From an uncultured Bacteroidales bacterium (lineage in GTDB: Bacteria; Bacteroidota; Bacteroidia; Bacteroidales; UBA932), in contig CAMVMG010000001.1 in NCBI GenBank assembly GCA_947168525.1, positions 124,001 through 188,000 of the forward strand: 64,000 nt of DNA. The letters run 5' to 3'. Shown piece after piece: positions 1 through 64,000 of the stretch; the stretch's first letter is position 1, and each line of letters opens with the position of its first letter. A program made the translations under genes and the position numbers. Below the pieces are notes generated by a model. The model saw nothing but the letters and a program-made list of their open reading frames with translations. It had not been told where the DNA came from and did no database searches.

Positions 1-375
1 AAGGGAGATGATTTCCGGCATTTTGGCAAGGCCGTCCTTCGCGGCGGGGTCTCCTTTGACCAGTGTAAGGAAGGTAATGCCGGGGTCTGCGTTTTCATTG
101 GAACGGGTGTCCGTGAGCAGCAGGAAATAGAAACGGTCCTGCGTCTTGCGAGCCTCGAACTCCGCCGGGGTACAGAATTCAAAGGCCGATGCCGTCCAGG
201 TCCTGCTTACTTCCTGGCGCAGGGCGCCGTCCAGGATGGAATTGCCGGAAAGCACCACCTGGGTGACTTTGTCCGTGAAGTCGTTCAGCCGATATTTACG
301 GGTGGTTACAGTCCCCTGTGCAAGGAGAGCAAAGCAGAAAAGGGTGGCCGTAAGGCATGCAATGATTCTTTTCAT
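1..375 (-). CDS. hypothetical exported protein (N-terminal part, truncated by window edge)
   Basis: Reverse frame opens at ATG 375 with signal-peptide-like MKRIIACLTATLFCFALLAQ and stays open to base 1. Confidence 0.6.
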   Translation of the reverse strand, partial: MKRIIACLTATLFCFALLAQGTVTTRKYRLNDFTDKVTQVVLSGNSILDGALRQEVSRTWTASAFEFCTPAEFEARKTQDRFYFLLLTDTRSNENADPGITFLTLVKGDPAAKDGLAKMPEIISL

Positions 376-379
376 ATCT

Positions 380-1093
380 CTATTGTGCTATGAATGCGTA
401 TGTTATGGTTCCTGCCTGCCGGGCAGGTGCGGTCTGCGAGGCGGAAAACTTGGATAGCCGGGCCGCCCGGACGGCGAATGTCCTGAGGCAGTTGTCCTGC
501 GACGAGGAGGCGTCATCCACTTTGGCGTTTACCACCGTTCCCCGGTTGTCCACGGTGATAATCACCGTCACTTCTCCGGCCCCGTAGCAGCGGTAGGCGG
601 GGATGGGAAGGTGGGAGGCTTTCCTGCCCTCTAAGCTCCAGGAGAGGACAGAAGGGCCGCTGTAGGCTTTGGGCTCCTTGTCCTTGACTTCCTTGTCCGG
701 TTTGTCCGGCAGGGCGGCGAAGTCGTCCGGATTCTCCTGTTCCCGGTGTTGTCCGTCCTTCAAGTCCTGTGCCAAGCGCTCCGCTTCGCGGTAAAGCTCG
801 TCGGCATCGGTGCCCCTGTCATCTTTCAGGGCCGACCGGTCCACGGCCACATTCCGCACCGGAACGCCGGCCGATGCCGATATCAGGTTTTCCAGCAGCT
901 GGGATACGTTCTCTTTCAGTTCCCGCTCTTCCCGGATGCGTTCCCGCTCTTCCTCCTGGGTGAAATCCAGCACGAAGCTGTTTTCCCGCTGCACCTCAAA
1001 GCCGATCCTGACCACCAGCAATACGATAATCACCGCGACATGGATAATCGCGGTGATGTAAAGCCCGGCTTTCTGGTCAGGAGTCAGTCTCAT
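380..1093 (-). CDS. TonB-like periplasmic protein, single N-terminal TM
   Basis: N-terminal TM helix, charged linker, C-terminal TonB-like domain (AYRCYGAGEVTVIITVDNRGTVVNAKVDDASSSQDNCLRTFAVRAARLSKFS). Confidence 0.7.
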   Translation of the reverse strand: MRLTPDQKAGLYITAIIHVAVIIVLLVVRIGFEVQRENSFVLDFTQEEERERIREERELKENVSQLLENLISASAGVPVRNVAVDRSALKDDRGTDADELYREAERLAQDLKDGQHREQENPDDFAALPDKPDKEVKDKEPKAYSGPSVLSWSLEGRKASHLPIPAYRCYGAGEVTVIITVDNRGTVVNAKVDDASSSQDNCLRTFAVRAARLSKFSASQTAPARQAGTITYAFIAQ

Positions 1094-1728
1094 CCATTCT
1101 GTTTTTTCTTGCTCCGTTTCTGTTTGAGGGCCTGTTCCACGGTGGTGGTGAGGACGTCGATGGCCACTTTGTTGTGCCCGCCCTGCGGCACGATGATGTC
1201 GGCATAGCGCTTGGACGGTTCGATGAACTGCAGGTGCATGGGTTTAACCGTGTCGCAGTAATGTTCGATGGCGGTTTCTATGGTGCGCCCGCGTTCTGCG
1301 ATGTCCCGGACAATAATCCTGAGCACCCGGTCGTCGTCGTCAGCGTCGACAAAGATTTTGATGTTCATCTGGTCCCGGAGCTCTTTGCAAGTGAAGATGA
1401 GAATGCCTTCTACGATAATCACTTCTGCAGGCTCTACCGTAATGGTTTCCGTTGCGGAACGGGAGCAGGTAATATAGGAGTATACCGGCTGCTCGATGGT
1501 TTTCCCGGCCTTGAGTTCCCGAATTTGCTGGCACATCAGTTTCCAGTCAATGGCGTCCGGATGGTCGAAGTTGATGTTTTTCCGCTCTTCCGGCGGCACG
1601 TGGCTGGAATCTTTGTAGTAGGAGTCCTGCGGGATGACCACCACTTTTCCGTGAAGCTGCCGGGTGATGGCCTTTACCACAGTTGTCTTTCCGGAACCGG
1701 AACCTCCGGCGATACCAATTACGAGCAT
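1090..1728 (-). CDS. udk: uridine kinase
   Basis: P-loop GIAGGSGSGKTT, NFDHPDAIDW motif, full length; overlaps upstream gene. Confidence 0.93.
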   Translation of the reverse strand: MLVIGIAGGSGSGKTTVVKAITRQLHGKVVVIPQDSYYKDSSHVPPEERKNINFDHPDAIDWKLMCQQIRELKAGKTIEQPVYSYITCSRSATETITVEPAEVIIVEGILIFTCKELRDQMNIKIFVDADDDDRVLRIIVRDIAERGRTIETAIEHYCDTVKPMHLQFIEPSKRYADIIVPQGGHNKVAIDVLTTTVEQALKQKRSKKKQNG

Positions 1729-1745
1729 ATAAGTTTAGGTTTTCG

Positions 1746-3149
1746 TTAGAATTCGGCGTTTTTGGGGGTTCTGGGGAAGGGAATGACGTCGCGAATGTTG
1801 GCCATGCCGGTTACAAACAGCAGGAGACGCTCGAATCCCAGGCCGAAGCCGCTGTGGGGAACCGTCCCGTAGCGGCGGGTGTCGATATACCATTCCAGGT
1901 TCTTGCGGCTCATGCCCAGTTCTTCGATGCGTTTTTCCAGTTTTTCCAGGGAGGATTCACGCTCGCTGCCGCCGATAATCTCTCCAATTTTGGGGAACAG
2001 CACGTCCATGCCCCGCACGGTGCGGCCGTCTTCGTTCTGCTTCATGTAGAAAGCCTTGATGTCCTTGGGGAAATCGATCAGGATTACGGGCTTGCCGAAG
2101 TGTTTCTCTACCAGGTAACGCTCATGCTCGCTCTGGAAGTCTGTACCCCAGTGTACCGGATATTCAAACTGGACGCCGTCTGCAACGGCTTTTTCCAGGA
2201 TTTCCACGGCCTCTGTGTAGGTAACCTTCTGGAAGGCGATGCCCAGGACGCTGCGCATGCGCTCGATCAGGCCGTCATCGTATTTGTCGTTCAGGAACTG
2301 GAGGTCATCCATGCAGTTGTCCAGGGCGTACTGGACCAGGTACTTCACGAATTCCTCTGCCAGGGCCATGTTGTCGTTAATGTCGTAGAAGGCCATTTCC
2401 GGCTCGATCATCCAGAATTCGGCCAGGTGGCGGGGGGTATTGGAATTCTCGGCCCGGAAAGTGGGGCCGAAGGTGTAAATCTCTCCCACGGCGGTGGCGC
2501 CCAGTTCCCCTTCCAGCTGCCCGGAAACGGTCAGGGACGTCTTTTTGCCGAAGAAATCTTTGGAAAAGTCTACGTTCCCTTTCTTGTCCAGGGGGATGTT
2601 CCTGAGGTCCATGGTGGTAACCTGGAACATGTCGCCTGCGCCCTCTGCATCGCTTTCGGTGATGAGCGGGGTGTGCAGGTACACGAATCCTTTCTCGTTG
2701 AAGAAACGATGGATGGCGAAGGCCATGGCGTTGCGGATACGCAGGACAGCGCCGAAGGTGTTGGTCCTGAGGCGCATGTGGGCCACGGTGCGGAGATACT
2801 CCAGCGAAGTGTCTTTTTTCTGGAGCGGGAAGCGCATGGGATCGCATTCTCCCAACACTTCAATTTCCCGGGCCTGGATTTCCACGGCCTGGCCGCTGCC
2901 CATGGAGGCGGTGAGCTCACCTTTTACTGACAGGGAGGCGCCGGTGGTAATGCGCTTGAACAGTTCTTCGTCAAAAAGATCGGCCGATGCCACCACCTGG
3001 ATATTGTTGATGGTGGAGCCGTCGTTGAGGGCGATGAATTTTACCTGTTTGTTGCCCCGTTTGGTGCGGACCCAGCCTTTGGCAAGGACTTCACGGCCCG
3101 GCTCCATGGCGAGCAGCGCCTTTATTTTGCTTCTTTTGAGTGTTTCCAT
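1746..3149 (-). CDS. asnS: asparaginyl-tRNA synthetase
   Basis: Class II aaRS motifs ([34 protein letters not shown]); start taken at [10 protein letters not shown]. Confidence 0.93.
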
Positions 3150-3216
3150 ACGAATTGTCTTCAAATTGTACAAAGATAACACTTCTTCCCCAATTCGGCA
3201 ACTTGACGGGGGCTTT

Positions 3217-3753
3217 TTATTCCTCTATAAGGGCCAAATATAAGTCTCTGTGCGGGGAGCGGGATTCTTTCAGGCGCTTTTTCAGTCGGGTTTTCCGCAA
3301 ATACAGCGGGTTCTTTCCCGAAAGGCCCAGCAGCTCGGCAATCAGATCATTGTCGAATCCCACCGTGAGGTAGCAGAACAGCTTGAAGTCTGCCGGGCCC
3401 AGATTCGGGAAGTCGTCTTCCAGATGAACCAGCACATTGTCGAATTGCCGGTTGATGTCTTTCACCAGGGTTCCCATGCCGTCGTTTCCTCCACTTACCC
3501 GACGGAGGAGAAAACCGGTCTGGACCACCCGCTCGTGGTCGGTGAGCTTCCTGGTCTCTGCCATTTGCCAGAGGTACAGGAGTTTGCCAATGTCTTTGTA
3601 TTGTTCTCTGTAGAGTTGAATCCGGTGTTCCCGCTCCAGATCCTGCCGCATGCTGAGTTGCCTTTTGTAATAGCGGACCAGCTCGTTGAGACTGTGGTTC
3701 CTCCGACGCAGGTCCTCCTCCCTTTCTGGGGCGTTCTCTTCTGGGTATTGCAC
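3217..3753 (-). CDS. putative transcriptional regulator fragment with coiled coil and LuxR-like HTH C-terminus
   Basis: C-terminus [44 protein letters not shown] resembles GerE/LuxR-like HTH of Bacteroidota TPR regulators; no N-terminal TPR/TM part. Confidence 0.5.
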
Positions 3754-3771
3754 GGATACGTGTCTGAAAAA

Positions 3772-3898
3772 GGCACGGGCAGTTCCCTATAGGGGGCTTC
3801 CGCGAGGAGCCAACGAACAGGAAAAGCTGCCCGTGCCGAAGCACTTGCAGCTACCTGTTACCTGTTCGTTTATATTAAATTTCGCGGATTCCCTATAG
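3772..3898. repeat. interleaved inverted repeats (GGCACGGGCAG/CTGCCCGTGCC and AACGAACAGG/CCTGTTCGTT) plus direct repeat TTCCCTATAG
   Basis: Read directly: 3772-3782 vs 3827-3837; 3812-3821 vs 3861-3870; TTCCCTATAG at 3783 and 3889. Confidence 0.75.
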
Positions 3899-4130
3899 AA
3901 AACAGGTAAGCGACAGTTATTGTTCTGTGCAAAGATAACGATTCCTGTTTGAAAAGCAAATTCTTCTTCTTTGCCTTTTTTTCTTGATGAGAATTTGTGT
4001 CATATGATGATATTTTTACGACAGCAAAAATAGTGTCATCTGACCGGATTGCCCAAACAATGCCTGGGATTATCCTGTCAAGATACGCTTTTGAACAACT
4101 GATAGTTATGAATGTTTCCCAAAAACATGT

Positions 4131-4155
4131 CGTGCAGAAATACCATTTCTGCACG
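4131..4155. terminator. perfect 11-bp hairpin CGTGCAGAAAT-ACC-ATTTCTGCACG
   Basis: Perfect inverted repeat with 3-nt loop downstream of the alkaline phosphatase gene (minus strand). Confidence 0.5.
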
Positions 4156-4185
4156 AATAGAACGGGTTTTCTGAGAAAGATTTAA

Positions 4186-5448
4186 TTATCCTGTTATGAG
4201 GGAGGGGATCTGTGTATTGTCTATTCTTCCACGAAAGCGTGCGGCTCCCTTTCCTATGGCATATACCGGAACGGGCGCGCCGGTATGCTCGTTGGTGGTC
4301 CAGCCAAAGCCGCACTGGTTCTGGAAACGCATCCTGTCCGGGTGGGACAGAGTGTCCCGGCCGCCTTCCGCCGTCCATTCGGCCTCTATCCGATCCCAGT
4401 CCTGCACGGAGAACTGCCAGTCGAAGTTGTAGCCCAGGGCCAGGCCGCCGGTTTCGTGGTCGGCCGTGACCACGATGAGGGTGTCATCCGGATGGGCCTG
4501 GTAGAACTCGTACGCTACGCGAACAGCATCGTCGAAGCGCAGGATGGCCTGCACCATGGGATACACGCTGTTCTCGTGGGCGCACCAGTCGATTTCACCG
4601 CCTTCGCACAGGATAAAGAACGGGTCTTTGTCGCCCAGGTATTCCAGCCCAAGCTGCAGCATTACCGAGAGTGGCGTCCAGTTGTTGTCGTAGTCTATGG
4701 TGTATTCGTTGGCGCTTTTTCCGCGGTTGCTCTCCTGACAGAACACCAGATGGTCTTTGTCCAGGTTGGCGCGGAACTCATCCGGCCCATAACACACGGT
4801 GTAGCCGTTTTCTGCCAGGAAGGTATCTGTGGGTTTCTGCTTTCCGTCCCGTCCGGCGAATTCGGCAAAGCCGGGGCCTGCGAAGAAATTGTAGCCGGAA
4901 GCGGGGAGCTGCAGCGTAATGGGGTAGTACCCCCAGCGGTCTGTCTGGTGGGCATAGAATGCGGCGGGAGTGGCGTGGTTGATGGGGACCGAGCTCATGA
5001 TTCCAATCTTGTATCCCTTGTCTCTCAGGTCCATGGAGAACGGGCGGGTGGGGAGACTGTCCGGCGTGGCGCCGATAAAGTTGTTGTTGGTTTTATGCCC
5101 GCTGGAGAAGGCCGTGGCCGATGCCGACGAACAGGTTACCTGATGGTCGGCCGAATAGGTGGAAGCCATGCAAAGCTCCGGGAACTGGGTGAAAAGCAGC
5201 TGTTCCCCGCCCAGTTTTCCCTTCTTCCAGGACAGGTAGGACTCTGCTGCCGCCACATGGGAATTGCCCATCCCGTCGCCGATGAACAGGAAGATGTACT
5301 TGGGCGTGCCGTCCGCCCTTTTGCGGAAGCTGGCGCGGATGGCACCGTAACAGATCAGGAGGGCTACTAGCACCAGGAATCCCACGGCCATGGTGCGGAG
5401 CGAGCTTTTGAGTTCGGGGTTTTTGTTATCCATGCCGCAAAGATACAA
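4186..5448 (-). CDS. alkaline phosphatase
   Basis: FLFIGDGMGNSHVAAAESY, ATAFSSGHKTNN, VVTADHETGG motifs; N-terminal TM. Confidence 0.9.
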   Translation of the reverse strand: MYLCGMDNKNPELKSSLRTMAVGFLVLVALLICYGAIRASFRKRADGTPKYIFLFIGDGMGNSHVAAAESYLSWKKGKLGGEQLLFTQFPELCMASTYSADHQVTCSSASATAFSSGHKTNNNFIGATPDSLPTRPFSMDLRDKGYKIGIMSSVPINHATPAAFYAHQTDRWGYYPITLQLPASGYNFFAGPGFAEFAGRDGKQKPTDTFLAENGYTVCYGPDEFRANLDKDHLVFCQESNRGKSANEYTIDYDNNWTPLSVMLQLGLEYLGDKDPFFILCEGGEIDWCAHENSVYPMVQAILRFDDAVRVAYEFYQAHPDDTLIVVTADHETGGLALGYNFDWQFSVQDWDRIEAEWTAEGGRDTLSHPDRMRFQNQCGFGWTTNEHTGAPVPVYAIGKGAARFRGRIDNTQIPSLITG

Positions 5449-5449
5449 A

Positions 5450-5475
5450 AAAAGCAGCCCCGAAAGGCTGCTTTT
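5450..5475 (-). terminator. intrinsic terminator downstream of exbD operon
   Basis: AAAAGCAGCC-CCGAAA-GGCTGCTTTT, T-tract on minus strand. Confidence 0.7.
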
Positions 5476-5504
5476 CTTATGGATGCGATGTTCCTTTGAG
5501 AAGA

Positions 5505-5978
5505 TTATTCTTTTCCGGGCTTACGCGCGGCGTACATAATCTTAAGGGCGGAGCAGCGGCGCAACTCCTGCTTTACATCGGAAACGATACCCATGCGGAC
5601 ATCTTCATCGACACGGAGGTTCACGGTCATCAGGGACCGCTCTGCCTCTGACATGGCGTCACGCTCGGAAGCGATGAAGTCACGGATGTCGGCGACTGTC
5701 TTGAAAGAATCGTTAAGCTGGATACGGGCGTCGGTACCGTACATGGCCTGGTACTGGCGGGTAGGGCTACCAATGTTGATATTGGCGGTCAAGTCCTTTC
5801 TCTCCAATTTGGCAACTTCGGAAGCTTCGGGGAGCTTCACGATAACCTTGTTCTCGGTTTCACGCATCTGCGTGGTTACCATGAAGAAGAACAGGAGCAT
5901 GAACACGATATCGGAAAGGGAGTTGGACGATGCCTGCGGGACTTCCTTCTTGTTGGTGGAACTTCCAAATTTTGACAT
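5505..5978 (-). CDS. exbD: ExbD/TolR family biopolymer transport protein
   Basis: N-terminal SLSDIVFMLLFFFMVTTQM TM with conserved Asp. Confidence 0.85.
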   Translation of the reverse strand: MSKFGSSTNKKEVPQASSNSLSDIVFMLLFFFMVTTQMRETENKVIVKLPEASEVAKLERKDLTANINIGSPTRQYQAMYGTDARIQLNDSFKTVADIRDFIASERDAMSEAERSLMTVNLRVDEDVRMGIVSDVKQELRRCSALKIMYAARKPGKE

Positions 5979-5993
5979 AATCTTTACCTCCTG

Positions 5994-6560
5994 TTATTTT
6001 TTACCGGTATCCTTAGGCTCTGCCTCGGAAATGTTCTGAGGAACAGCCTTCTTAACAATTTCCTGCTGGTCTTCGCTCAGGCGGGAGAACTTCTTGCCGA
6101 ACTCTCTCATGGAGAAGTCGTCACGAAGCTCGTTCACTGCCTTTACCAACTCGTTCTGCACTGCAATGTAGGCCTGGTAACTGGTACCGCGGTCGTTCTG
6201 CAGGGAGATGACACCTTTGGAAACCATGTAGGTTTTTCCTTCGATATCCTTGGCTTCCTTTTCGGGAAGGTTGGGGTCGTTGGTGGGGTTGGTGAGGAAC
6301 TCCTTAATCTTTTCTTTCAAGTAGGTGATGTCCATGGCTTCGCTACCGGCAAACAACCTATCGGCAGAGTTGATTCTGACGATGATAATGTTACGACGGT
6401 TAACCTTCTGATCCTGGGCCTGGTTGGAGTCCGGGATGGGGGGAAGGCGACGCTGCAGACCAGACTGCTCACCCATGGTTGTAGTCATGAGGAAGTAGCA
6501 GAGCAGGAGGAATGCAATATCTGCCGTAGAACCGATTGCATTAAATTTTCTTCTTGCCAT
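5994..6560 (-). CDS. exbD: ExbD/TolR family biopolymer transport protein
   Basis: FNAIGSTADIAFLLLCYFLMTTTM; adjacent to second ExbD and ExbB. Confidence 0.85.
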   Translation of the reverse strand: MARRKFNAIGSTADIAFLLLCYFLMTTTMGEQSGLQRRLPPIPDSNQAQDQKVNRRNIIIVRINSADRLFAGSEAMDITYLKEKIKEFLTNPTNDPNLPEKEAKDIEGKTYMVSKGVISLQNDRGTSYQAYIAVQNELVKAVNELRDDFSMREFGKKFSRLSEDQQEIVKKAVPQNISEAEPKDTGKK

Positions 6561-6568
6561 GGTTTACT

Positions 6569-7018
6569 TTACTTTTTGTTGCGGATGGCCATGAACACCT
6601 CTGCCACGATGATGGACAGGATAGCTGCGCCACCGACGAGGTATGCGAGGTTGAGGATGGTGTCAGTCATCTTGAGTTCGGTTGCAGTGGGCGGCGTGGC
6701 ACCGGAATAACCGATAGCGGGAGCGCCGGTAGCCAGCAGGTAGCAGATGCCGAACAGGGCAGCTACAGCCACTACTGCAACACCGATTTTGATGAGACCC
6801 TTGGGATTTGTAGTGGCCGTAACATAAAGGCCTACGCAAATGACCGCTACGAGCGCGATGCCAAGGACGATGTATGCCCAGTAGAGGAGCACATTGGTCC
6901 CGGCGCCGTCATTGGCCTCGAATCCGGTGATCCAACCCCAGACCAAGACAGCAACGCTGAGAATCATCAGCACCCACAGCAGGATCTTAACGATTTTAGC
7001 GTATTTCTGTTTTTCCAT
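6569..7018 (-). CDS. hypothetical multi-TM membrane protein in exbB-exbD operon
   Basis: Four hydrophobic segments; between exbB and exbD. Confidence 0.75.
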   Translation of the reverse strand: MEKQKYAKIVKILLWVLMILSVAVLVWGWITGFEANDGAGTNVLLYWAYIVLGIALVAVICVGLYVTATTNPKGLIKIGVAVVAVAALFGICYLLATGAPAIGYSGATPPTATELKMTDTILNLAYLVGGAAILSIIVAEVFMAIRNKK

Positions 7019-7042
7019 TGTTTCTGGAATTAAAGGGGTTGA

Positions 7043-7834
7043 TTATTTCTTGTTGTATTTAACCATGGTGTCCACGAAGCGGATGGAAGAGTCTTCCATG
7101 TCGATGGACAGAGCGTCGATCTTGGCGATGATATAGTTGTAGAAGATCTGGAGAATCATGGCAACGATCAGACCGCCCACAGTGGTGATAAGGGCGACTT
7201 TCATACCGCCGGCCACAACGTTCGGGGAAATATCACCGGCAGCCTGGATGGCGTCGAAGGCCTGGATCATACCGATAACGGTACCGAGGAATCCCAGGGA
7301 CGGAGCGATGGAAATGAACAAACCAATCCAGCTGAGGCCGTTCTCCATGAGGCTCATCTGAACGCCGCCATAGGAGACGATGGTCTTTTCAACGACATCA
7401 ACACCCTGGTCTGCGCGGAGCAGGCCCTGATAGAAGATGCTGGCAACCGGGCCACGGGTATTGCGGCATACCTCTTTGGCTTTCTCGATGCCACCTTCTG
7501 CGAGGGCTTTCTCTACGTTGTCCAGCAGCTTGGTAGTGTTGGTCTTGGAGAATGCCAGATACAGGATACGCTCGATAGCTAAGGCCATACCCAGGATGAG
7601 GCAGATGATGATGAGGGACATGAACCCTGCGCCACCCTCGATGAATTTGGTCTTAAGAGCCTGGTGGAGCGGAACTTCCTCACCGGAACCGGCGAAAAGG
7701 TCGATTACCTCTTCGGAGTCATCGGCGACCTGCGTGGTGGCAGGAGCGGCACCCTCTTCCTGAGCGGAAGCGACGATGTTAGCAGTGAAAGTCATAAGAC
7801 TGGCAACTGCCAAGAACATGAAAAACTTTTTCAT
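7043..7834 (-). CDS. exbB: MotA/TolQ/ExbB proton channel family protein
   Basis: GLFISIAPSLGFLGTVIGMIQAFDAI...VVAGGMKVALITTVGGLIVAM motif. Confidence 0.9.
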   Translation of the reverse strand: MKKFFMFLAVASLMTFTANIVASAQEEGAAPATTQVADDSEEVIDLFAGSGEEVPLHQALKTKFIEGGAGFMSLIIICLILGMALAIERILYLAFSKTNTTKLLDNVEKALAEGGIEKAKEVCRNTRGPVASIFYQGLLRADQGVDVVEKTIVSYGGVQMSLMENGLSWIGLFISIAPSLGFLGTVIGMIQAFDAIQAAGDISPNVVAGGMKVALITTVGGLIVAMILQIFYNYIIAKIDALSIDMEDSSIRFVDTMVKYNKK

Positions 7835-7932
7835 AATCTTTTTTTGTGTTGTTAGTTATAAATTGAATTAGTTTGTTAGTATATCCATTTTTGGTCGTGC
7901 AAGTTAGTAATAATATTTGAAAACGCCAAAGA

Positions 7933-8970
7933 TTATTTGCTTATTTCGCCACAAAGATCCTTCTCAAGCATGGTTTTCACCCAGGAGTTGTGGTCGTTGC
8001 GTCCCATCAGGCAGAACAGCTTGCCCAAGGCCGCCTCCGTGGTGATATCGGCCCCGGAGAGAACCCCCACATGCTTGAGCGAGGCTCCGGTGGCATACAG
8101 ATCCATATTCACGGTGCCCGACTTGCACTGGGTCACGTTGAGCAGGATCTTGTCTGCTTCGGCGGCTTCCCTGAGGATGTCCAGGAACCAGTCCTTGGAA
8201 AGGGCGTTCCCGGAACCGTAGGTTTCGATGATCACAGCCCGGGTTCCCGGGTCCAGCACCACCGAACGCATCACTTGCGGAGTCATCCCGGGGTGCACCT
8301 TGAGGATGGCGACCCGGGTGTCCAGATGGGGCTGGACCCTCAACTGGGCATCCCAGTATATCGGTTTCCGGATGAGCTCCGTGTTATAGCGGATATTGAT
8401 GCCGGCCTCGGCCAGGGGAGGGCAGTTGGGCGAGGCGAAAGCGTTGAAGGCCTCGGCGCTGTACTTGACACAGCGGTTCCCCCGCAGCAGTTGCGAATCG
8501 AAGCAGATGGCCACCTCCGGCACCCTCGCGTGGCCTTTTTCGTCCTTTGCCGCGGCAATTTCCACGGCCGATATCAGGTTCTCCTTGCCGTCGGTCCGTG
8601 GTACGCCGATGGGCAGCTGGCTCCCTGTAAAGACCACGGGTTTGGTGAGTCCCTCCAGCATGAAACTGAGGGTGGAGGCACTGTAGGCCATGGTGTCCGT
8701 TCCGTGCAGGATTACGAAGCCATCGTATTCCTCGTAGCGGTCCCGGATTAGTTCCGCCAACGATATCCACATAGATGGTTCCACGTCGGAGGAGTCGATC
8801 AGCGGGGAAAAGGTGTAGCTGTCCAGCTTCACCGCGAACTTGTTGAGCTCGGGGACTTCGGCCTTGATCTGGGAGAAGTCGAACGGTTTCAGTGTTCCGT
8901 CCATCGGGTCTTCCTTCATGCCGATGGTGCCTCCTGTATAAATAATGAGGATGGATGAGGATGGATTCAT
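7933..8970 (-). CDS. ansA: type I L-asparaginase
   Basis: IIYTGGTIGM, VILHGTDTMAYSAS, VIIETYGSGNA motifs. Confidence 0.92.
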   Translation of the reverse strand: MNPSSSILIIYTGGTIGMKEDPMDGTLKPFDFSQIKAEVPELNKFAVKLDSYTFSPLIDSSDVEPSMWISLAELIRDRYEEYDGFVILHGTDTMAYSASTLSFMLEGLTKPVVFTGSQLPIGVPRTDGKENLISAVEIAAAKDEKGHARVPEVAICFDSQLLRGNRCVKYSAEAFNAFASPNCPPLAEAGINIRYNTELIRKPIYWDAQLRVQPHLDTRVAILKVHPGMTPQVMRSVVLDPGTRAVIIETYGSGNALSKDWFLDILREAAEADKILLNVTQCKSGTVNMDLYATGASLKHVGVLSGADITTEAALGKLFCLMGRNDHNSWVKTMLEKDLCGEISK

Positions 8971-9836
8971 ATTCCGAACAAAGTTTCAGCGTTATGGGTG
9001 GTTATCTCTTCGATCCGGTCCAGGGGAAGTCCTTTGACCTCGGCCACTTTGGCGGCAATCAGGGGGAGGTAGGCGCTCTCGTTCCGTTCCCCGCGGAAGG
9101 GGACCGGTGCCAGGTAGGGGGCATCCGTTTCCAGCAGGATCTTTTCTGGGGGAATCCGCTCCAGTGTCCTGGCCAGGGAGGCGTTCTTGAAAGTGATCAC
9201 CCCGCCGATTCCCACGGAGAAAGAGCCGTACCGGTTGGCCCGTTCATAGATTTCGTAGCTGGCCGTGAAACAGTGCAGGTTTCCCCGCAGATGCAAGTGG
9301 GAGCAGTCTGACAGTACCGAGAAAAAGTCTTCCCAGGCATCCCTGAGGTGGATATTCACCGGAAGATCCATCCGGGCCGCCAGCTCCAGCTGCAGCCGGA
9401 GCACCTCCTTCTGCTCCTTCTCGAATTCCTTCCCCTCATGGTAGTCCAGGCCGATCTCCCCGATGGCCACAAACTCCGGCACGGAGAGAGGCATGGTGCC
9501 TTCCTCCGCAAGAAAAAAGGCCGATGCGGAGGAAGGCACCATGCCTCTCGCCGCTGCCGCGGATGATTTCAGTGCTCGGGGGGTGTCGGCCAGGGCGAAG
9601 ACCGTGTCCAGTTCTTCCCGCCAGTTTTCGGCTACGGAACCGGGGTAAAGTCCCAACATCTCATAAATGACTCCGGGGTGCTGGTTCCCTATCTCCCACA
9701 TGGCCGGGCGCTCACGGGAGTCCACATCGGCCTGGATCATTTTGCCCACACCGGCCTCCAGTGCCCTCTGAATGGCCACCTCCGCATCCGGGAGCAGCCA
9801 CTCGTCGTAAAAGTGGGTATGCGTGTCCACATACAT
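8967..9836 (-). CDS. tatD: TatD family metal-dependent hydrolase
   Basis: MYVDTHTHFYDE, FVAIGEIGLDYH, NIHLRDAWE, LETDAPYLAP motifs; start reassigned to 9836. Confidence 0.88.
   Translation of the reverse strand: MYVDTHTHFYDEWLLPDAEVAIQRALEAGVGKMIQADVDSRERPAMWEIGNQHPGVIYEMLGLYPGSVAENWREELDTVFALADTPRALKSSAAAARGMVPSSASAFFLAEEGTMPLSVPEFVAIGEIGLDYHEGKEFEKEQKEVLRLQLELAARMDLPVNIHLRDAWEDFFSVLSDCSHLHLRGNLHCFTASYEIYERANRYGSFSVGIGGVITFKNASLARTLERIPPEKILLETDAPYLAPVPFRGERNESAYLPLIAAKVAEVKGLPLDRIEEITTHNAETLFGI
9486..9549. repeat. 25-bp perfect inverted repeat with 14-nt loop inside tatD
   Basis: GAGAGGCATGGTGCCTTCCTCCGCA (9486-9510) / TGCGGAGGAAGGCACCATGCCTCTC (9525-9549). Confidence 0.95.
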
Positions 9837-9904
9837 TGTACAAATATACAAAAAAACTCTGTAAGTGTATCCCTGCCGTATCATCTCCGTGTGCCTGTTG
9901 CTCG

Positions 9905-10150
9905 TTTTCGGCCGTTTTCGCTTCCGCCGCCGTCCGCCGTGACATCTGCGGCGACGTTTTCGGCCGTTTTCGCTTCCGCTGCCGTCCGCCGTGACATCTG
10001 CGGCGACGTTTTCGGCCATTATCGCGTACAGCCGTGTACTAGGGAGTCACCATGGGTACGTTTGGGTGTCGTTTTTGTTCTCAGGCGTGCCCCGGAGGCA
10101 GTTCGGGCACGTTTGGGCGTTTTTTGTTCCCCGGCGTGTCCTGAAGAGCG
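9905..10150. repeat. 52-bp tandem repeat array (two near-identical units plus degenerate units)
   Basis: TTTTCGGCC(G/A) at 9905, 9957, 10009 (period exactly 52); degenerate continuation (GGTACGTTTGGG / GGCACGTTTGGG, period about 51). Confidence 0.85.
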
Positions 10151-10155
10151 TTTCC

Positions 10156-10353
10156 GGGAGAGGTCAATGATGATTTTGGGAGAAGTGTGACGATGATTTG
10201 GGAGAGGTGGTGTTATTTTGGGGGCACCTCTCCCATGGAATCGGCATTCTATGGTGGTGAGAGGCTGTTTTGATGGGAGAGGTCCAGCGCATAAAACCGC
10301 GCCTCTCCCAAAAGTTGTAACCACCTCTCCCAAAAGTAGCAGCCACCTCTCCC
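10156..10353. repeat. cluster of direct and inverted GGGAGAGGT/ACCTCTCCC repeats
   Basis: About eight copies: 10156, 10178 (1 mismatch), 10200, 10226(rc), 10275, 10302(rc, partial), 10323(rc), 10345(rc). Confidence 0.9.
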
Positions 10354-10360
10354 TGCCGGA

Positions 10361-11620
10361 TTATCTCCAGGGTGGGGCGGGGAAGCAGCGGCGCAGGAGG
10401 TCGGTCTCCAGGAAGCCTTCGGCCTCCAGCTGAGTCACGGCGGCAAGCGTATCGGCGAAAGGCCTGTCCAGCCGGGCGGCCAGCTCTTCCGCACGGATGC
10501 CGGGACGCTCGCGGACTGCCAGCCCCACCCCGAGAAACGGTGATGCGGGGCCGAACCTTCTCGTCAGCGCCCGGGAGAACGGGTCATCGGAGATGGCCGA
10601 TGCGTCAACGCCCGCCTTGCCTGCCTTGCCCGCGACGGGACCTGCGCCCGCCACCTTGTCCGCTGCGGAGGAACTCCCTGCCGTGGCAGCGCGGACCACC
10701 CAGGAGCCGCCGGCGCCACGGGCGGGCGCCCCCAGCCCCAGGCGGTCGGCCAGGTCTTCCGGCGAGGTGATGATGTCGGCCATATGCTCCCGGATGAGCG
10801 AGTTGCAACCCTGGGAGCGGATATCGTCCAGCCTTCCGGGCACGGCGTAGACATCCCGGTTGTAATTGCAGGCATATTTCGCCGTCATCAGCGAACCGCC
10901 CTTGCTCTTGGACTCCACCACCACTACCGCCTGCACCAGGCCGGCGATAATCCGGTTCCGGCGCAGGAAGTTCAGCGCCAGCGGGGCCTGCCCCATGGGG
11001 TAATCCGTCAGCACTCCGCTTCCCGGGGTCCGGACCATTTCCATGGCCAGCTGTCCGTGCTGCCAGGGATACACCTTCTCGATTCCTGTGGCCATCACGC
11101 CTACCGTGGGCAGGCCGCATTCCAGCGCTGTCCGGTGGGCGATTCCGTCCACTCCGAAGGCCAGCCCGCTCACGATGCAGGGCGGGTTCCGGCTCCGGGA
11201 AAGCGCTTCCACCAGGCGCCGGCACCAGGTTTTCCCATAGGGGCTCACGTCCCGGGTGCCCACAAACCCCACCATCGGCCGGAGGGAAAAAATCTCGGTC
11301 GGGGAGGAACTTCCATTCAGGTACAGGCCCAGCGGCGGGTCTGGACACTCCCGGAGGAGGGGCGGGTAATCGTCGTCGGTAAGGCCGATAAAACGGAACC
11401 CCGAAGACTGCACCCGCTCCAGTTCTTCCGTCGCCCAGTCCAGCATCTGCGGTGTCAACTGGGCCTCCAGCTCCGGATGCCCTTCCACCCGGTGCGGCTT
11501 CCCGTCAAACAGGGCCATCGCGCCGCCAGCCTTTTCCATCAGTTCCACGGCCAGGACGGGATGGTAGCCGAAAATCTTGTTTAAGGCGCACAGCGCCACA
11601 ATATCCTTGTTCTTGTCCAT
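10361..11620 (-). CDS. dprA: DNA-processing protein DprA
   Basis: VGFVGTRDVSPYGK, VSGLAFGVDGIAHRTAL, EVF-like PMGQAPLALNFLRRNRIIAGL; C-terminal winged-helix-like segment. Confidence 0.9.
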   Translation of the reverse strand: MDKNKDIVALCALNKIFGYHPVLAVELMEKAGGAMALFDGKPHRVEGHPELEAQLTPQMLDWATEELERVQSSGFRFIGLTDDDYPPLLRECPDPPLGLYLNGSSSPTEIFSLRPMVGFVGTRDVSPYGKTWCRRLVEALSRSRNPPCIVSGLAFGVDGIAHRTALECGLPTVGVMATGIEKVYPWQHGQLAMEMVRTPGSGVLTDYPMGQAPLALNFLRRNRIIAGLVQAVVVVESKSKGGSLMTAKYACNYNRDVYAVPGRLDDIRSQGCNSLIREHMADIITSPEDLADRLGLGAPARGAGGSWVVRAATAGSSSAADKVAGAGPVAGKAGKAGVDASAISDDPFSRALTRRFGPASPFLGVGLAVRERPGIRAEELAARLDRPFADTLAAVTQLEAEGFLETDLLRRCFPAPPWR

Positions 11621-11646
11621 GCCGCCAAGATAATGGACAAAAACGA

Positions 11647-11699
11647 AAAACAGCACAATCGGTTGAAAGATTGCGCTGTTTTATGTGTTTTAACCGATT
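11647..11699 (-). terminator. terminator-like hairpin between queA and dprA with overlapping alternative stem
   Basis: AAAACAGCACAATC(N8)GATTGCGCTGTTTT (one mismatch); AATCGGTT 11657-11664 also pairs with AACCGATT 11692-11699. Confidence 0.6.
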
Positions 11700-11705
11700 T
11701 TTCCC

Positions 11706-12755
11706 CTATACAATCAGGAGAGCGTCTCCGTAAGGGCCGAAACGGTAACCCTCTGCCAGGGCGGTTTCGTAGGCGTGCATCACCCCCTTGTAGCCTCCGA
11801 AGGCCGCCACGCACATGAGCATGGTGGATTGGGGCAGGTGGAAATTGGAGACGATGGCGTCCGGCACGGCATACTGGTACGGCGGGAAGATGAACTTGTT
11901 GGTCCATCCGTCGTAGGCGTTTACCTCGTGGGTGGTGGTGACATAGGTTTCCAGTCCGCGCATGACAGTGGTGCCCACGGCGACCACCTTTTTCCCGCTA
12001 CGCTTGGCCTTATTGATAGCGGCGGCGGCCTCTTCCGAGATAATGAGCCGCTCGGAATCCATGCGGTGCTTGGAAAGGTCTTCCACATCTACGGTACGGA
12101 ACTGGCCGATGCCCATGTGCACGGTGATGAAGGTTTTCTCGATATCCTTCAGAATCATGCGGTTGAAGAGCTCCCGGCTGAAGTGGAGGCCGGCTGCGGG
12201 GGCACTCACGGCACCCTCATGGGCGGCGAAGATGGTCTGGTAGTTTTCGAAATCCTCCGGGGTCACCTTCTCTTTCACCCATTCGGGCACATAGGGCTCT
12301 CCCAGGGAGAAAAGGGCCTCTTTGAAATCTTCGTAGGTGCCGTCGAACAGAAACCGCAGGGTGCGCCCGCGGGAGGTGGTGTTGTCAATCACTTCCGCCA
12401 CCAGGGATTCGTCTTCCCCGAAATAGAGTTTGTTGCCGATACGGATTTTCCGGGCGGGGTCCACGATCACGTCCCAGAGGCGCTGTTCGCGGTTGAGTTC
12501 CCGCAGGAGGAGCACCATAATATCGGCCCCGGTCTTTTCTTTCTTGCCGTACAGGCGGGCGGGGAATACCTTGGTGTCGTTGAGCACGAAAGTGTCTCCT
12601 TTTCCGAAGTAATCGATGATATCCTTGAACTGCCGGTGTTCCAGTTCACCGCTGTCTTTGTGAAGGACCATCAGGCGGGCTTCGTCTCTCCAGCGGACAG
12701 GCTCCTTTGCAATCCGGTCTTTGTCCAGATCGAAATTAAATTGGGATAGTTTCAT
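11706..12755 (-). CDS. queA: S-adenosylmethionine:tRNA ribosyltransferase-isomerase
   Basis: FNFDLDKDRIAKEPV, AAPAAGLHFS-like SAPAAGLHFSREL, IGQFRTV, NFHLPQSTMLMCVAAF. Confidence 0.93.
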   Translation of the reverse strand: MKLSQFNFDLDKDRIAKEPVRWRDEARLMVLHKDSGELEHRQFKDIIDYFGKGDTFVLNDTKVFPARLYGKKEKTGADIMVLLLRELNREQRLWDVIVDPARKIRIGNKLYFGEDESLVAEVIDNTTSRGRTLRFLFDGTYEDFKEALFSLGEPYVPEWVKEKVTPEDFENYQTIFAAHEGAVSAPAAGLHFSRELFNRMILKDIEKTFITVHMGIGQFRTVDVEDLSKHRMDSERLIISEEAAAAINKAKRSGKKVVAVGTTVMRGLETYVTTTHEVNAYDGWTNKFIFPPYQYAVPDAIVSNFHLPQSTMLMCVAAFGGYKGVMHAYETALAEGYRFGPYGDALLIV

Positions 12756-12812
12756 ACACGTTCGTATTGCGATACTTTAATAATACGGAACTTATGAAAA
12801 AAAAGTTTCATG

Positions 12813-13736
12813 CTATTTGCGGTTCATGGCATCCAGTTTCATCTGGGCTCCCAGCCGGTCCTGCTCGGTCTCCCCGTATTTGGCCATCATCGCCAAATAT
12901 TTCTTTTCCAGCTTGCTGTCTTTGGTGGAGCGAGCCAGGATAAGGCCGTTCCGGATGGCAGTGAGGTCTTCCGGATGCTTCTTGAGCACGGCGTCGAACT
13001 GTTTGGCGGCTTTCTTGTACTCTTTCTTCACCAGATAGTAAGAGCCGATGTTGCCCTGGAAAAGGGGGTTGTTTTTGCTGTAGCGCAGCATATGCTCGGA
13101 GAGGGACTTGAAAGCCTCGGCCGAGGCGTCCGAGCCGATGCGGAAAAAAGCGGCGCAGTAGTCCTGCATGAACGCGTTGAATTCCTCGTCCCCCACTTTT
13201 TCCATGCCTTCGCAGGTCCAGGCGGGATGGCGGGAGTAGTGCTCGTCGGCAAGGGCCTTGAGCTGCTGCAGAGTCATGTCAGGGCTCTCTTTTTCGTAGG
13301 CGAGCATGGCGTTCAGCTTCAGGAAGCGGTAGTCCAGTTTCCAGTTCTTGAGGGCGATGGCCCTGTCGATGGCGCTGTTGGCCGACGCATACAGCTCGTC
13401 GTCGTAGACGGTGTCTTCAAAGTAATTGCATTTGTTGCCCAGGGAGTCGGTCATGGGCAGGATGGGGGCGTTGCCCAGGTAGCGGTCCTGGGGAAGCTGG
13501 ATGACGCGGCTGCTCTGGCTGCGGGCGAAGCAGAAGGCGAAGCGGGCCAGCAGCTGCTGGTCATCGTCCGGATAGTCTGCCTCCCACTTGTCCAGGAGGG
13601 TTTCCACGCCCACGCCGGCGGCGCCCACCCGTTCTGCCAGGTTGGTATAGCGGCGGAGGTATTCTTCCTGGGTGGTCTGTGCCAGGGCCGCCAGCGAACA
13701 GGCCAGCAGGACGGCAATGCTCAGAAATCTTTTCAT
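12813..13736 (-). CDS. exported TPR-like hypothetical protein
   Basis: Signal peptide MKRFLSIAVLLACSLAALAQ; TPR-like segment YYLVKKEYKKAAKQFDAVLKKHPED. Confidence 0.7.
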   Translation of the reverse strand: MKRFLSIAVLLACSLAALAQTTQEEYLRRYTNLAERVGAAGVGVETLLDKWEADYPDDDQQLLARFAFCFARSQSSRVIQLPQDRYLGNAPILPMTDSLGNKCNYFEDTVYDDELYASANSAIDRAIALKNWKLDYRFLKLNAMLAYEKESPDMTLQQLKALADEHYSRHPAWTCEGMEKVGDEEFNAFMQDYCAAFFRIGSDASAEAFKSLSEHMLRYSKNNPLFQGNIGSYYLVKKEYKKAAKQFDAVLKKHPEDLTAIRNGLILARSTKDSKLEKKYLAMMAKYGETEQDRLGAQMKLDAMNRK

Positions 13737-14881
13737 CGAATATCCATTTTAATACGTTTTGCTTTGGGGTACAGGTTGTTGCAGCGGGTGCCCAGGTTCT
13801 TGGCCTCTCCCAGGGGAAGCCCCTTGTAGCAGATGCAAAGGGGCCCCAGAGGGGCTTCCGGCGGCAGGTGGAGAGCGTCGCCGTGCAGATACTGTAGCGC
13901 CGTGGTCCGGTCCGCCTCCCAGCGGGGGAGGGTGCTTTCCGGCCCGGCGGGGATGTCGGCCCGGAAAAGGGCGAGAGGATTGGCGCGGCGGAGGTTGTCC
14001 GGGGTACCCTCCTTCCGGAGGACGGCGGCATACTGGCCTTCCCCCTTGACACGCCCCGGCAGCATCAGGTATCCGTATTCCGTGCGCAGGGCGGGTTCCT
14101 GCACGCCCATGTCCTCGGGGAGGGCGCCCAGGTGCTCCCGGGCCCAGGCAACGGTGCCGTCGTTCTCGGTCCGGTTGAAGGTACAGGTGGAAAAGAGCAG
14201 ATAGCCCCCTTCCTTGAGGGTGGGCCAGATGTCGGAGAGGATTCTCCGGGCCCTGGCGGCGCAGAATTCCACGGTTTCCGGACTCCAGTCTTCCACGGCT
14301 TTGGGCTCCTTGCGGAACATCCCTTCGCCGGAGCAGGGGACATCGGCCAGGATGACGTCGAAAAGCGGCGCGCTGCCGAAGGCCGACGGGTCCCGGGATA
14401 CCGTTCCCACCTGGCGGTCGCCCCAGGTTTCCAGGTTGGCGCGGAGGATGCCATACCGCCCCCGCATGAGCTCATTGGCCAGCAGGTACGATTTTCCCCC
14501 GTCGTGTTCCCGGAGCGAGGCAGCCAGGTCCGTGGTCTTTCCCCCGGGCGCGGCACAGAGGTCCAGCACCGAAAGCCCTTCCGGAAGACGGTCCAGGATG
14601 AGCCTGAACAGATGGCCGGGGAACATGGCCGATGTATCCTGTACATAATAGGCGCCGGCGTGGAACAAGGGGTCCAGCGTAAAGACCGGCCTTTCTGCGA
14701 GCTGATATCCGTACGGGCTCCAGGGCACCGGTGCGGCGCCCCCGAAGGGACATTCCCGGAGCTTGGCAGGATTCAGTCGTACCGACACGGAGGGCTCCTC
14801 CTCCAGGGCTTCCAGTACCCGGGCGGCTTCAGGGAACCCTACCGACTCTTCCAGCAGGTGTATGAAACGGGGATCAAACAT
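13733..14881 (-). CDS. NOL1/NOP2/Sun family rRNA cytosine-C5 methyltransferase
   Basis: LDLCAAPGGKTTDLAA, VILADVPCSGEGMFRK, LFSTCTFNRTEND motifs. Confidence 0.9.
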   Translation of the reverse strand: MFDPRFIHLLEESVGFPEAARVLEALEEEPSVSVRLNPAKLRECPFGGAAPVPWSPYGYQLAERPVFTLDPLFHAGAYYVQDTSAMFPGHLFRLILDRLPEGLSVLDLCAAPGGKTTDLAASLREHDGGKSYLLANELMRGRYGILRANLETWGDRQVGTVSRDPSAFGSAPLFDVILADVPCSGEGMFRKEPKAVEDWSPETVEFCAARARRILSDIWPTLKEGGYLLFSTCTFNRTENDGTVAWAREHLGALPEDMGVQEPALRTEYGYLMLPGRVKGEGQYAAVLRKEGTPDNLRRANPLALFRADIPAGPESTLPRWEADRTTALQYLHGDALHLPPEAPLGPLCICYKGLPLGEAKNLGTRCNNLYPKAKRIKMDIR

Positions 14882-15323
14882 TCCCCGGCCACAGGTTCGG
14901 GTCCATCCCTTCCGGCATTTTGCCGTTGGAGGCGTCAACGAGGCCGTCCACCACTTTGTCCAGGGCTTCCTTGATCTTGCCGGAGAGCATCATCTTCATC
15001 ATCAGGTTGAGATCGGCCTCCGCCTTAATCCAGAATTCTGTCTGGTATGGATCCTTGGCGGGCTCGAAGTGCAGCTCTATGTGGAAGGCGAAGGGAGCGC
15101 CGTAATCTACCAGCTCTATCCGCGAATAGGGAACCCTCTGGTGTACTTTTACGCCGATATTGAATCCCTGGATGGTGGCCGACAGGGTGTCGTACGTGGC
15201 CTGGATCAGTTCCTGCTTGTCCTGGGGCAGCATGCGCTGGAAGTTCTGCAGGTCTACGAAGGACATGTACAGCTCGTAGGGCTGGCGGGAAACAATTCCG
15301 TGTTTGCTTTCTATTTCGGTCAT
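14874..15323 (-). CDS. START-like/SRPBCC domain protein
   Basis: ORF from MTEIESKHGIVSRQPYELYMSF; upstream part of called ORF rejected. Confidence 0.7.
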   Translation of the reverse strand: MTEIESKHGIVSRQPYELYMSFVDLQNFQRMLPQDKQELIQATYDTLSATIQGFNIGVKVHQRVPYSRIELVDYGAPFAFHIELHFEPAKDPYQTEFWIKAEADLNLMMKMMLSGKIKEALDKVVDGLVDASNGKMPEGMDPNLWPGNV

Positions 15324-15330
15324 AAGTTTA

Positions 15331-15338
15331 TATCTTTG
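15331..15338 (+). promoter_or_regulatory. Bacteroidota -7 box TATCTTTG upstream of NUDIX gene
   Basis: Match to TAnnTTTG 25 bp before the ATG. Confidence 0.45.
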
Positions 15339-15362
15339 CAAATCGCAAATATAGCAAATTCC

Positions 15363-15974
15363 ATGCACAAAATCTATTTTGGCAAACGTTCCATCATCAT
15401 TTGCTCTCCCCGGGAGGAGGCGCTCCAGGATGCCAACTCCGTAGAGTTCCATGTGGGGGAGGTGGTAGATGCCCATGCCCTGGTGCGCATGTTCGAGGTC
15501 CAGGACACCCTGTCCCGCATCTACGTTCCCTCCGACGACATCGAGCGCGCCTACCGGCGAATCTGTTCGGAGTTCAAGGAAGTGACCGCCGCCGGCGGCC
15601 TGGTGAGCAACCGCCGGGGAGACTACCTGCTCATTTCCCGGGACGGCCGGTGGGACCTTCCCAAGGGGCACCAGGAACCCGGGGAGGACATCGAAGTGTG
15701 CGCCATGCGGGAAGTGCAGGAAGAGACGGGTGTGGAAGAGCTGGAGCTGCGGCGCCTGATTTGCGTGACAGACCATGTGTACTTCCGGGACGACATCTGG
15801 CATCTGAAGCACACCTGGTGGTACGACATGCTGTACACCAACCCAACGGACCTCACCCCCCAGCGGGAAGAGGACATCACCAAGGCGGCCTGGGTGGCCA
15901 AGTCTTCGCTGCCGCCCTTCCTGAAAAACACGTACCCTTCCATCGTGGAAGTGTTCCGGGAGGCCCGTATCTAG
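15363..15974 (+). CDS. NUDIX hydrolase
   Basis: Nudix box GHQEPGEDIEVCAMREVQEETGV. Confidence 0.88.
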   Translation: MHKIYFGKRSIIICSPREEALQDANSVEFHVGEVVDAHALVRMFEVQDTLSRIYVPSDDIERAYRRICSEFKEVTAAGGLVSNRRGDYLLISRDGRWDLPKGHQEPGEDIEVCAMREVQEETGVEELELRRLICVTDHVYFRDDIWHLKHTWWYDMLYTNPTDLTPQREEDITKAAWVAKSSLPPFLKNTYPSIVEVFREARI

Positions 15975-16915
15975 TCTTTTTGGGGGTGTTCTTTCCGATA
16001 GAGCTCCCAACTATTGAACAGGTTCTGCCAGATGGCATACAGCCCGCCGGCCACCGAGGTGACGGGGGTCATGTAATTGTATCCCAGCCAGATCAGGAAA
16101 CCTGTGTTTTTCTGTCCCAAGGCCTGTCCTGCCGTGATGCTTTCCATTTTTTCGCGCCCCATCCGGCGTCCGGCGAAAAACTGGACGGCGCAGCAGAGCA
16201 TGGAAACGGACACGATACCAGCCACCGCACCGGCTCCCAGGCCGCTCAGCAGCAGGGCCCGCGTAGCCATGACCATGGCCAGGGTGAGGCCGACCCCCCA
16301 GACATAGAAGGAGTTGGAACTCCAGCGCATGAGCCTCCGCTGCAGCTTGTGCGTGGTGTAGCGGATGAGCCAGGCCATCAAGCCGGGCAGGATGAGCACA
16401 GGGAACACCTTGAGGGCGAGATGCCCCACATACAGCCAGAAATCCATGCTCTCGGAGGGGTTTACCACGGGAATCACCAGCGGAATCAGGAACGTGGCCG
16501 CCACATTGATCATCACCACGTAGCTCACCGTTCCCGCCAGGTCTCCGCCCAGGCGGTCTGTGATAACGCCGGCGGCCGATGCCGTGGGGCAGATCATGCA
16601 CAGCATGGCGCACTCCAGCAGCATCTTCACGGTACCCGAGGTAACCAGGGCCAGAGCGGCGAAGAGCAGGAATCCGCCCACCTGCACCAGCATGGCGCCC
16701 AGGTGCCAGCGGCTCAGTTTGATGTCGTGGGGAGAAATCTTGACAAACTGGAAGAACAGCAGGACGGCAATTACCAGGCGCTGGCCTTCCTGTACCGCCG
16801 GATGCAGCCAGTGCCCCCACGGATGGAAGGCGGGTGTAAGGTGATAGACGGTATAGAGGCTGATTCCCAGCACGATGGCTATGGGCAGCATCCAGTCTTT
16901 CAGGAACTTAAGCAT
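15971..16915 (-). CDS. bile acid:sodium symporter (BASS)-like membrane transporter
   Basis: About nine TM segments, CMICPTASAAGVITDRLGGD motif region. Confidence 0.65.
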   Translation of the reverse strand: MLKFLKDWMLPIAIVLGISLYTVYHLTPAFHPWGHWLHPAVQEGQRLVIAVLLFFQFVKISPHDIKLSRWHLGAMLVQVGGFLLFAALALVTSGTVKMLLECAMLCMICPTASAAGVITDRLGGDLAGTVSYVVMINVAATFLIPLVIPVVNPSESMDFWLYVGHLALKVFPVLILPGLMAWLIRYTTHKLQRRLMRWSSNSFYVWGVGLTLAMVMATRALLLSGLGAGAVAGIVSVSMLCCAVQFFAGRRMGREKMESITAGQALGQKNTGFLIWLGYNYMTPVTSVAGGLYAIWQNLFNSWELYRKEHPQKD

Positions 16916-17618
16916 TGTGCGGGGCGAAGGTGGAGGTAATGGGGGCCAGCAGTTTGTCCAGCAGCGGGTCCGTCAGACGCATGCACAGACCGGTGAAAAT
17001 GGCCAGAATCAGCGTGCCTTCCCGGATAACTACCGTGGTGCCGTTGCCAGTGAGCAGACCGAAGAACACCCAGGCCAGGAGGGCGGTGACCAGAACCAGG
17101 GCGATGTCGAACAGGACCTTCACGGTGCCGAAGGGCTTCTTGCTTTCGTCGGAGAGGATAGCAGTTGTCATGTCGCCGGCAAGCATCCAGCTACGGCCCA
17201 GCACTTCCAGCTTGATGCCAAGCGCGGTGACCACGACGGCCGCCAGACTGAGCAGGATCTGGATGGCATAGTTGGTGGCAGGTGCGTCGATGGAATTGAA
17301 CAGCCAAATGGCCCCGTCACACATGTAGCCGAAGACGAAGGCTGCGGGAATCTGCATCAGATATTTGATTTTGAACCGTTTCCGGAGAATGCCAATCTGG
17401 ATGAGAATGAATAGCAGGTGCATCATCCAAGTGAACGTGCCCACGGAAACGGCTGTCCATTTCAGGTTGAGGATGGTGGGCGGGCAGGAAGGGGGCGCGA
17501 TGCCCAGGTTGCTTTTGATGGAAAGCCCTACCCCCAGCGCTACCAGAACCAGGCCGACGGTGGAAATCCCGTATCTTTGAACAAGTTCTTTTGCTTTCAT
17601 AGGTGCAAATATCCACAA
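16908..17618 (-). CDS. YczE/YitT-like membrane protein
   Basis: ISTVGLVLVALGVGLSIKSNLGIAPPSCPP; multiple TM; overlaps preceding ORF. Confidence 0.7.
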   Translation of the reverse strand: MWIFAPMKAKELVQRYGISTVGLVLVALGVGLSIKSNLGIAPPSCPPTILNLKWTAVSVGTFTWMMHLLFILIQIGILRKRFKIKYLMQIPAAFVFGYMCDGAIWLFNSIDAPATNYAIQILLSLAAVVVTALGIKLEVLGRSWMLAGDMTTAILSDESKKPFGTVKVLFDIALVLVTALLAWVFFGLLTGNGTTVVIREGTLILAIFTGLCMRLTDPLLDKLLAPITSTFAPHNA

Positions 17619-17674
17619 TTATGTGTAATTTTGCAAATTGTATTCAGTGTATAATACCAATAAAATTAAATACC

Positions 17675-19684
17675 ATGAAAAAGACAGTTTTGCTTATGTC
17701 AACGCTTCTGGCCTTTGCAGCCTGCGCCCCCAAGAGCGGCGCGCCCGCGCTGGATATGTCCTATCTGGACACGTCCGTGTCGCCCAAAGAGGATTTCTAT
17801 CAGTACTCTACCGGCGGATGGCAGAAGAACAACCCCCTGAGACCGGAATTCTCCCGCTACGGCAGTTTCGACGCCCTCCGCGAGAAAGCCCAGGAAAACC
17901 TCAACGCCTTGTTCGAGAGCATGACCACCCTGGATGCCAAGCCCGGCACCGTGGAGCAGAAAATCTCCGACCTCTATAAGATGGCACTGGACTCCACAAC
18001 CCGCAACAGCCTGGGCGCTAAGCCCATCGAGCCCTATGTGGCCGAAATCCAGGCCGTCAGTACCAAGGAAGAACTGGCTGCTCTGCTGGGCAAGATGAAC
18101 CTCTACGGGGAAGGCGGCTTCTTCGGCTGTGGCGTAGAGGCTGACCTGGCCAACAGCGACATCCAGATACTGTACCTGGGCCAGGGCGGCCTGGGCATGG
18201 GAGACCGCGACTATTACCTGCTGGAGAGCAACCAGGCCCTCAAGGACGGTTACAAGGCTTTCCTGGTGAAGGCCCTGCAGCTGGCCGGCATCCCGGATGC
18301 CGAGTCGGTTGCCGCCAGCGACCTGGCCGTGGAAGACGCCATGGCCCAGATTTTCTGGACCCGCGAACAGAACCGCGACATGGCCGCCATCTATAATCCG
18401 ATGAGCACCGAGCAGATCTTCAAGGCCTATCCGGCCCTGGCGTTGGACAAGACCTTCGCCGCCGCCGGCCTGCCGGCCCAGGAGAAGGTAATCGTGCAGC
18501 AGCCTTCCTATTTCCAGGGTCTGAACGAGCTATTCAAGAAGACCGGTCTCTCCGACCTTAAGAATTACCTGCTCTGCCAGTTCGTGAGCGGCAGCTGCAG
18601 CGCCCTCTCCGACGACTTCTACACCGCATCCTGGGAGTTCTTCTCCCACCAGATGGCCGGCGCCCAGGAGCAGCAGCCCCGCTGGAAGCGCGCCATGAGT
18701 GTGCCCAACAGCATCCTCGGTGAAGCCGTCGGCGAAATGTATGTGAGCCGCTACTTCCCCGAAAGCTCCAAGCAGAAGATGGTTGCCCTGGTGGAGAACC
18801 TGCGCACTGCCCTGGGCCAGCACATCGACGGACTGGAATGGATGAGCGCCGAGACCAAGGCCCGTGCCCGTGAAAAATTGGCCGCCTTCACCGTGAAAAT
18901 CGGCTATCCGGACAAGTGGAAAGACTACAGCACCCTGGACATCAACCCGCAGAACACGTATTACGAGAACCTCCGCAACGCCAGCGCCTGGTATGTGAAA
19001 GACAACCTGGACAAGCTGGGCAAGGAGACCGACCGCACCGAGTGGGGAATGACCCCGCAGACGGTGAATGCCTACTACAACCCCACCACCAATGAGATCT
19101 GCTTCCCGGCCGCCATCCTTCAGAAGCCCTTCTTCGACCCCGAGGCCGACGACCCGGTGAACTACGGCGGTATCGGCGTGGTGATCGGCCACGAGATGTC
19201 GCACGGCTTTGACGACCAGGGCTCCATGTTCGACGCTGTGGGCAATATGGTCAACTGGTGGACCCCGGAAGACAAGGCCAAGTTTGACGAGCTGGGCAAG
19301 AAACTGGCCGCCCAGTTCGACGAGGTGGAGATACTGCCCGGCGTACACGCCAACGGCGCCTACACCCTGGGTGAGAACATCGGCGACCACGGCGGACTGT
19401 CCATCGCTTTCACCGCGATGGAGAACGCCATCGCCGGCAAGGAAGATCCCAAGATCGACGGCTTCACCGCCGCCCAGCGCTTCTACCTGAGCTACGGTGC
19501 CATCTGGGCCCAGAACATCACCGACCAGGAGAAGGCCCGCCTCACCAACATGGACGTGCATTCGCTGGCCGAAAACCGGGTCAATGTCTCGGTCCGGAAC
19601 TTCCAGACCTTCTTCGACGCCTTCGATATCCACGAGGGTGACAAGATGTTCCGGCCGGAGGAAGAGCGCGTCCACATCTGGTAA
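17675..19684 (+). CDS. M13 family (neprilysin-like) metallopeptidase, lipoprotein
   Basis: Lipoprotein signal LLAFAACAP; VIGHEMSHGFDDQG zinc motif; NAYYNPTTNEICFPAAIL. Confidence 0.93.
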   Translation: MKKTVLLMSTLLAFAACAPKSGAPALDMSYLDTSVSPKEDFYQYSTGGWQKNNPLRPEFSRYGSFDALREKAQENLNALFESMTTLDAKPGTVEQKISDLYKMALDSTTRNSLGAKPIEPYVAEIQAVSTKEELAALLGKMNLYGEGGFFGCGVEADLANSDIQILYLGQGGLGMGDRDYYLLESNQALKDGYKAFLVKALQLAGIPDAESVAASDLAVEDAMAQIFWTREQNRDMAAIYNPMSTEQIFKAYPALALDKTFAAAGLPAQEKVIVQQPSYFQGLNELFKKTGLSDLKNYLLCQFVSGSCSALSDDFYTASWEFFSHQMAGAQEQQPRWKRAMSVPNSILGEAVGEMYVSRYFPESSKQKMVALVENLRTALGQHIDGLEWMSAETKARAREKLAAFTVKIGYPDKWKDYSTLDINPQNTYYENLRNASAWYVKDNLDKLGKETDRTEWGMTPQTVNAYYNPTTNEICFPAAILQKPFFDPEADDPVNYGGIGVVIGHEMSHGFDDQGSMFDAVGNMVNWWTPEDKAKFDELGKKLAAQFDEVEILPGVHANGAYTLGENIGDHGGLSIAFTAMENAIAGKEDPKIDGFTAAQRFYLSYGAIWAQNITDQEKARLTNMDVHSLAENRVNVSVRNFQTFFDAFDIHEGDKMFRPEEERVHIW

Positions 19685-19690
19685 TCCCGC

Positions 19691-20848
19691 ATGGAGGCTG
19701 GCCGCTTCATATCGCGGAAGCTTTCCTTCCAGGGAAAGGTGGCGGTGATAGCCATCGCCATCAGTTTCCTGGTGATGATTGTCGCCGTGGCCGTCTCGTC
19801 GGGCTTCCGCCAGGCAGTGCGGAGCGGCGTGGCGCAGATGACCGGTGACATCCGGATTCAATCGCAAGACCGTTCGGAAGGGGAGATGGCGTCCATCCCG
19901 CGCGACCTCCCCTCCCGGTCGGCTATTTTATCAGTCCCCGGCGTCCGGGAAATCCGTCCTGTGGTCCTGCGTAGCGGCGTGGTCAAGGACGGGGACGTCA
20001 TTCACGGCGTCCTGGTCAAAGGTGTCCAGCGGGCCGATTCTTCTCTTACGATCTCCGTACCAGAGCGGCTTTCCCGCATCCTGGGCGTGGGCGTGGGCGA
20101 CCAGCTCACCACGTATTTCATCGGCGAGCGGGTTCGGGTGCGGCGCTTCCGGATCAGCGCCATCCACCGGGATCTGGTAGAGATGGACGACAACCTGCTG
20201 GTATATGCCAACCTGGAGGACATGCAGCGCCTGAACGGCTGGGATGCAGATCAGGTGTCCTGCCTGGAAGTGGAGGTGGCCGATGCGTACCGTAGCCGCG
20301 AGGCCCTGGACCAGGTTTCCGCTGCGGTAGGCACCTGTCTTATAGACAGCGGGTTCCCTGAAGAGGAAGACCTGTACGTGAGCGCTTCCCACCGGCTGTA
20401 TCCCCAGGTGTTCGACTGGCTTGAACTGCTGGATTTCAATGTGCTGGTGATCTTGCTGCTGATGACGGTGGTGGCCGGGTTCAACATGGTCTCCGGGCTG
20501 CTGATCCTGCTGCTCCGGAACATTTCCACCATCGGCACGCTCAAGACCCTGGGTATGGACGACAGGGCGGTAGGCGGGGTTTTCGTAAGGGTGGGCGCCG
20601 GCGTGGTGTTCAAAGGGATGCTCATCGGAAATGCCCTGGCACTGCTTTTCTGCCTGGTTCAGGGAACGACCCACCTGATTCCCCTGGATCCGGCCAACTA
20701 TTTTGTCTCTTACGTGCCTGTGCACGTGAATCTGCTTTGGATCCTGGTGGCGGATGCCGTGGCCTTCCTGGCTATCCTGGCCATGCTGTGGTTTGCCGCC
20801 CGCTATGTCTCCAGGATAGACCCCGCCCAGACGGTCAAAGCCGACTGA
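19691..20848 (+). CDS. ABC transporter permease, LolC/FtsX family
   Basis: N-terminal TM plus three C-terminal TMs, FNMVSGLLILLLRNISTIGTLKTLGM. Confidence 0.85.
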   Translation: MEAGRFISRKLSFQGKVAVIAIAISFLVMIVAVAVSSGFRQAVRSGVAQMTGDIRIQSQDRSEGEMASIPRDLPSRSAILSVPGVREIRPVVLRSGVVKDGDVIHGVLVKGVQRADSSLTISVPERLSRILGVGVGDQLTTYFIGERVRVRRFRISAIHRDLVEMDDNLLVYANLEDMQRLNGWDADQVSCLEVEVADAYRSREALDQVSAAVGTCLIDSGFPEEEDLYVSASHRLYPQVFDWLELLDFNVLVILLLMTVVAGFNMVSGLLILLLRNISTIGTLKTLGMDDRAVGGVFVRVGAGVVFKGMLIGNALALLFCLVQGTTHLIPLDPANYFVSYVPVHVNLLWILVADAVAFLAILAMLWFAARYVSRIDPAQTVKAD

Positions 20849-21793
20849 TTACTGCGGATACAGGCGGGTGTAGAAGGCGTAGATGTCCAGGACGTCCTCT
20901 ACATAGATCAGGGTCTGGGTCCCTTTGAACCCCGGAACCTCCGGAATCACGGAGGCTACACTGTCCCAGCGGGAGGCGTCCACCCCTTTTTCCCGGGCCG
21001 TCTGGATGGTCCTCAGAATCTTTCCTTCCCCGGCGTTATAGGCTGCCAGGGTGAACTTGATGCATTCGGTGGTGTCGGCGGCCGTTCCGCTGAACATGTT
21101 CTGCAGCCTTTTCAAGTAGGTGGTTCCCACTGAGAGGTTGACGGAAGGGATCAGCAGTGTGTCCGTACTGTAGCGGCTGCTGCGGATCTGCATCAGGCCG
21201 ATGGCGCCTTTGTGCGAGTTGGCATCGGCATGGAAGCGGGATTCCCGGTAAATGATGGCGCTCAGAAGGCGCCAGTCCCAGCCGATACCGGCCGCGTATT
21301 GCCTGACCAGGGCGTCGTAGCTGCTGATGGTGGTCAGATGCACCGGCTTCCCCTTCAGATAATCCTTCTGCAGCTGGTTGAACCGGGCTTCGGCCGACAG
21401 TTCCCCAATCCATCGGTTCATCAGCATCAGGGCTTTGCTGTCTTCTTTGCGGAGTACCCAGACCGTTCCGTCGGGGAAGGGACGGGTGGCCGCCAGGGCT
21501 TCCGGGAGGGAATCGGCCCGGGGAAGGACGATCAAGTCTACGGTGCCGTCTATTAGGGAATCCAGGTAGTCCGTGCCTTCTTCGGCAACCGTGATGAGGC
21601 ATTCCACCTGGTGGTCTCCGGTGAATTTCTGGACCAGCGCCTGTTCCATGGCAGCCCCTTCCCAAGGGAGGATGCAGTGGAGGGTGTCTTGCGGGCGCAG
21701 CTGCAGGGGACTACGGTGCTGTTTCCTGGGAATAAGCAGGAGCAGCAGCGTGGCCAGGGCAATGAGCAGGTATCCTTTGTAGGTGGGCTTCAT
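20849..21793 (-). CDS. membrane-bound lytic transglycosylase (MltF-like)
   Basis: LLSAIIYRESRFHADANSHKGAIGLMQI and AYNAGEGKI SLT motifs. Confidence 0.85.
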   Translation of the reverse strand: MKPTYKGYLLIALATLLLLLIPRKQHRSPLQLRPQDTLHCILPWEGAAMEQALVQKFTGDHQVECLITVAEEGTDYLDSLIDGTVDLIVLPRADSLPEALAATRPFPDGTVWVLRKEDSKALMLMNRWIGELSAEARFNQLQKDYLKGKPVHLTTISSYDALVRQYAAGIGWDWRLLSAIIYRESRFHADANSHKGAIGLMQIRSSRYSTDTLLIPSVNLSVGTTYLKRLQNMFSGTAADTTECIKFTLAAYNAGEGKILRTIQTAREKGVDASRWDSVASVIPEVPGFKGTQTLIYVEDVLDIYAFYTRLYPQ

Positions 21794-24471
21794 CAGCGTC
21801 CCATGTTTCCAAGCATGCCTCCAAGTCCGCCGGACGAAGAACCGCCTCCAAGTCCGCCAAATCCGCCGCCTCCGCCGCCGAGTCCTGAGCTTCCGGCCCG
21901 CTCGGACAGGGTCTTCTGCTTCCCGAGACGCGGATAGAAGGGCCAGGAAATGCCGAATTTGACGGCCGTGGGGGTTTGGATGTAGTGGTGGGCGGTGAAA
22001 TAGTCTTTCCGCTCGTTGGGCCAGCCGTTTCCGGCGTTTTCCAGCTTGAGGAAGATACAGGCTTTCTTCCATTGCAGGTTGATGAAAACGTCAAAGACGG
22101 GGCAGTTGCCGTAGAGCTCCTGGTTCTGGTTCATGAACACGCCGGCCACCGGGTTGTAGGAGGGGGCATACCACTGGGTGGTATAGCGCACGTTGGCGCC
22201 CAGTTGCATAATCATGGTCTTGGGGTCTACGATAACCAGCTGCAGGAACCAGCGCAGGTTCAAGGCCAGGGCCGGCAGCGGCAGAACCTCCTGGTTGGAG
22301 GAGAGTTGGAAGAGGGCGCTGTTTTCCAGATGTACAGGGCCCAGGACGAAATCTTTCCTGAGGGCGGCCGACAGCACGCTCATGGGCGTGCTGTTCTGAC
22401 GGACGATCCCCAGCGTGTCGTAGTAGATATTGCCTGCCTCCAGGGCATAGCCTACCGATGCGTTCAGCCGCCATTTGGGAATGTCCAGCGTTCCGCTAAT
22501 CCGGGTGCTGGAGATTTTCCCGAAGTCGTTGTCCCAGCGGTAGTGGTTGGTGTACAGGTGCTGCTCGTAGAAGCCGGGCTCCTTGAGGGTGGTTTCGAAG
22601 TGAGCGCCGATGGACAGGGGGCTTTTGGGATGCCGCCGGAAGGGGAACAGGTTGATCCGGGCGTTGGCTTTCACGGCAAAGTCGTTGGCTTCGTACCCGG
22701 CAAAGTTGTACAGGCCCATAGCATCCCACTCCAGGTAGCGCTTAATCCGGCCTTCGGCCCCTACATACGTATAAAGGGTGTTCCAGCTTGTGTTGGATGG
22801 TTTTCTCAGATAGTCTCCCGGCCGGAAGCTGTAGAACGTCTGCAGGCGGTCTCCGATACCGCCCTCCACTTTGGACACCACGGCGTCTTCGTGCCAGGGT
22901 TGCAGGCGGACGAACACGCGGTTGTCCAGCCGGGCCACCCGCATGGAATCCGTGCTCTTGGACGGGTTGATGTTGAAAACGTCGTTATAGAAAGCGGACA
23001 GGGCCGACGAGGTCTGGTCTACGTATTTCTTGGAATACATCGTGTATTCCGACGAGGTGCCGATAAAGCCCGTGGTGACGTTGGTGTTGAGGGTGTCTGC
23101 CGGAACCCAGTCAGGGTCTTTCCGGTGGCGGAGCTTTTCGATGAATTCGAAGGGGATGCGATAGCTCTGGTCGAAGAAGAAACTCCGCTTGGCATAGCGG
23201 TTGGACGCGGCCGCCAGGTTGATGTCTATCTCGCGGGCATCCACTGTGGTATCCCGGATCCAGAAGTTGTCCTGGACGCCGCCGCTTTCCTGACGGGTGA
23301 GCAGGTTGATGATCATGCCGCCGTGTGCCAGGTATTTCTTGCCCAGGTAGTTTCCGGCCACCACATAGCTGCGGTTGGCCGTCTGTTCGTTCTTGAGTGT
23401 GCCCGCGCCGCCGTAGCGTTTCATCTCCAGGGCCACATTTAGTTCCGGAAAGATGTTCTGGGTGGTGAAGACGCGGTAGGAGTCGGCGCTGATGGTACTG
23501 TTGTCGAACAGGTTGCCATAGTACTCCAGCTCCGTGTAGGGCGTCTTGGTGTTGAACATGGGCAGGTTGGAAGGCGTGTAGGTCCAGCCCTCGTAGGGGG
23601 CATAGAAGCTCACGGATTCATCCCGGTTTCGCTTGAAGAAGTTGTAGTTTTGCACGGCCGACCCGGGCATGCCCAGCCAGCTGGCCCCTACGTCTTCCCG
23701 CATGAAGGGGTAGTCGTAGAAGTGGTAGTTGGCTGTGGTGTCCCACTCGAAGGGTTCTACCTTGTTGTTCAGGCGGTTGTGCCGCCAGCTTACCAGGCGT
23801 TTGTAGTAGAGCGAATCCGGCAGGAAGGCAGTTTCCAGGATGCGGGGCGTGTTTTCCCGGATGCTGTCCCGGATGCTTTTGATGCTGTCTCTGACATGCT
23901 GGATAGAGTCTCTCCGGCGTATGATGGCGGGCAGCTTGTAGTGCTCGTAGTCGTAGCGTTTCCGCTCCGACTTGGACAGGCCGGAGTACCATCGCTCGAA
24001 CTGCTCTTTCTGGAAGGCGGCCGAATCTGCCAGGTAGATGGAGTCGATCCGGGGCCACAGCAGGCTGTCTCCCTCCGCGATGAGCGAGTCTACCACGATC
24101 CGGTGGGTGAGGGAATCTTTCAGGGCTACATACCATTGGTAGCGGAACGGATCTGTCAGGCGGAGGCTGTCCGGCACCTTCATGGTATCCCGGGCCGTCA
24201 GTTTGGGGGTGGTATCGGCCTGGGGTTCCTCGTCAAAGCGCCAGAACTCTTCTTCCAGCAAGCTGTCCGGGATGGCTTTCAGGCTGTCGGTAGCGGCTTT
24301 CAGGGAACTCCGGCGGGGCTGGGTGTCCTGTTGCACCAGGGTGTCCCGCACGGCGCCGGGAAACCACGCGTGCAGACGCGACGCCCGGGAAATCTCCACT
24401 CCCAGGGTCTGGGCTGCAACGGCTCCTGCGATGGCTACAGGCACCAGTATGTCCGACCAGAACTTTGCCAT
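21793..24471 (-). CDS. putative porin / outer membrane protein
   Basis: Large beta-rich exported protein; start reassigned to MAKFWSDIL; Gly/Ser-rich C-terminal tail. Confidence 0.75.
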   Translation of the reverse strand: MAKFWSDILVPVAIAGAVAAQTLGVEISRASRLHAWFPGAVRDTLVQQDTQPRRSSLKAATDSLKAIPDSLLEEEFWRFDEEPQADTTPKLTARDTMKVPDSLRLTDPFRYQWYVALKDSLTHRIVVDSLIAEGDSLLWPRIDSIYLADSAAFQKEQFERWYSGLSKSERKRYDYEHYKLPAIIRRRDSIQHVRDSIKSIRDSIRENTPRILETAFLPDSLYYKRLVSWRHNRLNNKVEPFEWDTTANYHFYDYPFMREDVGASWLGMPGSAVQNYNFFKRNRDESVSFYAPYEGWTYTPSNLPMFNTKTPYTELEYYGNLFDNSTISADSYRVFTTQNIFPELNVALEMKRYGGAGTLKNEQTANRSYVVAGNYLGKKYLAHGGMIINLLTRQESGGVQDNFWIRDTTVDAREIDINLAAASNRYAKRSFFFDQSYRIPFEFIEKLRHRKDPDWVPADTLNTNVTTGFIGTSSEYTMYSKKYVDQTSSALSAFYNDVFNINPSKSTDSMRVARLDNRVFVRLQPWHEDAVVSKVEGGIGDRLQTFYSFRPGDYLRKPSNTSWNTLYTYVGAEGRIKRYLEWDAMGLYNFAGYEANDFAVKANARINLFPFRRHPKSPLSIGAHFETTLKEPGFYEQHLYTNHYRWDNDFGKISSTRISGTLDIPKWRLNASVGYALEAGNIYYDTLGIVRQNSTPMSVLSAALRKDFVLGPVHLENSALFQLSSNQEVLPLPALALNLRWFLQLVIVDPKTMIMQLGANVRYTTQWYAPSYNPVAGVFMNQNQELYGNCPVFDVFINLQWKKACIFLKLENAGNGWPNERKDYFTAHHYIQTPTAVKFGISWPFYPRLGKQKTLSERAGSSGLGGGGGGFGGLGGGSSSGGLGGMLGNMGR

Positions 24472-24619
24472 AACCCACAAATATAAGAAGAATTCGGCAA
24501 AATCCCTATTTCCGTCCTTCTTAACCGATGCTATTCTTCCTCCCGGCAAACTCTTCCTCCACCCCCCAGCAGTGCTTTCCCGTTCGCGATTTCTCGGAAA
24601 GGCCTGTTGCTTAGTCGCA

Positions 24620-24663
24620 TACGCCAAACCCCTGCTGCGCGGTGGTGGCAGGGGTTTGGCGTA
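24620..24663. repeat. REP-like hairpin (left copy)
   Basis: ACGCCAAACCCCTGC / GCAGGGGTTTGGCGT, 12-nt loop TGCGCGGTGGTG. Confidence 0.9.
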
Positions 24664-24823
24664 ATAGCATCAGTGCCAGCACGTTATGCAAAATCGTAAA
24701 AAACATTTTCGAAAGATTTTACGTTTCTTACGATGAGTTTAGCCTATCTTTCTTATCATTGCAGAGCGACAGACAGTCTCCCTTTCGGCTAATTGTCTGT
24801 GAAACAATACTCAAGACAAAACC

Positions 24824-24845
24824 CCTGCTGCAAACGGACAGCAGG
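24824..24845. repeat. partial REP-like hairpin 5' of the Y1 transposase start
   Basis: AACCCCTGCTGC shared with REP left arm; CCTGCTG/CAGCAGG stem. Confidence 0.6.
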
Positions 24846-24878
24846 CTGTTCGCACAAACACCTGGTAATCTGTATCTT

Positions 24879-25802
24879 ATGAAAAATAGAAGGCGTAAAT
24901 TCTACCCGGGGACACTCCAGCACATCTATCAGCAATCGGCCGATAAGGGCGTGATTTTTTATTCGGACCTGGATTTCTTGGTCTTCTTCACCATCGTTTG
25001 TTCGGTGGCTTTGGAATATGACATTAAACTTGCCGCTGTCGTGCCGATGGCGGACCATTTCCACGAACTGTCCATCGCGGAAACCCTGAAAGAACTGTCG
25101 AGGTTTCATATGCATTATCCATCGGTATTTGCACTGGAGTACAATCGGCATTATGGAAGGGCGGGCCGATTACTAAAAAAGTCGTTCGGAAGTGCTCCGA
25201 AGGTCGGAAACAAGGCTGTCAGAACTATCCTGGCCTACGATTATAACAATCCGACGGAGCGAAAACTCTGCACCAGGGCCGAGGATTGGAGGTGGACTTT
25301 CCTGGCCTATGCAGACAGCCCTTTCCCCTTCTCACGTCCGTATAACCCCAAGGGGGCCCGCGCCTGTATGAGACGGGCTGTTACAGAAATCAAAGCGATC
25401 CATAGAAGCAAGGGATTTCTGAATTACGCCATTTTGGAAAGGCTGTTCGCTCCGCTGGATGACGGCGAGCGGGAACAACTGAAAGACTTGATTATAAGCA
25501 CGTGGACAGTCATTGATTATGAGTATGTTATCTCATTATATGGGGACTATCAGACAATGTTGACGGCTTTTAACTCAAACACCGGTGCCGAGTTCGATAT
25601 CAAGGAAGAATGGGGAAATTACGACGACAGGGTGTATTCCCGGATGTCGGCAATCATGCAGGCCGATGGAATCCTCCATGTCCCGGCGGCTATTTTCAAA
25701 ATGTCCGGAGCGGCCAGACGTAAATACGCCTCACGCTTATTGGCGATGGTGCCGGAGGCGCATCCCAAACAGGTGGCCAAGTTCCTTCACCTCCTGTTTT
25801 AG
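24879..25802 (+). CDS. REP-associated tyrosine transposase-like protein (Y1_Tnp, HUH)
   Basis: HUH-like DHFHEL, candidate catalytic segment FALEYNRHYGRAGRLLKKSFGSAPKVGNKAVRTILAYDYNNP; start MKNRRRKFYPG. Confidence 0.8.
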   Translation: MKNRRRKFYPGTLQHIYQQSADKGVIFYSDLDFLVFFTIVCSVALEYDIKLAAVVPMADHFHELSIAETLKELSRFHMHYPSVFALEYNRHYGRAGRLLKKSFGSAPKVGNKAVRTILAYDYNNPTERKLCTRAEDWRWTFLAYADSPFPFSRPYNPKGARACMRRAVTEIKAIHRSKGFLNYAILERLFAPLDDGEREQLKDLIISTWTVIDYEYVISLYGDYQTMLTAFNSNTGAEFDIKEEWGNYDDRVYSRMSAIMQADGILHVPAAIFKMSGAARRKYASRLLAMVPEAHPKQVAKFLHLLF

Positions 25803-25830
25803 CTTAAAACGCTGTATAATAGCATCTTAT

Positions 25831-25870
25831 GCTAAACCCCTGCTGCGCGGTGACGGCAGGGGTTTATAGC
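25831..25870. repeat. REP-like hairpin (right copy)
   Basis: GCTAAACCCCTGC(TGCGCGGTGACG)GCAGGGGTTTATAGC; loop 10/12 identical to left copy. Confidence 0.9.
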
Positions 25871-25901
25871 AAGTACCTAAAAACTAGCAAGATATGGATC
25901 G

Positions 25902-26519
25902 CTATTCTTCCATGAAAAGCGCGGCCTTGAGGTCGGCAACAGCCTTGGTGGCGTAGTCGTACCACTGGTCGCCCGGCTTGGCGGTTTCCAGGAAGCGCTG
26001 GTACCACTGGAGGGCGCCTTTCTTGTCCCCCAGCTTTTCCAGACAAAAGCCAATCCGGGGATACGTGTTGATAAAACTGGGTTTATAGACTTGGGCCGAC
26101 CGGTACTCGGAGACGGCTTTTCTCCACTCGGACATACCATAATAGACATCACCCCGGCCTTTGTGGATATAATATAACTGATTAAGCGGCTCTTTGAGCA
26201 GCTCCTGCGCTTTGTCAAACCAGGGAAGCACTTCCGTTTCCCTGCGCAGGGCGTATTTTGCCTTTTCCGTGCCGATATCCAGGGCCAGCGCCACGCTACT
26301 GGAATCCTTTTGCCACGCAGCCTCCAGCTGCGGCGCGGCCAGGAACGGGCGCCGGGTCTCTTTGTAGCTCTCCACCAGGGCGGGCTTCTCCGGCTGTCTC
26401 CGAAGGGCTGCCTGATAATACGCCAGGGCCGAATCCGGCTGATTCATCTGGCCGAAGGCGCAAGAACTTGCTTCTTGCCGTGCCTGGGGGAGATGGGTAA
26501 AATGCTTATAGCGAGACAA
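25902..26519 (-). CDS. TPR-repeat protein, probably N-terminally truncated
   Basis: TPR-like segments (PSFINTYPRIGFCLEKLGDKKGALQWYQRFLE); no signal peptide; abuts REP-like hairpins on both sides. Confidence 0.6.
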   Translation of the reverse strand: MSRYKHFTHLPQARQEASSCAFGQMNQPDSALAYYQAALRRQPEKPALVESYKETRRPFLAAPQLEAAWQKDSSSVALALDIGTEKAKYALRRETEVLPWFDKAQELLKEPLNQLYYIHKGRGDVYYGMSEWRKAVSEYRSAQVYKPSFINTYPRIGFCLEKLGDKKGALQWYQRFLETAKPGDQWYDYATKAVADLKAALFMEE

Positions 26520-26530
26520 TTATGCAAAAA

Positions 26531-26554
26531 CCCTGCCGCGAGAGTGCAGCAGGG
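26531..26554. repeat. degenerate REP-like hairpin
   Basis: CCCTGC-(12 nt)-GCAGGG, same loop length as REP copies. Confidence 0.45.
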
Positions 26555-26584
26555 CATTAACATAACTAACTAACTTATAACAAT

Positions 26585-27604
26585 TTACACAAAGATTATT
26601 TCCGAGGAAATCATGGTGGCGAAACCCAGCACCAGCAGGACAATGATGTCGATAAGCCAGAGGATGAAAATGACCAGCCCGGGACGCCAGGACGGCGATT
26701 TGAAGCCGAAGATGAGCTGAATGCCGCCGTAGAGCATCCCCACGAAGGGCAGGATGATGGCGAGGGCCGCCAGCGCCACTACCCAGGGCGTTTCCAACAT
26801 GTTCAGGGCGGCGGGGGCATAGTCGGCCATCTGGTCCAGGAACTCCATGTACTGCGCTCCGAAGAGCTCGTTTCCCTTGAGGCCCAGCACGGAAAGGGAG
26901 GCCAGTCCCGAGGTGCCGGTTACCAGCAGGATGAGGCCGATTACGATGAGGAAGATCTTTCCCAGGGTACGGAACCCGTCGGAACGGACCACCTCACCGG
27001 CCGTGTCTCCCATCTCCCGGAGGCCGCTACGGACATGGCGCTGGATGTCGTCCAGCGAACCGCTGTCTCCCTTCATGGCCCAGCGCTCCTGTGCGGTGCG
27101 AGCGGCGGGCATGGCTACCCACAGGATGGCATAGAGGAACGGGACGGAGAAGTTCCAAACCTCATGTATGCCCCCGGCAAAGAGACTGATGGCCGTAAAG
27201 ATGACGAAACCCAGCCGGAACCATACAACCTCTACGTTAAAATAGGTGGCCAGACCACTGCATACGCCGCCCAGCTGCTTGTTCTCCAGATCGCGGTACA
27301 GTTTCCGCCGGGGCTTTTCCGGGGCGGAGTCCGGAGCCGGGTCGTCCTCCTCTATCTTTTCCGGCCGGCCGATGATGTCGATGATGCTGCGGATGTCGGC
27401 TTCGGAGCCCACACCGGACATGCCGCATTTCTCCAGCAGCAGCTCGGCCATCCGCTCTTCGATTCCTTCCATGACCTCCTTGCCGCCCTCCTGCTGAAGG
27501 TAATGGGCTTCCAGGGAGGAGAGGTATTCCTGCGCCAGGGCGGCTGCGTCTTTTTCAAGCGTGAAGGCATAGCCTCCGATGCTCACTTTCTCTACTTCTT
27601 TCAT
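26585..27604 (-). CDS. PspC domain membrane protein
   Basis: KLYRDLENKQLGGVCSGLATYFNVEVVWFRLGFV. Confidence 0.85.
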   Translation of the reverse strand: MKEVEKVSIGGYAFTLEKDAAALAQEYLSSLEAHYLQQEGGKEVMEGIEERMAELLLEKCGMSGVGSEADIRSIIDIIGRPEKIEEDDPAPDSAPEKPRRKLYRDLENKQLGGVCSGLATYFNVEVVWFRLGFVIFTAISLFAGGIHEVWNFSVPFLYAILWVAMPAARTAQERWAMKGDSGSLDDIQRHVRSGLREMGDTAGEVVRSDGFRTLGKIFLIVIGLILLVTGTSGLASLSVLGLKGNELFGAQYMEFLDQMADYAPAALNMLETPWVVALAALAIILPFVGMLYGGIQLIFGFKSPSWRPGLVIFILWLIDIIVLLVLGFATMISSEIIFV

Positions 27605-27930
27605 TTCCGTAAGGTTTCAATACTGTCTACCATTTCCTGCCAGGCCGAATCCATCTCCGCAAGTTGGGCGCGGCCCTTGTCGGTAATCACATAATACTTC
27701 CTGGGCGGTCCCTGGGGGGATTCTTCCCAGCGGTAAGAGAGCAGTCCCTGGTTTTTCTGCCGGATCAGGAGCGGGTACAGCGTCCCCTCCACCACCAGCA
27801 TGTTGGCGCGTTTGAGCTCTTCCAGGATACTGGAGGCATAGGCCTCCTTCTTGTTCAGGATACTGAGGATGCAATATTCCAGCACCCCTTTCCGCATTTG
27901 CGCGCGGACATTGTCACTCGTGCTTTCCAT
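27601..27930 (-). CDS. PadR family transcriptional regulator
   Basis: MRKGVLEYCILSILNKKEAYASSILEELKRANMLVVEGTLYPLL...YYVITDKGRAQL. Confidence 0.9.
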   Translation of the reverse strand: MESTSDNVRAQMRKGVLEYCILSILNKKEAYASSILEELKRANMLVVEGTLYPLLIRQKNQGLLSYRWEESPQGPPRKYYVITDKGRAQLAEMDSAWQEMVDSIETLRK

Positions 27931-27936
27931 GCTCTT

Positions 27937-28536
27937 TTACTTTTTATATTCCTCTCTGGCACTGCGGGCGAAGCGTGCCATATTCTCTGCGGTGGCGGGG
28001 ATACCGTGCATCTCGCACTGTTTGGCGGGCGTGTCGGCCGCGGGGATGGCAATCCACAGGATTACGTACACCCAGAATCCGGCCGATCCGCATATCAGCG
28101 CCACCAGCATGAGTACGCGGATGAGGGTTACGTCTACGTCAAAATACCAGGACAGACCGGAGCAGACGCCGCCAAGGCGCTTTTCAACCTTGTCCCGGTA
28201 GAGTTTCTTGGGAGCATTGCCGCTTTCACGGGAGGTGAAAGCGCCGGAAGCATAGGAGGCTCCGGTACTGTTCTCGGCCGACCCGTCCGGCATTCCCAGC
28301 GTGGAGGTTACTTTTTCCACCAGCGCAAGGGAAACCACGCGGGAACTTGCTCCCACTTCCTGGTAAAACAGTTCTGCAATCCGGCCTTCGATCTCTTCCA
28401 TGACCTCTGCTTTCTGAAGTTCTGAAACGGTGAGCTTGGCGCGGAAATGCGACAGATAGGCCGACAGGCGGTTGTAGGCATCCTCGTCGAGGGTGAAGTT
28501 GCGCCCTCCGATACAGGCATTGGTTACTTTTTTCAT
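27937..28536 (-). CDS. PspC domain membrane protein
   Basis: KLYRDKVEKRLGGVCSGLSWYFDVDVTLIRVLMLV. Confidence 0.85.
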   Translation of the reverse strand: MKKVTNACIGGRNFTLDEDAYNRLSAYLSHFRAKLTVSELQKAEVMEEIEGRIAELFYQEVGASSRVVSLALVEKVTSTLGMPDGSAENSTGASYASGAFTSRESGNAPKKLYRDKVEKRLGGVCSGLSWYFDVDVTLIRVLMLVALICGSAGFWVYVILWIAIPAADTPAKQCEMHGIPATAENMARFARSAREEYKK

Positions 28537-28619
28537 TTCTTAAAATATTTGTCGATGCAAAGATATAAATTTTTTTTAATACCTTGCAAGACAAAGTACC
28601 TAAAATTTCAAAAAATTTG

Positions 28620-28627
28620 TATCTTTG
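28620..28627 (+). promoter_or_regulatory. -7 box TATCTTTG
   Basis: TAnnTTTG match upstream of ATG 28646. Confidence 0.45.
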
Positions 28628-28645
28628 GGCAGAAATCTCGTTTTT

Positions 28646-29257
28646 ATGGCCATAAAAATCAATTTGGAACCTACCGAAGCAGAACTGTTCTGCTCTTCGA
28701 AGTGGTGGGGAGACCCGGATCTTCCCGCCGACATGGAGTATCCCCTTGCCCACGTGGAGGAAGACGGGGAAAGCTATGATTATCCGCTCACGTTCCTCTG
28801 CCAGATCGACTGTGAGGACATCGCCCCCCTGGATCCGGAAGGCCTCCTGCCGCATCAGGGCATGTTTTACGTGTTTGCCGGCATCGACGAATATCTGGGC
28901 TGGGGGAGTCCTTTCCACAACGGCCCCGGCGAATGGGACCGCAAGCAGCTGGTGGTGAAATACACCAAATCCGTGAACATGGAAACCTTCCGGAGCGCCA
29001 TCCTGGTGGACGATGACGACAATCCCCTGACGGAACCTGCCCTTAAAATGACCTTCGAGCCCTGTGAGGACGATGCTCCCTGTACCCGTCTGCTGGGCAA
29101 TCCCGGCCCCGACGCCCCGGACCATGTGAATTTCCTGCAGATTGCCTCCGGCACCGCAGGGCTGGACTTCCCGGATGGGGAAGTCCTCCGGGTCCTGTGG
29201 ACGGCCGCCGACAACGCCAAGGGCAACTGGAAGCGGGTGAAGGCCTGCCTGGGATAA
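28646..29257 (+). CDS. DUF1963 (YwqG-like) family protein
   Basis: SKWWGDPDLPADMEYP, FLCQIDCEDIAP, LPHQGMFYVFAG. Confidence 0.75.
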   Translation: MAIKINLEPTEAELFCSSKWWGDPDLPADMEYPLAHVEEDGESYDYPLTFLCQIDCEDIAPLDPEGLLPHQGMFYVFAGIDEYLGWGSPFHNGPGEWDRKQLVVKYTKSVNMETFRSAILVDDDDNPLTEPALKMTFEPCEDDAPCTRLLGNPGPDAPDHVNFLQIASGTAGLDFPDGEVLRVLWTAADNAKGNWKRVKACLG

Positions 29258-29263
29258 AACAAA

Positions 29264-29289
29264 CAGGGTGCACCGCGTGGTGCACCCTG
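29264..29289. terminator. bidirectional terminator-like hairpin
   Basis: CAGGGTGCACC-GCGT-GGTGCACCCTG between convergent genes. Confidence 0.7.
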
Positions 29290-29309
29290 ATCAGATAATA
29301 AATAGAAGG

Positions 29310-30722
29310 CTATTTGAGCAGCTCGTGGGAGGCGGTCATGGCCTTGGGATCCAGGGCCTCGTCCAGTTTCTCCTTGGTCATGTAGCCGTGCTCCAGTACC
29401 AGGTCGTAGACGCTGCGGCCGGTTTCCAGGGCCTCTTTGGCCACCTTGGTGGAAGTCTTGTAGCCGATATAAGGGTTGAGCGCGGTTACGATGCCGATGG
29501 AGTGTTTCACCATCTCGTGGCAGTGCTCCGCGTTGACGGTGATGCCGTCGATGCACTTGGTGCGCAGGGTGTTCATCACGTTGATCAGCCAGGTCTGGCT
29601 TTCCAGGATGCACTGAGCGATTACGGGCTCCATTACGTTCAGCTGGAGCTGGCCGGCTTCTGCGGCGAAGCACACGGCGGTGTCGTTGCCGATGACCTTG
29701 AAGCACACCTGGTTGGTCACTTCCGGAATCACGGGGTTCACCTTGCCGGGCATGATGGAGGAACCGGGCGCCATGGGCGGAAGGTTGATCTCGTGCAGGC
29801 CGCAGCGGGGACCGGAGGCCATCAGACGGAGGTCGTTGCAGATCTTGGAGAGTTTGACGGCCAGGCGTTTGAGTGCGGCGGAATAGCTCACATAGGCGCC
29901 GGTGTCGGGCGTGGCTTCTACCAGGTCCGGGGCCTTCACAAACTCGTCACCGCTGAATTCGCTCATGCGCTTGGTGCACAGCTCTGCAAAACCGGGAACG
30001 GCATTGAGGCCGGTGCCGATAGCCGTACCGCCCATGTTGATCTCTTTCAGGAGGACGGCGTTGCGGTTCAGGTTGGCGATTTCCTCTTCCAGGTTGTTGG
30101 CAAAGGCGTTGAACTCCTGGCCGGAGGTCATGGGGACGGCGTCCTGCAGCTGGGTGCGGCCCATCTTGATGATGTCCTTGAACTCCTCACCCTTGGCCCG
30201 GAAAGCGGCGATGAGCTGCTTCAGGGCTTCTTCCAGATGGCGGTTCATCCGCACGAACGTATAGCGGAAAGCCGTAGGGTAGGCGTCGTTGGTGCTCTGG
30301 GCGCAGTTCACGTGGTCGTTGGGCGAGCAGTACTGGTACTCGCCCTTCTTGTGGCCCATCAGTTCCAGGGCGCGGTTGGCGATGACCTCGTTGGCATTCA
30401 TGTTCACCGAGGTGCCTGCGCCGCCCTGCATCATGTCCACCGGGAACTGGTCCCACAGTTTTCCGTCCACAATCTCCTTGCAGGCGGCCACGATGGCATC
30501 GGCAATCTTCTGGTCCAGCACGCCCAGCTCTGCGTTGGCGCTGGCGGCGGCCATCTTCACATAGGCCATCGCGATAACGTACTCCGGATAGTCGTACATG
30601 TGCGTGGTGGAAATCTTGTAATTGTTGAGCGCCCGCTGTGTCTGTACGCCGTAGTAGGCATCGGCAGGAACCTGGAGCTCTCCGAGAAGGTCGCTTTCGA
30701 CCCTGAATTTGGTTTCGGACAT
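29310..30722 (-). CDS. aspA: aspartate ammonia-lyase
   Basis: [14 protein letters not shown] fumarase/aspartase signature; [16 protein letters not shown]. Confidence 0.93.
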
Positions 30723-30792
30723 ATTTGTTGAAATTTTATGTGGTTTTGCGTTTTGGCAATTACAAAGATACGGAGATTTCCGCAAAAAACCT

Positions 30793-30800
30793 TATATTTG
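30793..30800 (+). promoter_or_regulatory. -7 box TATATTTG
   Basis: TAnnTTTG match upstream of ATG 30832. Confidence 0.45.
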
Positions 30801-30831
30801 TAAACTTCAAAGCAAATAACTATTATTCTTT

Positions 30832-32460
30832 ATGGCAGATTTCAAATACGCACCCATGTTTCAGCTGGGCCCTGACACCACGGAGTATTATAAGATTCCC
30901 GGTTCAGAGAAGCTGGTAAAATCCACCCGGTTCGGCGACAAGACCCTTCTGGAAGTATCTCCGGAAGCCCTCACATTGGTAGCTCAGCAGTCCTTCCATG
31001 ACTGTCAGTTCATGCTTCGCCGCGCCCACAATGAGCAGGTTGCGGCCATCCTGAAAGACCCTGAGGCCTCGGACAATGACAAATACGTGGCCCTGCAGTT
31101 TCTGCGCAACGCAGAGACTTCTGTCAAGGGAGTACTTCCCTTCTGTCAGGACACAGGAACGGCCATCATCCACGGAGAGAAAGGTCAACATGTCTGGACG
31201 GACTTCGAAGATGAAGAAGCCCTGAGCCGCGGCGTTTTCAATACCTATACCCAGGAGAACCTCCGCTATAGCCAGAACGCTCCGCTGGATATGTACAATG
31301 AGGTGAATACCAAGTGCAATCTCCCCGCACAGATTGACATTGAGGCCACCCAGGGCAGCGAATACCGCTTTATCATGGTGGCAAAGGGTGGCGGCAGCGC
31401 CAACAAGACCTACTTCTATCCCATGACCAAGGCCACCATCCAGAACGAAGGCACCCTTGTCCCGTTCCTGATAGAGAAAATGCGTTCGCTGGGCACGGCA
31501 GCCTGCCCGCCTTACCATATTGCCTTTGTAATTGGCGGCACATCGGCAGAGAAAAACCTTCTTACCGTAAAGCTGGCCAGCATCAAGTTCTACGACAACC
31601 TTCCCACCACCGGTGACGAGACCGGCCGCGCTTTCCGGGACATCGACCTGGAGGAAAAACTGCTGAAGGAAGCACAGAAGATTGGCCTGGGCGCCCAGTT
31701 CGGAGGCAAATACCTGGCCCATGACATCCGTGTAGTGCGCCTTCCCCGCCACGGCGCCAGCTGTCCCATCGGCATGGGCGTGAGCTGCAGCGCAGACCGC
31801 AACATCAAGTCCAAGATCAATGCCGACGGTGTCTGGATTGAGAAGATGGACACCAACCCCTCCGAGCTCATTCCGGAAGAACTCCGCCGTCCCGGAGAAG
31901 GTCCCAGGGGCATCGAAATCGATCTGGACAAGGGCATTGACGCCGTGCGTGCAGAACTCACCAAATATACTGTGGGCACCCGTGTAAACCTGAAGGGAAC
32001 CATCATCGTGGCCCGTGACATCGCCCATGCCAAACTGAAGGCCCGCCTGGATGCCGGCGAGGATATGCCCGCTTATTTCAAGGACCACCCGATCCTGTAT
32101 GCCGGTCCTGCCAAAACGCCGGCCGGATACCCTTGCGGCTCCATGGGCCCCACCACGGCCAACCGCATGGATCCGTATGTAGATGAATTCCAGGACCACG
32201 GCGCTTCCCTGGTGATGATTGCCAAGGGCAACCGTTCCAAGGTGGTCACCGATGCCTGTCAGAAGCACGGCGGCTTCTATCTGGGAACCATCGGCGGCGT
32301 GGCGGCAGTGCTTTCCCAGAGCAGCATCCGCAGCATCGAATGCGTGGAATACCCGGAACTGGGCATGGAAGCCATCTGGAAGATCCAGGTGGAAGACTTC
32401 CCGGCCTTTATCCTGGTAGATGACAAGGGCAACGACTTCTTCAAGACCATCGGCCTGTAA
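30832..32460 (+). CDS. class I fumarate hydratase
   Basis: Full-length class I FumA-like: [25 protein letters not shown]-like [15 protein letters not shown]. Confidence 0.92.
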
Positions 32461-32486
32461 ACCATTAACCCTTCATTAATCGGATC

Positions 32487-32645
32487 ATGAAATACGTATG
32501 CAACATCTGCGGTTACGTCTACGACCCTGAGGTAGGCGATCCGGACAGCGGCATTGCGCCCGGCACTCCCTTCGAGGAAATCCCCGCCGACTGGGTATGC
32601 CCCCTCTGCGGTGTAGGCAAAGACGATTTCTCTCCTGCAGAGTAG
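32487..32645 (+). CDS. rubredoxin
   Basis: Translated by hand: [52 protein letters not shown]; two CxxCG motifs; absent from ORF track (52 aa). Confidence 0.95.
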
Positions 32646-32654
32646 TCGTTGACC

Positions 32655-32699
32655 ATAAAAAGACCGGCCCGGCAAAACTGTCGGACCGGTCTTTTTTAT
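32655..32699. terminator. bidirectional intrinsic terminator
   Basis: AAAAAGACCGG...CCGGTCTTTTTT between convergent genes. Confidence 0.8.
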
Positions 32700-33913
32700 G
32701 CTTTCCGGCGGTCGTGGAATTCCGCCACGGCGGTGAAGAAGGCGTCGGCCGAGGAGTTGAGGGCTGTTTCTACAGAATCCTGTATGACACCGATGATGAA
32801 GCCCACGGCCACGGCCTGCATGGCGGTGTCGTTGTCAATCCCGAAGAAAGAGCAGGCCATGGGCACCAGCAGCAACGATCCACCCGCTACGCCCGAGGCG
32901 CCGCAGGCACCCAGGGTGGCGATCAGGCTCAGGAAGATGGCCGATGTCAGCGGGACTTCCATGCCCACCGTATGGGCCACAGCCAGGGAAAGGACGGTGA
33001 TGGTGGCGGCCGCTCCGTTCATGTTGATGGTGGACCCCAGCGGGATGCTCACCGAGTAGAATTCCTCGTTCAGCCCCAGTTCCTTGCACAGCTGCATGTT
33101 GATGGGGATGTTGGCGGCGGAAGAGCGGGTGAAGAAGGCGTTGATGCCGCTGACCCGGATACATTTCCACAGCAGGGGATAGGGGTTCCGGCGCAGGAAG
33201 ACCCACGCGATGGCGGGATTGATGACAAAGGCCGTGGTGCACATGCAGCCTACCAGCAGGAGCACCAGTTTCCCATAGTCCCGGAAGATTTCCAGGCCGC
33301 TCTCCGAGACGGAGGTGAACACCAGGCCCAGGATGCCGAAGGGGGCGAACTGGATGATCCAGCGGACCATCTGAGAAACGGCGTCGGCAAGGTCCGACAC
33401 CACCCGGACCGTATTTCCGGAGGCCATCTTTTTCAGGGCGGCTCCGGCCACGACGGCCCAGAAGAGGATGCCGATATAGTTGGCCTGGGAGAGGGACTGG
33501 ATGGGGTTGGAGACCAGGTTGCCCAGCAGGGTGGAGAATACGTCGGCCAGGCCGCCGGGTGCCGTATGGGCGACGGTTTCTCCGCTGAGCTTGATGGTGA
33601 CCGGGAAGAGGAAGCTGCCCACGACGGCCACAATGGCGGCCACCATGGTGGTAAGCAGGTATAGCAGGATGACCGTACGGAAGCGGGGCCCCAGGCCACC
33701 CTGGGCCTTGGCGATGGCCGAACAGACCAGCAGTCCCACCAGCACCGGGGCGATGGCTTTCAGGGCCCCGACAAATACCCCTCCCAGCAGGCCGATGCCC
33801 TTCCACTGGGGACAGAACAGGCCCAGGACGGCACCGATGGCAAGACCTCCCAGGATGCGGAGCACCAGGGAGGTCTCGGTCCATTTCTTGAGCAGCGAAG
33901 AGAGTTTGCCCAT
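32696..33913 (-). CDS. sstT: serine/threonine:Na+ symporter (SstT, DAACS family)
   Basis: FTRSSAANIPINMQL, GSTINMNGAAATITVL, GSLLLVPMACSFFGI. Confidence 0.9.
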   Translation of the reverse strand: MGKLSSLLKKWTETSLVLRILGGLAIGAVLGLFCPQWKGIGLLGGVFVGALKAIAPVLVGLLVCSAIAKAQGGLGPRFRTVILLYLLTTMVAAIVAVVGSFLFPVTIKLSGETVAHTAPGGLADVFSTLLGNLVSNPIQSLSQANYIGILFWAVVAGAALKKMASGNTVRVVSDLADAVSQMVRWIIQFAPFGILGLVFTSVSESGLEIFRDYGKLVLLLVGCMCTTAFVINPAIAWVFLRRNPYPLLWKCIRVSGINAFFTRSSAANIPINMQLCKELGLNEEFYSVSIPLGSTINMNGAAATITVLSLAVAHTVGMEVPLTSAIFLSLIATLGACGASGVAGGSLLLVPMACSFFGIDNDTAMQAVAVGFIIGVIQDSVETALNSSADAFFTAVAEFHDRRKA

Positions 33914-33916
33914 GGC

Positions 33917-34654
33917 TTAGAATACCAGCAGGTACAGACCGGCCGCTATGGCGGCGCCCACCATGGGGCCCACAGCCGGCACCCAGCTGTAGTTCCAGCC
34001 GCTGTCCCGTTTGCCCTGGATGGGCAGGACGGCGTGGGCGCAGCGTGGGCTGAGGTCGCGGGCGGGGTTCAGGGCATAGCCGGTGGTTCCGCCCAGGGAC
34101 ATGCCCAGGGACATGATGACGCAGGTGACCGGGAAAGCGCCCAGCGAACCGGTAGAGGCTGCTGCGCCGCCGATGTTGAATGCGTTTCCGCCCGTGGCGA
34201 GGGCCAGGATGGCGAATACCAGCACGCAGGTGGCGATGACCTCCGAGAGGAAGTTCCGCCAGGGGTTGTAGATGGCCGGCATGGTGCAGAACGTGCCCAG
34301 CATGGTGTCCGGCTGGTCTTTGGTGGCTTTATAATGGTCTTTGTAGAAGACCCATACCAGGCAGGCGCCCACGAAACCGCCCAGCATCTGGGCCACGATG
34401 TATCCGGGAACCGACGCCCAGGGGAACGTGCCTGCGATGGCAAGGCCCAGGGAAACGGCGGGGTTCAGGTGCGCTCCGGAGACCGGGCCGGCGATGAGCA
34501 CGCCCATCATCACGGCGAAACCCCAGCCCAGGGCAATAACCACCCAGCCGGCGCCTTTGGCCTTGGATTGATTCAGGGAAGTGGCGGCGCAGACGCCGTC
34601 GCCCATCAGTACCAGCACCAGCGTGCCGATGAATTCAAACAGATATTGCTGCAT
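33917..34654 (-). CDS. glpF: MIP/aquaglyceroporin family channel
   Basis: SGAHLNPAVSL and ALNPARDLSPR NPA motifs; adjacent to glpK. Confidence 0.9.
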   Translation of the reverse strand: MQQYLFEFIGTLVLVLMGDGVCAATSLNQSKAKGAGWVVIALGWGFAVMMGVLIAGPVSGAHLNPAVSLGLAIAGTFPWASVPGYIVAQMLGGFVGACLVWVFYKDHYKATKDQPDTMLGTFCTMPAIYNPWRNFLSEVIATCVLVFAILALATGGNAFNIGGAAASTGSLGAFPVTCVIMSLGMSLGGTTGYALNPARDLSPRCAHAVLPIQGKRDSGWNYSWVPAVGPMVGAAIAAGLYLLVF

Positions 34655-34657
34655 AGT

Positions 34658-36136
34658 TTAACGGGTTAAAGTTCTTGAAATGGCGGTGGCCCAGCCCTTC
34701 TTGACGGCTTGCATGTCTGCGCCGGAAGGGGAGAAGACGCGTTCTGCCTTCCACTGTTTTCGGATATCCTCCAGCGAATCCCAGTAGCCCACGGCCAGAC
34801 CGGCCAGGTAGCAGGCGCCCATGGCGGTGGTTTCGGTGACCTCCGGGCGGATGACCGGGGTGTCCAGGATGTCGGCCTGGAACTGCATCATCAGGTTGTT
34901 CCGGGAGGCGCCGCCGTCTACCTTGAGCTCCGTCAGGGATACACCGGCGTCTTTTTCCATGGCACCCACGATATCCATGGTCTGGAACGCGATGCCTTCC
35001 AGGGCGGCCCGGGCGATGTGGGCGGCGGTGGCGCCGCGGGTGATACCGCAAATCACGCCCTGCGCGTACTGGTCCCAGTACGGGGCGCCCATGCCGGTGA
35101 GGGCGGGTACGAAGTAAACGCCGCCGTTGTCCGGGACGCTGGCGGCCAGCGCTTCAATGTCGGCCGAGGAGCGGATGATGCCCAGGCCGTCCCGGAGCCA
35201 CTGGACCACGGAGCCGCCCACGAAGATGGAGCCTTCCAGGGCATAGTTCACCGTGTCGCCGATTTTCCAGGCGACGGTGGTGAGGAGGTTGTTCTTGGAC
35301 AGGATGGGTTTGTTTCCGGTATTCATGAGCAGGAAACAGCCGGTGCCGTAGGTGTTTTTCACGGAGCCGGGCTCCGTGCACATCTGGCCGAAGAGGGCGG
35401 CCTGCTGGTCTCCGGCGATGCCGGCGATGGGAACCTCGTGGGCGAAGATGGTGGTTTTGGTGTGGCCGTACACCTCTGAGGAGGAGCGCACGGACGGCAT
35501 CATGGAGGCGGGGATGTCGAGCAGCTCCAGCAGTTCCTGGTCCCACTGCAGGGTGTGGATGTTGAAGAGCATGGTGCGGGAGGCGTTGGAAACGTCGGTG
35601 ATGTGCACCTGCCCGCGGGTGAGCTGCCATACCAGCCAGCTGTCTACGGTTCCGAAGCGGAGTTTGCCCGCCCGGGCCTTTTCCCGGGCGCCTTCCACGT
35701 GGTCCAGGATCCATTTAATCTTGGTGCCGGAGAAATAGGCGTCGATGATGAGCCCGGTTTTTTCCCGGATCTTGTCCACCAGGCCGCGCTCCTTGAGGGA
35801 GTCGCAGAATTCGGACGTGCGGCGGTCCTGCCAGACAATGGCATTGTATACGGGCGTGCCTGTTTCCGCATCCCAGACGATGGTGGTTTCCCGCTGGTTG
35901 GTGATGCCGATGGCGGCGATTTCCTTTCCGCCGATGCCGATCTTGGAGATGGATTCCGCGATGACGGCGGCCTCGCTGGACCAGATTTCCATCGGGTCGT
36001 GCTCTACCCAGCCGGGTTTCGGGAAATACTGGGTGAATTCCATCTGGGCGGTGGAGCAGATGTGCCCTTCATGGTCGAAGACAATGGCGCGGGAAGAACT
36101 GGTTCCCTGATCCAATGCCAGAATGTATTTGCTCAT
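34658..36136 (-). CDS. glpK: glycerol kinase
   Basis: [47 protein letters not shown]. Confidence 0.95.
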
Positions 36137-36197
36137 ATGCTAATTGGTTATGTTAGTCCACGTGTTTTTTTATCATACAAATATAATCATTTATTGC

Positions 36198-36205
36198 TAC
36201 CTTTG
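36198..36205 (+). promoter_or_regulatory. -7 box TACCTTTG
   Basis: TAnnTTTG immediately upstream of ATG 36211 (very short leader). Confidence 0.4.
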
Positions 36206-36210
36206 CAAAA

Positions 36211-36720
36211 ATGGAAGTGCGCCCTGCATATCCCGGAGACGTACCGGCCATCATGCCCGTCATCGAGGCGGCCAAGGGGATCATGCGTGCCTCCGGCAAT
36301 GTGAACCAGTGGGTTAACGGATATCCGTCGACCGAAACTATCCGGGAAGACATTAGCCTGGGGAACGGATACGTCGTTGTGCACGAGGGGGAAATTGCCG
36401 GGTATTTCGCCTTCATCGCCTCTCCGGAGCCCACCTACGCCCGGATTTATGACGGTGCCTGGCTGGACGACGGGAAACCCTATCACGTGGTGCACCGCAT
36501 CGCCAGCGTGCCCCAGGTGCACGGTATCTTCCACGCCATCATGGAATTCTGTTTCTCCCGGGACCCCAACATCCGGATAGACACCCACCGGGACAACCGC
36601 ATCATGCAGCACAACATCCTCAAGCACGGTTTTTGCTACTGTGGCATTATCCTGCTTGCTTCGGGAGACGAGCGCCTGGCCTACCAGCGCCTTCCCGGCC
36701 AAACCAACCAAGAACCTTAG
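36211..36720 (+). CDS. GNAT family N-acetyltransferase
   Basis: EVRPAYPGDVPAIMPVIEAAKGIM...NGYVVVHEGEIAGYFAF...IRIDTHRDNRIMQHNILKHGF. Confidence 0.8.
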   Translation: MEVRPAYPGDVPAIMPVIEAAKGIMRASGNVNQWVNGYPSTETIREDISLGNGYVVVHEGEIAGYFAFIASPEPTYARIYDGAWLDDGKPYHVVHRIASVPQVHGIFHAIMEFCFSRDPNIRIDTHRDNRIMQHNILKHGFCYCGIILLASGDERLAYQRLPGQTNQEP

Positions 36721-36721
36721 C

Positions 36722-38059
36722 ATGAAAAGAATCATCCTTCTTCTCCCCCTTCTCCTGCTGTCTTCCGCCCTGCTGGCCCAGACAGCCCCTGCCGCCGCAG
36801 TGATTCCGGACAGGCAGGTTTCCCTGTCAGACTTCGGGGGTGTCCCGGACGGCGTCACTTCCAATACGGAGAGTTTCCGCAAGGCCATATCGGCCCTGGA
36901 CAAACAGGGCGGCGGCCGCCTGCTTGTTCCGGAAGGCATATACCTCACCGGCCCCATCTCGCTGAAAAGCTGCATAGACCTGCATCTGGAGCGGGGCGCC
37001 GTGATCCTGTTCTCACCGGACAAGCGGGAATTCCTGGACGGGGAGAAAGTCAAGCCCGGCATCACCGCCTCCAAGCGGCACGACGTAAGCATCACCGGCG
37101 AGGGCATCATCGACGGGAACGGAGCCTGGTGGCGGGCCGTCAAGCGCAGCAAGGTGAGCGACACCGAATGGAGCGAATTCCGCCGGAAGGGCGGTACGGT
37201 AAGCCAGGACGGAAGCCTGTGGTATCCCTTCGGGCTCAAGCATTTCCCGGACATCGCGGAAAGCGCCGAGGCCCAGGAGCGGCTCCGGACGCACCTGATC
37301 CGCTTTACGGACTGCGAAAGGGTGAAAGTGGAGGGGGTGACCCTGCAGAATTCGCCCAAATTCCACCTGGTGCCCCAGCGCTGCAAGGATGTGACCATAG
37401 AAGGGGTTACCGTCCGCTGCCCCTGGAACGCTCAGAACGGGGACGGGATAGACCTGATGCAGTGTCAGAGGGTAGTTGTGCGCGGCTGCACCGTGGACGT
37501 GGGTGACGACGGCATCTGCCTCAAGGGCGGCGCCGGGGAATCGGCCCTCGCGGCGGGCCCCTGCAAGGATATCCTGATCGAGAACAATACGGTGTTCCAC
37601 GCCCACGGCGGCTTTGTGATCGGCTCGGAATTCTCCGGCGGCATGGAGAACATCGTGGTGCGGCACAACACGTTCTCCGGCACAGACACGGGGCTTCGCT
37701 TCAAGAGTGCGCCGGAGCGGGGCGGCGTTACCAAAAACATCGTCATTTCAGACATTTACATGACCGATATCAAGGACGAGGCCATTGTCTTCCAGACCGA
37801 CTACGCAGACCGTCCGGCCGGCTATGACACCAACCAGCCGGCCCGGTCGGAGCGTTTCGTGCCCGAGTTCCAGGATATCCGGATGAGCCGCATCGTGTGC
37901 CGGGGCTGCCAGACAGCCATCCGCGCCTCCGGAACGCTGAGAACCGTCCACGACATCTCCATCGAGGATGCCACCTTCTTCTACAATGAAACGGAAAGGG
38001 CCATCGACGACCCTGCCATGATCAGCCTGAAGGACGTCCGTTTTGTCACTTTCCCTTAG
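36722..38059 (+). CDS. glycoside hydrolase family 28-like (polygalacturonase-type beta-helix)
   Basis: Signal peptide; VGDDGICLKGG, GGFVIGSEFSGG motifs. Confidence 0.88.
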   Translation: MKRIILLLPLLLLSSALLAQTAPAAAVIPDRQVSLSDFGGVPDGVTSNTESFRKAISALDKQGGGRLLVPEGIYLTGPISLKSCIDLHLERGAVILFSPDKREFLDGEKVKPGITASKRHDVSITGEGIIDGNGAWWRAVKRSKVSDTEWSEFRRKGGTVSQDGSLWYPFGLKHFPDIAESAEAQERLRTHLIRFTDCERVKVEGVTLQNSPKFHLVPQRCKDVTIEGVTVRCPWNAQNGDGIDLMQCQRVVVRGCTVDVGDDGICLKGGAGESALAAGPCKDILIENNTVFHAHGGFVIGSEFSGGMENIVVRHNTFSGTDTGLRFKSAPERGGVTKNIVISDIYMTDIKDEAIVFQTDYADRPAGYDTNQPARSERFVPEFQDIRMSRIVCRGCQTAIRASGTLRTVHDISIEDATFFYNETERAIDDPAMISLKDVRFVTFP

Positions 38060-38089
38060 TTCCCGCTGGTAAAATCCCCCCGGAAGTGC

Positions 38090-38097
38090 TATCTTTG
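38090..38097 (+). promoter_or_regulatory. -7 box TATCTTTG
   Basis: TAnnTTTG match upstream of ATG 38109. Confidence 0.45.
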
Positions 38098-38108
38098 TAT
38101 GATGAACC

Positions 38109-41100
38109 ATGAACGCGTGGAAAGTCATACGGAATGTCGTGCTGGGGCTGGCGGGGCTGGTACTGGTGCTGCTGGTGGCGCTGCAGATCTTGCTTCGGCC
38201 CAGCGTCCTCACCGGTATCGTCAACGGGATTGCGGCGGATTTCGTAGAGGGAGATGTCTCCTTCCGGCAGGTTAAGGCCCATGTAATCAAAAGCTTCCCT
38301 TATCTCCACATAGAGGCGGACCAGCTTTCCGTCACCTATCCCCACGCGCGTCACGCCCGCTGGGAAGGGGTTCGCGGGGGGCGGAGCCCGGAGGCCGACA
38401 CGCTGGTTTCCCTGGATAAACTCATCCTGAGCATCAACTACCCGGACCTGATCCGCGGCACCTACAACATCCACCAGGCGGAACTCCGCCATCCCCGTAT
38501 CTTCGCCCACTGTTACGACTCCACGGCGGCCTCCTGGGATATCCTTCCCCTGGGAGAATCCGTCGGCGAAAGCAAGCCCCTGCCGCCCATCCGGCTGCAC
38601 CGGGTGCTCCTGACAGACCGCCCTCTCATCGTATATTCCAACCTGCCGGACACCCTGTTCGGCCAGTTTTCCATGCAGCGCCTGAGCCTGGACGGGGAGG
38701 TGCAGACCTGGGAACCGGAACGGATCCAGGCGCGCCTGGAACTGGATTCCCTCCGCATCAGGGGGCGGCTCCCGTCCGACACCCTGTCCCTGAACCTCTC
38801 ACGCCTCCGGGCAGCGGCACGGCATCGGCAGTTCTCCCTTGACGCAGACGCGGCGGTGGGCCTGCGCACCCGGAATTACGGCCGGCTCCAACTGCCTGTC
38901 ACCCTGAACGCCCAAGGGCATGTCCCCGCACGGAAAGACAGCCTGCTGGAAGTGGACCTGGAGTCGCTGGCACTGGGCCTGTCTTCCCTGAAACTGGAAG
39001 CGAAAGGGCACGTGACCCGGCTGAAAGAAGGTTGGGAGGTGGGCCTGGACGCCAGTTCCGGCAAGGCCCCGCTCGGGGAACTGATAGACACGTTCCGGGA
39101 CAATTTCCCGGTGCTCCGGAAATGGAAGACAGACGCCGTTCTGGATATAAACGCCCATGTAGAAGGTATTTACGGCGGAGGGAAGATTCCCTCCATCACG
39201 GCCAATGTCATGATCCCGGACGCCTTCCTGGACCATGAAAGCCTGGGCCGGAGCGGGCGTGTGAGCCTGGATGCCGTCCTGGAAACCGACGGGCAGAACC
39301 GTCTGGACGCCGACATTTCCCGCCTGCTCTTCGCTATCGCCGGAGCCAAAATCGACGCCAGCGGAGACGTCCGCGACATTCTGGGCGAAGACCCGCAGAT
39401 TGCCCTGGACGCCAAAATCCGCGCCCGGGTGGATTCCCTTACGCAAGTATTTACCCGGGAAAGGGGGATCGGCGGCAGCGGTGTCATCCAGGCGGGGCTG
39501 CACGGAAAAGTAAAGCTTTCCCAGCTGAACATGGTCTCAATCGGCCAGGCCGACATCGACTGCAGCCTGCGCTCCGACGGCTTTTCCCTGGAATCGCCGG
39601 GAGACAGCCTTTCCGGGCATATCCGCCGGCTGGACGCCCTGCTCCAGACCCGGGGCAATTCCATGGACCCTCATCTGGCTCCGGGAGCTCGGGTGCTCCT
39701 GCTCCGGGCCGATGCCGACACCCTGGACGTCCGCTACAAGGAAAACATTTATGTGCAGGGATCGGCCCTGAACCTGCAGCTGCAGAACGGGGCGGAGATT
39801 CTGGGCGGGAAAAGCGGACTCACCCCGCTGACGGGCCGGCTGCGTCTGCAGGAGCTGCAGCTCAGGGACTCGGACGGGCTCAGCGTGGGGCTGCAGCGGA
39901 ATGCGGAACGTTTCCGGATTATCCCTGCCGCCGGAGAAAAGTCTGCGCCCTGGCTGTCACTTGTCTCGGAGAGCGGTCTGGTGCATGTGAACAAGGGCCC
40001 CGATTCGTACATCCTGGATTCCCTGCACCTGGACCTCGCGGCATCGGAGCGTCTGCGGGAAAACCGTCCCGCCCAGCGGCGCGCCCGTGTGCTGGATTCC
40101 CTGCGCAAGGTATATCCGGAGGCCCCCCAGGACTCGCTGCTCGCCCTTGCCCGCGCTTCCCGCAGCCGGCCGTCACGGGGGCAGAACGATATCTCGTTGG
40201 CCGACATCTCCATCAGCCTGTCCCGCAGCCTTACCCAGTACTGGCGGGACTGGGACTTCAACGGCAACGTGGAACTGGGAGAAGGCCTGCTGATGATGCC
40301 CTCCTTCCCGCTGCTCACGTCGGTACAGGACCTGAAAGGCTCCCTGGACAATGACAAGCTGGACTTGAAAGCGGTCACCCTGCGCTCCGGCGTGTCGGAC
40401 ATATCGGCCAGCGCCACGCTCAGCGGTCTCAGAAGGGCGGTGCTGGGCCGTGGCCGACGGGCTCCGCTCAAGCTCAAGGCCCAGGTGGAGTCGGATTATA
40501 TAGACGCCAACGAACTCATGCGGGCCTACGCCTTCCATACCACCTACAAGCCGGAGGGAGAAGAGACCGCCGTCTCGTACGAGGCCCTGGATACCGTCCG
40601 GCAACCTTCGAAGGTGCTGCTTCTGCCCTCCAACCTGGACCTGGAATTCTCCCTGGAAGGAAGCGGCATCAAGTACGACAGCCTGCTGGTGAACTGGCTG
40701 GCGGCCGACGTAGCCATGCGGCAGAGAACTCTGCAGATTACCAATACCGTAGCCTCTTCCAACATGGGGGACATCTATTTCGAAGGCTTTTATTCCACCC
40801 GCTCCCGGGAAGACATCAAAGCCGGGTTCGACCTGAACCTGGTGGACATCACCGCGGAGAAAGTGATCACGCTGTTCCCGGCGGTGGATACCATCATGCC
40901 CATGCTCACCACTTTCGCCGGCGACCTGGACTGCGAACTGGCCGCCACCTCGGAGATCGACACCCTGATGAATCTGGTGCTGCCCTCGGTGGACGGCATT
41001 CTCAAGATTTCCGGCAAGGACCTTTCCCTCAAAGAGAGCGAAGAGTTCACCAAGATTGCCCGGATGCTCATGTTCCGGAACCAGGAAGAGGCCCGGGTGG

Positions 41101-41648
41101 ACAATATGGCCGTAACGGGCATGGTCAGGGACAATACGCTGGAAGTGTTCCCCTTCGTCCTGGATGTGGACCGGTACCTGTTTGCCGCCAGCGGCATCCA
41201 GCACCTGGACAAGGGGTTCGACTACCATATCTCCGTGATCCGCTCGCCGCTGCTGGTCCGGTTCGGCCTGAATGCCTGGGGAGACAGCTTTGACCAGGTG
41301 CACTACGGGATCGGCCGCGCTCGGTACAAGAATGCCAATGTGCCGGTGTTCACCAAACAACTGGATACCGTCCAGTATTCGCTAGTGGCCGCCATCCACA
41401 ATGTGTTCGAGCTGGGCGTGGAGAAAGCCATTTCCGAGAACAACACCCGGCAGTATCTCCAGAGTCAGGCGGATGAAATCCCTCAGTTGGAAGCGGTTCC
41501 GGCGCAGGATTCCCTGCAGCGGATGGCCGCCCTGTACGAAGACGTAATCAAGCGGGTCAGCTCCCGCCGGGAAGCCTTGAAAGAAGAACTGGTCAAGCTG
41601 GAAGAGGAGCTTGCCGTCAAGAATAAAGAAGATGATGATGAACAGTGA
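38109..41648 (+). CDS. AsmA-like family protein
   Basis: 1179 aa, N-terminal TM then long AsmA-type repeat region; C-terminal YHISVIRSPLLVRFGLNAWGDSFD. Confidence 0.75.
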   Translation: MNAWKVIRNVVLGLAGLVLVLLVALQILLRPSVLTGIVNGIAADFVEGDVSFRQVKAHVIKSFPYLHIEADQLSVTYPHARHARWEGVRGGRSPEADTLVSLDKLILSINYPDLIRGTYNIHQAELRHPRIFAHCYDSTAASWDILPLGESVGESKPLPPIRLHRVLLTDRPLIVYSNLPDTLFGQFSMQRLSLDGEVQTWEPERIQARLELDSLRIRGRLPSDTLSLNLSRLRAAARHRQFSLDADAAVGLRTRNYGRLQLPVTLNAQGHVPARKDSLLEVDLESLALGLSSLKLEAKGHVTRLKEGWEVGLDASSGKAPLGELIDTFRDNFPVLRKWKTDAVLDINAHVEGIYGGGKIPSITANVMIPDAFLDHESLGRSGRVSLDAVLETDGQNRLDADISRLLFAIAGAKIDASGDVRDILGEDPQIALDAKIRARVDSLTQVFTRERGIGGSGVIQAGLHGKVKLSQLNMVSIGQADIDCSLRSDGFSLESPGDSLSGHIRRLDALLQTRGNSMDPHLAPGARVLLLRADADTLDVRYKENIYVQGSALNLQLQNGAEILGGKSGLTPLTGRLRLQELQLRDSDGLSVGLQRNAERFRIIPAAGEKSAPWLSLVSESGLVHVNKGPDSYILDSLHLDLAASERLRENRPAQRRARVLDSLRKVYPEAPQDSLLALARASRSRPSRGQNDISLADISISLSRSLTQYWRDWDFNGNVELGEGLLMMPSFPLLTSVQDLKGSLDNDKLDLKAVTLRSGVSDISASATLSGLRRAVLGRGRRAPLKLKAQVESDYIDANELMRAYAFHTTYKPEGEETAVSYEALDTVRQPSKVLLLPSNLDLEFSLEGSGIKYDSLLVNWLAADVAMRQRTLQITNTVASSNMGDIYFEGFYSTRSREDIKAGFDLNLVDITAEKVITLFPAVDTIMPMLTTFAGDLDCELAATSEIDTLMNLVLPSVDGILKISGKDLSLKESEEFTKIARMLMFRNQEEARVDNMAVTGMVRDNTLEVFPFVLDVDRYLFAASGIQHLDKGFDYHISVIRSPLLVRFGLNAWGDSFDQVHYGIGRARYKNANVPVFTKQLDTVQYSLVAAIHNVFELGVEKAISENNTRQYLQSQADEIPQLEAVPAQDSLQRMAALYEDVIKRVSSRREALKEELVKLEEELAVKNKEDDDEQ

Positions 41649-42486
41649 ACAGTATGTAGAGGTGAGCATCCGCCTGGAGCCTTTCTCGGAAGAGATGGCG
41701 GAAATCCTTACCGCAGAGCTCTCGGACCTTCCGTACGACTCTTTCGTGACGGAGGCTCCTTTCCTGAAGGCGTACATCCAGAAAGACCTGTACAAGAGCG
41801 GGGACCTGAAAGTGGTGCTGAGCGGCTATCCCGCCGCCGCGTCGTTCCAAGCCGTCCTGGTGCAGGGGCAAAACTGGAACAAGGCGTGGGAAGAGCGTTT
41901 CCAGCCCATCGTCGTAGATGGTAAGGTGACCATCAAGGCTCCCTTCAATGCCGATGTTCCCCGCACGCGGTTCAACATCTGGATAGACCCGAAAATGGCT
42001 TTTGGCACCGGGTACCACCAGACTACTTATATGATGATGCAGCGGATGCTGGGACTGGAGCCGCTGATCAAGGGCCGATCCGTCGTGGATATGGGGTGCG
42101 GTACCGCCATCCTGGCCATCCTGGCCGCCAAGATGGGCGCCCGCAAGGTGTTCGCCGTGGATATCGACGCGGTGGCCGCCCGGTCGGCCTGGGGCAATGC
42201 CCGCTGGAACCGGGTGGGGACCCGCATCGAAACCGCGTGCGGAGACGCCTCGCTCCTGCAGATGGGCACTTATGACGTCCTGCTGGCCAACATCCACCGC
42301 AATATCATCCTGGAAGATATGCCCACCTATGTCCGCTCGCTCAGGCGCGGCGGCCATCTCCTTCTGAGCGGCTTCTACGCAGACGATGTCCCCTCCATCC
42401 GGGACGCCGCCCAGGCGCAGGGCCTGTCCCTTGTCGGCGAGACCCTTCGCGAGGGCTGGGCCTGTGTGGAATTTGCCAAAAAATAG
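41632..42486 (+). CDS. prmA: ribosomal protein L11 methyltransferase
   Basis: DPKMAFGTGYHQTTYMMM, VVDMGCGTAILAILAAKMGA, LLANIHRNI. Confidence 0.92.
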   Translation: MMMNSEQYVEVSIRLEPFSEEMAEILTAELSDLPYDSFVTEAPFLKAYIQKDLYKSGDLKVVLSGYPAAASFQAVLVQGQNWNKAWEERFQPIVVDGKVTIKAPFNADVPRTRFNIWIDPKMAFGTGYHQTTYMMMQRMLGLEPLIKGRSVVDMGCGTAILAILAAKMGARKVFAVDIDAVAARSAWGNARWNRVGTRIETACGDASLLQMGTYDVLLANIHRNIILEDMPTYVRSLRRGGHLLLSGFYADDVPSIRDAAQAQGLSLVGETLREGWACVEFAKK

Positions 42487-42487
42487 C

Positions 42488-42495
42488 TATATTTG
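42488..42495 (+). promoter_or_regulatory. -7 box TATATTTG of tRNA-Leu
   Basis: TAnnTTTG 15 bp upstream of the tRNA 5' end. Confidence 0.5.
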
Positions 42496-42509
42496 CAAGC
42501 CTTAGCACT

Positions 42510-42591
42510 GCGGGTGTGTTGGAATTGGTAGACAACCCAGACTTAGGATCTGGTGCCTTACGGCGTATGGGTTCGAGTCCCTTCACCCGCA
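42510..42591 (+). tRNA. tRNA-Leu (anticodon TAG)
   Basis: Acceptor GCGGGTG/CACCCGC, anticodon stem CCAGA/TCTGG with loop CTTAGGA, long variable arm, GGTTCGAGTCC T-loop; CCA not encoded. Confidence 0.95.
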
Positions 42592-42592
42592 C
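42577..42592. repeat. putative attL: GTCCCTTCACCCGCAC (tRNA-Leu 3' end)
   Basis: Exact 16-bp match to 53596-53611. Confidence 0.8.
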
Positions 42593-42618
42593 AAAAGAGA
42601 GCCATTTAGCTCTCTTTT
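42593..42618 (+). terminator. tRNA-Leu terminator
   Basis: AAAAGAGAGC-CATTTA-GCTCTCTTTT. Confidence 0.8.
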
Positions 42619-42841
42619 ATGCTTTATTTCGTTTCACTTTACTGGGGGACTAATCCCCCAGACCCCCTGCGTCGCTACGCTCCGAAGTCCTTCGAGGCAG
42701 ACATGGCCGGCTTTTTCGTGCGGGCGAAGGGACGCCACTTCGTTTGATCCCCCGCTGCTTCGCAGCCGCCCCCAGGGGCATTGAAGGGGCTGCGCCCCCT
42801 CAAACTCCCCCTTGTCGGCCTTCGGCCTCCGAAGTCTGCCA

Positions 42842-42982
42842 GAGCCGGGCTCTTCTTGTTAACAATACCTTCAAATAACAATTAATAGCCTCGAGTTGCG
42901 GTCTGTGACTTCTGAGCCAGCGTTTTTGGCCATTTTTGCGGGTACCGGTGTCGGGCGTGACTTCTGCGCCGTCACTTTTGGC
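42842..42982. repeat. 141-bp direct repeat, copy 1
   Basis: Matches 53612-53752 with one mismatch seen; spacing 10,770 bp. Confidence 0.92.
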
Positions 42983-43130
42983 CATTTTTGAGGGTACCGG
43001 TGTCGGGCGTGACTTCTGCGCCGTCACTTTTGGCCATTTTTGAGGGTACCGGTGTCGGGCGTGACTTCTGCGCCTTCACTTTTGGCTGTTTTTGCAGGCG
43101 CAGGTGTCGGGCGTGACTTCTGCGCTAACG
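42898..43130. repeat. 52-bp tandem repeat array (about 4 units)
   Basis: GGTACCGG(TG) at 42941, 42993, 43045 and variant GGCGCAGGTG at 43097, all 52 bp apart. Confidence 0.93.
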
Positions 43131-43199
43131 GTTGACCTTCGGCACCCCAGGTATCATTTCCTTGAGAGGGTTTCGTCCGTGATGTATTGTGTCATTCGG

Positions 43200-43670
43200 T
43201 TATTTCTGGTTTAATATGAGGACTGCTTTTTCTACATCAGCTTCGGTTAATCCGTACTCATCGTTTATCGGCACAAAATGAGACCACTGCGTTGGCAGCA
43301 TGTCTCTGTCGTCATCCAAAATGACGTAATTGTCGCAGGAATGAACTTTCAGGTATGCCGCGATTTCCTCTCCTCGAGTTGCAGGACGGTCAATATCACC
43401 GTCAATGACGGAGAACAGGATGGGAGTAACGCCAACAATCTTGTCGGTGAAAAGGAAGGGATGCCCACCAACGCTTGGATTGTCCGGATCAGTCATAAAT
43501 TCAACTGTGCCGGGCACATCCTGAGCACGCCAAGATGATGAAATAACTATGCTGGCGCCTGTTTTCTCCAGAAGAGTACCCAGATGCGCCATCAGTTCCG
43601 GATCAAGCTGATAGCGGGATTTGTAGGTGTCCAGTACACCGTCTATGTCAAGGAAAACAAGTTTAGTCAT
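43200..43670 (-). CDS. HAD-superfamily phosphatase, HAD_SAK (Swiss Army Knife RNA repair)-like
   Basis: VFLDIDGVLDT, IVISSSWRAQ, GVTPI, ATRGEEIAAYL, NYVILDDDRDM. Confidence 0.75.
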   Translation of the reverse strand: MTKLVFLDIDGVLDTYKSRYQLDPELMAHLGTLLEKTGASIVISSSWRAQDVPGTVEFMTDPDNPSVGGHPFLFTDKIVGVTPILFSVIDGDIDRPATRGEEIAAYLKVHSCDNYVILDDDRDMLPTQWSHFVPINDEYGLTEADVEKAVLILNQK

Positions 43671-43869
43671 TTTCTCTCAAGTAATCTTCGATTAGCAATC
43701 TGGGAATCGACAGCTCAAACTTGGCATTGACATCTTCCTCAATGATGTCCACTATCTTGCCGAATTCTTTCTCCGCATCGGAAATGCCGTACTCGGCCGG
43801 ACTTTCGCAGATGTCCTGGTAATCCTGCTTAATCCAGGATTTCATACCGGCAGTAAGCTTGTCTGTCAT
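43663..43869 (-). CDS. hypothetical protein (68 aa)
   Basis: Overlaps the HAD ORF by 8 bp, 2-bp gap to MBL gene; plausible operon member. Confidence 0.6.
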   Translation of the reverse strand: MTDKLTAGMKSWIKQDYQDICESPAEYGISDAEKEFGKIVDIIEEDVNAKFELSIPRLLIEDYLREND

Positions 43870-43871
43870 TG

Positions 43872-45215
43872 CTACGCTTTATTGAAAGTGATGGTTATTC
43901 CGTCAATTACAGTCTCAGCCTCAACAATCTTGTCATCCAAATCTTTCCTCAGTCCTACAGTGTGGAAATCGGCATCCGGACTGTGGTGGATGGGTATGAT
44001 GGCTGTCTTCGGACCAATGAGTTCGCATATTTCCTTCAGAGATTGAATAGATGCATGGCCGGACGTGTGGTTGTAGTCGTATCTCTTGCTACCTTTCAGG
44101 CACGGTGTAGAACCTGCAACCAGGGGCTGAATAAAGGCGTCTGTTTTCTCATTATATCCGCCCGAGCCTTTTTCAACATATCCACGATACATGGAATAGA
44201 CGAAGGAGGTTTCTTCTCTATTACAGAACTTAAGGATATCATCTATCCATTCTGCAAACTTATCGCTGCTACGAATAAGCATTGTAAAGCCACATTTCTT
44301 CATCTTATTCATGAGACCCTTGTTTTTCGTCGGGTCATAATCATAGATATAGGCTTTTCCCTTGTTAAACTGATAATAAGGACCTAACCCCTTATACTTC
44401 CGGGAGATTCTCTTTATTGTCTCTGCCTGGAAACTGTCACAAACAAAGGGCCGCCATAGCTCCGTTGAATAATTAGCCTGATAGACGGACTCCAGACGGT
44501 CAGCATCTTGAGAGGAACATAAGACAAAAACATTCTTGCGCTTGGCCATTATTTCCTTGAAGCAGTCGCAAATCTCCTTTTCGCTCATTACAGGCTTATT
44601 TGTCTGGCCGACATTGGTTCCCTCAACAATCAATACATCCACATTGCCGGCAATATGGAACTTGTCAATCACTTTGCGCAGGCCATCGCCCAAGTATCCA
44701 TGTTCGCGAAAATCACCTGTATGGATGACCGTCTTCCCGTCGCACTGAATCTTTAGCATATAGGAATCTGTGGCCGAATGGCTGACATAGAAGGGTGTCA
44801 CCGTAATGTCTTTCCTTTTGCCGAAATAGAGTGGCTTTCCAGCACGATAGAAATGGAAGTTTTCCAGTTTCATCAACCGGTCCATGCATTCCTCATGCTG
44901 GTCATCAAGGCAGGATAGACGCTGGTACTTGCGCCCCATTAAATCCGCAGCAAGATTACCGATATACTGGGGTGTGCTTTCATCCACCAGATTGAACAAT
45001 TCTACGTGGTCCCCGTGATTGTGCGTGTACAAGATGGCCGCAGCGCCGGCAGTCAGCTTGTCGATGGCATCTTTAGTGGCCAGCTTATCGTCGGAAGGTT
45101 TGTCTCCATCCGGAAGCAGATGCCCCAGGTCTATGAAGATCCTGGTGCCTGCATTGGATTCAATCTCCGTGATGCAGCCGCCTATCTGGTGGGGACGATG
45201 AAGGGTGATTCTCAT
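43872..45215 (-). CDS. metallo-beta-lactamase/beta-CASP (RNase J-like) protein
   Basis: LYTHNHGDHVEL (HxHxDH), VIHTGDFREHG, TSGHASIQSLKEICELIGPKTAIIPIHHS. Confidence 0.8.
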   Translation of the reverse strand: MRITLHRPHQIGGCITEIESNAGTRIFIDLGHLLPDGDKPSDDKLATKDAIDKLTAGAAAILYTHNHGDHVELFNLVDESTPQYIGNLAADLMGRKYQRLSCLDDQHEECMDRLMKLENFHFYRAGKPLYFGKRKDITVTPFYVSHSATDSYMLKIQCDGKTVIHTGDFREHGYLGDGLRKVIDKFHIAGNVDVLIVEGTNVGQTNKPVMSEKEICDCFKEIMAKRKNVFVLCSSQDADRLESVYQANYSTELWRPFVCDSFQAETIKRISRKYKGLGPYYQFNKGKAYIYDYDPTKNKGLMNKMKKCGFTMLIRSSDKFAEWIDDILKFCNREETSFVYSMYRGYVEKGSGGYNEKTDAFIQPLVAGSTPCLKGSKRYDYNHTSGHASIQSLKEICELIGPKTAIIPIHHSPDADFHTVGLRKDLDDKIVEAETVIDGITITFNKA

Positions 45216-45216
45216 T

Positions 45217-46197
45217 TTAATACTCTCCTTCTTCGTATAAAGGACTATCGATGATATTATCTATCCCAAGTTCCGGAAGAGTCGCCTTACTGAACTTAAA
45301 CGAGGGGCGAAATGAAGGGTCTTTTACAACCGCATGAAAACCTTTTTCACCGACGAGTTTCGATTCTTTGCGAGAGCCCCATGTATTCCCTCCAAAAAGA
45401 TACCCCGCCATAGTCATTTTGGGAGTATTTCCGTTTTCATCAGGGTTGTTAGCCAACGTGATGAAATAATACTCTGGCTTTTTGCAAAAAGCTTCTACTG
45501 TCAGGTCCTCTTTTATCTCACTAGGAATAGAAACTCCCACATCTCTCAACCCTCTGATAATTGATACGAGTTCGGGAAGCAATATCCGATAAGAACCGTT
45601 AACATGGAAAGTATAGAAGTCTTGAATATGCTTGGTAATTCCACTCGATCCTCCAATTGCCCCGAACGAATACTTTAACTCAATCAGCGCCACACGGTGA
45701 GGAGTAGTTTTAGAAACGGCGATTATGTCAAACCGCCATGGCTCTGCTTTTTCTTTCTCGGCAATAGACCTTGTGTACTCAACATCTATGCAGAACCAGT
45801 TTGATGTCGGATTTAGATTATTGGCAATATAGAGTTTCTCTTGGGATTGTTTTTCCTTTTTATCCCTGTCATCACTCTTTTGAATGATTGTTTCAAACGC
45901 AGAAGACAAATCGCGTAAAGCTGGATCAATCGTCATGAGCTTTGATGGATTATCCGGATCGAGATAATAGTGATCTATTTTTGCTCGCAGAGTCCCGGTT
46001 GTATCAACGAACTTGGCAATGCTGTCGCAGTTGTAATACAGATTAACATAGTTGTCTCTGATGCCGACAATAACCTTATCTCTATGCTTCAAATAGAACT
46101 CTTGAAAAACAGGATGTTTTTTTACTGCCGACGCAAAAGTAGAAGTTATTTCACGAACAGAGTCTTTCCTCTCTTTCTTATTCTGTTTCTTATCCAT
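45217..46197 (-). CDS. PD-(D/E)XK nuclease-like protein
   Basis: WRFDIIAVSKTTPHRVALIELKYS fits D...(x)...ELK core. Confidence 0.65.
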   Translation of the reverse strand: MDKKQNKKERKDSVREITSTFASAVKKHPVFQEFYLKHRDKVIVGIRDNYVNLYYNCDSIAKFVDTTGTLRAKIDHYYLDPDNPSKLMTIDPALRDLSSAFETIIQKSDDRDKKEKQSQEKLYIANNLNPTSNWFCIDVEYTRSIAEKEKAEPWRFDIIAVSKTTPHRVALIELKYSFGAIGGSSGITKHIQDFYTFHVNGSYRILLPELVSIIRGLRDVGVSIPSEIKEDLTVEAFCKKPEYYFITLANNPDENGNTPKMTMAGYLFGGNTWGSRKESKLVGEKGFHAVVKDPSFRPSFKFSKATLPELGIDNIIDSPLYEEGEY

Positions 46198-46213
46198 ATT
46201 GCTAACACTGCTA

Positions 46214-46801
46214 TTACATGCTTATTTCTTTAAACCTTTCCACCTCAGTCCCGTCCGGCAGCGTCACCTTGCTGAAGAAGATGTCGTAGGGCCGTACCCA
46301 AATCTGGCCAGCTCCGTACAGAGCCTGGTAGATGACGACATCCTCCAGCGTTTCAGAGTCTTTGCCGAAGCCGGTGAGTTTGTACTTGCCGCCCTTGAAG
46401 TGCTCAAAATAGCGGGTCTTTGTCAAACAGCGTTCCTTCAGCATCTTCTTCCATAAGGGTTCCTGGGTGACCGGATATTCTCCTCCGGCTCCGAGGACAT
46501 CTGCGATCACCTTCTTGACGATGGGTTTGGTGAGGGTGGCATTCTGGACACGCGCATAGTTTTCCAAACGGTTGACCGCCTTCTCTGTTGCTTCAATGAA
46601 AGCATTGATGGTAGTGGATGGCGTGTTCTTATGGTTATACTCAGCCGGTGTCACACGTTTGGCAACATCATCCCAAGCTTTGGGAGGGATGCTGAAGCCC
46701 ATCGTGGTCTGGTACCGGTCTCCGTTGAATGACCAGACAACGCGGATAGGGGCTTCTCCGTGCTTGTTTTGTCTCTTATCAAGGTAGATTTTCAGTGGCA
46801 T
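46214..46801 (-). CDS. fusion of integrase-type Arm DNA-binding domain and DUF1653-like domain
   Basis: N-term IYLDKRQNKHGEAPIRVVWSFNGDRYQTTMGFSIPPKAWD as in Bacteroidota integrases; C-term HFKGGKYKLTGFGKDSETLEDVVIYQALYGAGQIWVRPYDIFFSKV; no recombinase catalytic domain. Confidence 0.65.
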   Translation of the reverse strand: MPLKIYLDKRQNKHGEAPIRVVWSFNGDRYQTTMGFSIPPKAWDDVAKRVTPAEYNHKNTPSTTINAFIEATEKAVNRLENYARVQNATLTKPIVKKVIADVLGAGGEYPVTQEPLWKKMLKERCLTKTRYFEHFKGGKYKLTGFGKDSETLEDVVIYQALYGAGQIWVRPYDIFFSKVTLPDGTEVERFKEISM

Positions 46802-46832
46802 AAATAGTGGTTTTCACAAAGTTATAAAGTTG

Positions 46833-47028
46833 TTGGCGTTTTTGCAAGCGAGACCAATTGAATAATACATTATCTGCAGTTTACATACATATATAAACGA
46901 ACGAGCACGAAAAATCTATACAGAAAAAGTGAAAAAGTTATGAACAATCGTCCCCGTTTTCCAAGCGTAAAAACCAGTTGTTGAGCAGCCATAATAGCGC
47001 CAAAATCCTATTGGCATTTTTGCAAGCG
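46833..47028. repeat. 18-bp direct repeats TTGGC(G/A)TTTTTGCAAGCG
   Basis: 46833-46850 and 47011-47028, one mismatch. Confidence 0.85.
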
Positions 47029-47259
47029 CCTTAGAGCGTTGTTAGAAGCGTATTTTGAAAAATATTTTTCCGAAAAGTGCCTTTTTTGGCCAAAAATCGC
47101 GGCTTTTTAAAATGCGACTTCGTATTGATAACTTGTAACTTTTCCTGACGAGGAGGTTGCCATCGAGTCTTTGACAAGTCTGATATCCTCTGAAAAACCG
47201 CGGCCTCCGGTACCATGGCCGTCCTATAATACGAACCCTGATAAAACAAAGTTTCACTC

Positions 47260-48144
47260 ATGAATAATAAACTCCTTCAAACACTCAACAGCGCCCTTGA
47301 GCGCACCAAAACCACCCACTATGCTCCGGTCACCATCGACGCCCTCCAGGCCCGCCTCAGCGAGGAACTGGACTGGCTGGATGCCTGCCCCGGCCGCGAG
47401 TGCCTCATCGTCCTCCTGCAGGAGCTGGCCGCCAATATGCGCAGTGCCCACATCGTGGTCAGCTCTGGCTACAGCTTCCTTCCCGACTCCTACCTGCTCT
47501 TCCTGACCGGCGTCACCAAGGTCAATCCGGTGGAATGGGACCTGCCCTTCAGCCGCTTCACCAAGTCCATCCACAACGGTGCCGAGATTCCCTTCGAGGC
47601 CGGTTCCGGCTGCCTTGAAGTAGCCCGCAAAGTCCTCTCTGGCCGCGACAGTGAGCTAGTCATCGAAACGGAGCCAGGCCTCTTTGAAATCACCTTCCTG
47701 GATGGGACGGAACTCCAGAACGTCAAGCTCCGCATCACCACCTACGCTGCCTTGGACCAGTTCAGCCGCACGCTCAAAGACGGCTGGCACCCGCTGGACG
47801 AGGCCACACTTCGGCTCTTTAGCCGCGGAGCCACCGACGGAGCCATCTTCTTAGAATCCGACAAGATGCGTGAATGGCTCTTTGACTTCGCCCCAGAATC
47901 TATGTCCGACCTGGTCCTCCTGAATGCCCTTTACTGGCCCGGCCGCATCGGGCTCTTCCCGGAAATCCTTCGCCGGAAGCAGAGCGGAGACTACGGAAAA
48001 GAATTCCGCGACACCTACGGAGTCCCGGTCTACCAGGAACAGACTTCCGACCCCTGCCTTGCCCCCAAGGGCCACTTTATCGGCCGCACTATGATGGCGG
48101 TCGAGGCCCTCTGGCCCTACCGGAATAAAACTAAACTGAAATAA
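47260..48144 (+). CDS. truncated DnaE-like (DNA polymerase III alpha) protein, catalytic core incomplete
   Basis: SSGYSFLPDSYLLFLTGVTKVNPVEWDLPFSRF; GATDGAIFLESDKMREWLFDFAPESMSDLVLLNALYWPGRIGLFPEILRRKQ; DTYGVPVYQEQ, all colinear with DnaE motifs. Confidence 0.75.
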   Translation: MNNKLLQTLNSALERTKTTHYAPVTIDALQARLSEELDWLDACPGRECLIVLLQELAANMRSAHIVVSSGYSFLPDSYLLFLTGVTKVNPVEWDLPFSRFTKSIHNGAEIPFEAGSGCLEVARKVLSGRDSELVIETEPGLFEITFLDGTELQNVKLRITTYAALDQFSRTLKDGWHPLDEATLRLFSRGATDGAIFLESDKMREWLFDFAPESMSDLVLLNALYWPGRIGLFPEILRRKQSGDYGKEFRDTYGVPVYQEQTSDPCLAPKGHFIGRTMMAVEALWPYRNKTKLK

Positions 48145-48497
48145 TGAAATCCATCAAAGACATCCCCTGGGAGTGCGGAAAAGGATGGTGGCCGATGATC
48201 GAGAAAGTCGCATCGGCCATTGATTCCTTCAACGCCGCCAACCCGGAAAACCCCATTGAGGTCAGCCAGATCAAGCAAAAGTTCGGCGGCCTCCGAATCT
48301 ACCATTACAACGCCCCAGAGGATATCAGACGACTCATAGACGATGCTATCGAAGCCTCCTGGTACACCTGCGAGAAGTGCGGAAGCACAGAAGCGGTTAC
48401 GACTAACAATAGTGGTTATATGCAGACGTTGTGTCCCGAATGCAGAAAGCAGATTAGGCCAAAAATAATTAGAAAACGAGACAAAATTAATGAATAG
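48144..48497 (+). CDS. small zinc-ribbon protein, phage-like
   Basis: IPWECGKGWWPMIEKV...FGGLRIYHYNAPEDIRRLIDDA...CEKCGS...LCPECR. Confidence 0.65.
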   Translation: MKSIKDIPWECGKGWWPMIEKVASAIDSFNAANPENPIEVSQIKQKFGGLRIYHYNAPEDIRRLIDDAIEASWYTCEKCGSTEAVTTNNSGYMQTLCPECRKQIRPKIIRKRDKINE

Positions 48498-48626
48498 AAC
48501 TATTGCATGTGTATCCGGTAAAAGTTCCAGACACGCATGATCTTCTATAGTTTCCAAATAAGGATTATAGGTTTTATGGAGGAGGAATCGTGTTGTTTGG
48601 ATGTAGGTAGATTGGCTGAGAATTGT

Positions 48627-48634
48627 TATATTTG
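48627..48634 (+). promoter_or_regulatory. -7 box TATATTTG
   Basis: TAnnTTTG 26 bp before ATG 48660; supports internal start. Confidence 0.45.
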
Positions 48635-48659
48635 TGGGAACATCAAAACCATCGTCCAT

Positions 48660-48950
48660 ATGAAAGACACTAACGAATACTCCACAATCTATCAGCTTGG
48701 TAAACGGAATCTTCGTGTTCACAAGGACGAATGCCACTATAGCGTACTCCTTGAGGAAGGTGAAACGTATACAGAGGTCATTGTCCCCAGGGAAGCTATG
48801 GATGAGGCTATGAAGTTTCCGGCCGCTGAGGAAATAACTTGGGTCGGTCAGTTCAAGTTACTCTTTGGAAATTATGACGGATTTGAGTATTTCGTCAAGT
48901 TCTGTGAGGATAACTATGTCTCAACGAAAACCTTCTTCTGGGAGAAATGA
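48660..48950 (+). CDS. hypothetical protein
   Basis: ORF overlapping next gene by 4 bp; start chosen from promoter position. Confidence 0.6.
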   Translation: MKDTNEYSTIYQLGKRNLRVHKDECHYSVLLEEGETYTEVIVPREAMDEAMKFPAAEEITWVGQFKLLFGNYDGFEYFVKFCEDNYVSTKTFFWEK

Positions 48951-49480
48951 CGCTAACGGTGAATCAACTTGGCAGACTGGGTGAAACTGCTGTGGCCCTT
49001 GAACTAATGAAAAGGGGGTATGATGTTGTAAATCTTAATGACTCCATCAAGAATTACCAACATGCCGATCTCCTGTGTGCATCCTCTATTTCGGGCAAAA
49101 CCACACTGATACAGGTAAAGACCGGTTCTACTATGAATATTCAATGCGGCCTTACCTCTACGCCTGATGGAGTTATTGATGATCTGGACGGAAAGGTGGT
49201 CTGCCCCTGGGTGTTTGTTCATGCTACTCCACAAGGGAAAGATGATTACAGTTTTGAGTTCTTCATACTAACTCGTGATGAGGTGCTGGACCTGATTAAG
49301 AGTAGTAATGACTGGTATGCAAACCAATGGAGTCGTAAACTAAAGCATGATATCCGGGTTGGGGTTGATGTAAAATGGTTGGATGCTAAAGGTTCAAGTG
49401 ATTCTCCAGGCCTTCACCCAGCCTATACAAGCAGCCTTACCGTTTCCTCCAAAAACAGGTGGGATAAGATTTCATTGTAG
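48947..49480 (+). CDS. PD-(D/E)XK endonuclease-like protein
   Basis: GRLGETAVALELMKRGYDVVNLNDSIKNYQHADLLCASSISGKTTLIQVKTG (E...D...QVK). Confidence 0.65.
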   Translation: MTLTVNQLGRLGETAVALELMKRGYDVVNLNDSIKNYQHADLLCASSISGKTTLIQVKTGSTMNIQCGLTSTPDGVIDDLDGKVVCPWVFVHATPQGKDDYSFEFFILTRDEVLDLIKSSNDWYANQWSRKLKHDIRVGVDVKWLDAKGSSDSPGLHPAYTSSLTVSSKNRWDKISL

Positions 49481-49579
49481 AAGATTTAGTATGGTACGCA
49501 GAGAAAGCTGGGGACTTGGCTTATTCGTTAGGGCATAACTTACTTTTTCGGAACCTTTAACATCTTTTAACAAAATCCG

Positions 49580-49611
49580 TTTGGCGGTCTCAAAAGAGGC
49601 CGCTATCTTTG
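49580..49611 (+). promoter_or_regulatory. Bacteroidota promoter TTTG-N20-TATCTTTG
   Basis: TTTG at 49580-49583 and TATCTTTG at 49604-49611, 20-bp spacer. Confidence 0.65.
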
Positions 49612-49664
49612 TGCCAAGAAATGCGCATTTCATTGATTTATAATATATTAACTATTATATTATT

Positions 49665-50204
49665 ATGGAAATCAATGAATATTTGAAAGACCAAAAACAA
49701 ATCTTTTGGGATTTGCTTGCGGCAACGGTGGTAGATATTGACAGGTATCCAGACATCCTCAAAGGAGAACTTGTATTCGGAGCCAATGATACAGTCCTGT
49801 CGTTTAGAAACTGTGGGAAGGGGTTTCTACCTGGTGTAATTGCAAAGGCTATATTGCCTGATGTGGAAGGAGAGAAAGCTGATGGCCATATGTCGGACCT
49901 GTATCCAATGGAGGCACTGCTAACGGCTGATGTATTTGAACTTCGTTCCTTCCATGATGGTAAAACAACAGCCCTAAAGTGTGAGAAAGGAGAATTGACA
50001 GAACTACGTGTATATCCAGACTGGAGTACTCCACAGGGACTATTGATACACCTGGAATGGAGCCAAGGTTTACCAGAAGCACAGCTGCTGAAGAAGAAAG
50101 ACGTTGCCAGTGCCATGAGAAGGGTGTTTTCCGGAAAAGCTCCTTTGCCTAAGATGAGGTGGAAGCCAACGGTCTGGTTTAATGGAGAAAGAGTAATGTA
50201 TTGA
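49665..50204 (+). CDS. hypothetical protein
   Basis: 179-aa ORF downstream of strong promoter match; 3 bp before next gene. Confidence 0.65.
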   Translation: MEINEYLKDQKQIFWDLLAATVVDIDRYPDILKGELVFGANDTVLSFRNCGKGFLPGVIAKAILPDVEGEKADGHMSDLYPMEALLTADVFELRSFHDGKTTALKCEKGELTELRVYPDWSTPQGLLIHLEWSQGLPEAQLLKKKDVASAMRRVFSGKAPLPKMRWKPTVWFNGERVMY

Positions 50205-50207
50205 CGT

Positions 50208-51062
50208 ATGATTTGTGATTATCAGACAAACAAAGTATATCTTGCCGAAGGAATCAAGCACTACGAAACTGTGGCTCATAACCTTCTGCTGGCACTCTAC
50301 AATGAAGGAATCGATACAGAATTCCTTAGGCACACCGAGTCTTGGAAGCATATCTGGGTTAGGGACTATATGCCCATTCAACTCACAAAGACACGATTCC
50401 TACAATATCGTTACGCCCCTGATTACCTCAAAGGGTATGAAGACTACATCCCGCCATATCAGACTATTTGCCGAGGTTTACGTCTGAAAGGGAAAGAGAT
50501 TCCGTTTGTAATAGATGGCGGTAATGTCGTCAAGTTCAGCAATTGTGTTGTGATGACCGATAAAGTTCTGAAAGAGAATCCCGGCTATACGGAAGGCTAT
50601 ATCCGGAAACAATTGGAAGAGGCTTTTGGTTGTGAGGTAGTCCTCATACCCTGGGATCGCTATGAAATGTTCGGCCACGCCGATGGAATGGTTCGTGCTA
50701 TCGGGGACTACTATATCCTGATTAACAACTATTGCGATTTCGACAAAGACCTGCAAAAACGCCTTAAGGATGCTCTGTCTGGCCGATTCAGCATCGCCGA
50801 ACTTCACTATGATGTTCCTCGGCCTTCACGCCTCAACTGGGCCTACCTGAACTTCCTTCAAGTAAATAATTGTATATTTGTACCCGGACTGGGCGTCCGG
50901 GAGGACGAAAAGGCCGCCGAGCAAATCCAGGAGTATTACCCCAACCATAAGGTTATCCTCATTCCTGGTTGTCAGGAACTAGTAAAGGAAGGTGGCGCCC
51001 TGAACTGTGTGAGTTGGAATATACTCGGTAATCTGCAGGAGAAACCAAAAGAAGAAGCATAA
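50208..51062 (+). CDS. peptidylarginine deiminase/agmatine deiminase-like protein
   Basis: HIWVRDYMPIQ, FVIDGGNVVKF, MFGHADGMVR, GGALNCVSWNI (catalytic D, H, C in order). Confidence 0.82.
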   Translation: MICDYQTNKVYLAEGIKHYETVAHNLLLALYNEGIDTEFLRHTESWKHIWVRDYMPIQLTKTRFLQYRYAPDYLKGYEDYIPPYQTICRGLRLKGKEIPFVIDGGNVVKFSNCVVMTDKVLKENPGYTEGYIRKQLEEAFGCEVVLIPWDRYEMFGHADGMVRAIGDYYILINNYCDFDKDLQKRLKDALSGRFSIAELHYDVPRPSRLNWAYLNFLQVNNCIFVPGLGVREDEKAAEQIQEYYPNHKVILIPGCQELVKEGGALNCVSWNILGNLQEKPKEEA

Positions 51063-51075
51063 TAATAACACGACT

Positions 51076-51741
51076 ATGACCAATAACATTACAGCAGAAT
51101 TCATCCAGAACCATTCACTGATGGATTGCCTCCGGGAGTTCGACGGCGCCCACTCGAAAGGAAATAAAGCCAAGGTTGAGGAGTTGAACAATATATTTTA
51201 CCATCTGGCGCAAAAGATACTCTACGGCGGATATTTTGCCGTTTTCAAGGATGGCGTTGTAGCCCGACGCATCTATATTAACTGTGTTGAGTTCTACTAT
51301 CACGAAGAAGATACGGATGGCTTCAAGGACTGGATTGTCTATCACCGCAACCCGGTGAACGGAAAGAACAAGAAAGCTGCCTTTCCACTTGGATCGCTGC
51401 ATTCACACGTCTCCGGCGTGGACATCACCTTCGAAGATCAGAAGGCCAAGGCCGATGATGTCCGCTATCGGGCCTCCGCCCTTATCCGCGAATTCATGGT
51501 TACAGATGGTGACCACGATCAATGTGGTCCTGTTGACATCTATCCAACCCACCTGTACGAGTACCTTTACACTCAATCCTCTCTCGAAGACATTCATATC
51601 CAGTGGAAGCCTGTAAAGTTCCAAGACATCAAGGTCAACCCTCAGCATCGAATCAATGTCTGTACCTACACTTTTGACGGAAAGACTCTCACCAAAAACA
51701 AAGGAAAATACGATTTGAAAAAATGGGGTTTTCGCCGATAA
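51076..51741 (+). CDS. hypothetical protein
   Basis: 221-aa ORF following the deiminase gene. Confidence 0.65.
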   Translation: MTNNITAEFIQNHSLMDCLREFDGAHSKGNKAKVEELNNIFYHLAQKILYGGYFAVFKDGVVARRIYINCVEFYYHEEDTDGFKDWIVYHRNPVNGKNKKAAFPLGSLHSHVSGVDITFEDQKAKADDVRYRASALIREFMVTDGDHDQCGPVDIYPTHLYEYLYTQSSLEDIHIQWKPVKFQDIKVNPQHRINVCTYTFDGKTLTKNKGKYDLKKWGFRR

Positions 51742-51806
51742 TTCTACTGTCCACTCCGTACGCTTCGTCACCGCCCTGTGGCCGTGGACAGGACAGGATT
51801 TATTCG

Positions 51807-51814
51807 TATCTTTG
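51807..51814 (+). promoter_or_regulatory. -7 box TATCTTTG
   Basis: TAnnTTTG upstream of ATG 51842. Confidence 0.45.
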
Positions 51815-51841
51815 TGATGTAAACCACTGATTCAATAACAC

Positions 51842-52144
51842 ATGGCCGATACCAAAACACCCCAGCCCGACTACGACGCCATCGCCCAGCAGGCCTATGA
51901 ATGGCTCAAGAAAAGGCGTGCCAAAGGTGAAATCTCTACCTTTGAAGTGCTCATGAAGATCAATGGGTACAAGTGGGGCGATAAAGAGCTCGAGCAAATC
52001 TCGGAACTGGATCTATTCGAAGTCCACGACCGCCTCCTCCGGCTCATCAAGAAGGAGAAGAAATACGTGGCCGATTTCTCTGCCTACGATGACCAGTGTG
52101 TTGGGCCTCCATTTGACATCCCTTTCGTGTTCCGGAAGAAATAG
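51842..52144 (+). CDS. hypothetical protein (100 aa)
   Basis: ORF with promoter match; no recognised family. Confidence 0.55.
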   Translation: MADTKTPQPDYDAIAQQAYEWLKKRRAKGEISTFEVLMKINGYKWGDKELEQISELDLFEVHDRLLRLIKKEKKYVADFSAYDDQCVGPPFDIPFVFRKK

Positions 52145-52189
52145 AGCATCGGCAATACCCTGGCACATGCTCTTCGTACCTTTGGGGTC

Positions 52190-52468
52190 ATGATGCCAGA
52201 ATACCCACCCATAACTGAAATCCCTGACTATGTTTTGGGAATGAAACAACCGTCCTTCTATCCACGGCCAAAGAAAAACGAGCCCAAAGATACCGCCGCA
52301 GAGTATGTCCATCCGAATCTTGAGTGTGCATTAAGGGCGGCGAAGAATAGGGCTCGAAGGAATGGCCGATGGTTTGGACGGGAGAGTGAGAGTGGTTGTT
52401 TTTGTGTGTATGAAGGGCGGAATGTTGTGGAGAGACATATAACGAAAAAAGGAGCAGGGACCGGTTAA
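52190..52468 (+). CDS. hypothetical protein (92 aa)
   Basis: ORF only. Confidence 0.4.
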   Translation: MMPEYPPITEIPDYVLGMKQPSFYPRPKKNEPKDTAAEYVHPNLECALRAAKNRARRNGRWFGRESESGCFCVYEGRNVVERHITKKGAGTG

Positions 52469-52604
52469 AGTCTGTGCTCCAATTCGATAAAAGCGCTATT
52501 GTTCGTCTGGCTCCTGCTGCTTCGGTTTATACCTTTTTACAAATAATCAACCTAAAAGTTGATTAACTGAGATAATTGTATTACTTTTGCAAAAAGTACA
52601 TGAT

Positions 52605-53156
52605 ATGAGGTTTGAAAGAATACTTGACAACGGACGGCTGTGGGCTGTGATGTATGATGGAGACGCTGTAAACATTTTGGAGAGAGTGTTTACGCAATGG
52701 AATGATTATGAATGGTTAAGAGCGTTCTTTACGAAACATGTAGAGGATTTGTCTTCCTTCTTCCATATCACGGATATAGACCGCGCTGTGTTCGATACAG
52801 TCGATGACGCCAATGATTTGGAATGCCTTATCATGGACATAGACCCGGATGCAAATCTGGATGAGTTGTTCCGGCCATTGGATAATACCAGATTGTCGGA
52901 AGTTTTGCTGGGAAGAGAAAAAGCAAAGGGGCAGTATCACACCCATGCATCCTGGCTACGGCTATATGCCATCAGACTGGAATCTGGCCGATACATCATT
53001 ACCGGGGGAGCCATTAAACTAACGGCTACCATGCAAGAGCGTGAACATACTCTGGAGGAACTCCATAAGCTAAACAAAGTACGCGACTATCTGTTATCTC
53101 AGGGTATATTTGATTACAACGGATTTGAAGACTATGATGAAGAAAGCAACGGATAA
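52605..53156 (+). CDS. putative toxin of toxin-antitoxin pair
   Basis: YHTHASWLRLYAIRLESGRYIITGGAIKLTATMQEREHTLEELHKLNKVRDYLLSQGI resembles Bacteroidota TA toxins next to HTH genes; start moved from TTG 52587, which overlaps a -7 box (TACTTTTG 52582-52589). Confidence 0.6.
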   Translation: MRFERILDNGRLWAVMYDGDAVNILERVFTQWNDYEWLRAFFTKHVEDLSSFFHITDIDRAVFDTVDDANDLECLIMDIDPDANLDELFRPLDNTRLSEVLLGREKAKGQYHTHASWLRLYAIRLESGRYIITGGAIKLTATMQEREHTLEELHKLNKVRDYLLSQGIFDYNGFEDYDEESNG

Positions 53157-53538
53157 AGAACTCTCTGTGCTACAAAAGCATGAGGTCAAAACCAATTGGA
53201 GAGAGAAAGCCCAATGGCGACGGGAGAACCGCCGTTGGCTTCGCTATTCTGGTTTCATAGCCCTAACGGTCATGCATCGTTTGGAGGAGCTCAAAATGAG
53301 CCAGAAAGAACTTGCGGAAAAGATGAAATGTTCCCCGCAGTATGTTTCTAAACTACTTAAAGGTTCAGAGAATCTGACTTTGGACACCATCTCCAAATTG
53401 GAAGAATGCCTTGATTTGAATCTGGTCAGAAATGCATTAAGCAATGTGGACGGCTATGAGTATCATGAGTCGCCATTAAGATTTGTCGCGGAACCCGACA
53501 GTCCACTATATGGCAGCAAGAATCAAGAAGAGCAATGA
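53134..53538 (+). CDS. XRE-family HTH antitoxin/regulator
   Basis: LEELKMSQKELAEKMKCSPQYVSKLLKGSENLTLDTISKLEECLDL; overlaps upstream ORF. Confidence 0.85.
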   Translation: MMKKATDKELSVLQKHEVKTNWREKAQWRRENRRWLRYSGFIALTVMHRLEELKMSQKELAEKMKCSPQYVSKLLKGSENLTLDTISKLEECLDLNLVRNALSNVDGYEYHESPLRFVAEPDSPLYGSKNQEEQ

Positions 53539-53595
53539 GACCGAACACCAAATAGATAAACCGTATAATAGTCTTCAAAAAACGGTTCGATAAAT

Positions 53596-53611
53596 GTCCC
53601 TTCACCCGCAC
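53596..53611. repeat. putative attR: GTCCCTTCACCCGCAC
   Basis: Exact copy of the tRNA-Leu 3' end outside any tRNA. Confidence 0.85.
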
Positions 53612-53752
53612 GAGCCGGCCTCTTCTTGTTAACAATACCTTCAAATAACAATTAATAGCCTCGAGTTGCGGTCTGTGACTTCTGAGCCAGCGTTTTTGGC
53701 CATTTTTGCGGGTACCGGTGTCGGGCGTGACTTCTGCGCCGTCACTTTTGGC
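53612..53752. repeat. 141-bp direct repeat, copy 2
   Basis: Matches 42842-42982. Confidence 0.92.
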
Positions 53753-54674
53753 TGATTTTGCGGGCGCAGGTGTCGGGCGTGACTTCCGTGCCGTCACTTT
53801 TGGCCATTTTTGCGGCCGCCGCCACTTCCTCCAGAAGCCATTTGGGCGTGGATGTGGCTCCGCAGACGCCGACGGTCCGGGCCTCCTGCAGCCACTCTGG
53901 CAGAATGTCGGCTGCCGCACCGACCAGATAGGTACGGGGGTTCACACTCCGGCAGAGGTCGCTCAGTACTTTGCCGTTGGATGAGGAGCGGCCTGCGACA
54001 AACAGGATTACGTCGTGGGAGCGGGCGAAGGCCTGGAGTTGCTGGTGCCGGGAAGCCACCTGCGCACAAATGGTGTTGTGTACGGTGAGCCGGGCCCCGT
54101 AGCTCCGGAGCAGCTCGCAGATAGCCTCATACTCCGATGGGCTCTTGGTGGTCTGGGAGAAGATTTCCATGGGCTGGGAAAAGTCCAGCCGGCCTTCCCG
54201 GACGGCATCCTGCAGCATGGCGGCATTCTCCACCACCAGGGCGTCTCCCTGTACCTGGCCCACCAGGCCCAGGACTTCTGCGTGACCCACCCGGCCGAAG
54301 ATGATGACCTGCCCTTTTTGCCCGTCGCTGTGCAGGCGAAGGTAGGCCTCGCGGATCCGGCGCTGCAGCTGCAGTACCACCGGGCAGGTGCAGTCGGCCA
54401 GTTCGAGCTTGCGTGCCCGGGCGGCGATGTAGGTGGAGGGCGGCTCTCCGTGCGCGCGGATAAGGACGGTCTCTCCCTCCGGCACTTCGGAAATGGAGTC
54501 GATGGTGACCAGGCCCTTGGATTGGAGCCGCTCCAGCTCTGCCTCGTTGTGCACGATAGCACCCAGCGAGTACAGCGTACCGCTACCGCTGCTGAGGTAT
54601 TCTTCCGCCCGGGTGATGGCGCGGATAACCCCGCCGCAGAAGCCGGAACCCGGGTCTACCTCTACTTTCAGCAT
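53742..54674 (-). CDS. ispH: 4-hydroxy-3-methylbut-2-enyl diphosphate reductase
   Basis: VEVDPGSGFCGGVIRAI, LIRAHGEPPST, TSTPKWLLEEV; C-terminal tail lies in 52-bp repeats. Confidence 0.9.
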   Translation of the reverse strand: MLKVEVDPGSGFCGGVIRAITRAEEYLSSGSGTLYSLGAIVHNEAELERLQSKGLVTIDSISEVPEGETVLIRAHGEPPSTYIAARARKLELADCTCPVVLQLQRRIREAYLRLHSDGQKGQVIIFGRVGHAEVLGLVGQVQGDALVVENAAMLQDAVREGRLDFSQPMEIFSQTTKSPSEYEAICELLRSYGARLTVHNTICAQVASRHQQLQAFARSHDVILFVAGRSSSNGKVLSDLCRSVNPRTYLVGAAADILPEWLQEARTVGVCGATSTPKWLLEEVAAAAKMAKSDGTEVTPDTCARKISQK

Positions 54675-55384
54675 GACAGTGCGGGAGCTTCCAGAATGCC
54701 GAACTTGCCCTGGATGAGCCCCAGGATCCAGACCAGTTCCTCGTGCAGGGTCATGTGGGTGTTGTCCATCACGTAGGCATCCGCCGCTTGGGACAGCGGG
54801 GAGGTTTCCCGGTGCGAGTCTATGTAGTCCCGCTCCTTGAGATTGGCCAGCACGTCCTCGAACACCGGCGTTTCTCCCTTGGAGAGCATCTCGTCGTAGC
54901 GGCGCTGAGCCCGGACATTTTCATCGGCCGTCATGAATATCTTGAGCTCTGCCTGGGGGAAGACGGTGGTGCCGATGTCGCGGCCGTCCATGATCACCCG
55001 CCCGCCCGCGGAGAAGGCGTGGAGTTTGTCGTCCACAAAATTGCGGACAAAGGGGATGGCGGAGACCGGACTCACGTGCGAGGACATTTCCAGGGTGCGG
55101 ATGCGGTCTTCGATGCAGCGCTCTCCCAGGAAAAGCTGCGTTTTGCCGCTGTCCCGGCGGAAGTGCAGGTCCAGCGTGCCGATGATTTCCCGGAGGGAAG
55201 GCTCGTCAATGGCCCCGTCCGGGGCGATGAGCCCCTGCTCCATGGCGGCCAGGGTTACGCCGCGGTACATGGCCCCGCTGTCCAGGTACAGGAAGGAGAA
55301 TTCACGGGCAACCATTTTGGCAAAAGTGCTTTTTCCGGTAGAGGAGAAGCCGTCTACGGCGATGATGATGTCGGGAACGTTCAT
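54668..55384 (-). CDS. cmk: cytidylate kinase
   Basis: IAVDGFSSTGKSTFAKMVAREFSFLYLDSGAMYRGVTL, MDGRDIGTTVFP. Confidence 0.93.
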   Translation of the reverse strand: MNVPDIIIAVDGFSSTGKSTFAKMVAREFSFLYLDSGAMYRGVTLAAMEQGLIAPDGAIDEPSLREIIGTLDLHFRRDSGKTQLFLGERCIEDRIRTLEMSSHVSPVSAIPFVRNFVDDKLHAFSAGGRVIMDGRDIGTTVFPQAELKIFMTADENVRAQRRYDEMLSKGETPVFEDVLANLKERDYIDSHRETSPLSQAADAYVMDNTHMTLHEELVWILGLIQGKFGILEAPALSC

Positions 55385-55437
55385 ACTATTGTGTGTCAAG
55401 ATTACAAATGTAGAAAATTTTTACGATATTTGCATCT

Positions 55438-56586
55438 ATGAAAGTGCTTATTGTTGACGACGAAAAGGCCATCCGCTATTCCCTGAAAGAAATCCTGGAA
55501 ATGGAAAATTACCAGGTAGAAACGGCAGATAACGGGGAAGAAGGCCTCCAGAAGGCGGAAAAGGAAAAATACGACGCCATTTTTTGCGACATCAAAATGC
55601 CCGGGATGGACGGTACGGAAATGCTCTCCAAACTGGTGGAGGAAGGCATCGAAACGCCCGTTGTCATGGTGTCCGGCCATGCCGATATTTCCACGGCGGT
55701 GGATTGCATCAAAAAGGGCGCCTTCGACTTCATCGAGAAGCCCCTGGACCTGAACCGGATTCTGATCACCCTCAAGAACGCCACGGACAAGGCCAACCTG
55801 GTCACCCAGACCAAAATCCTCAAGAAAAAAGTCTATGGCCAGGAGATGATTGGCCAGAGCGAGCCCATCCTCCATCTGAAAACCATGATTGAGAAAGTGG
55901 CCCCCACCCATGCCAGCGTGCTCATCACCGGCCCCAACGGCTCGGGAAAGGAACTGGTCGCCCAGGGTATCTACCAGCAGTCTACCCGTTCCATGATGCC
56001 CTTTGTGGAGGTAAACTGCGCTGCCATTCCCTCGGAACTGATCGACAGTGAGTTGTTCGGCCACAAGAAAGGTTCTTTCACATCGGCCATCCGGGACCAC
56101 AAGGGAAAATTCGAGCAGGCAGACGGCGGCACCATCTTCCTGGACGAGATTGGCGACATGTCTATGGCCGCCCAGGCCAAGGTGCTGCGGGTACTGCAGG
56201 AAAGAAAGCTTACGCCGGTGGGCGGCGACAAGGAAATCACCGTGGATGTGCGCGTGATTGCCGCCACCAACAAAAACCTCCGGGAAGAAATAGAGAAAGG
56301 GAACTTCCGCGAAGACCTGTACCACCGCCTCAGCGTCATCGTGCTCCAGGTGCCCGCCCTGGACCAGCGGAAAGAGGACATTCCCCTGCTGGTGAATTAT
56401 TTCTCGGAAAGAATCTGCGCGGAAGGCGGGAAAACCGTACGTCCGTTTACGCCGGAGGCCATCAGTCTCCTGCAGCAACGGTCCTGGCCCGGCAATATCC
56501 GGGAACTCCGCAATGTGGTGGAACGCCTGTTAATCCTGGGCGGCAACCCGGTTACCGGCTCCGATGTTCAAGACTACGTGTTTTAG
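55438..56586 (+). CDS. sigma-54-dependent response regulator (NtrC-like)
   Basis: REC domain MKVLIVDDEKAIR, AAA+ ITGPNGSGKELVAQ, ELFGHKKGSFTSA, C-term shortened (no clear Fis HTH). Confidence 0.92.
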   Translation: MKVLIVDDEKAIRYSLKEILEMENYQVETADNGEEGLQKAEKEKYDAIFCDIKMPGMDGTEMLSKLVEEGIETPVVMVSGHADISTAVDCIKKGAFDFIEKPLDLNRILITLKNATDKANLVTQTKILKKKVYGQEMIGQSEPILHLKTMIEKVAPTHASVLITGPNGSGKELVAQGIYQQSTRSMMPFVEVNCAAIPSELIDSELFGHKKGSFTSAIRDHKGKFEQADGGTIFLDEIGDMSMAAQAKVLRVLQERKLTPVGGDKEITVDVRVIAATNKNLREEIEKGNFREDLYHRLSVIVLQVPALDQRKEDIPLLVNYFSERICAEGGKTVRPFTPEAISLLQQRSWPGNIRELRNVVERLLILGGNPVTGSDVQDYVF

Positions 56587-58076
56587 TCGTCCGTCTCTCC
56601 CATCATGATCACCAGCTGGTCTCCTTCCTGGAGCTTCATGCTTCCGTGGGGGACCAGGAACTTATCGTCCCGTCGCACCATGACCACGCGGATGCCGTGG
56701 GGCAGATGCAGTTCCCGCAGGTCCTGGGCGCGTTCCAGGTCCTCGGCCGTTACTACATGGTTGCGGAGCATGCCCATCTCTTCGGGAACCTCCAGGCCGA
56801 AGGTCTCTACCTCGGGTTCTTCCTCATAGCTGAGCTTGAGGATTCTGGCGGCGGGCCGCAGGCTCATTCCCTGGACCAGCAGCGACAGCAGCGTGATGCA
56901 GAAGACGATGTTGAAGATGTAGGAGGCGCCTTCCACCCTGGTGACCACTGGGTACAGGGCGAACAGAATAGGGCCGGCCCCCTTGAGCCCTACCCAGGAA
57001 ACCAGCGCCTTGGCCCGGGCCGACATGGACCGGAAAGGCAGCAGGGTGAAGAAGACGCTCACAGGGCGGGCGATAAACATCATGAACACGCCGATGAGAA
57101 GGGCCGGCAGCAGGACAGATCCCATCTCTGAAGGCCGCGCGAGCAGCCCCAGCATCAGGAACATAAGCAGTTGCATCAGCCAGGTCATGGCGTCGAAGAA
57201 CTTGAGGACATCCTTCTTGTACTGCAGTTTGTCCGAGTTGCCCACCATGATGCCCACGATGTAGAGGGTGAGCAGGCCGTTTCCGAACAGGAGGTTGGAG
57301 ATACCGTTGGAGAAGAAGGCGATGCTCAGGATAAGGATGGCGTACAGCGACGAGCTGGACAACTTGATTCTTTCCAGCACCCATTTCGCGGCCTTCCCCA
57401 GCAGGATCCCCAGTCCATAGCCGATAGCCATTTGCAGTACCAGCAGCAGGAGGGCGGAGAGACTGGCGACCATCGTGCCCTGTTCTTTGGCAACGGAGAG
57501 AAGCTGGACGATAAGGATGGTGAGGAGATAGGCCATGGGGTCGTTGCTGCCGGATTCCAGCTCCAGCAGCGGACCCAGGTTTTCCCGGAGCTGCAGGCGG
57601 CGGGTCCTGAGGACAGAGAACACGGAAGCCGAGTCGGTGGACGACAGGATGGCGGCCAGCAGGAAGCAGACGATGAGACTGGTCTGCGGAAGCCCCAGTC
57701 CGGAGCGCGTTACAAAATAGATGAACAGCCCTGTAAGGACGGTCATCAGGAGCACCCCTGCGGTAGAAAGGAGCACACCCTGCCGCATCACCGCCTGCGT
57801 TTCTTTCATAGACGTTTCCAGGCCGCCGGTGAACAGGATTACCGTCATGGCAAAGTGGCCGATGGATTCGGCCGTCTCGTAGTCCTGGAAGGTGACTCCC
57901 AGCCCGTCTGCGCCGGCCGCCATGCCCAGTAGCAGGAACAGCAACAGGGAAGGGGCGCCGAACCGGGCCCCTACCTTGGTGATGAGGATGGCAAAGAAAA
58001 CCAGTACCGAAGCCAGCAGGAGCAGGTTTTCGGCATGCAGGTTAAAGCCAAGCAGGGTGGACAGGGGAAGCATCAA
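56583..58076 (-). CDS. potassium/proton antiporter (CPA family) with C-terminal TrkA-C-like domain
   Basis: Multi-TM; SSTDSASVFSVLRTRRLQLRENLGPLLELESGSNDPMAYLL; C-term REL.LPHGIRVVMVRRDDKFLVPHGSMKLQEGDQLVIMM. Confidence 0.88.
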   Translation of the reverse strand: MMLPLSTLLGFNLHAENLLLLASVLVFFAILITKVGARFGAPSLLLFLLLGMAAGADGLGVTFQDYETAESIGHFAMTVILFTGGLETSMKETQAVMRQGVLLSTAGVLLMTVLTGLFIYFVTRSGLGLPQTSLIVCFLLAAILSSTDSASVFSVLRTRRLQLRENLGPLLELESGSNDPMAYLLTILIVQLLSVAKEQGTMVASLSALLLLVLQMAIGYGLGILLGKAAKWVLERIKLSSSSLYAILILSIAFFSNGISNLLFGNGLLTLYIVGIMVGNSDKLQYKKDVLKFFDAMTWLMQLLMFLMLGLLARPSEMGSVLLPALLIGVFMMFIARPVSVFFTLLPFRSMSARAKALVSWVGLKGAGPILFALYPVVTRVEGASYIFNIVFCITLLSLLVQGMSLRPAARILKLSYEEEPEVETFGLEVPEEMGMLRNHVVTAEDLERAQDLRELHLPHGIRVVMVRRDDKFLVPHGSMKLQEGDQLVIMMGETDD

Positions 58077-58378
58077 TCTTCGATCTGGAACAGGTTCAGG
58101 AAACCTGTCATCATGAAGACGGTGCGGATCTCTTCATTCATTCCCCGGACAATCACGTTTCCGCCCTTGGCCATGGAGGCCTTGCGCAGGGTAAGGAAAA
58201 TGCGCAGTCCTGAGCTGGAAATATACTCCAGTTGGTTGCAGTCCAGGATAATGGTGCCGCTGGCATTCTCCTGCAGGGGTTCCAGGGTTTTGGCCACTTC
58301 CTGCGAGGCAGGGGTGTCCAGACGGCCAATCAGCTGGACCGTCGTCACTTTGTCTTGTCTGGTGATATTTACTTCCAT
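58073..58378 (-). CDS. STAS-domain anti-sigma factor antagonist
   Basis: MEVNITRQDKVTTVQLIGRLDTPAS...IILDCNQLEYISSSGLRIFL. Confidence 0.9.
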   Translation of the reverse strand: MEVNITRQDKVTTVQLIGRLDTPASQEVAKTLEPLQENASGTIILDCNQLEYISSSGLRIFLTLRKASMAKGGNVIVRGMNEEIRTVFMMTGFLNLFQIED

Positions 58379-58381
58379 AAT

Positions 58382-60580
58382 TTATAGTAGGTTTTTAGTC
58401 ATTGAAAGCTTGTTTTTCCCGTCTTCACGGCAGTATTCTACGTTGTCCATGATTTTCCGGACCAGAAAAATGCCCAGGCCGCCGACGGGCCTGTCTTCCA
58501 CATTCAGGGAAATATCCGCCTCCGGAGCGGCTGTGGGGTCGAACGGCTTCCCGCTGTCCGAGATCACGAATTCCGCCGTGCGGTCGTCGATGGAGGCATC
58601 AATCTCCACGTCTCCGCCTTCTCCCTCCGGATACGCATACATGATGACATTGGTGACTGCTTCTTCCAAGGCCAGGTTGAGGCTCATGGCCAGGGTCTTG
58701 TCCAGGTTCCTTTCCTCGGCCAGATTTTCCACAAATTCGGCCAGCCGGGAAATCTGCTGGATGTCGTTATGGAGAACGAGCTTGCGCTCCGTCGTGCTTT
58801 TTTGGTCTTTGTTCATATAATGGATAAACATCATGGTGAGGTCATCACTCTTGGGTGCTACTCCGACAAAGTCGGCTACGGCTTTTTGCATGGCTTCCAG
58901 ATGCTCCTGGACGCCGCGGCGCTTGTGCAAGACGGCTTCCATCCGCTTTTCGCCGAAGAGTTCGTGCTCCTGATTTTCCGCCTCTGTGAGGCCGTCGGTA
59001 TAAAGGAACAGGGCGTCGTCGTAGTGAAGGACAGTCTCCTGTTCCTGGAAAGGCATGCCCTGCATCACGCCCAGCGGGAGATTGGGCAGGACCGGGAGGG
59101 GTTTGATGTCCTTGGTAAGGACCAGCGGCGGATTGTGGCCGGCGTTGCAGTAGCGGAGCTTGCCGCTGGGGATGTCCAGGACACCGCAGAACAGCGTGAC
59201 GAACATGTTGTTCTCATTGGTGTCGGACATGAAGTCGTTCATGGCCGAAAGGATGCGGCAGGGGCTGGATTCGTGGGAAGACACCGTGCGGAACAGGCTC
59301 CGGCTCACCGCCATCACCAGGGCAGCGGGAACGCCCTTGCCGCTCACGTCGCCAATGCAGAAAAAGAGTTTCTGGTCCCGGAAATAATAGTCGTAGAAGT
59401 CTCCGCCCACCTCTTTGGCCGGGGTGATGGAGGCCGACAGTTCCGTGTCGTCGTGCGTAGGGGTGTCTGCGGAGATCTTGGGAATCATGGCCATCTGGAT
59501 AGCGCTGGCAATGTGGAGTTCCCCTTCCATGCGCTTTTTCTTCTCGTCCACTTCGCGGAATTTGAGTGCATTCTTGATGACAGCCCGGATAATCAGAACC
59601 AGCATCAGCAGCCCCAGCAGCTGCAGGAAAAGGACCAGCGTACCGGCGCGGCGGATGTTCCCGTAAATCTCGTTTTCCGGAATGACGATGGACATGGACC
59701 ATCCGGTGCGCTCCATCGGCGAGAAGTATACATAGCTGGTGGCTCCTTTGTAGCGGATGGTCTGGTTGCCGGATTCTCCCTTGAGCATGGATCGGCTCAG
59801 GCTGTTCATCATGGAGGTGTCTTCCATGCTGTTTGTTACCTCCTGGATGGTCTTGTGCATGATCAGGGTCTCTACCGGACACACCAGGAACTGACCCGTG
59901 CGGCTGATCATCATGCTGTAGGCGTTGGGATACACTTTCACATTCCCCACCAGGTCTGTCAGCCAGTCCAGGGAAAGGTCTGCGGTGAGAACCGCCGCGA
60001 TGTGCCCGGACCGGTCTTTGATGGGGACGGAGAAGGTGGTCATCAGGAGTTCTCCGCCGCCTTCGTCGACATAGGGCTCTGACCAGTACCCTTTTTCGTT
60101 CTCCAGGGCTTTCTTGAACCACTCCTGCTCCGGGTAGTTGTAGCTTTCATCGGCCAGGGACGTGGTTACGGGCTCATAGGAACCCAGGCGCCGGAAGGTA
60201 TAGGGCGCCAGCAGGTGGACTCCCTTGTAATAGTCCGGGACAATGGCGATGGCCGACCCCACCACGGCGGGGTTGTCTTCCACGATGCGCTGCGTGACAC
60301 GGTACAGGCTGTCCGGCACGTCCAGGCACCACTGGGCAATCCAGATGTTGTTCCTTACTGCAGATTCTGCCTGGCCGGTCACGTCCAGGATTTTGTTCTT
60401 GGTGGCTTCCAGCTGGCTTTCGGCCCTCAGGGAGGCCTCCTGCTTGAGCTGTTTCTGCGAATAGAGGTATTGGATCAGCGCCGTGGCCTCCAGTGTGACG
60501 GCGGCAACCACCACCATCAGGAGTCCGGTGATGGCTCCCGTTTTAATCAGTCGTTTATCTGCTAAGTTCGAGATTTTCAT
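58382..60580 (-). CDS. SpoIIE/PP2C phosphatase with Cache-like sensor and C-terminal RsbW-like ATPase
   Basis: EVGGDFYDYYF, GDVSGKGVPAALVMA, LYTDGLTEAEN; LEEAVTNVIMYAYP. Confidence 0.88.
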   Translation of the reverse strand: MKISNLADKRLIKTGAITGLLMVVVAAVTLEATALIQYLYSQKQLKQEASLRAESQLEATKNKILDVTGQAESAVRNNIWIAQWCLDVPDSLYRVTQRIVEDNPAVVGSAIAIVPDYYKGVHLLAPYTFRRLGSYEPVTTSLADESYNYPEQEWFKKALENEKGYWSEPYVDEGGGELLMTTFSVPIKDRSGHIAAVLTADLSLDWLTDLVGNVKVYPNAYSMMISRTGQFLVCPVETLIMHKTIQEVTNSMEDTSMMNSLSRSMLKGESGNQTIRYKGATSYVYFSPMERTGWSMSIVIPENEIYGNIRRAGTLVLFLQLLGLLMLVLIIRAVIKNALKFREVDEKKKRMEGELHIASAIQMAMIPKISADTPTHDDTELSASITPAKEVGGDFYDYYFRDQKLFFCIGDVSGKGVPAALVMAVSRSLFRTVSSHESSPCRILSAMNDFMSDTNENNMFVTLFCGVLDIPSGKLRYCNAGHNPPLVLTKDIKPLPVLPNLPLGVMQGMPFQEQETVLHYDDALFLYTDGLTEAENQEHELFGEKRMEAVLHKRRGVQEHLEAMQKAVADFVGVAPKSDDLTMMFIHYMNKDQKSTTERKLVLHNDIQQISRLAEFVENLAEERNLDKTLAMSLNLALEEAVTNVIMYAYPEGEGGDVEIDASIDDRTAEFVISDSGKPFDPTAAPEADISLNVEDRPVGGLGIFLVRKIMDNVEYCREDGKNKLSMTKNLL

Positions 60581-61410
60581 AGGATAGAGGATAGGGCTGC
60601 GCGGAATTCAGGCATGGGGCACCGGGTGTCCCGCTCCACAATCAGGGTTTTAAGTCCGGCGAAGGGAAGGATTTCCTGCTCGATGTCGGCGAGGGAACGC
60701 TCCGGGCCGAAGTAGGCGGGAGCGAAGTGCTCCCAGAACCGGATGGCGAGGGATTTGGGCATGTGGAAGGTTTCCTGGATGAAGCTTTCCTGGCTCAGGC
60801 AGCAGCACAGGTACACCATGCCCACGTCGAAGAGGTGGTTCCCGTAGCAGAAATCTCCGAGGTCGATGAAATAGCGTTTGTCCCCGGACAGGATGGCGTT
60901 GCTGTACTGGAGGTCTCCGTGGATGGCCGTGTCCTCGTCCGGGACGGACAGGATGAAACTGCGCAGTTTCTTCTTCTCTTCCGGGGTAAAGAAAGGATTC
61001 TCTTCAAGGAGGCGGAGGTAGCGGTCTTTCACGTTCTCGAACAGCCTGGTATCTACAGGGGTCCGGTGCAGCTGCAGGCACATCTGCGCAAAGGTCTGTG
61101 CATATTCCTGCACTTTCTCCGGGTGGTCGGCGGTGGCCCGGGAGAAAGAAACCTTGTCCGGGATGCGGCGGAAACGGATGCCGTAGCGGCCGTCTTCCGT
61201 GACCACGTATTCGCCGGGTTCCGGGGTGGGGATACCCATCTCATAGACTTTGCGGGCCAGCGTGACTTCGTCCAGCGGCTGGGTGACCTTTCCGGGAAAA
61301 TAAAGTTTGAGCATCACGGAAGGGTCGCTCTTGTGGTTGTAGCTTTCTCCGTTGGCTCCGCCCCCGAAAAGGATATAGTCGTCCAGGGAGATCTTAATGG
61401 CTTTTTCCAT
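60577..61410 (-). CDS. aminoglycoside phosphotransferase-like kinase family protein
   Basis: AIHGDLQYSNAILSGDKRYFIDLGDFCYGNHLFDVG. Confidence 0.82.
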   Translation of the reverse strand: MEKAIKISLDDYILFGGGANGESYNHKSDPSVMLKLYFPGKVTQPLDEVTLARKVYEMGIPTPEPGEYVVTEDGRYGIRFRRIPDKVSFSRATADHPEKVQEYAQTFAQMCLQLHRTPVDTRLFENVKDRYLRLLEENPFFTPEEKKKLRSFILSVPDEDTAIHGDLQYSNAILSGDKRYFIDLGDFCYGNHLFDVGMVYLCCCLSQESFIQETFHMPKSLAIRFWEHFAPAYFGPERSLADIEQEILPFAGLKTLIVERDTRCPMPEFRAALSSIL

Positions 61411-61984
61411 GGCAGAATACTTGGTTGATGAGTTGTTCGAATTCCTTGAATGCAAAAGTGTTTTCCAGTTCCCGCAGGGAATCGGCCAGGCCCCGGTAGT
61501 GCCACTCGTGGTCTTTGGGGTCCTTGGTGTGGAAGATGTTCCAGAGGGCGTCTCCCATCATGGCATAATCCCTTGCAATGGCCCGCATGTTGGAGAGTTT
61601 GTCTCCCAGCGCTACGATCTTGGCATCGCGGGGAGCCCGGGCCAGGCGGTCGATGGCGGCCTGCTTGCGGGCGTGCCAGCTTTCTTCCTCGCTTACACCT
61701 TCTTCAAAGGTGTCGCTCTCGGAGGCAACCAGGGAGGCAATCCGTTCTCCGAACGTTTCCCGGATCATATCTACGGTGACGTCGGTGTCTTCCACCGTGT
61801 CGTGCAGGACCGCTGCGGAGAGCAGCTCCTGGTCTGGCGTGATGGTGGCCACAATCTCCATGGCTTCCATGGGGTGGACGATATACGGGAATCCTTTTCC
61901 GCGGCGCTCCGTTCCGGCGTGCGCACGGGTGGCAAAGAGGATGGCTTTATCCAAAAGGCTGGTATCCAGTGGTTTGTTGGCCAT
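61394..61984 (-). CDS. HD-domain (p)ppGpp hydrolase-like protein
   Basis: ATRAHAGTERRGKGFPYIVHPMEAMEI...LLSAAVLHDTVEDTDVT. Confidence 0.85.
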   Translation of the reverse strand: MANKPLDTSLLDKAILFATRAHAGTERRGKGFPYIVHPMEAMEIVATITPDQELLSAAVLHDTVEDTDVTVDMIRETFGERIASLVASESDTFEEGVSEEESWHARKQAAIDRLARAPRDAKIVALGDKLSNMRAIARDYAMMGDALWNIFHTKDPKDHEWHYRGLADSLRELENTFAFKEFEQLINQVFCHGKSH

Positions 61985-61987
61985 GTC

Positions 61988-63052
61988 TTATTGGTTCATG
62001 AAAGGTAAGTTACTGGCCTGCTCCACCAGGATGCGGGCCATGATGGCATTCCCGTCCGACACACCGTTGACCCGGTCCAGGAAGTACTGGATGCCTGCCT
62101 GTCCGCCCCCTCTTTTGAGGATGGCGGCGAAGCAGAGGTTCTGCGGGCCGATCGAAGAGGAGATAATGTCCAGGTCCGTGAGCCCCAGCTGATAGCAGGC
62201 AATCTGGAAGGCGGCCTCGGCAAACTCTTTGATGAGCCGGGAGACATCACCCAGGGTATTGCATTCCAGACCCAGAAAGGCGGGGAGATAGGGCATCAGG
62301 GACACCTCCTGGATCTCTGCCTGGTTTACGGCGGCGATGCGCTTGTTGAGAGCGTTGAAGGGATTCAAGTTCAAGTAATTGCGGTAGCTGTCCCCGTCCA
62401 GCGGGACTTCGTCCAGGTTGCCGGAGGCCACCAGCTGCTGGACGCGCCGGCGGTAATCGGTGAGCTCCATGCGGATTTTGCTGAACTCTTCGTCGGCCAG
62501 TTCCAGCAGGCCGGCCAGGCGGCTCAGCGAGCGGATGTACCGCTTGGGAATCTCTACCCCGGATTTGTATCCGGTGTCGTGGTTGATATTGGCCCAGGCA
62601 TGCTGCAGGACGGTACGGATTTGGATTTCGAAGCGGTAGGGGAACCCTTCTGCGGAACACACATAATGCAGGGACAGATAGCCGAAGCTGTCGGTTTCCA
62701 GCAGTTTCCGTTTGTCTACGGAATTTTCCCAGTCCACCGTGAACAGGCGGTCCAGGGCCGATGCCACTTTATCGACGTCGTCGGCATAGAAGGTGATGAC
62801 CCGCATGCCGATGATGTCGGTGATGTCCGCGAGGGTTTTATATTTGGCGCCCTTGAGCTCCAGTTTGCCGACAAGGGAGTCCTCTGCCTTAACCCGGTAT
62901 TCCAGTTGGGCGACGATGAGGCCGGCATCGCTCAGGGTATTTTTGAGCCGGGAAAAAAGTTCCCCGGCTTTTTCCTGGAACAGCGGAAGGTTTTCCCTGT
63001 ATTCTTCCAGGATAATCTGGCAATGCAAGTCCAAGTGTTTGACGTCTGACAT
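61988..63052 (-). CDS. RelA/SpoT synthetase-domain protein
   Basis: LADITDIIGMRVITFYADDVDKV...FGYLSLHYVC...RFEIQIRTVLQHAWANINHDTGYKS. Confidence 0.88.
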   Translation of the reverse strand: MSDVKHLDLHCQIILEEYRENLPLFQEKAGELFSRLKNTLSDAGLIVAQLEYRVKAEDSLVGKLELKGAKYKTLADITDIIGMRVITFYADDVDKVASALDRLFTVDWENSVDKRKLLETDSFGYLSLHYVCSAEGFPYRFEIQIRTVLQHAWANINHDTGYKSGVEIPKRYIRSLSRLAGLLELADEEFSKIRMELTDYRRRVQQLVASGNLDEVPLDGDSYRNYLNLNPFNALNKRIAAVNQAEIQEVSLMPYLPAFLGLECNTLGDVSRLIKEFAEAAFQIACYQLGLTDLDIISSSIGPQNLCFAAILKRGGGQAGIQYFLDRVNGVSDGNAIMARILVEQASNLPFMNQ

Positions 63053-63084
63053 GGCGGGTTGTTATTATGTATTTTGCAAATATA

Positions 63085-64000
63085 CTATTTTTTCGGATAT
63101 TTAACGGTGAAACAGGCACCGCCCAGCGCAAAGGAACGGCTGTAGCTGATGCTGCCCCCGCAGTGTTCCACAATCCGGCGGCAGATGGCCAGGCCAAGTC
63201 CGCTGCCGCTGGTCTTGGTGGTGAAGTCCGGTGTAAAGATCTTGTCCTGGTTCTGTTCATCTACACCCGGGCCGTTGTCTTCTACAACGATGTCGTAGAA
63301 GCCGTCTTCGGAGGCGTTCCTCAGGGCCACCAGGAGGCGTTTTTCGCCTTCGTTCTCGTCCACGGCCTGGATGGCGTTGGTGATCAGGTTCACCACCACA
63401 CGGGTGAGCTGTGGCCGGGGGGCTTCCACCACGGCGCCTTCCAGCCCATAGTAGTCCAGCCGGATGTCGCTCCGGGAGTCGAACAGGTCCACTTCCTGGC
63501 GCACCAGGGCGTCCAGGTCCACGCTTTCGGTCTTTTGCTCGTACATCTTGGCGAAGGTGGAGAACTGGTCGGCCGAATCGGCCAGCAGGTCCACATGGAA
63601 GAGGACGGTGGAGGCCACCTCATCGAAGCGTTCCTGCCAGGCGGGGTTGCCGGACTGCTTCATGCGGATGAGCATCTGGATCTGCAGCTTGATGGGGGTG
63701 AGCGGGTTCTTGAGGTCGTGGGCCACGCGGCGGGCCATGTCGGTCCAGGCCTTGTCGCGTTCCACCTGCTTCAGGCGGCGGGTGGACTCGCTCAGGTCCT
63801 GCACCATCCGGTTGTAGGCGCGCACCAGTCCCGTAAGTTCGTCGTCCTGCTCATAGACAATCGGTTCCAGATGATCGATATCGGTGACCGTCATCTTCCG
63901 GCTCATCTCCGACAGGGGGCGGAACATGCGGCTGACCACTTCGAAGGTGATGAAACGGGACAGCATGAGCAGAAGCAGGAAGATGGTGAGGATGGTGGCG
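63085..64000 (-). CDS. sensor histidine kinase (NtrY-like), N-terminus beyond window
   Basis: HAMP-like segment, MARRVAHDLKNPLTPI H-box, NLITNAIQAVDE N-box, DNGPGV, GSGLGLAICRRIVE; frame open to window end. Confidence 0.9.
   Translation of the reverse strand, partial: ATILTIFLLLLMLSRFITFEVVSRMFRPLSEMSRKMTVTDIDHLEPIVYEQDDELTGLVRAYNRMVQDLSESTRRLKQVERDKAWTDMARRVAHDLKNPLTPIKLQIQMLIRMKQSGNPAWQERFDEVASTVLFHVDLLADSADQFSTFAKMYEQKTESVDLDALVRQEVDLFDSRSDIRLDYYGLEGAVVEAPRPQLTRVVVNLITNAIQAVDENEGEKRLLVALRNASEDGFYDIVVEDNGPGVDEQNQDKIFTPDFTTKTSGSGLGLAICRRIVEHCGGSISYSRSFALGGACFTVKYPKK

Follow-up and report, generated by a model that had tools for sequence, protein, structure and literature searches.

A degenerate miniature DnaE beside exchangeable nucleases in ruminant-gut Bacteroidales and its possible role as a replisome mimic

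ImuB, the catalytically inactive Y-family polymerase of mutasomes (described in PMC12926913, PMC3919608), is a dead polymerase paralogue that persists in a system of several proteins as a subunit without catalytic function. A second related idea comes from BREX-related systems, where inactive REase domains are proposed as decoys for phage inhibitors (PMC12839542). For polymerases of the C family, a 2013 survey excluded fragments whose active site was not intact (PMC3919608), and a 2026 survey discarded truncated sequences before tree calculation and, in its accessible part, notes inactive homologues for the Y family only (PMC12926913). We found no published description of C-family polymerases that would, by their residues, be catalytically dead, and a search on defence and replisome mimicry—with preprints and subscription papers outside its reach—returned no description either.

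Here, we describe such a protein, the mini-DnaE, encoded in a window of 64,000 nucleotides (the whole stretch of DNA analysed). It shares with DnaE1/Pol III alpha (PF07733 + PF17657) the palm and fingers homology by sequence and predicted fold. Unlike these, it bears no PHP, thumb, clamp and tau regions, has lost two or three catalytic aspartates, and is no housekeeping gene but lies beside nucleases. In contrast to ImuB, it belongs to a different polymerase family, has no RecA/DnaE2 partners and is nuclease-linked. With the BREX-related decoys it might share the idea of a preserved dead domain intercepting phage inhibitors; however, those imitate the system's own nuclease, whereas the mini-DnaE would imitate host replication proteins. 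On the effector side, the families C13 and C3 match the models of the REase-ARP (PF22558)/PDDEXK_13 restriction-fold nucleases, whereas most effector variants, the window's included, match no model, a replisome mimic is attached and no methyltransferase was noted here. Finally, sister operons with pseudo-DnaB and DnaE pair WYL regulators with PD-(D/E)XK genes like the WYL-regulated defence operons (PADLOC WYL models), but correspond to no defined PADLOC system and carry recurring replication-protein pieces. Variable-effector operons of defence type are known; for dead replisome parts as a component we found no description. The features of the window are as follows.

42510..42592, + strand: tRNA-Leu, attachment gene of the island, with the left copy of a 16-bp repeat at 42577-42592
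43200..43670, − strand: HAD_SAK_2 HAD-fold protein (PF18143, E=1.3e-22)
43872..45215, − strand: beta-CASP metallo-beta-lactamase (RNase J-like), 447 aa (PF12706, E=3e-8; PF07521, E=2e-6)
45217..46197, − strand: putative PD-(D/E)XK-type nuclease, 326 aa, assigned by the motif FDIIAVSKTTPHRVALIELK and by its swap between loci
46214..46801, − strand: C1, Arm-DNA-bind_5 + DUF1653 protein, 195 aa (PF07866, E=2.7e-21; PF17293, E=9.6e-8)
46802..47259, no strand: divergent intergenic region from the mini-DnaE to the Arm/DUF1653 gene, a presumed shared promoter (MAFFT, 13 loci)
47260..48144, + strand: mini-DnaE, a catalytically degenerate Pol III alpha palm/fingers homologue of 294 aa with an ATG start
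47584..47598, + strand: EIPFE (residues 109-113), replacing the catalytic DIDID (D401/D403 block) in the columns of alignment A3
47731..47733, + strand: Arg158 codon at the position of the third catalytic Asp (D555), KMDFLGL being changed to VKLRITTY (alignment A3)
48144..48497, + strand: zinc-ribbon protein, whose start codon overlaps the mini-DnaE stop
53596..53611, + strand: right copy of the 16-bp repeat, GTCCCTTCACCCGCAC, a repeat of the tRNA-Leu 3' end and the right end of the island

The mini-DnaE is a genuine reduced DnaE (Pol III alpha) homologue. An earlier note on this DNA had read colinear DnaE landmarks in the open reading frame, and alignment A3, Pfam and TIGR00594 (3e-13) agree: DNA_pol3_finger (PF17657) matches residues 180-262 above the family cut-off (E=2.7e-12), DNA_pol3_alpha (PF07733) matches residues 10-101 one bit below its cut-off (E=7.5e-5), and T. 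aquaticus Pol III alpha matches at 6e-8. Shared columns of alignment A3 pair GPGRGSAAGS, NALYRPGPM and TYGVTVYQEQ of DnaE with SSGYSFLPDS, NALYWPGRI and TYGVPVYQEQ of the mini-DnaE. The dnaE of the host lies at a separate site in the genome and is 43% identical over 83 residues only. On the level of the fold, an AlphaFold (AF2) model reaches a pLDDT of 87.9 and a pTM of 0.85 with an alignment of 47 rows, which included pseudo-DnaE and housekeeping DnaE; a family-only alignment gave a poor model (pLDDT 51). The fold evidence is hence not independent of the homology, as the good model needed these rows. A structure superposition had been proposed as a check, and each of the 19 PDB entries that the model matches in Foldseek at E<=0.001 is a C-family polymerase; the lowest E is 3.1e-9, against Pol III alpha, and the TM relative to the query reaches 0.75.

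The active site is a different matter. Where DnaE reads MPDIDVDF and LKMDFLGL, the window protein reads GAEIPFEA and VKLRITTY (alignment A3), and all 19 full-length copies show variants of these—GAEIPFEA or NDLVLET-like at the first block, VKLRITTY or IIIHILEY-like at the other. The second and third catalytic aspartates, which we take to be D403 and D555 in E. coli numbering, are gone in 19/19, with P, V, S or F at the second position and R, H or I at the third. PDIDxDF and KMDFLGL are intact in 21/21 housekeeping DnaE proteins from the same bacterial family; their full Asp set is found in none of the 19 mini-DnaE and in none of seven larger operon-linked DnaE-like proteins. Judged by these residues, the mini-DnaE is CATALYTICALLY dead. 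The description of the PDxDxD segment as replaced stands with one precision: at the position of the first aspartate, an acidic residue (E or D) persists in most copies. PHP and thumb are missing too, the latter as a gap in alignment A3, and so is all that follows the beginning of the fingers towards the C-terminus; the protein ends at the position of DnaE's basic LRKAMGKK stretch, and therefore the clamp-binding and tau regions are absent. A standalone, non-catalytic polymerase-III-alpha fragment, as had been supposed, is supported by the active-site columns lost in 19/19 copies, and the supposed lack of PHP and tau-binding regions by the length of 294 aa and alignment A3. Another suggestion, a clamp-binding adaptor, was dropped: the C-terminal clamp/tau region is missing, and a Qxx[LMI][FLYW] clamp motif was not found in the window protein.

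Among 300 genomes from the same bacterial family, 13 carry the mini-DnaE, and a scan of genome collections added loci from ruminant-gut Bacteroidales MAGs to a total of 20 distinct loci. In an alignment of the 19 full-length copies, 61 columns are invariant and the identity to the window copy is 39-94%; against the latter, dN/dS amounts to about 0.09-0.22 (Nei-Gojobori) for the members with well-measured dS. Hence, this is the conserved family of about 300 aa that the earlier note had asked for, it is under purifying selection, and the explanation named there as a refutation—random pseudogene fragments of dnaE lacking such selection—is excluded. One copy (L020/L035) bears an early stop, leaving the frame open in 19 of 20 loci, which counts against a functional system. 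Among 394 order-level genomes, a relative at E<=1e-15 appeared only in the window's own genome, and a search of 247 genomes at E<=1e-32, run without a positive control, gave no relatives of a 347-aa pseudo-DnaE. As these order-level searches found no others, both seem to be restricted to a single family of bacteria, probably GTDB UBA932. Phage and plasmid collections yielded full DnaE or fragments and no standalone relative covering 80% of the mini-DnaE query; a B. finegoldii plasmid match turned out to be a housekeeping-size dnaE amid core genes and was rejected. In a quick tree, housekeeping DnaE and mini-DnaE each form a group of their own; owing to long branches, the branching order of the remaining sequences is unsafe.

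The chief point that the earlier note missed is that the mini-DnaE has a conserved neighbour and a variable nuclease. C1 is its divergent neighbour in 14 of the 20 loci; full-length C1 is found in 11 of 300 genomes, adjoining the mini-DnaE in ten and lying about 200 bp from a contig end in the eleventh. An integrase-like origin of the Arm protein was weighed, but a catalytic recombinase domain is not present. The intergenic region between both genes is partly conserved across loci with different nucleases (MAFFT, 13 loci). Further members recur as well: the beta-CASP metallo-beta-lactamase, with an intact HNHGDH motif, is conserved in six loci, the HAD_SAK_2 protein is present in the same operon of L018, and the zinc-ribbon gene also adjoins the mini-DnaE in L013, L014 and L031. 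As a side observation, L013, L014 and L015 carry a SLOG-domain gene between the Arm protein and the mini-DnaE, which resembles part of the PsyrA/ShosA models. In the window, a small protein at 48947-49480 shows a YraN/NERD-like core, HADLLCASSISGKTTLIQVKTG, with weak NCBIfam matches only, and is perhaps a PD-(D/E)XK variant.

In 16 of the 18 loci (out of 20) with enough flank to be assessed, the mini-DnaE has a PD-(D/E)XK-type nuclease gene nearby, usually behind the Arm/DUF1653 gene. Across loci, these genes have a D-x(n)-E-x-K signature in common and are otherwise unrelated in sequence. The motif of the putative window nuclease is common to its swapped counterparts; the protein has no Pfam match of its own and is assigned by the motif. 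REase-ARP (PF22558) matches two effector families from other loci (E=1.9e-27 and 1.1e-7). The comparison of the window with L012, L033 and L034 is instructive: the mini-DnaE is 91-94%, the Arm protein 90-92% and the metallo-hydrolase 88-92% identical, whereas the nuclease—encoded between the genes of the latter two—is about 25% identical. The nuclease has therefore been exchanged within a conserved frame. L016 and L017 have no nuclease at the mini-DnaE locus, which counts against a modular nuclease. By inspection, a methyltransferase was noted neither beside the window nuclease nor among the named neighbour genes. Two observations by reading may be added: a Phd/YoeB-like pair occupies the nuclease position of the other loci in L017 (3674-4219), and L032 holds a separate type I-like set.

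Related loci carry other pieces of the replication machinery. In L027, L028 and L029, a WYL regulator (PF13280, 1.2e-13) replaces the missing Arm protein beside PD-(D/E)XK genes. L027 and L028 encode C51, a pseudo-DnaB of 137-153 aa without P-loop that aligns with the DnaB C-terminal domain (hhalign 95.5%, E=1.5e-8); as the profiles are small and the E-value holds for a single comparison, this match, though good, falls short of being decisive. Ten of 300 genomes contain C51, with a WYL gene within about 3 kb at eight of the loci examined. Downstream of the mini-DnaE, L013 bears a DnaA AAA+ gene (PF00308, 2.2e-35). L111 (G440) unites in one stretch a WYL gene, two PD-(D/E)XK genes, C51, a DnaB C-domain (PF03796, 1.1e-64) whose Walker A is intact and two DnaE-like proteins: a DnaE of 445 aa with ITLEFGAGG where the Asp block would be expected, and a PHP-DnaE of 787 aa (12873-15236), whose third Asp is also lost. 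L120 and L121 combine WYL and metallo-hydrolase genes with a 347-aa thumb-less DnaE, and a 377-aa DnaE lies beside a DnaB fusion in L122. PHP-DnaE proteins of 783-835 aa are divergently oriented to WYL, nuclease and C51-like genes in L123 (6196-8703) and L124 (7261-9612). L129 and L130 share the operon order WYL, metallophosphatase, X, nuclease, metallo-hydrolase: slot X is filled by a pseudo-DnaB in L129 and by a 178-aa DnaE palm piece in L130. That replication pieces interchange in one slot hints more strongly than any other observation at mimicry of the host replisome as the function itself.

The operon of the window is located on an 11-kb island (42577-53611) with a 16-bp repeat of the 3' end of tRNA-Leu at either side, which bears out that the gene was thought to lie on an island. 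A tyrosine recombinase/integrase gene was not seen within it, and a search of 61 congeners for an empty tRNA site had a negative result; it is the repeats, the composition and the patchy presence that suggest mobility. In the window, the GC content of the mini-DnaE (0.59-0.60) is above that of its island neighbours (0.40-0.51), as had been noticed; the separate origin drawn from this is not supported, as the host core has about 0.58. Over the loci, effector nucleases are AT-rich (GC 0.30-0.48) and the mini-DnaE is host-like in most (0.54-0.61), with 0.41-0.49 in the four most divergent; hence, the contrast in the window reflects the neighbours. A 204-bp direct repeat, 94.6% identical, lies inside the island near tRNA-Leu (42842-43045) and just past the right 16-bp repeat (53612-53815); it contains imperfect shorter repeats that extend into an ispH-like ORF at its 3' end. 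The island cargo includes a gene of the Porphyromonas-type peptidyl-arginine/agmatine deiminase family (50208-51062; PF04371, E=2.3e-23) and a likely toxin-antitoxin pair (52587-53538) with an HTH_3 second gene (E=6e-12); the same pair is found near the mini-DnaE in L015.

Our preferred, if tentative, reading, held at somewhat below even confidence, is that the mini-DnaE acts as a dead replisome-mimic subunit—a bait or sensor—of a modular, probably anti-phage nuclease system on islands of ruminant-gut Bacteroidales. It is favoured because the dead core is selected, nuclease-linked, patchily distributed (13/300 genomes) and on an island, because the effector is swapped, and because DnaB and DnaA pieces recur in related loci; the decoys proposed for BREX-related systems offer a precedent. 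The chassis would comprise the mini-DnaE, either a WYL regulator or the divergently encoded Arm/DUF1653 protein and, at some loci, the beta-CASP hydrolase; regulation or DNA binding might be the task of the Arm or WYL protein. The mimic would be bound by phage factors that seize or inhibit the host replisome, or would register phage replication, and this engagement might release or activate the exchangeable PD-(D/E)XK nuclease as the executor. We infer here an anti-phage role, the bait mechanism and contact between the subunits; the decoy and anti-phage ideas of the earlier note would fit the operon context in this sense. We know of no phage factor targeting the DnaE of these hosts. PADLOC-DB 2023 gave matches to single-domain WYL and SLOG models only and to no system of several subunits, which counts against a defence role. 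The wider generalization, a class of immune systems built from dead Pol III alpha, DnaB and DnaA copies as interchangeable bait for phage proteins of replication takeover that fires interchangeable PD-(D/E)XK nucleases, is possible but more doubtful.

Several other explanations have to be weighed. The retained palm/fingers core could still recognize a replisome partner or a structure resembling a primer-template, and bring the nuclease to (phage) replication forks, the mimic being an address label and not a sensor. This would suit a retained part predicted to be the template-side core (palm strands and fingers start), the nuclease-like linked effectors and an Arm protein predicted to bind DNA. 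However, the protein has neither a thumb nor a clamp-binding region, basic LRKAMGKK stretch or clamp motif, and the pseudo-DnaB copies have no P-loop, which argues for surface mimicry over DNA engagement, and such a targeting role appears unlikely. Quite unlikely is a role in restraint or abortive infection, with the mini-DnaE as an antitoxin-like partner of the nuclease or, once released, as a dominant-negative blocker of host and phage replication. Effectors without methyltransferase would require restraint, the divergent pair has its conserved intergenic region, and the ORF pair read at the L017 nuclease position looks like a toxin-antitoxin module; yet a nuclease freely swapped against a near-constant mini-DnaE is unusual for a toxin-specific antitoxin, and the mini-DnaE persists in L016 without a nuclease.

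The biology of mobile elements offers a further view, in which the mini-DnaE, the Arm/DUF1653 protein and the pieces of DnaB and DnaA would be left over from, or accessory to, the replication or integration of an element, and the nucleases hitch-hiking cargo. The tRNA repeats bounding the island, the kinship of the Arm domain (PF17293) with the DNA-arm-binding part of tyrosine integrases and the larger DnaE with PHP domain in some operons point this way. We consider it improbable, as selection persists despite the lost catalytic residues, the island shows no integrase, phage and plasmid collections hold no standalone mini-DnaE, and WYL regulation is typical of immune loci. That the gene is a decaying, functionless dnaE fragment would agree with its heavy truncation, its rarity in genomes and the early stop in one copy. 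This is hardly credible in view of 61 invariant columns, a dN/dS of 0.09-0.22 with purifying selection across 38-94% identity, the limited 43% identity to host dnaE over 83 residues and the same neighbour in 14 loci.

If the replisome-mimic reading of the operon is true, the replisome has to be added to those machineries of the host that immune systems copy so as to sense an attack by phages. What each mimic resembles would then predict the host protein that phages of rumen Bacteroidales attack. Even without a role in defence, a selected pseudo-polymerase family tied to swappable nucleases demands an explanation.

Some of the larger proteins deserve mention in their own right. The PHP+DnaE proteins of 783-835 aa in L123, L124 and L111 have disrupted polymerase triads and are divergent from WYL/nuclease operons. 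In L122, a 687-aa DnaB C-domain-like protein (5598-7661) with a long extra C-terminal half adjoins the 377-aa DnaE-like protein and two genes that read as DUF262/GmrSD-like. A phage-like region in L126 encodes a split DnaE (7041-9212 and 10533-12239) that, by eye, keeps PDVDCDF and KNDCLAT with their Asp; unlike the operon-linked proteins, it seems from these motifs to be a divergent, active polymerase.
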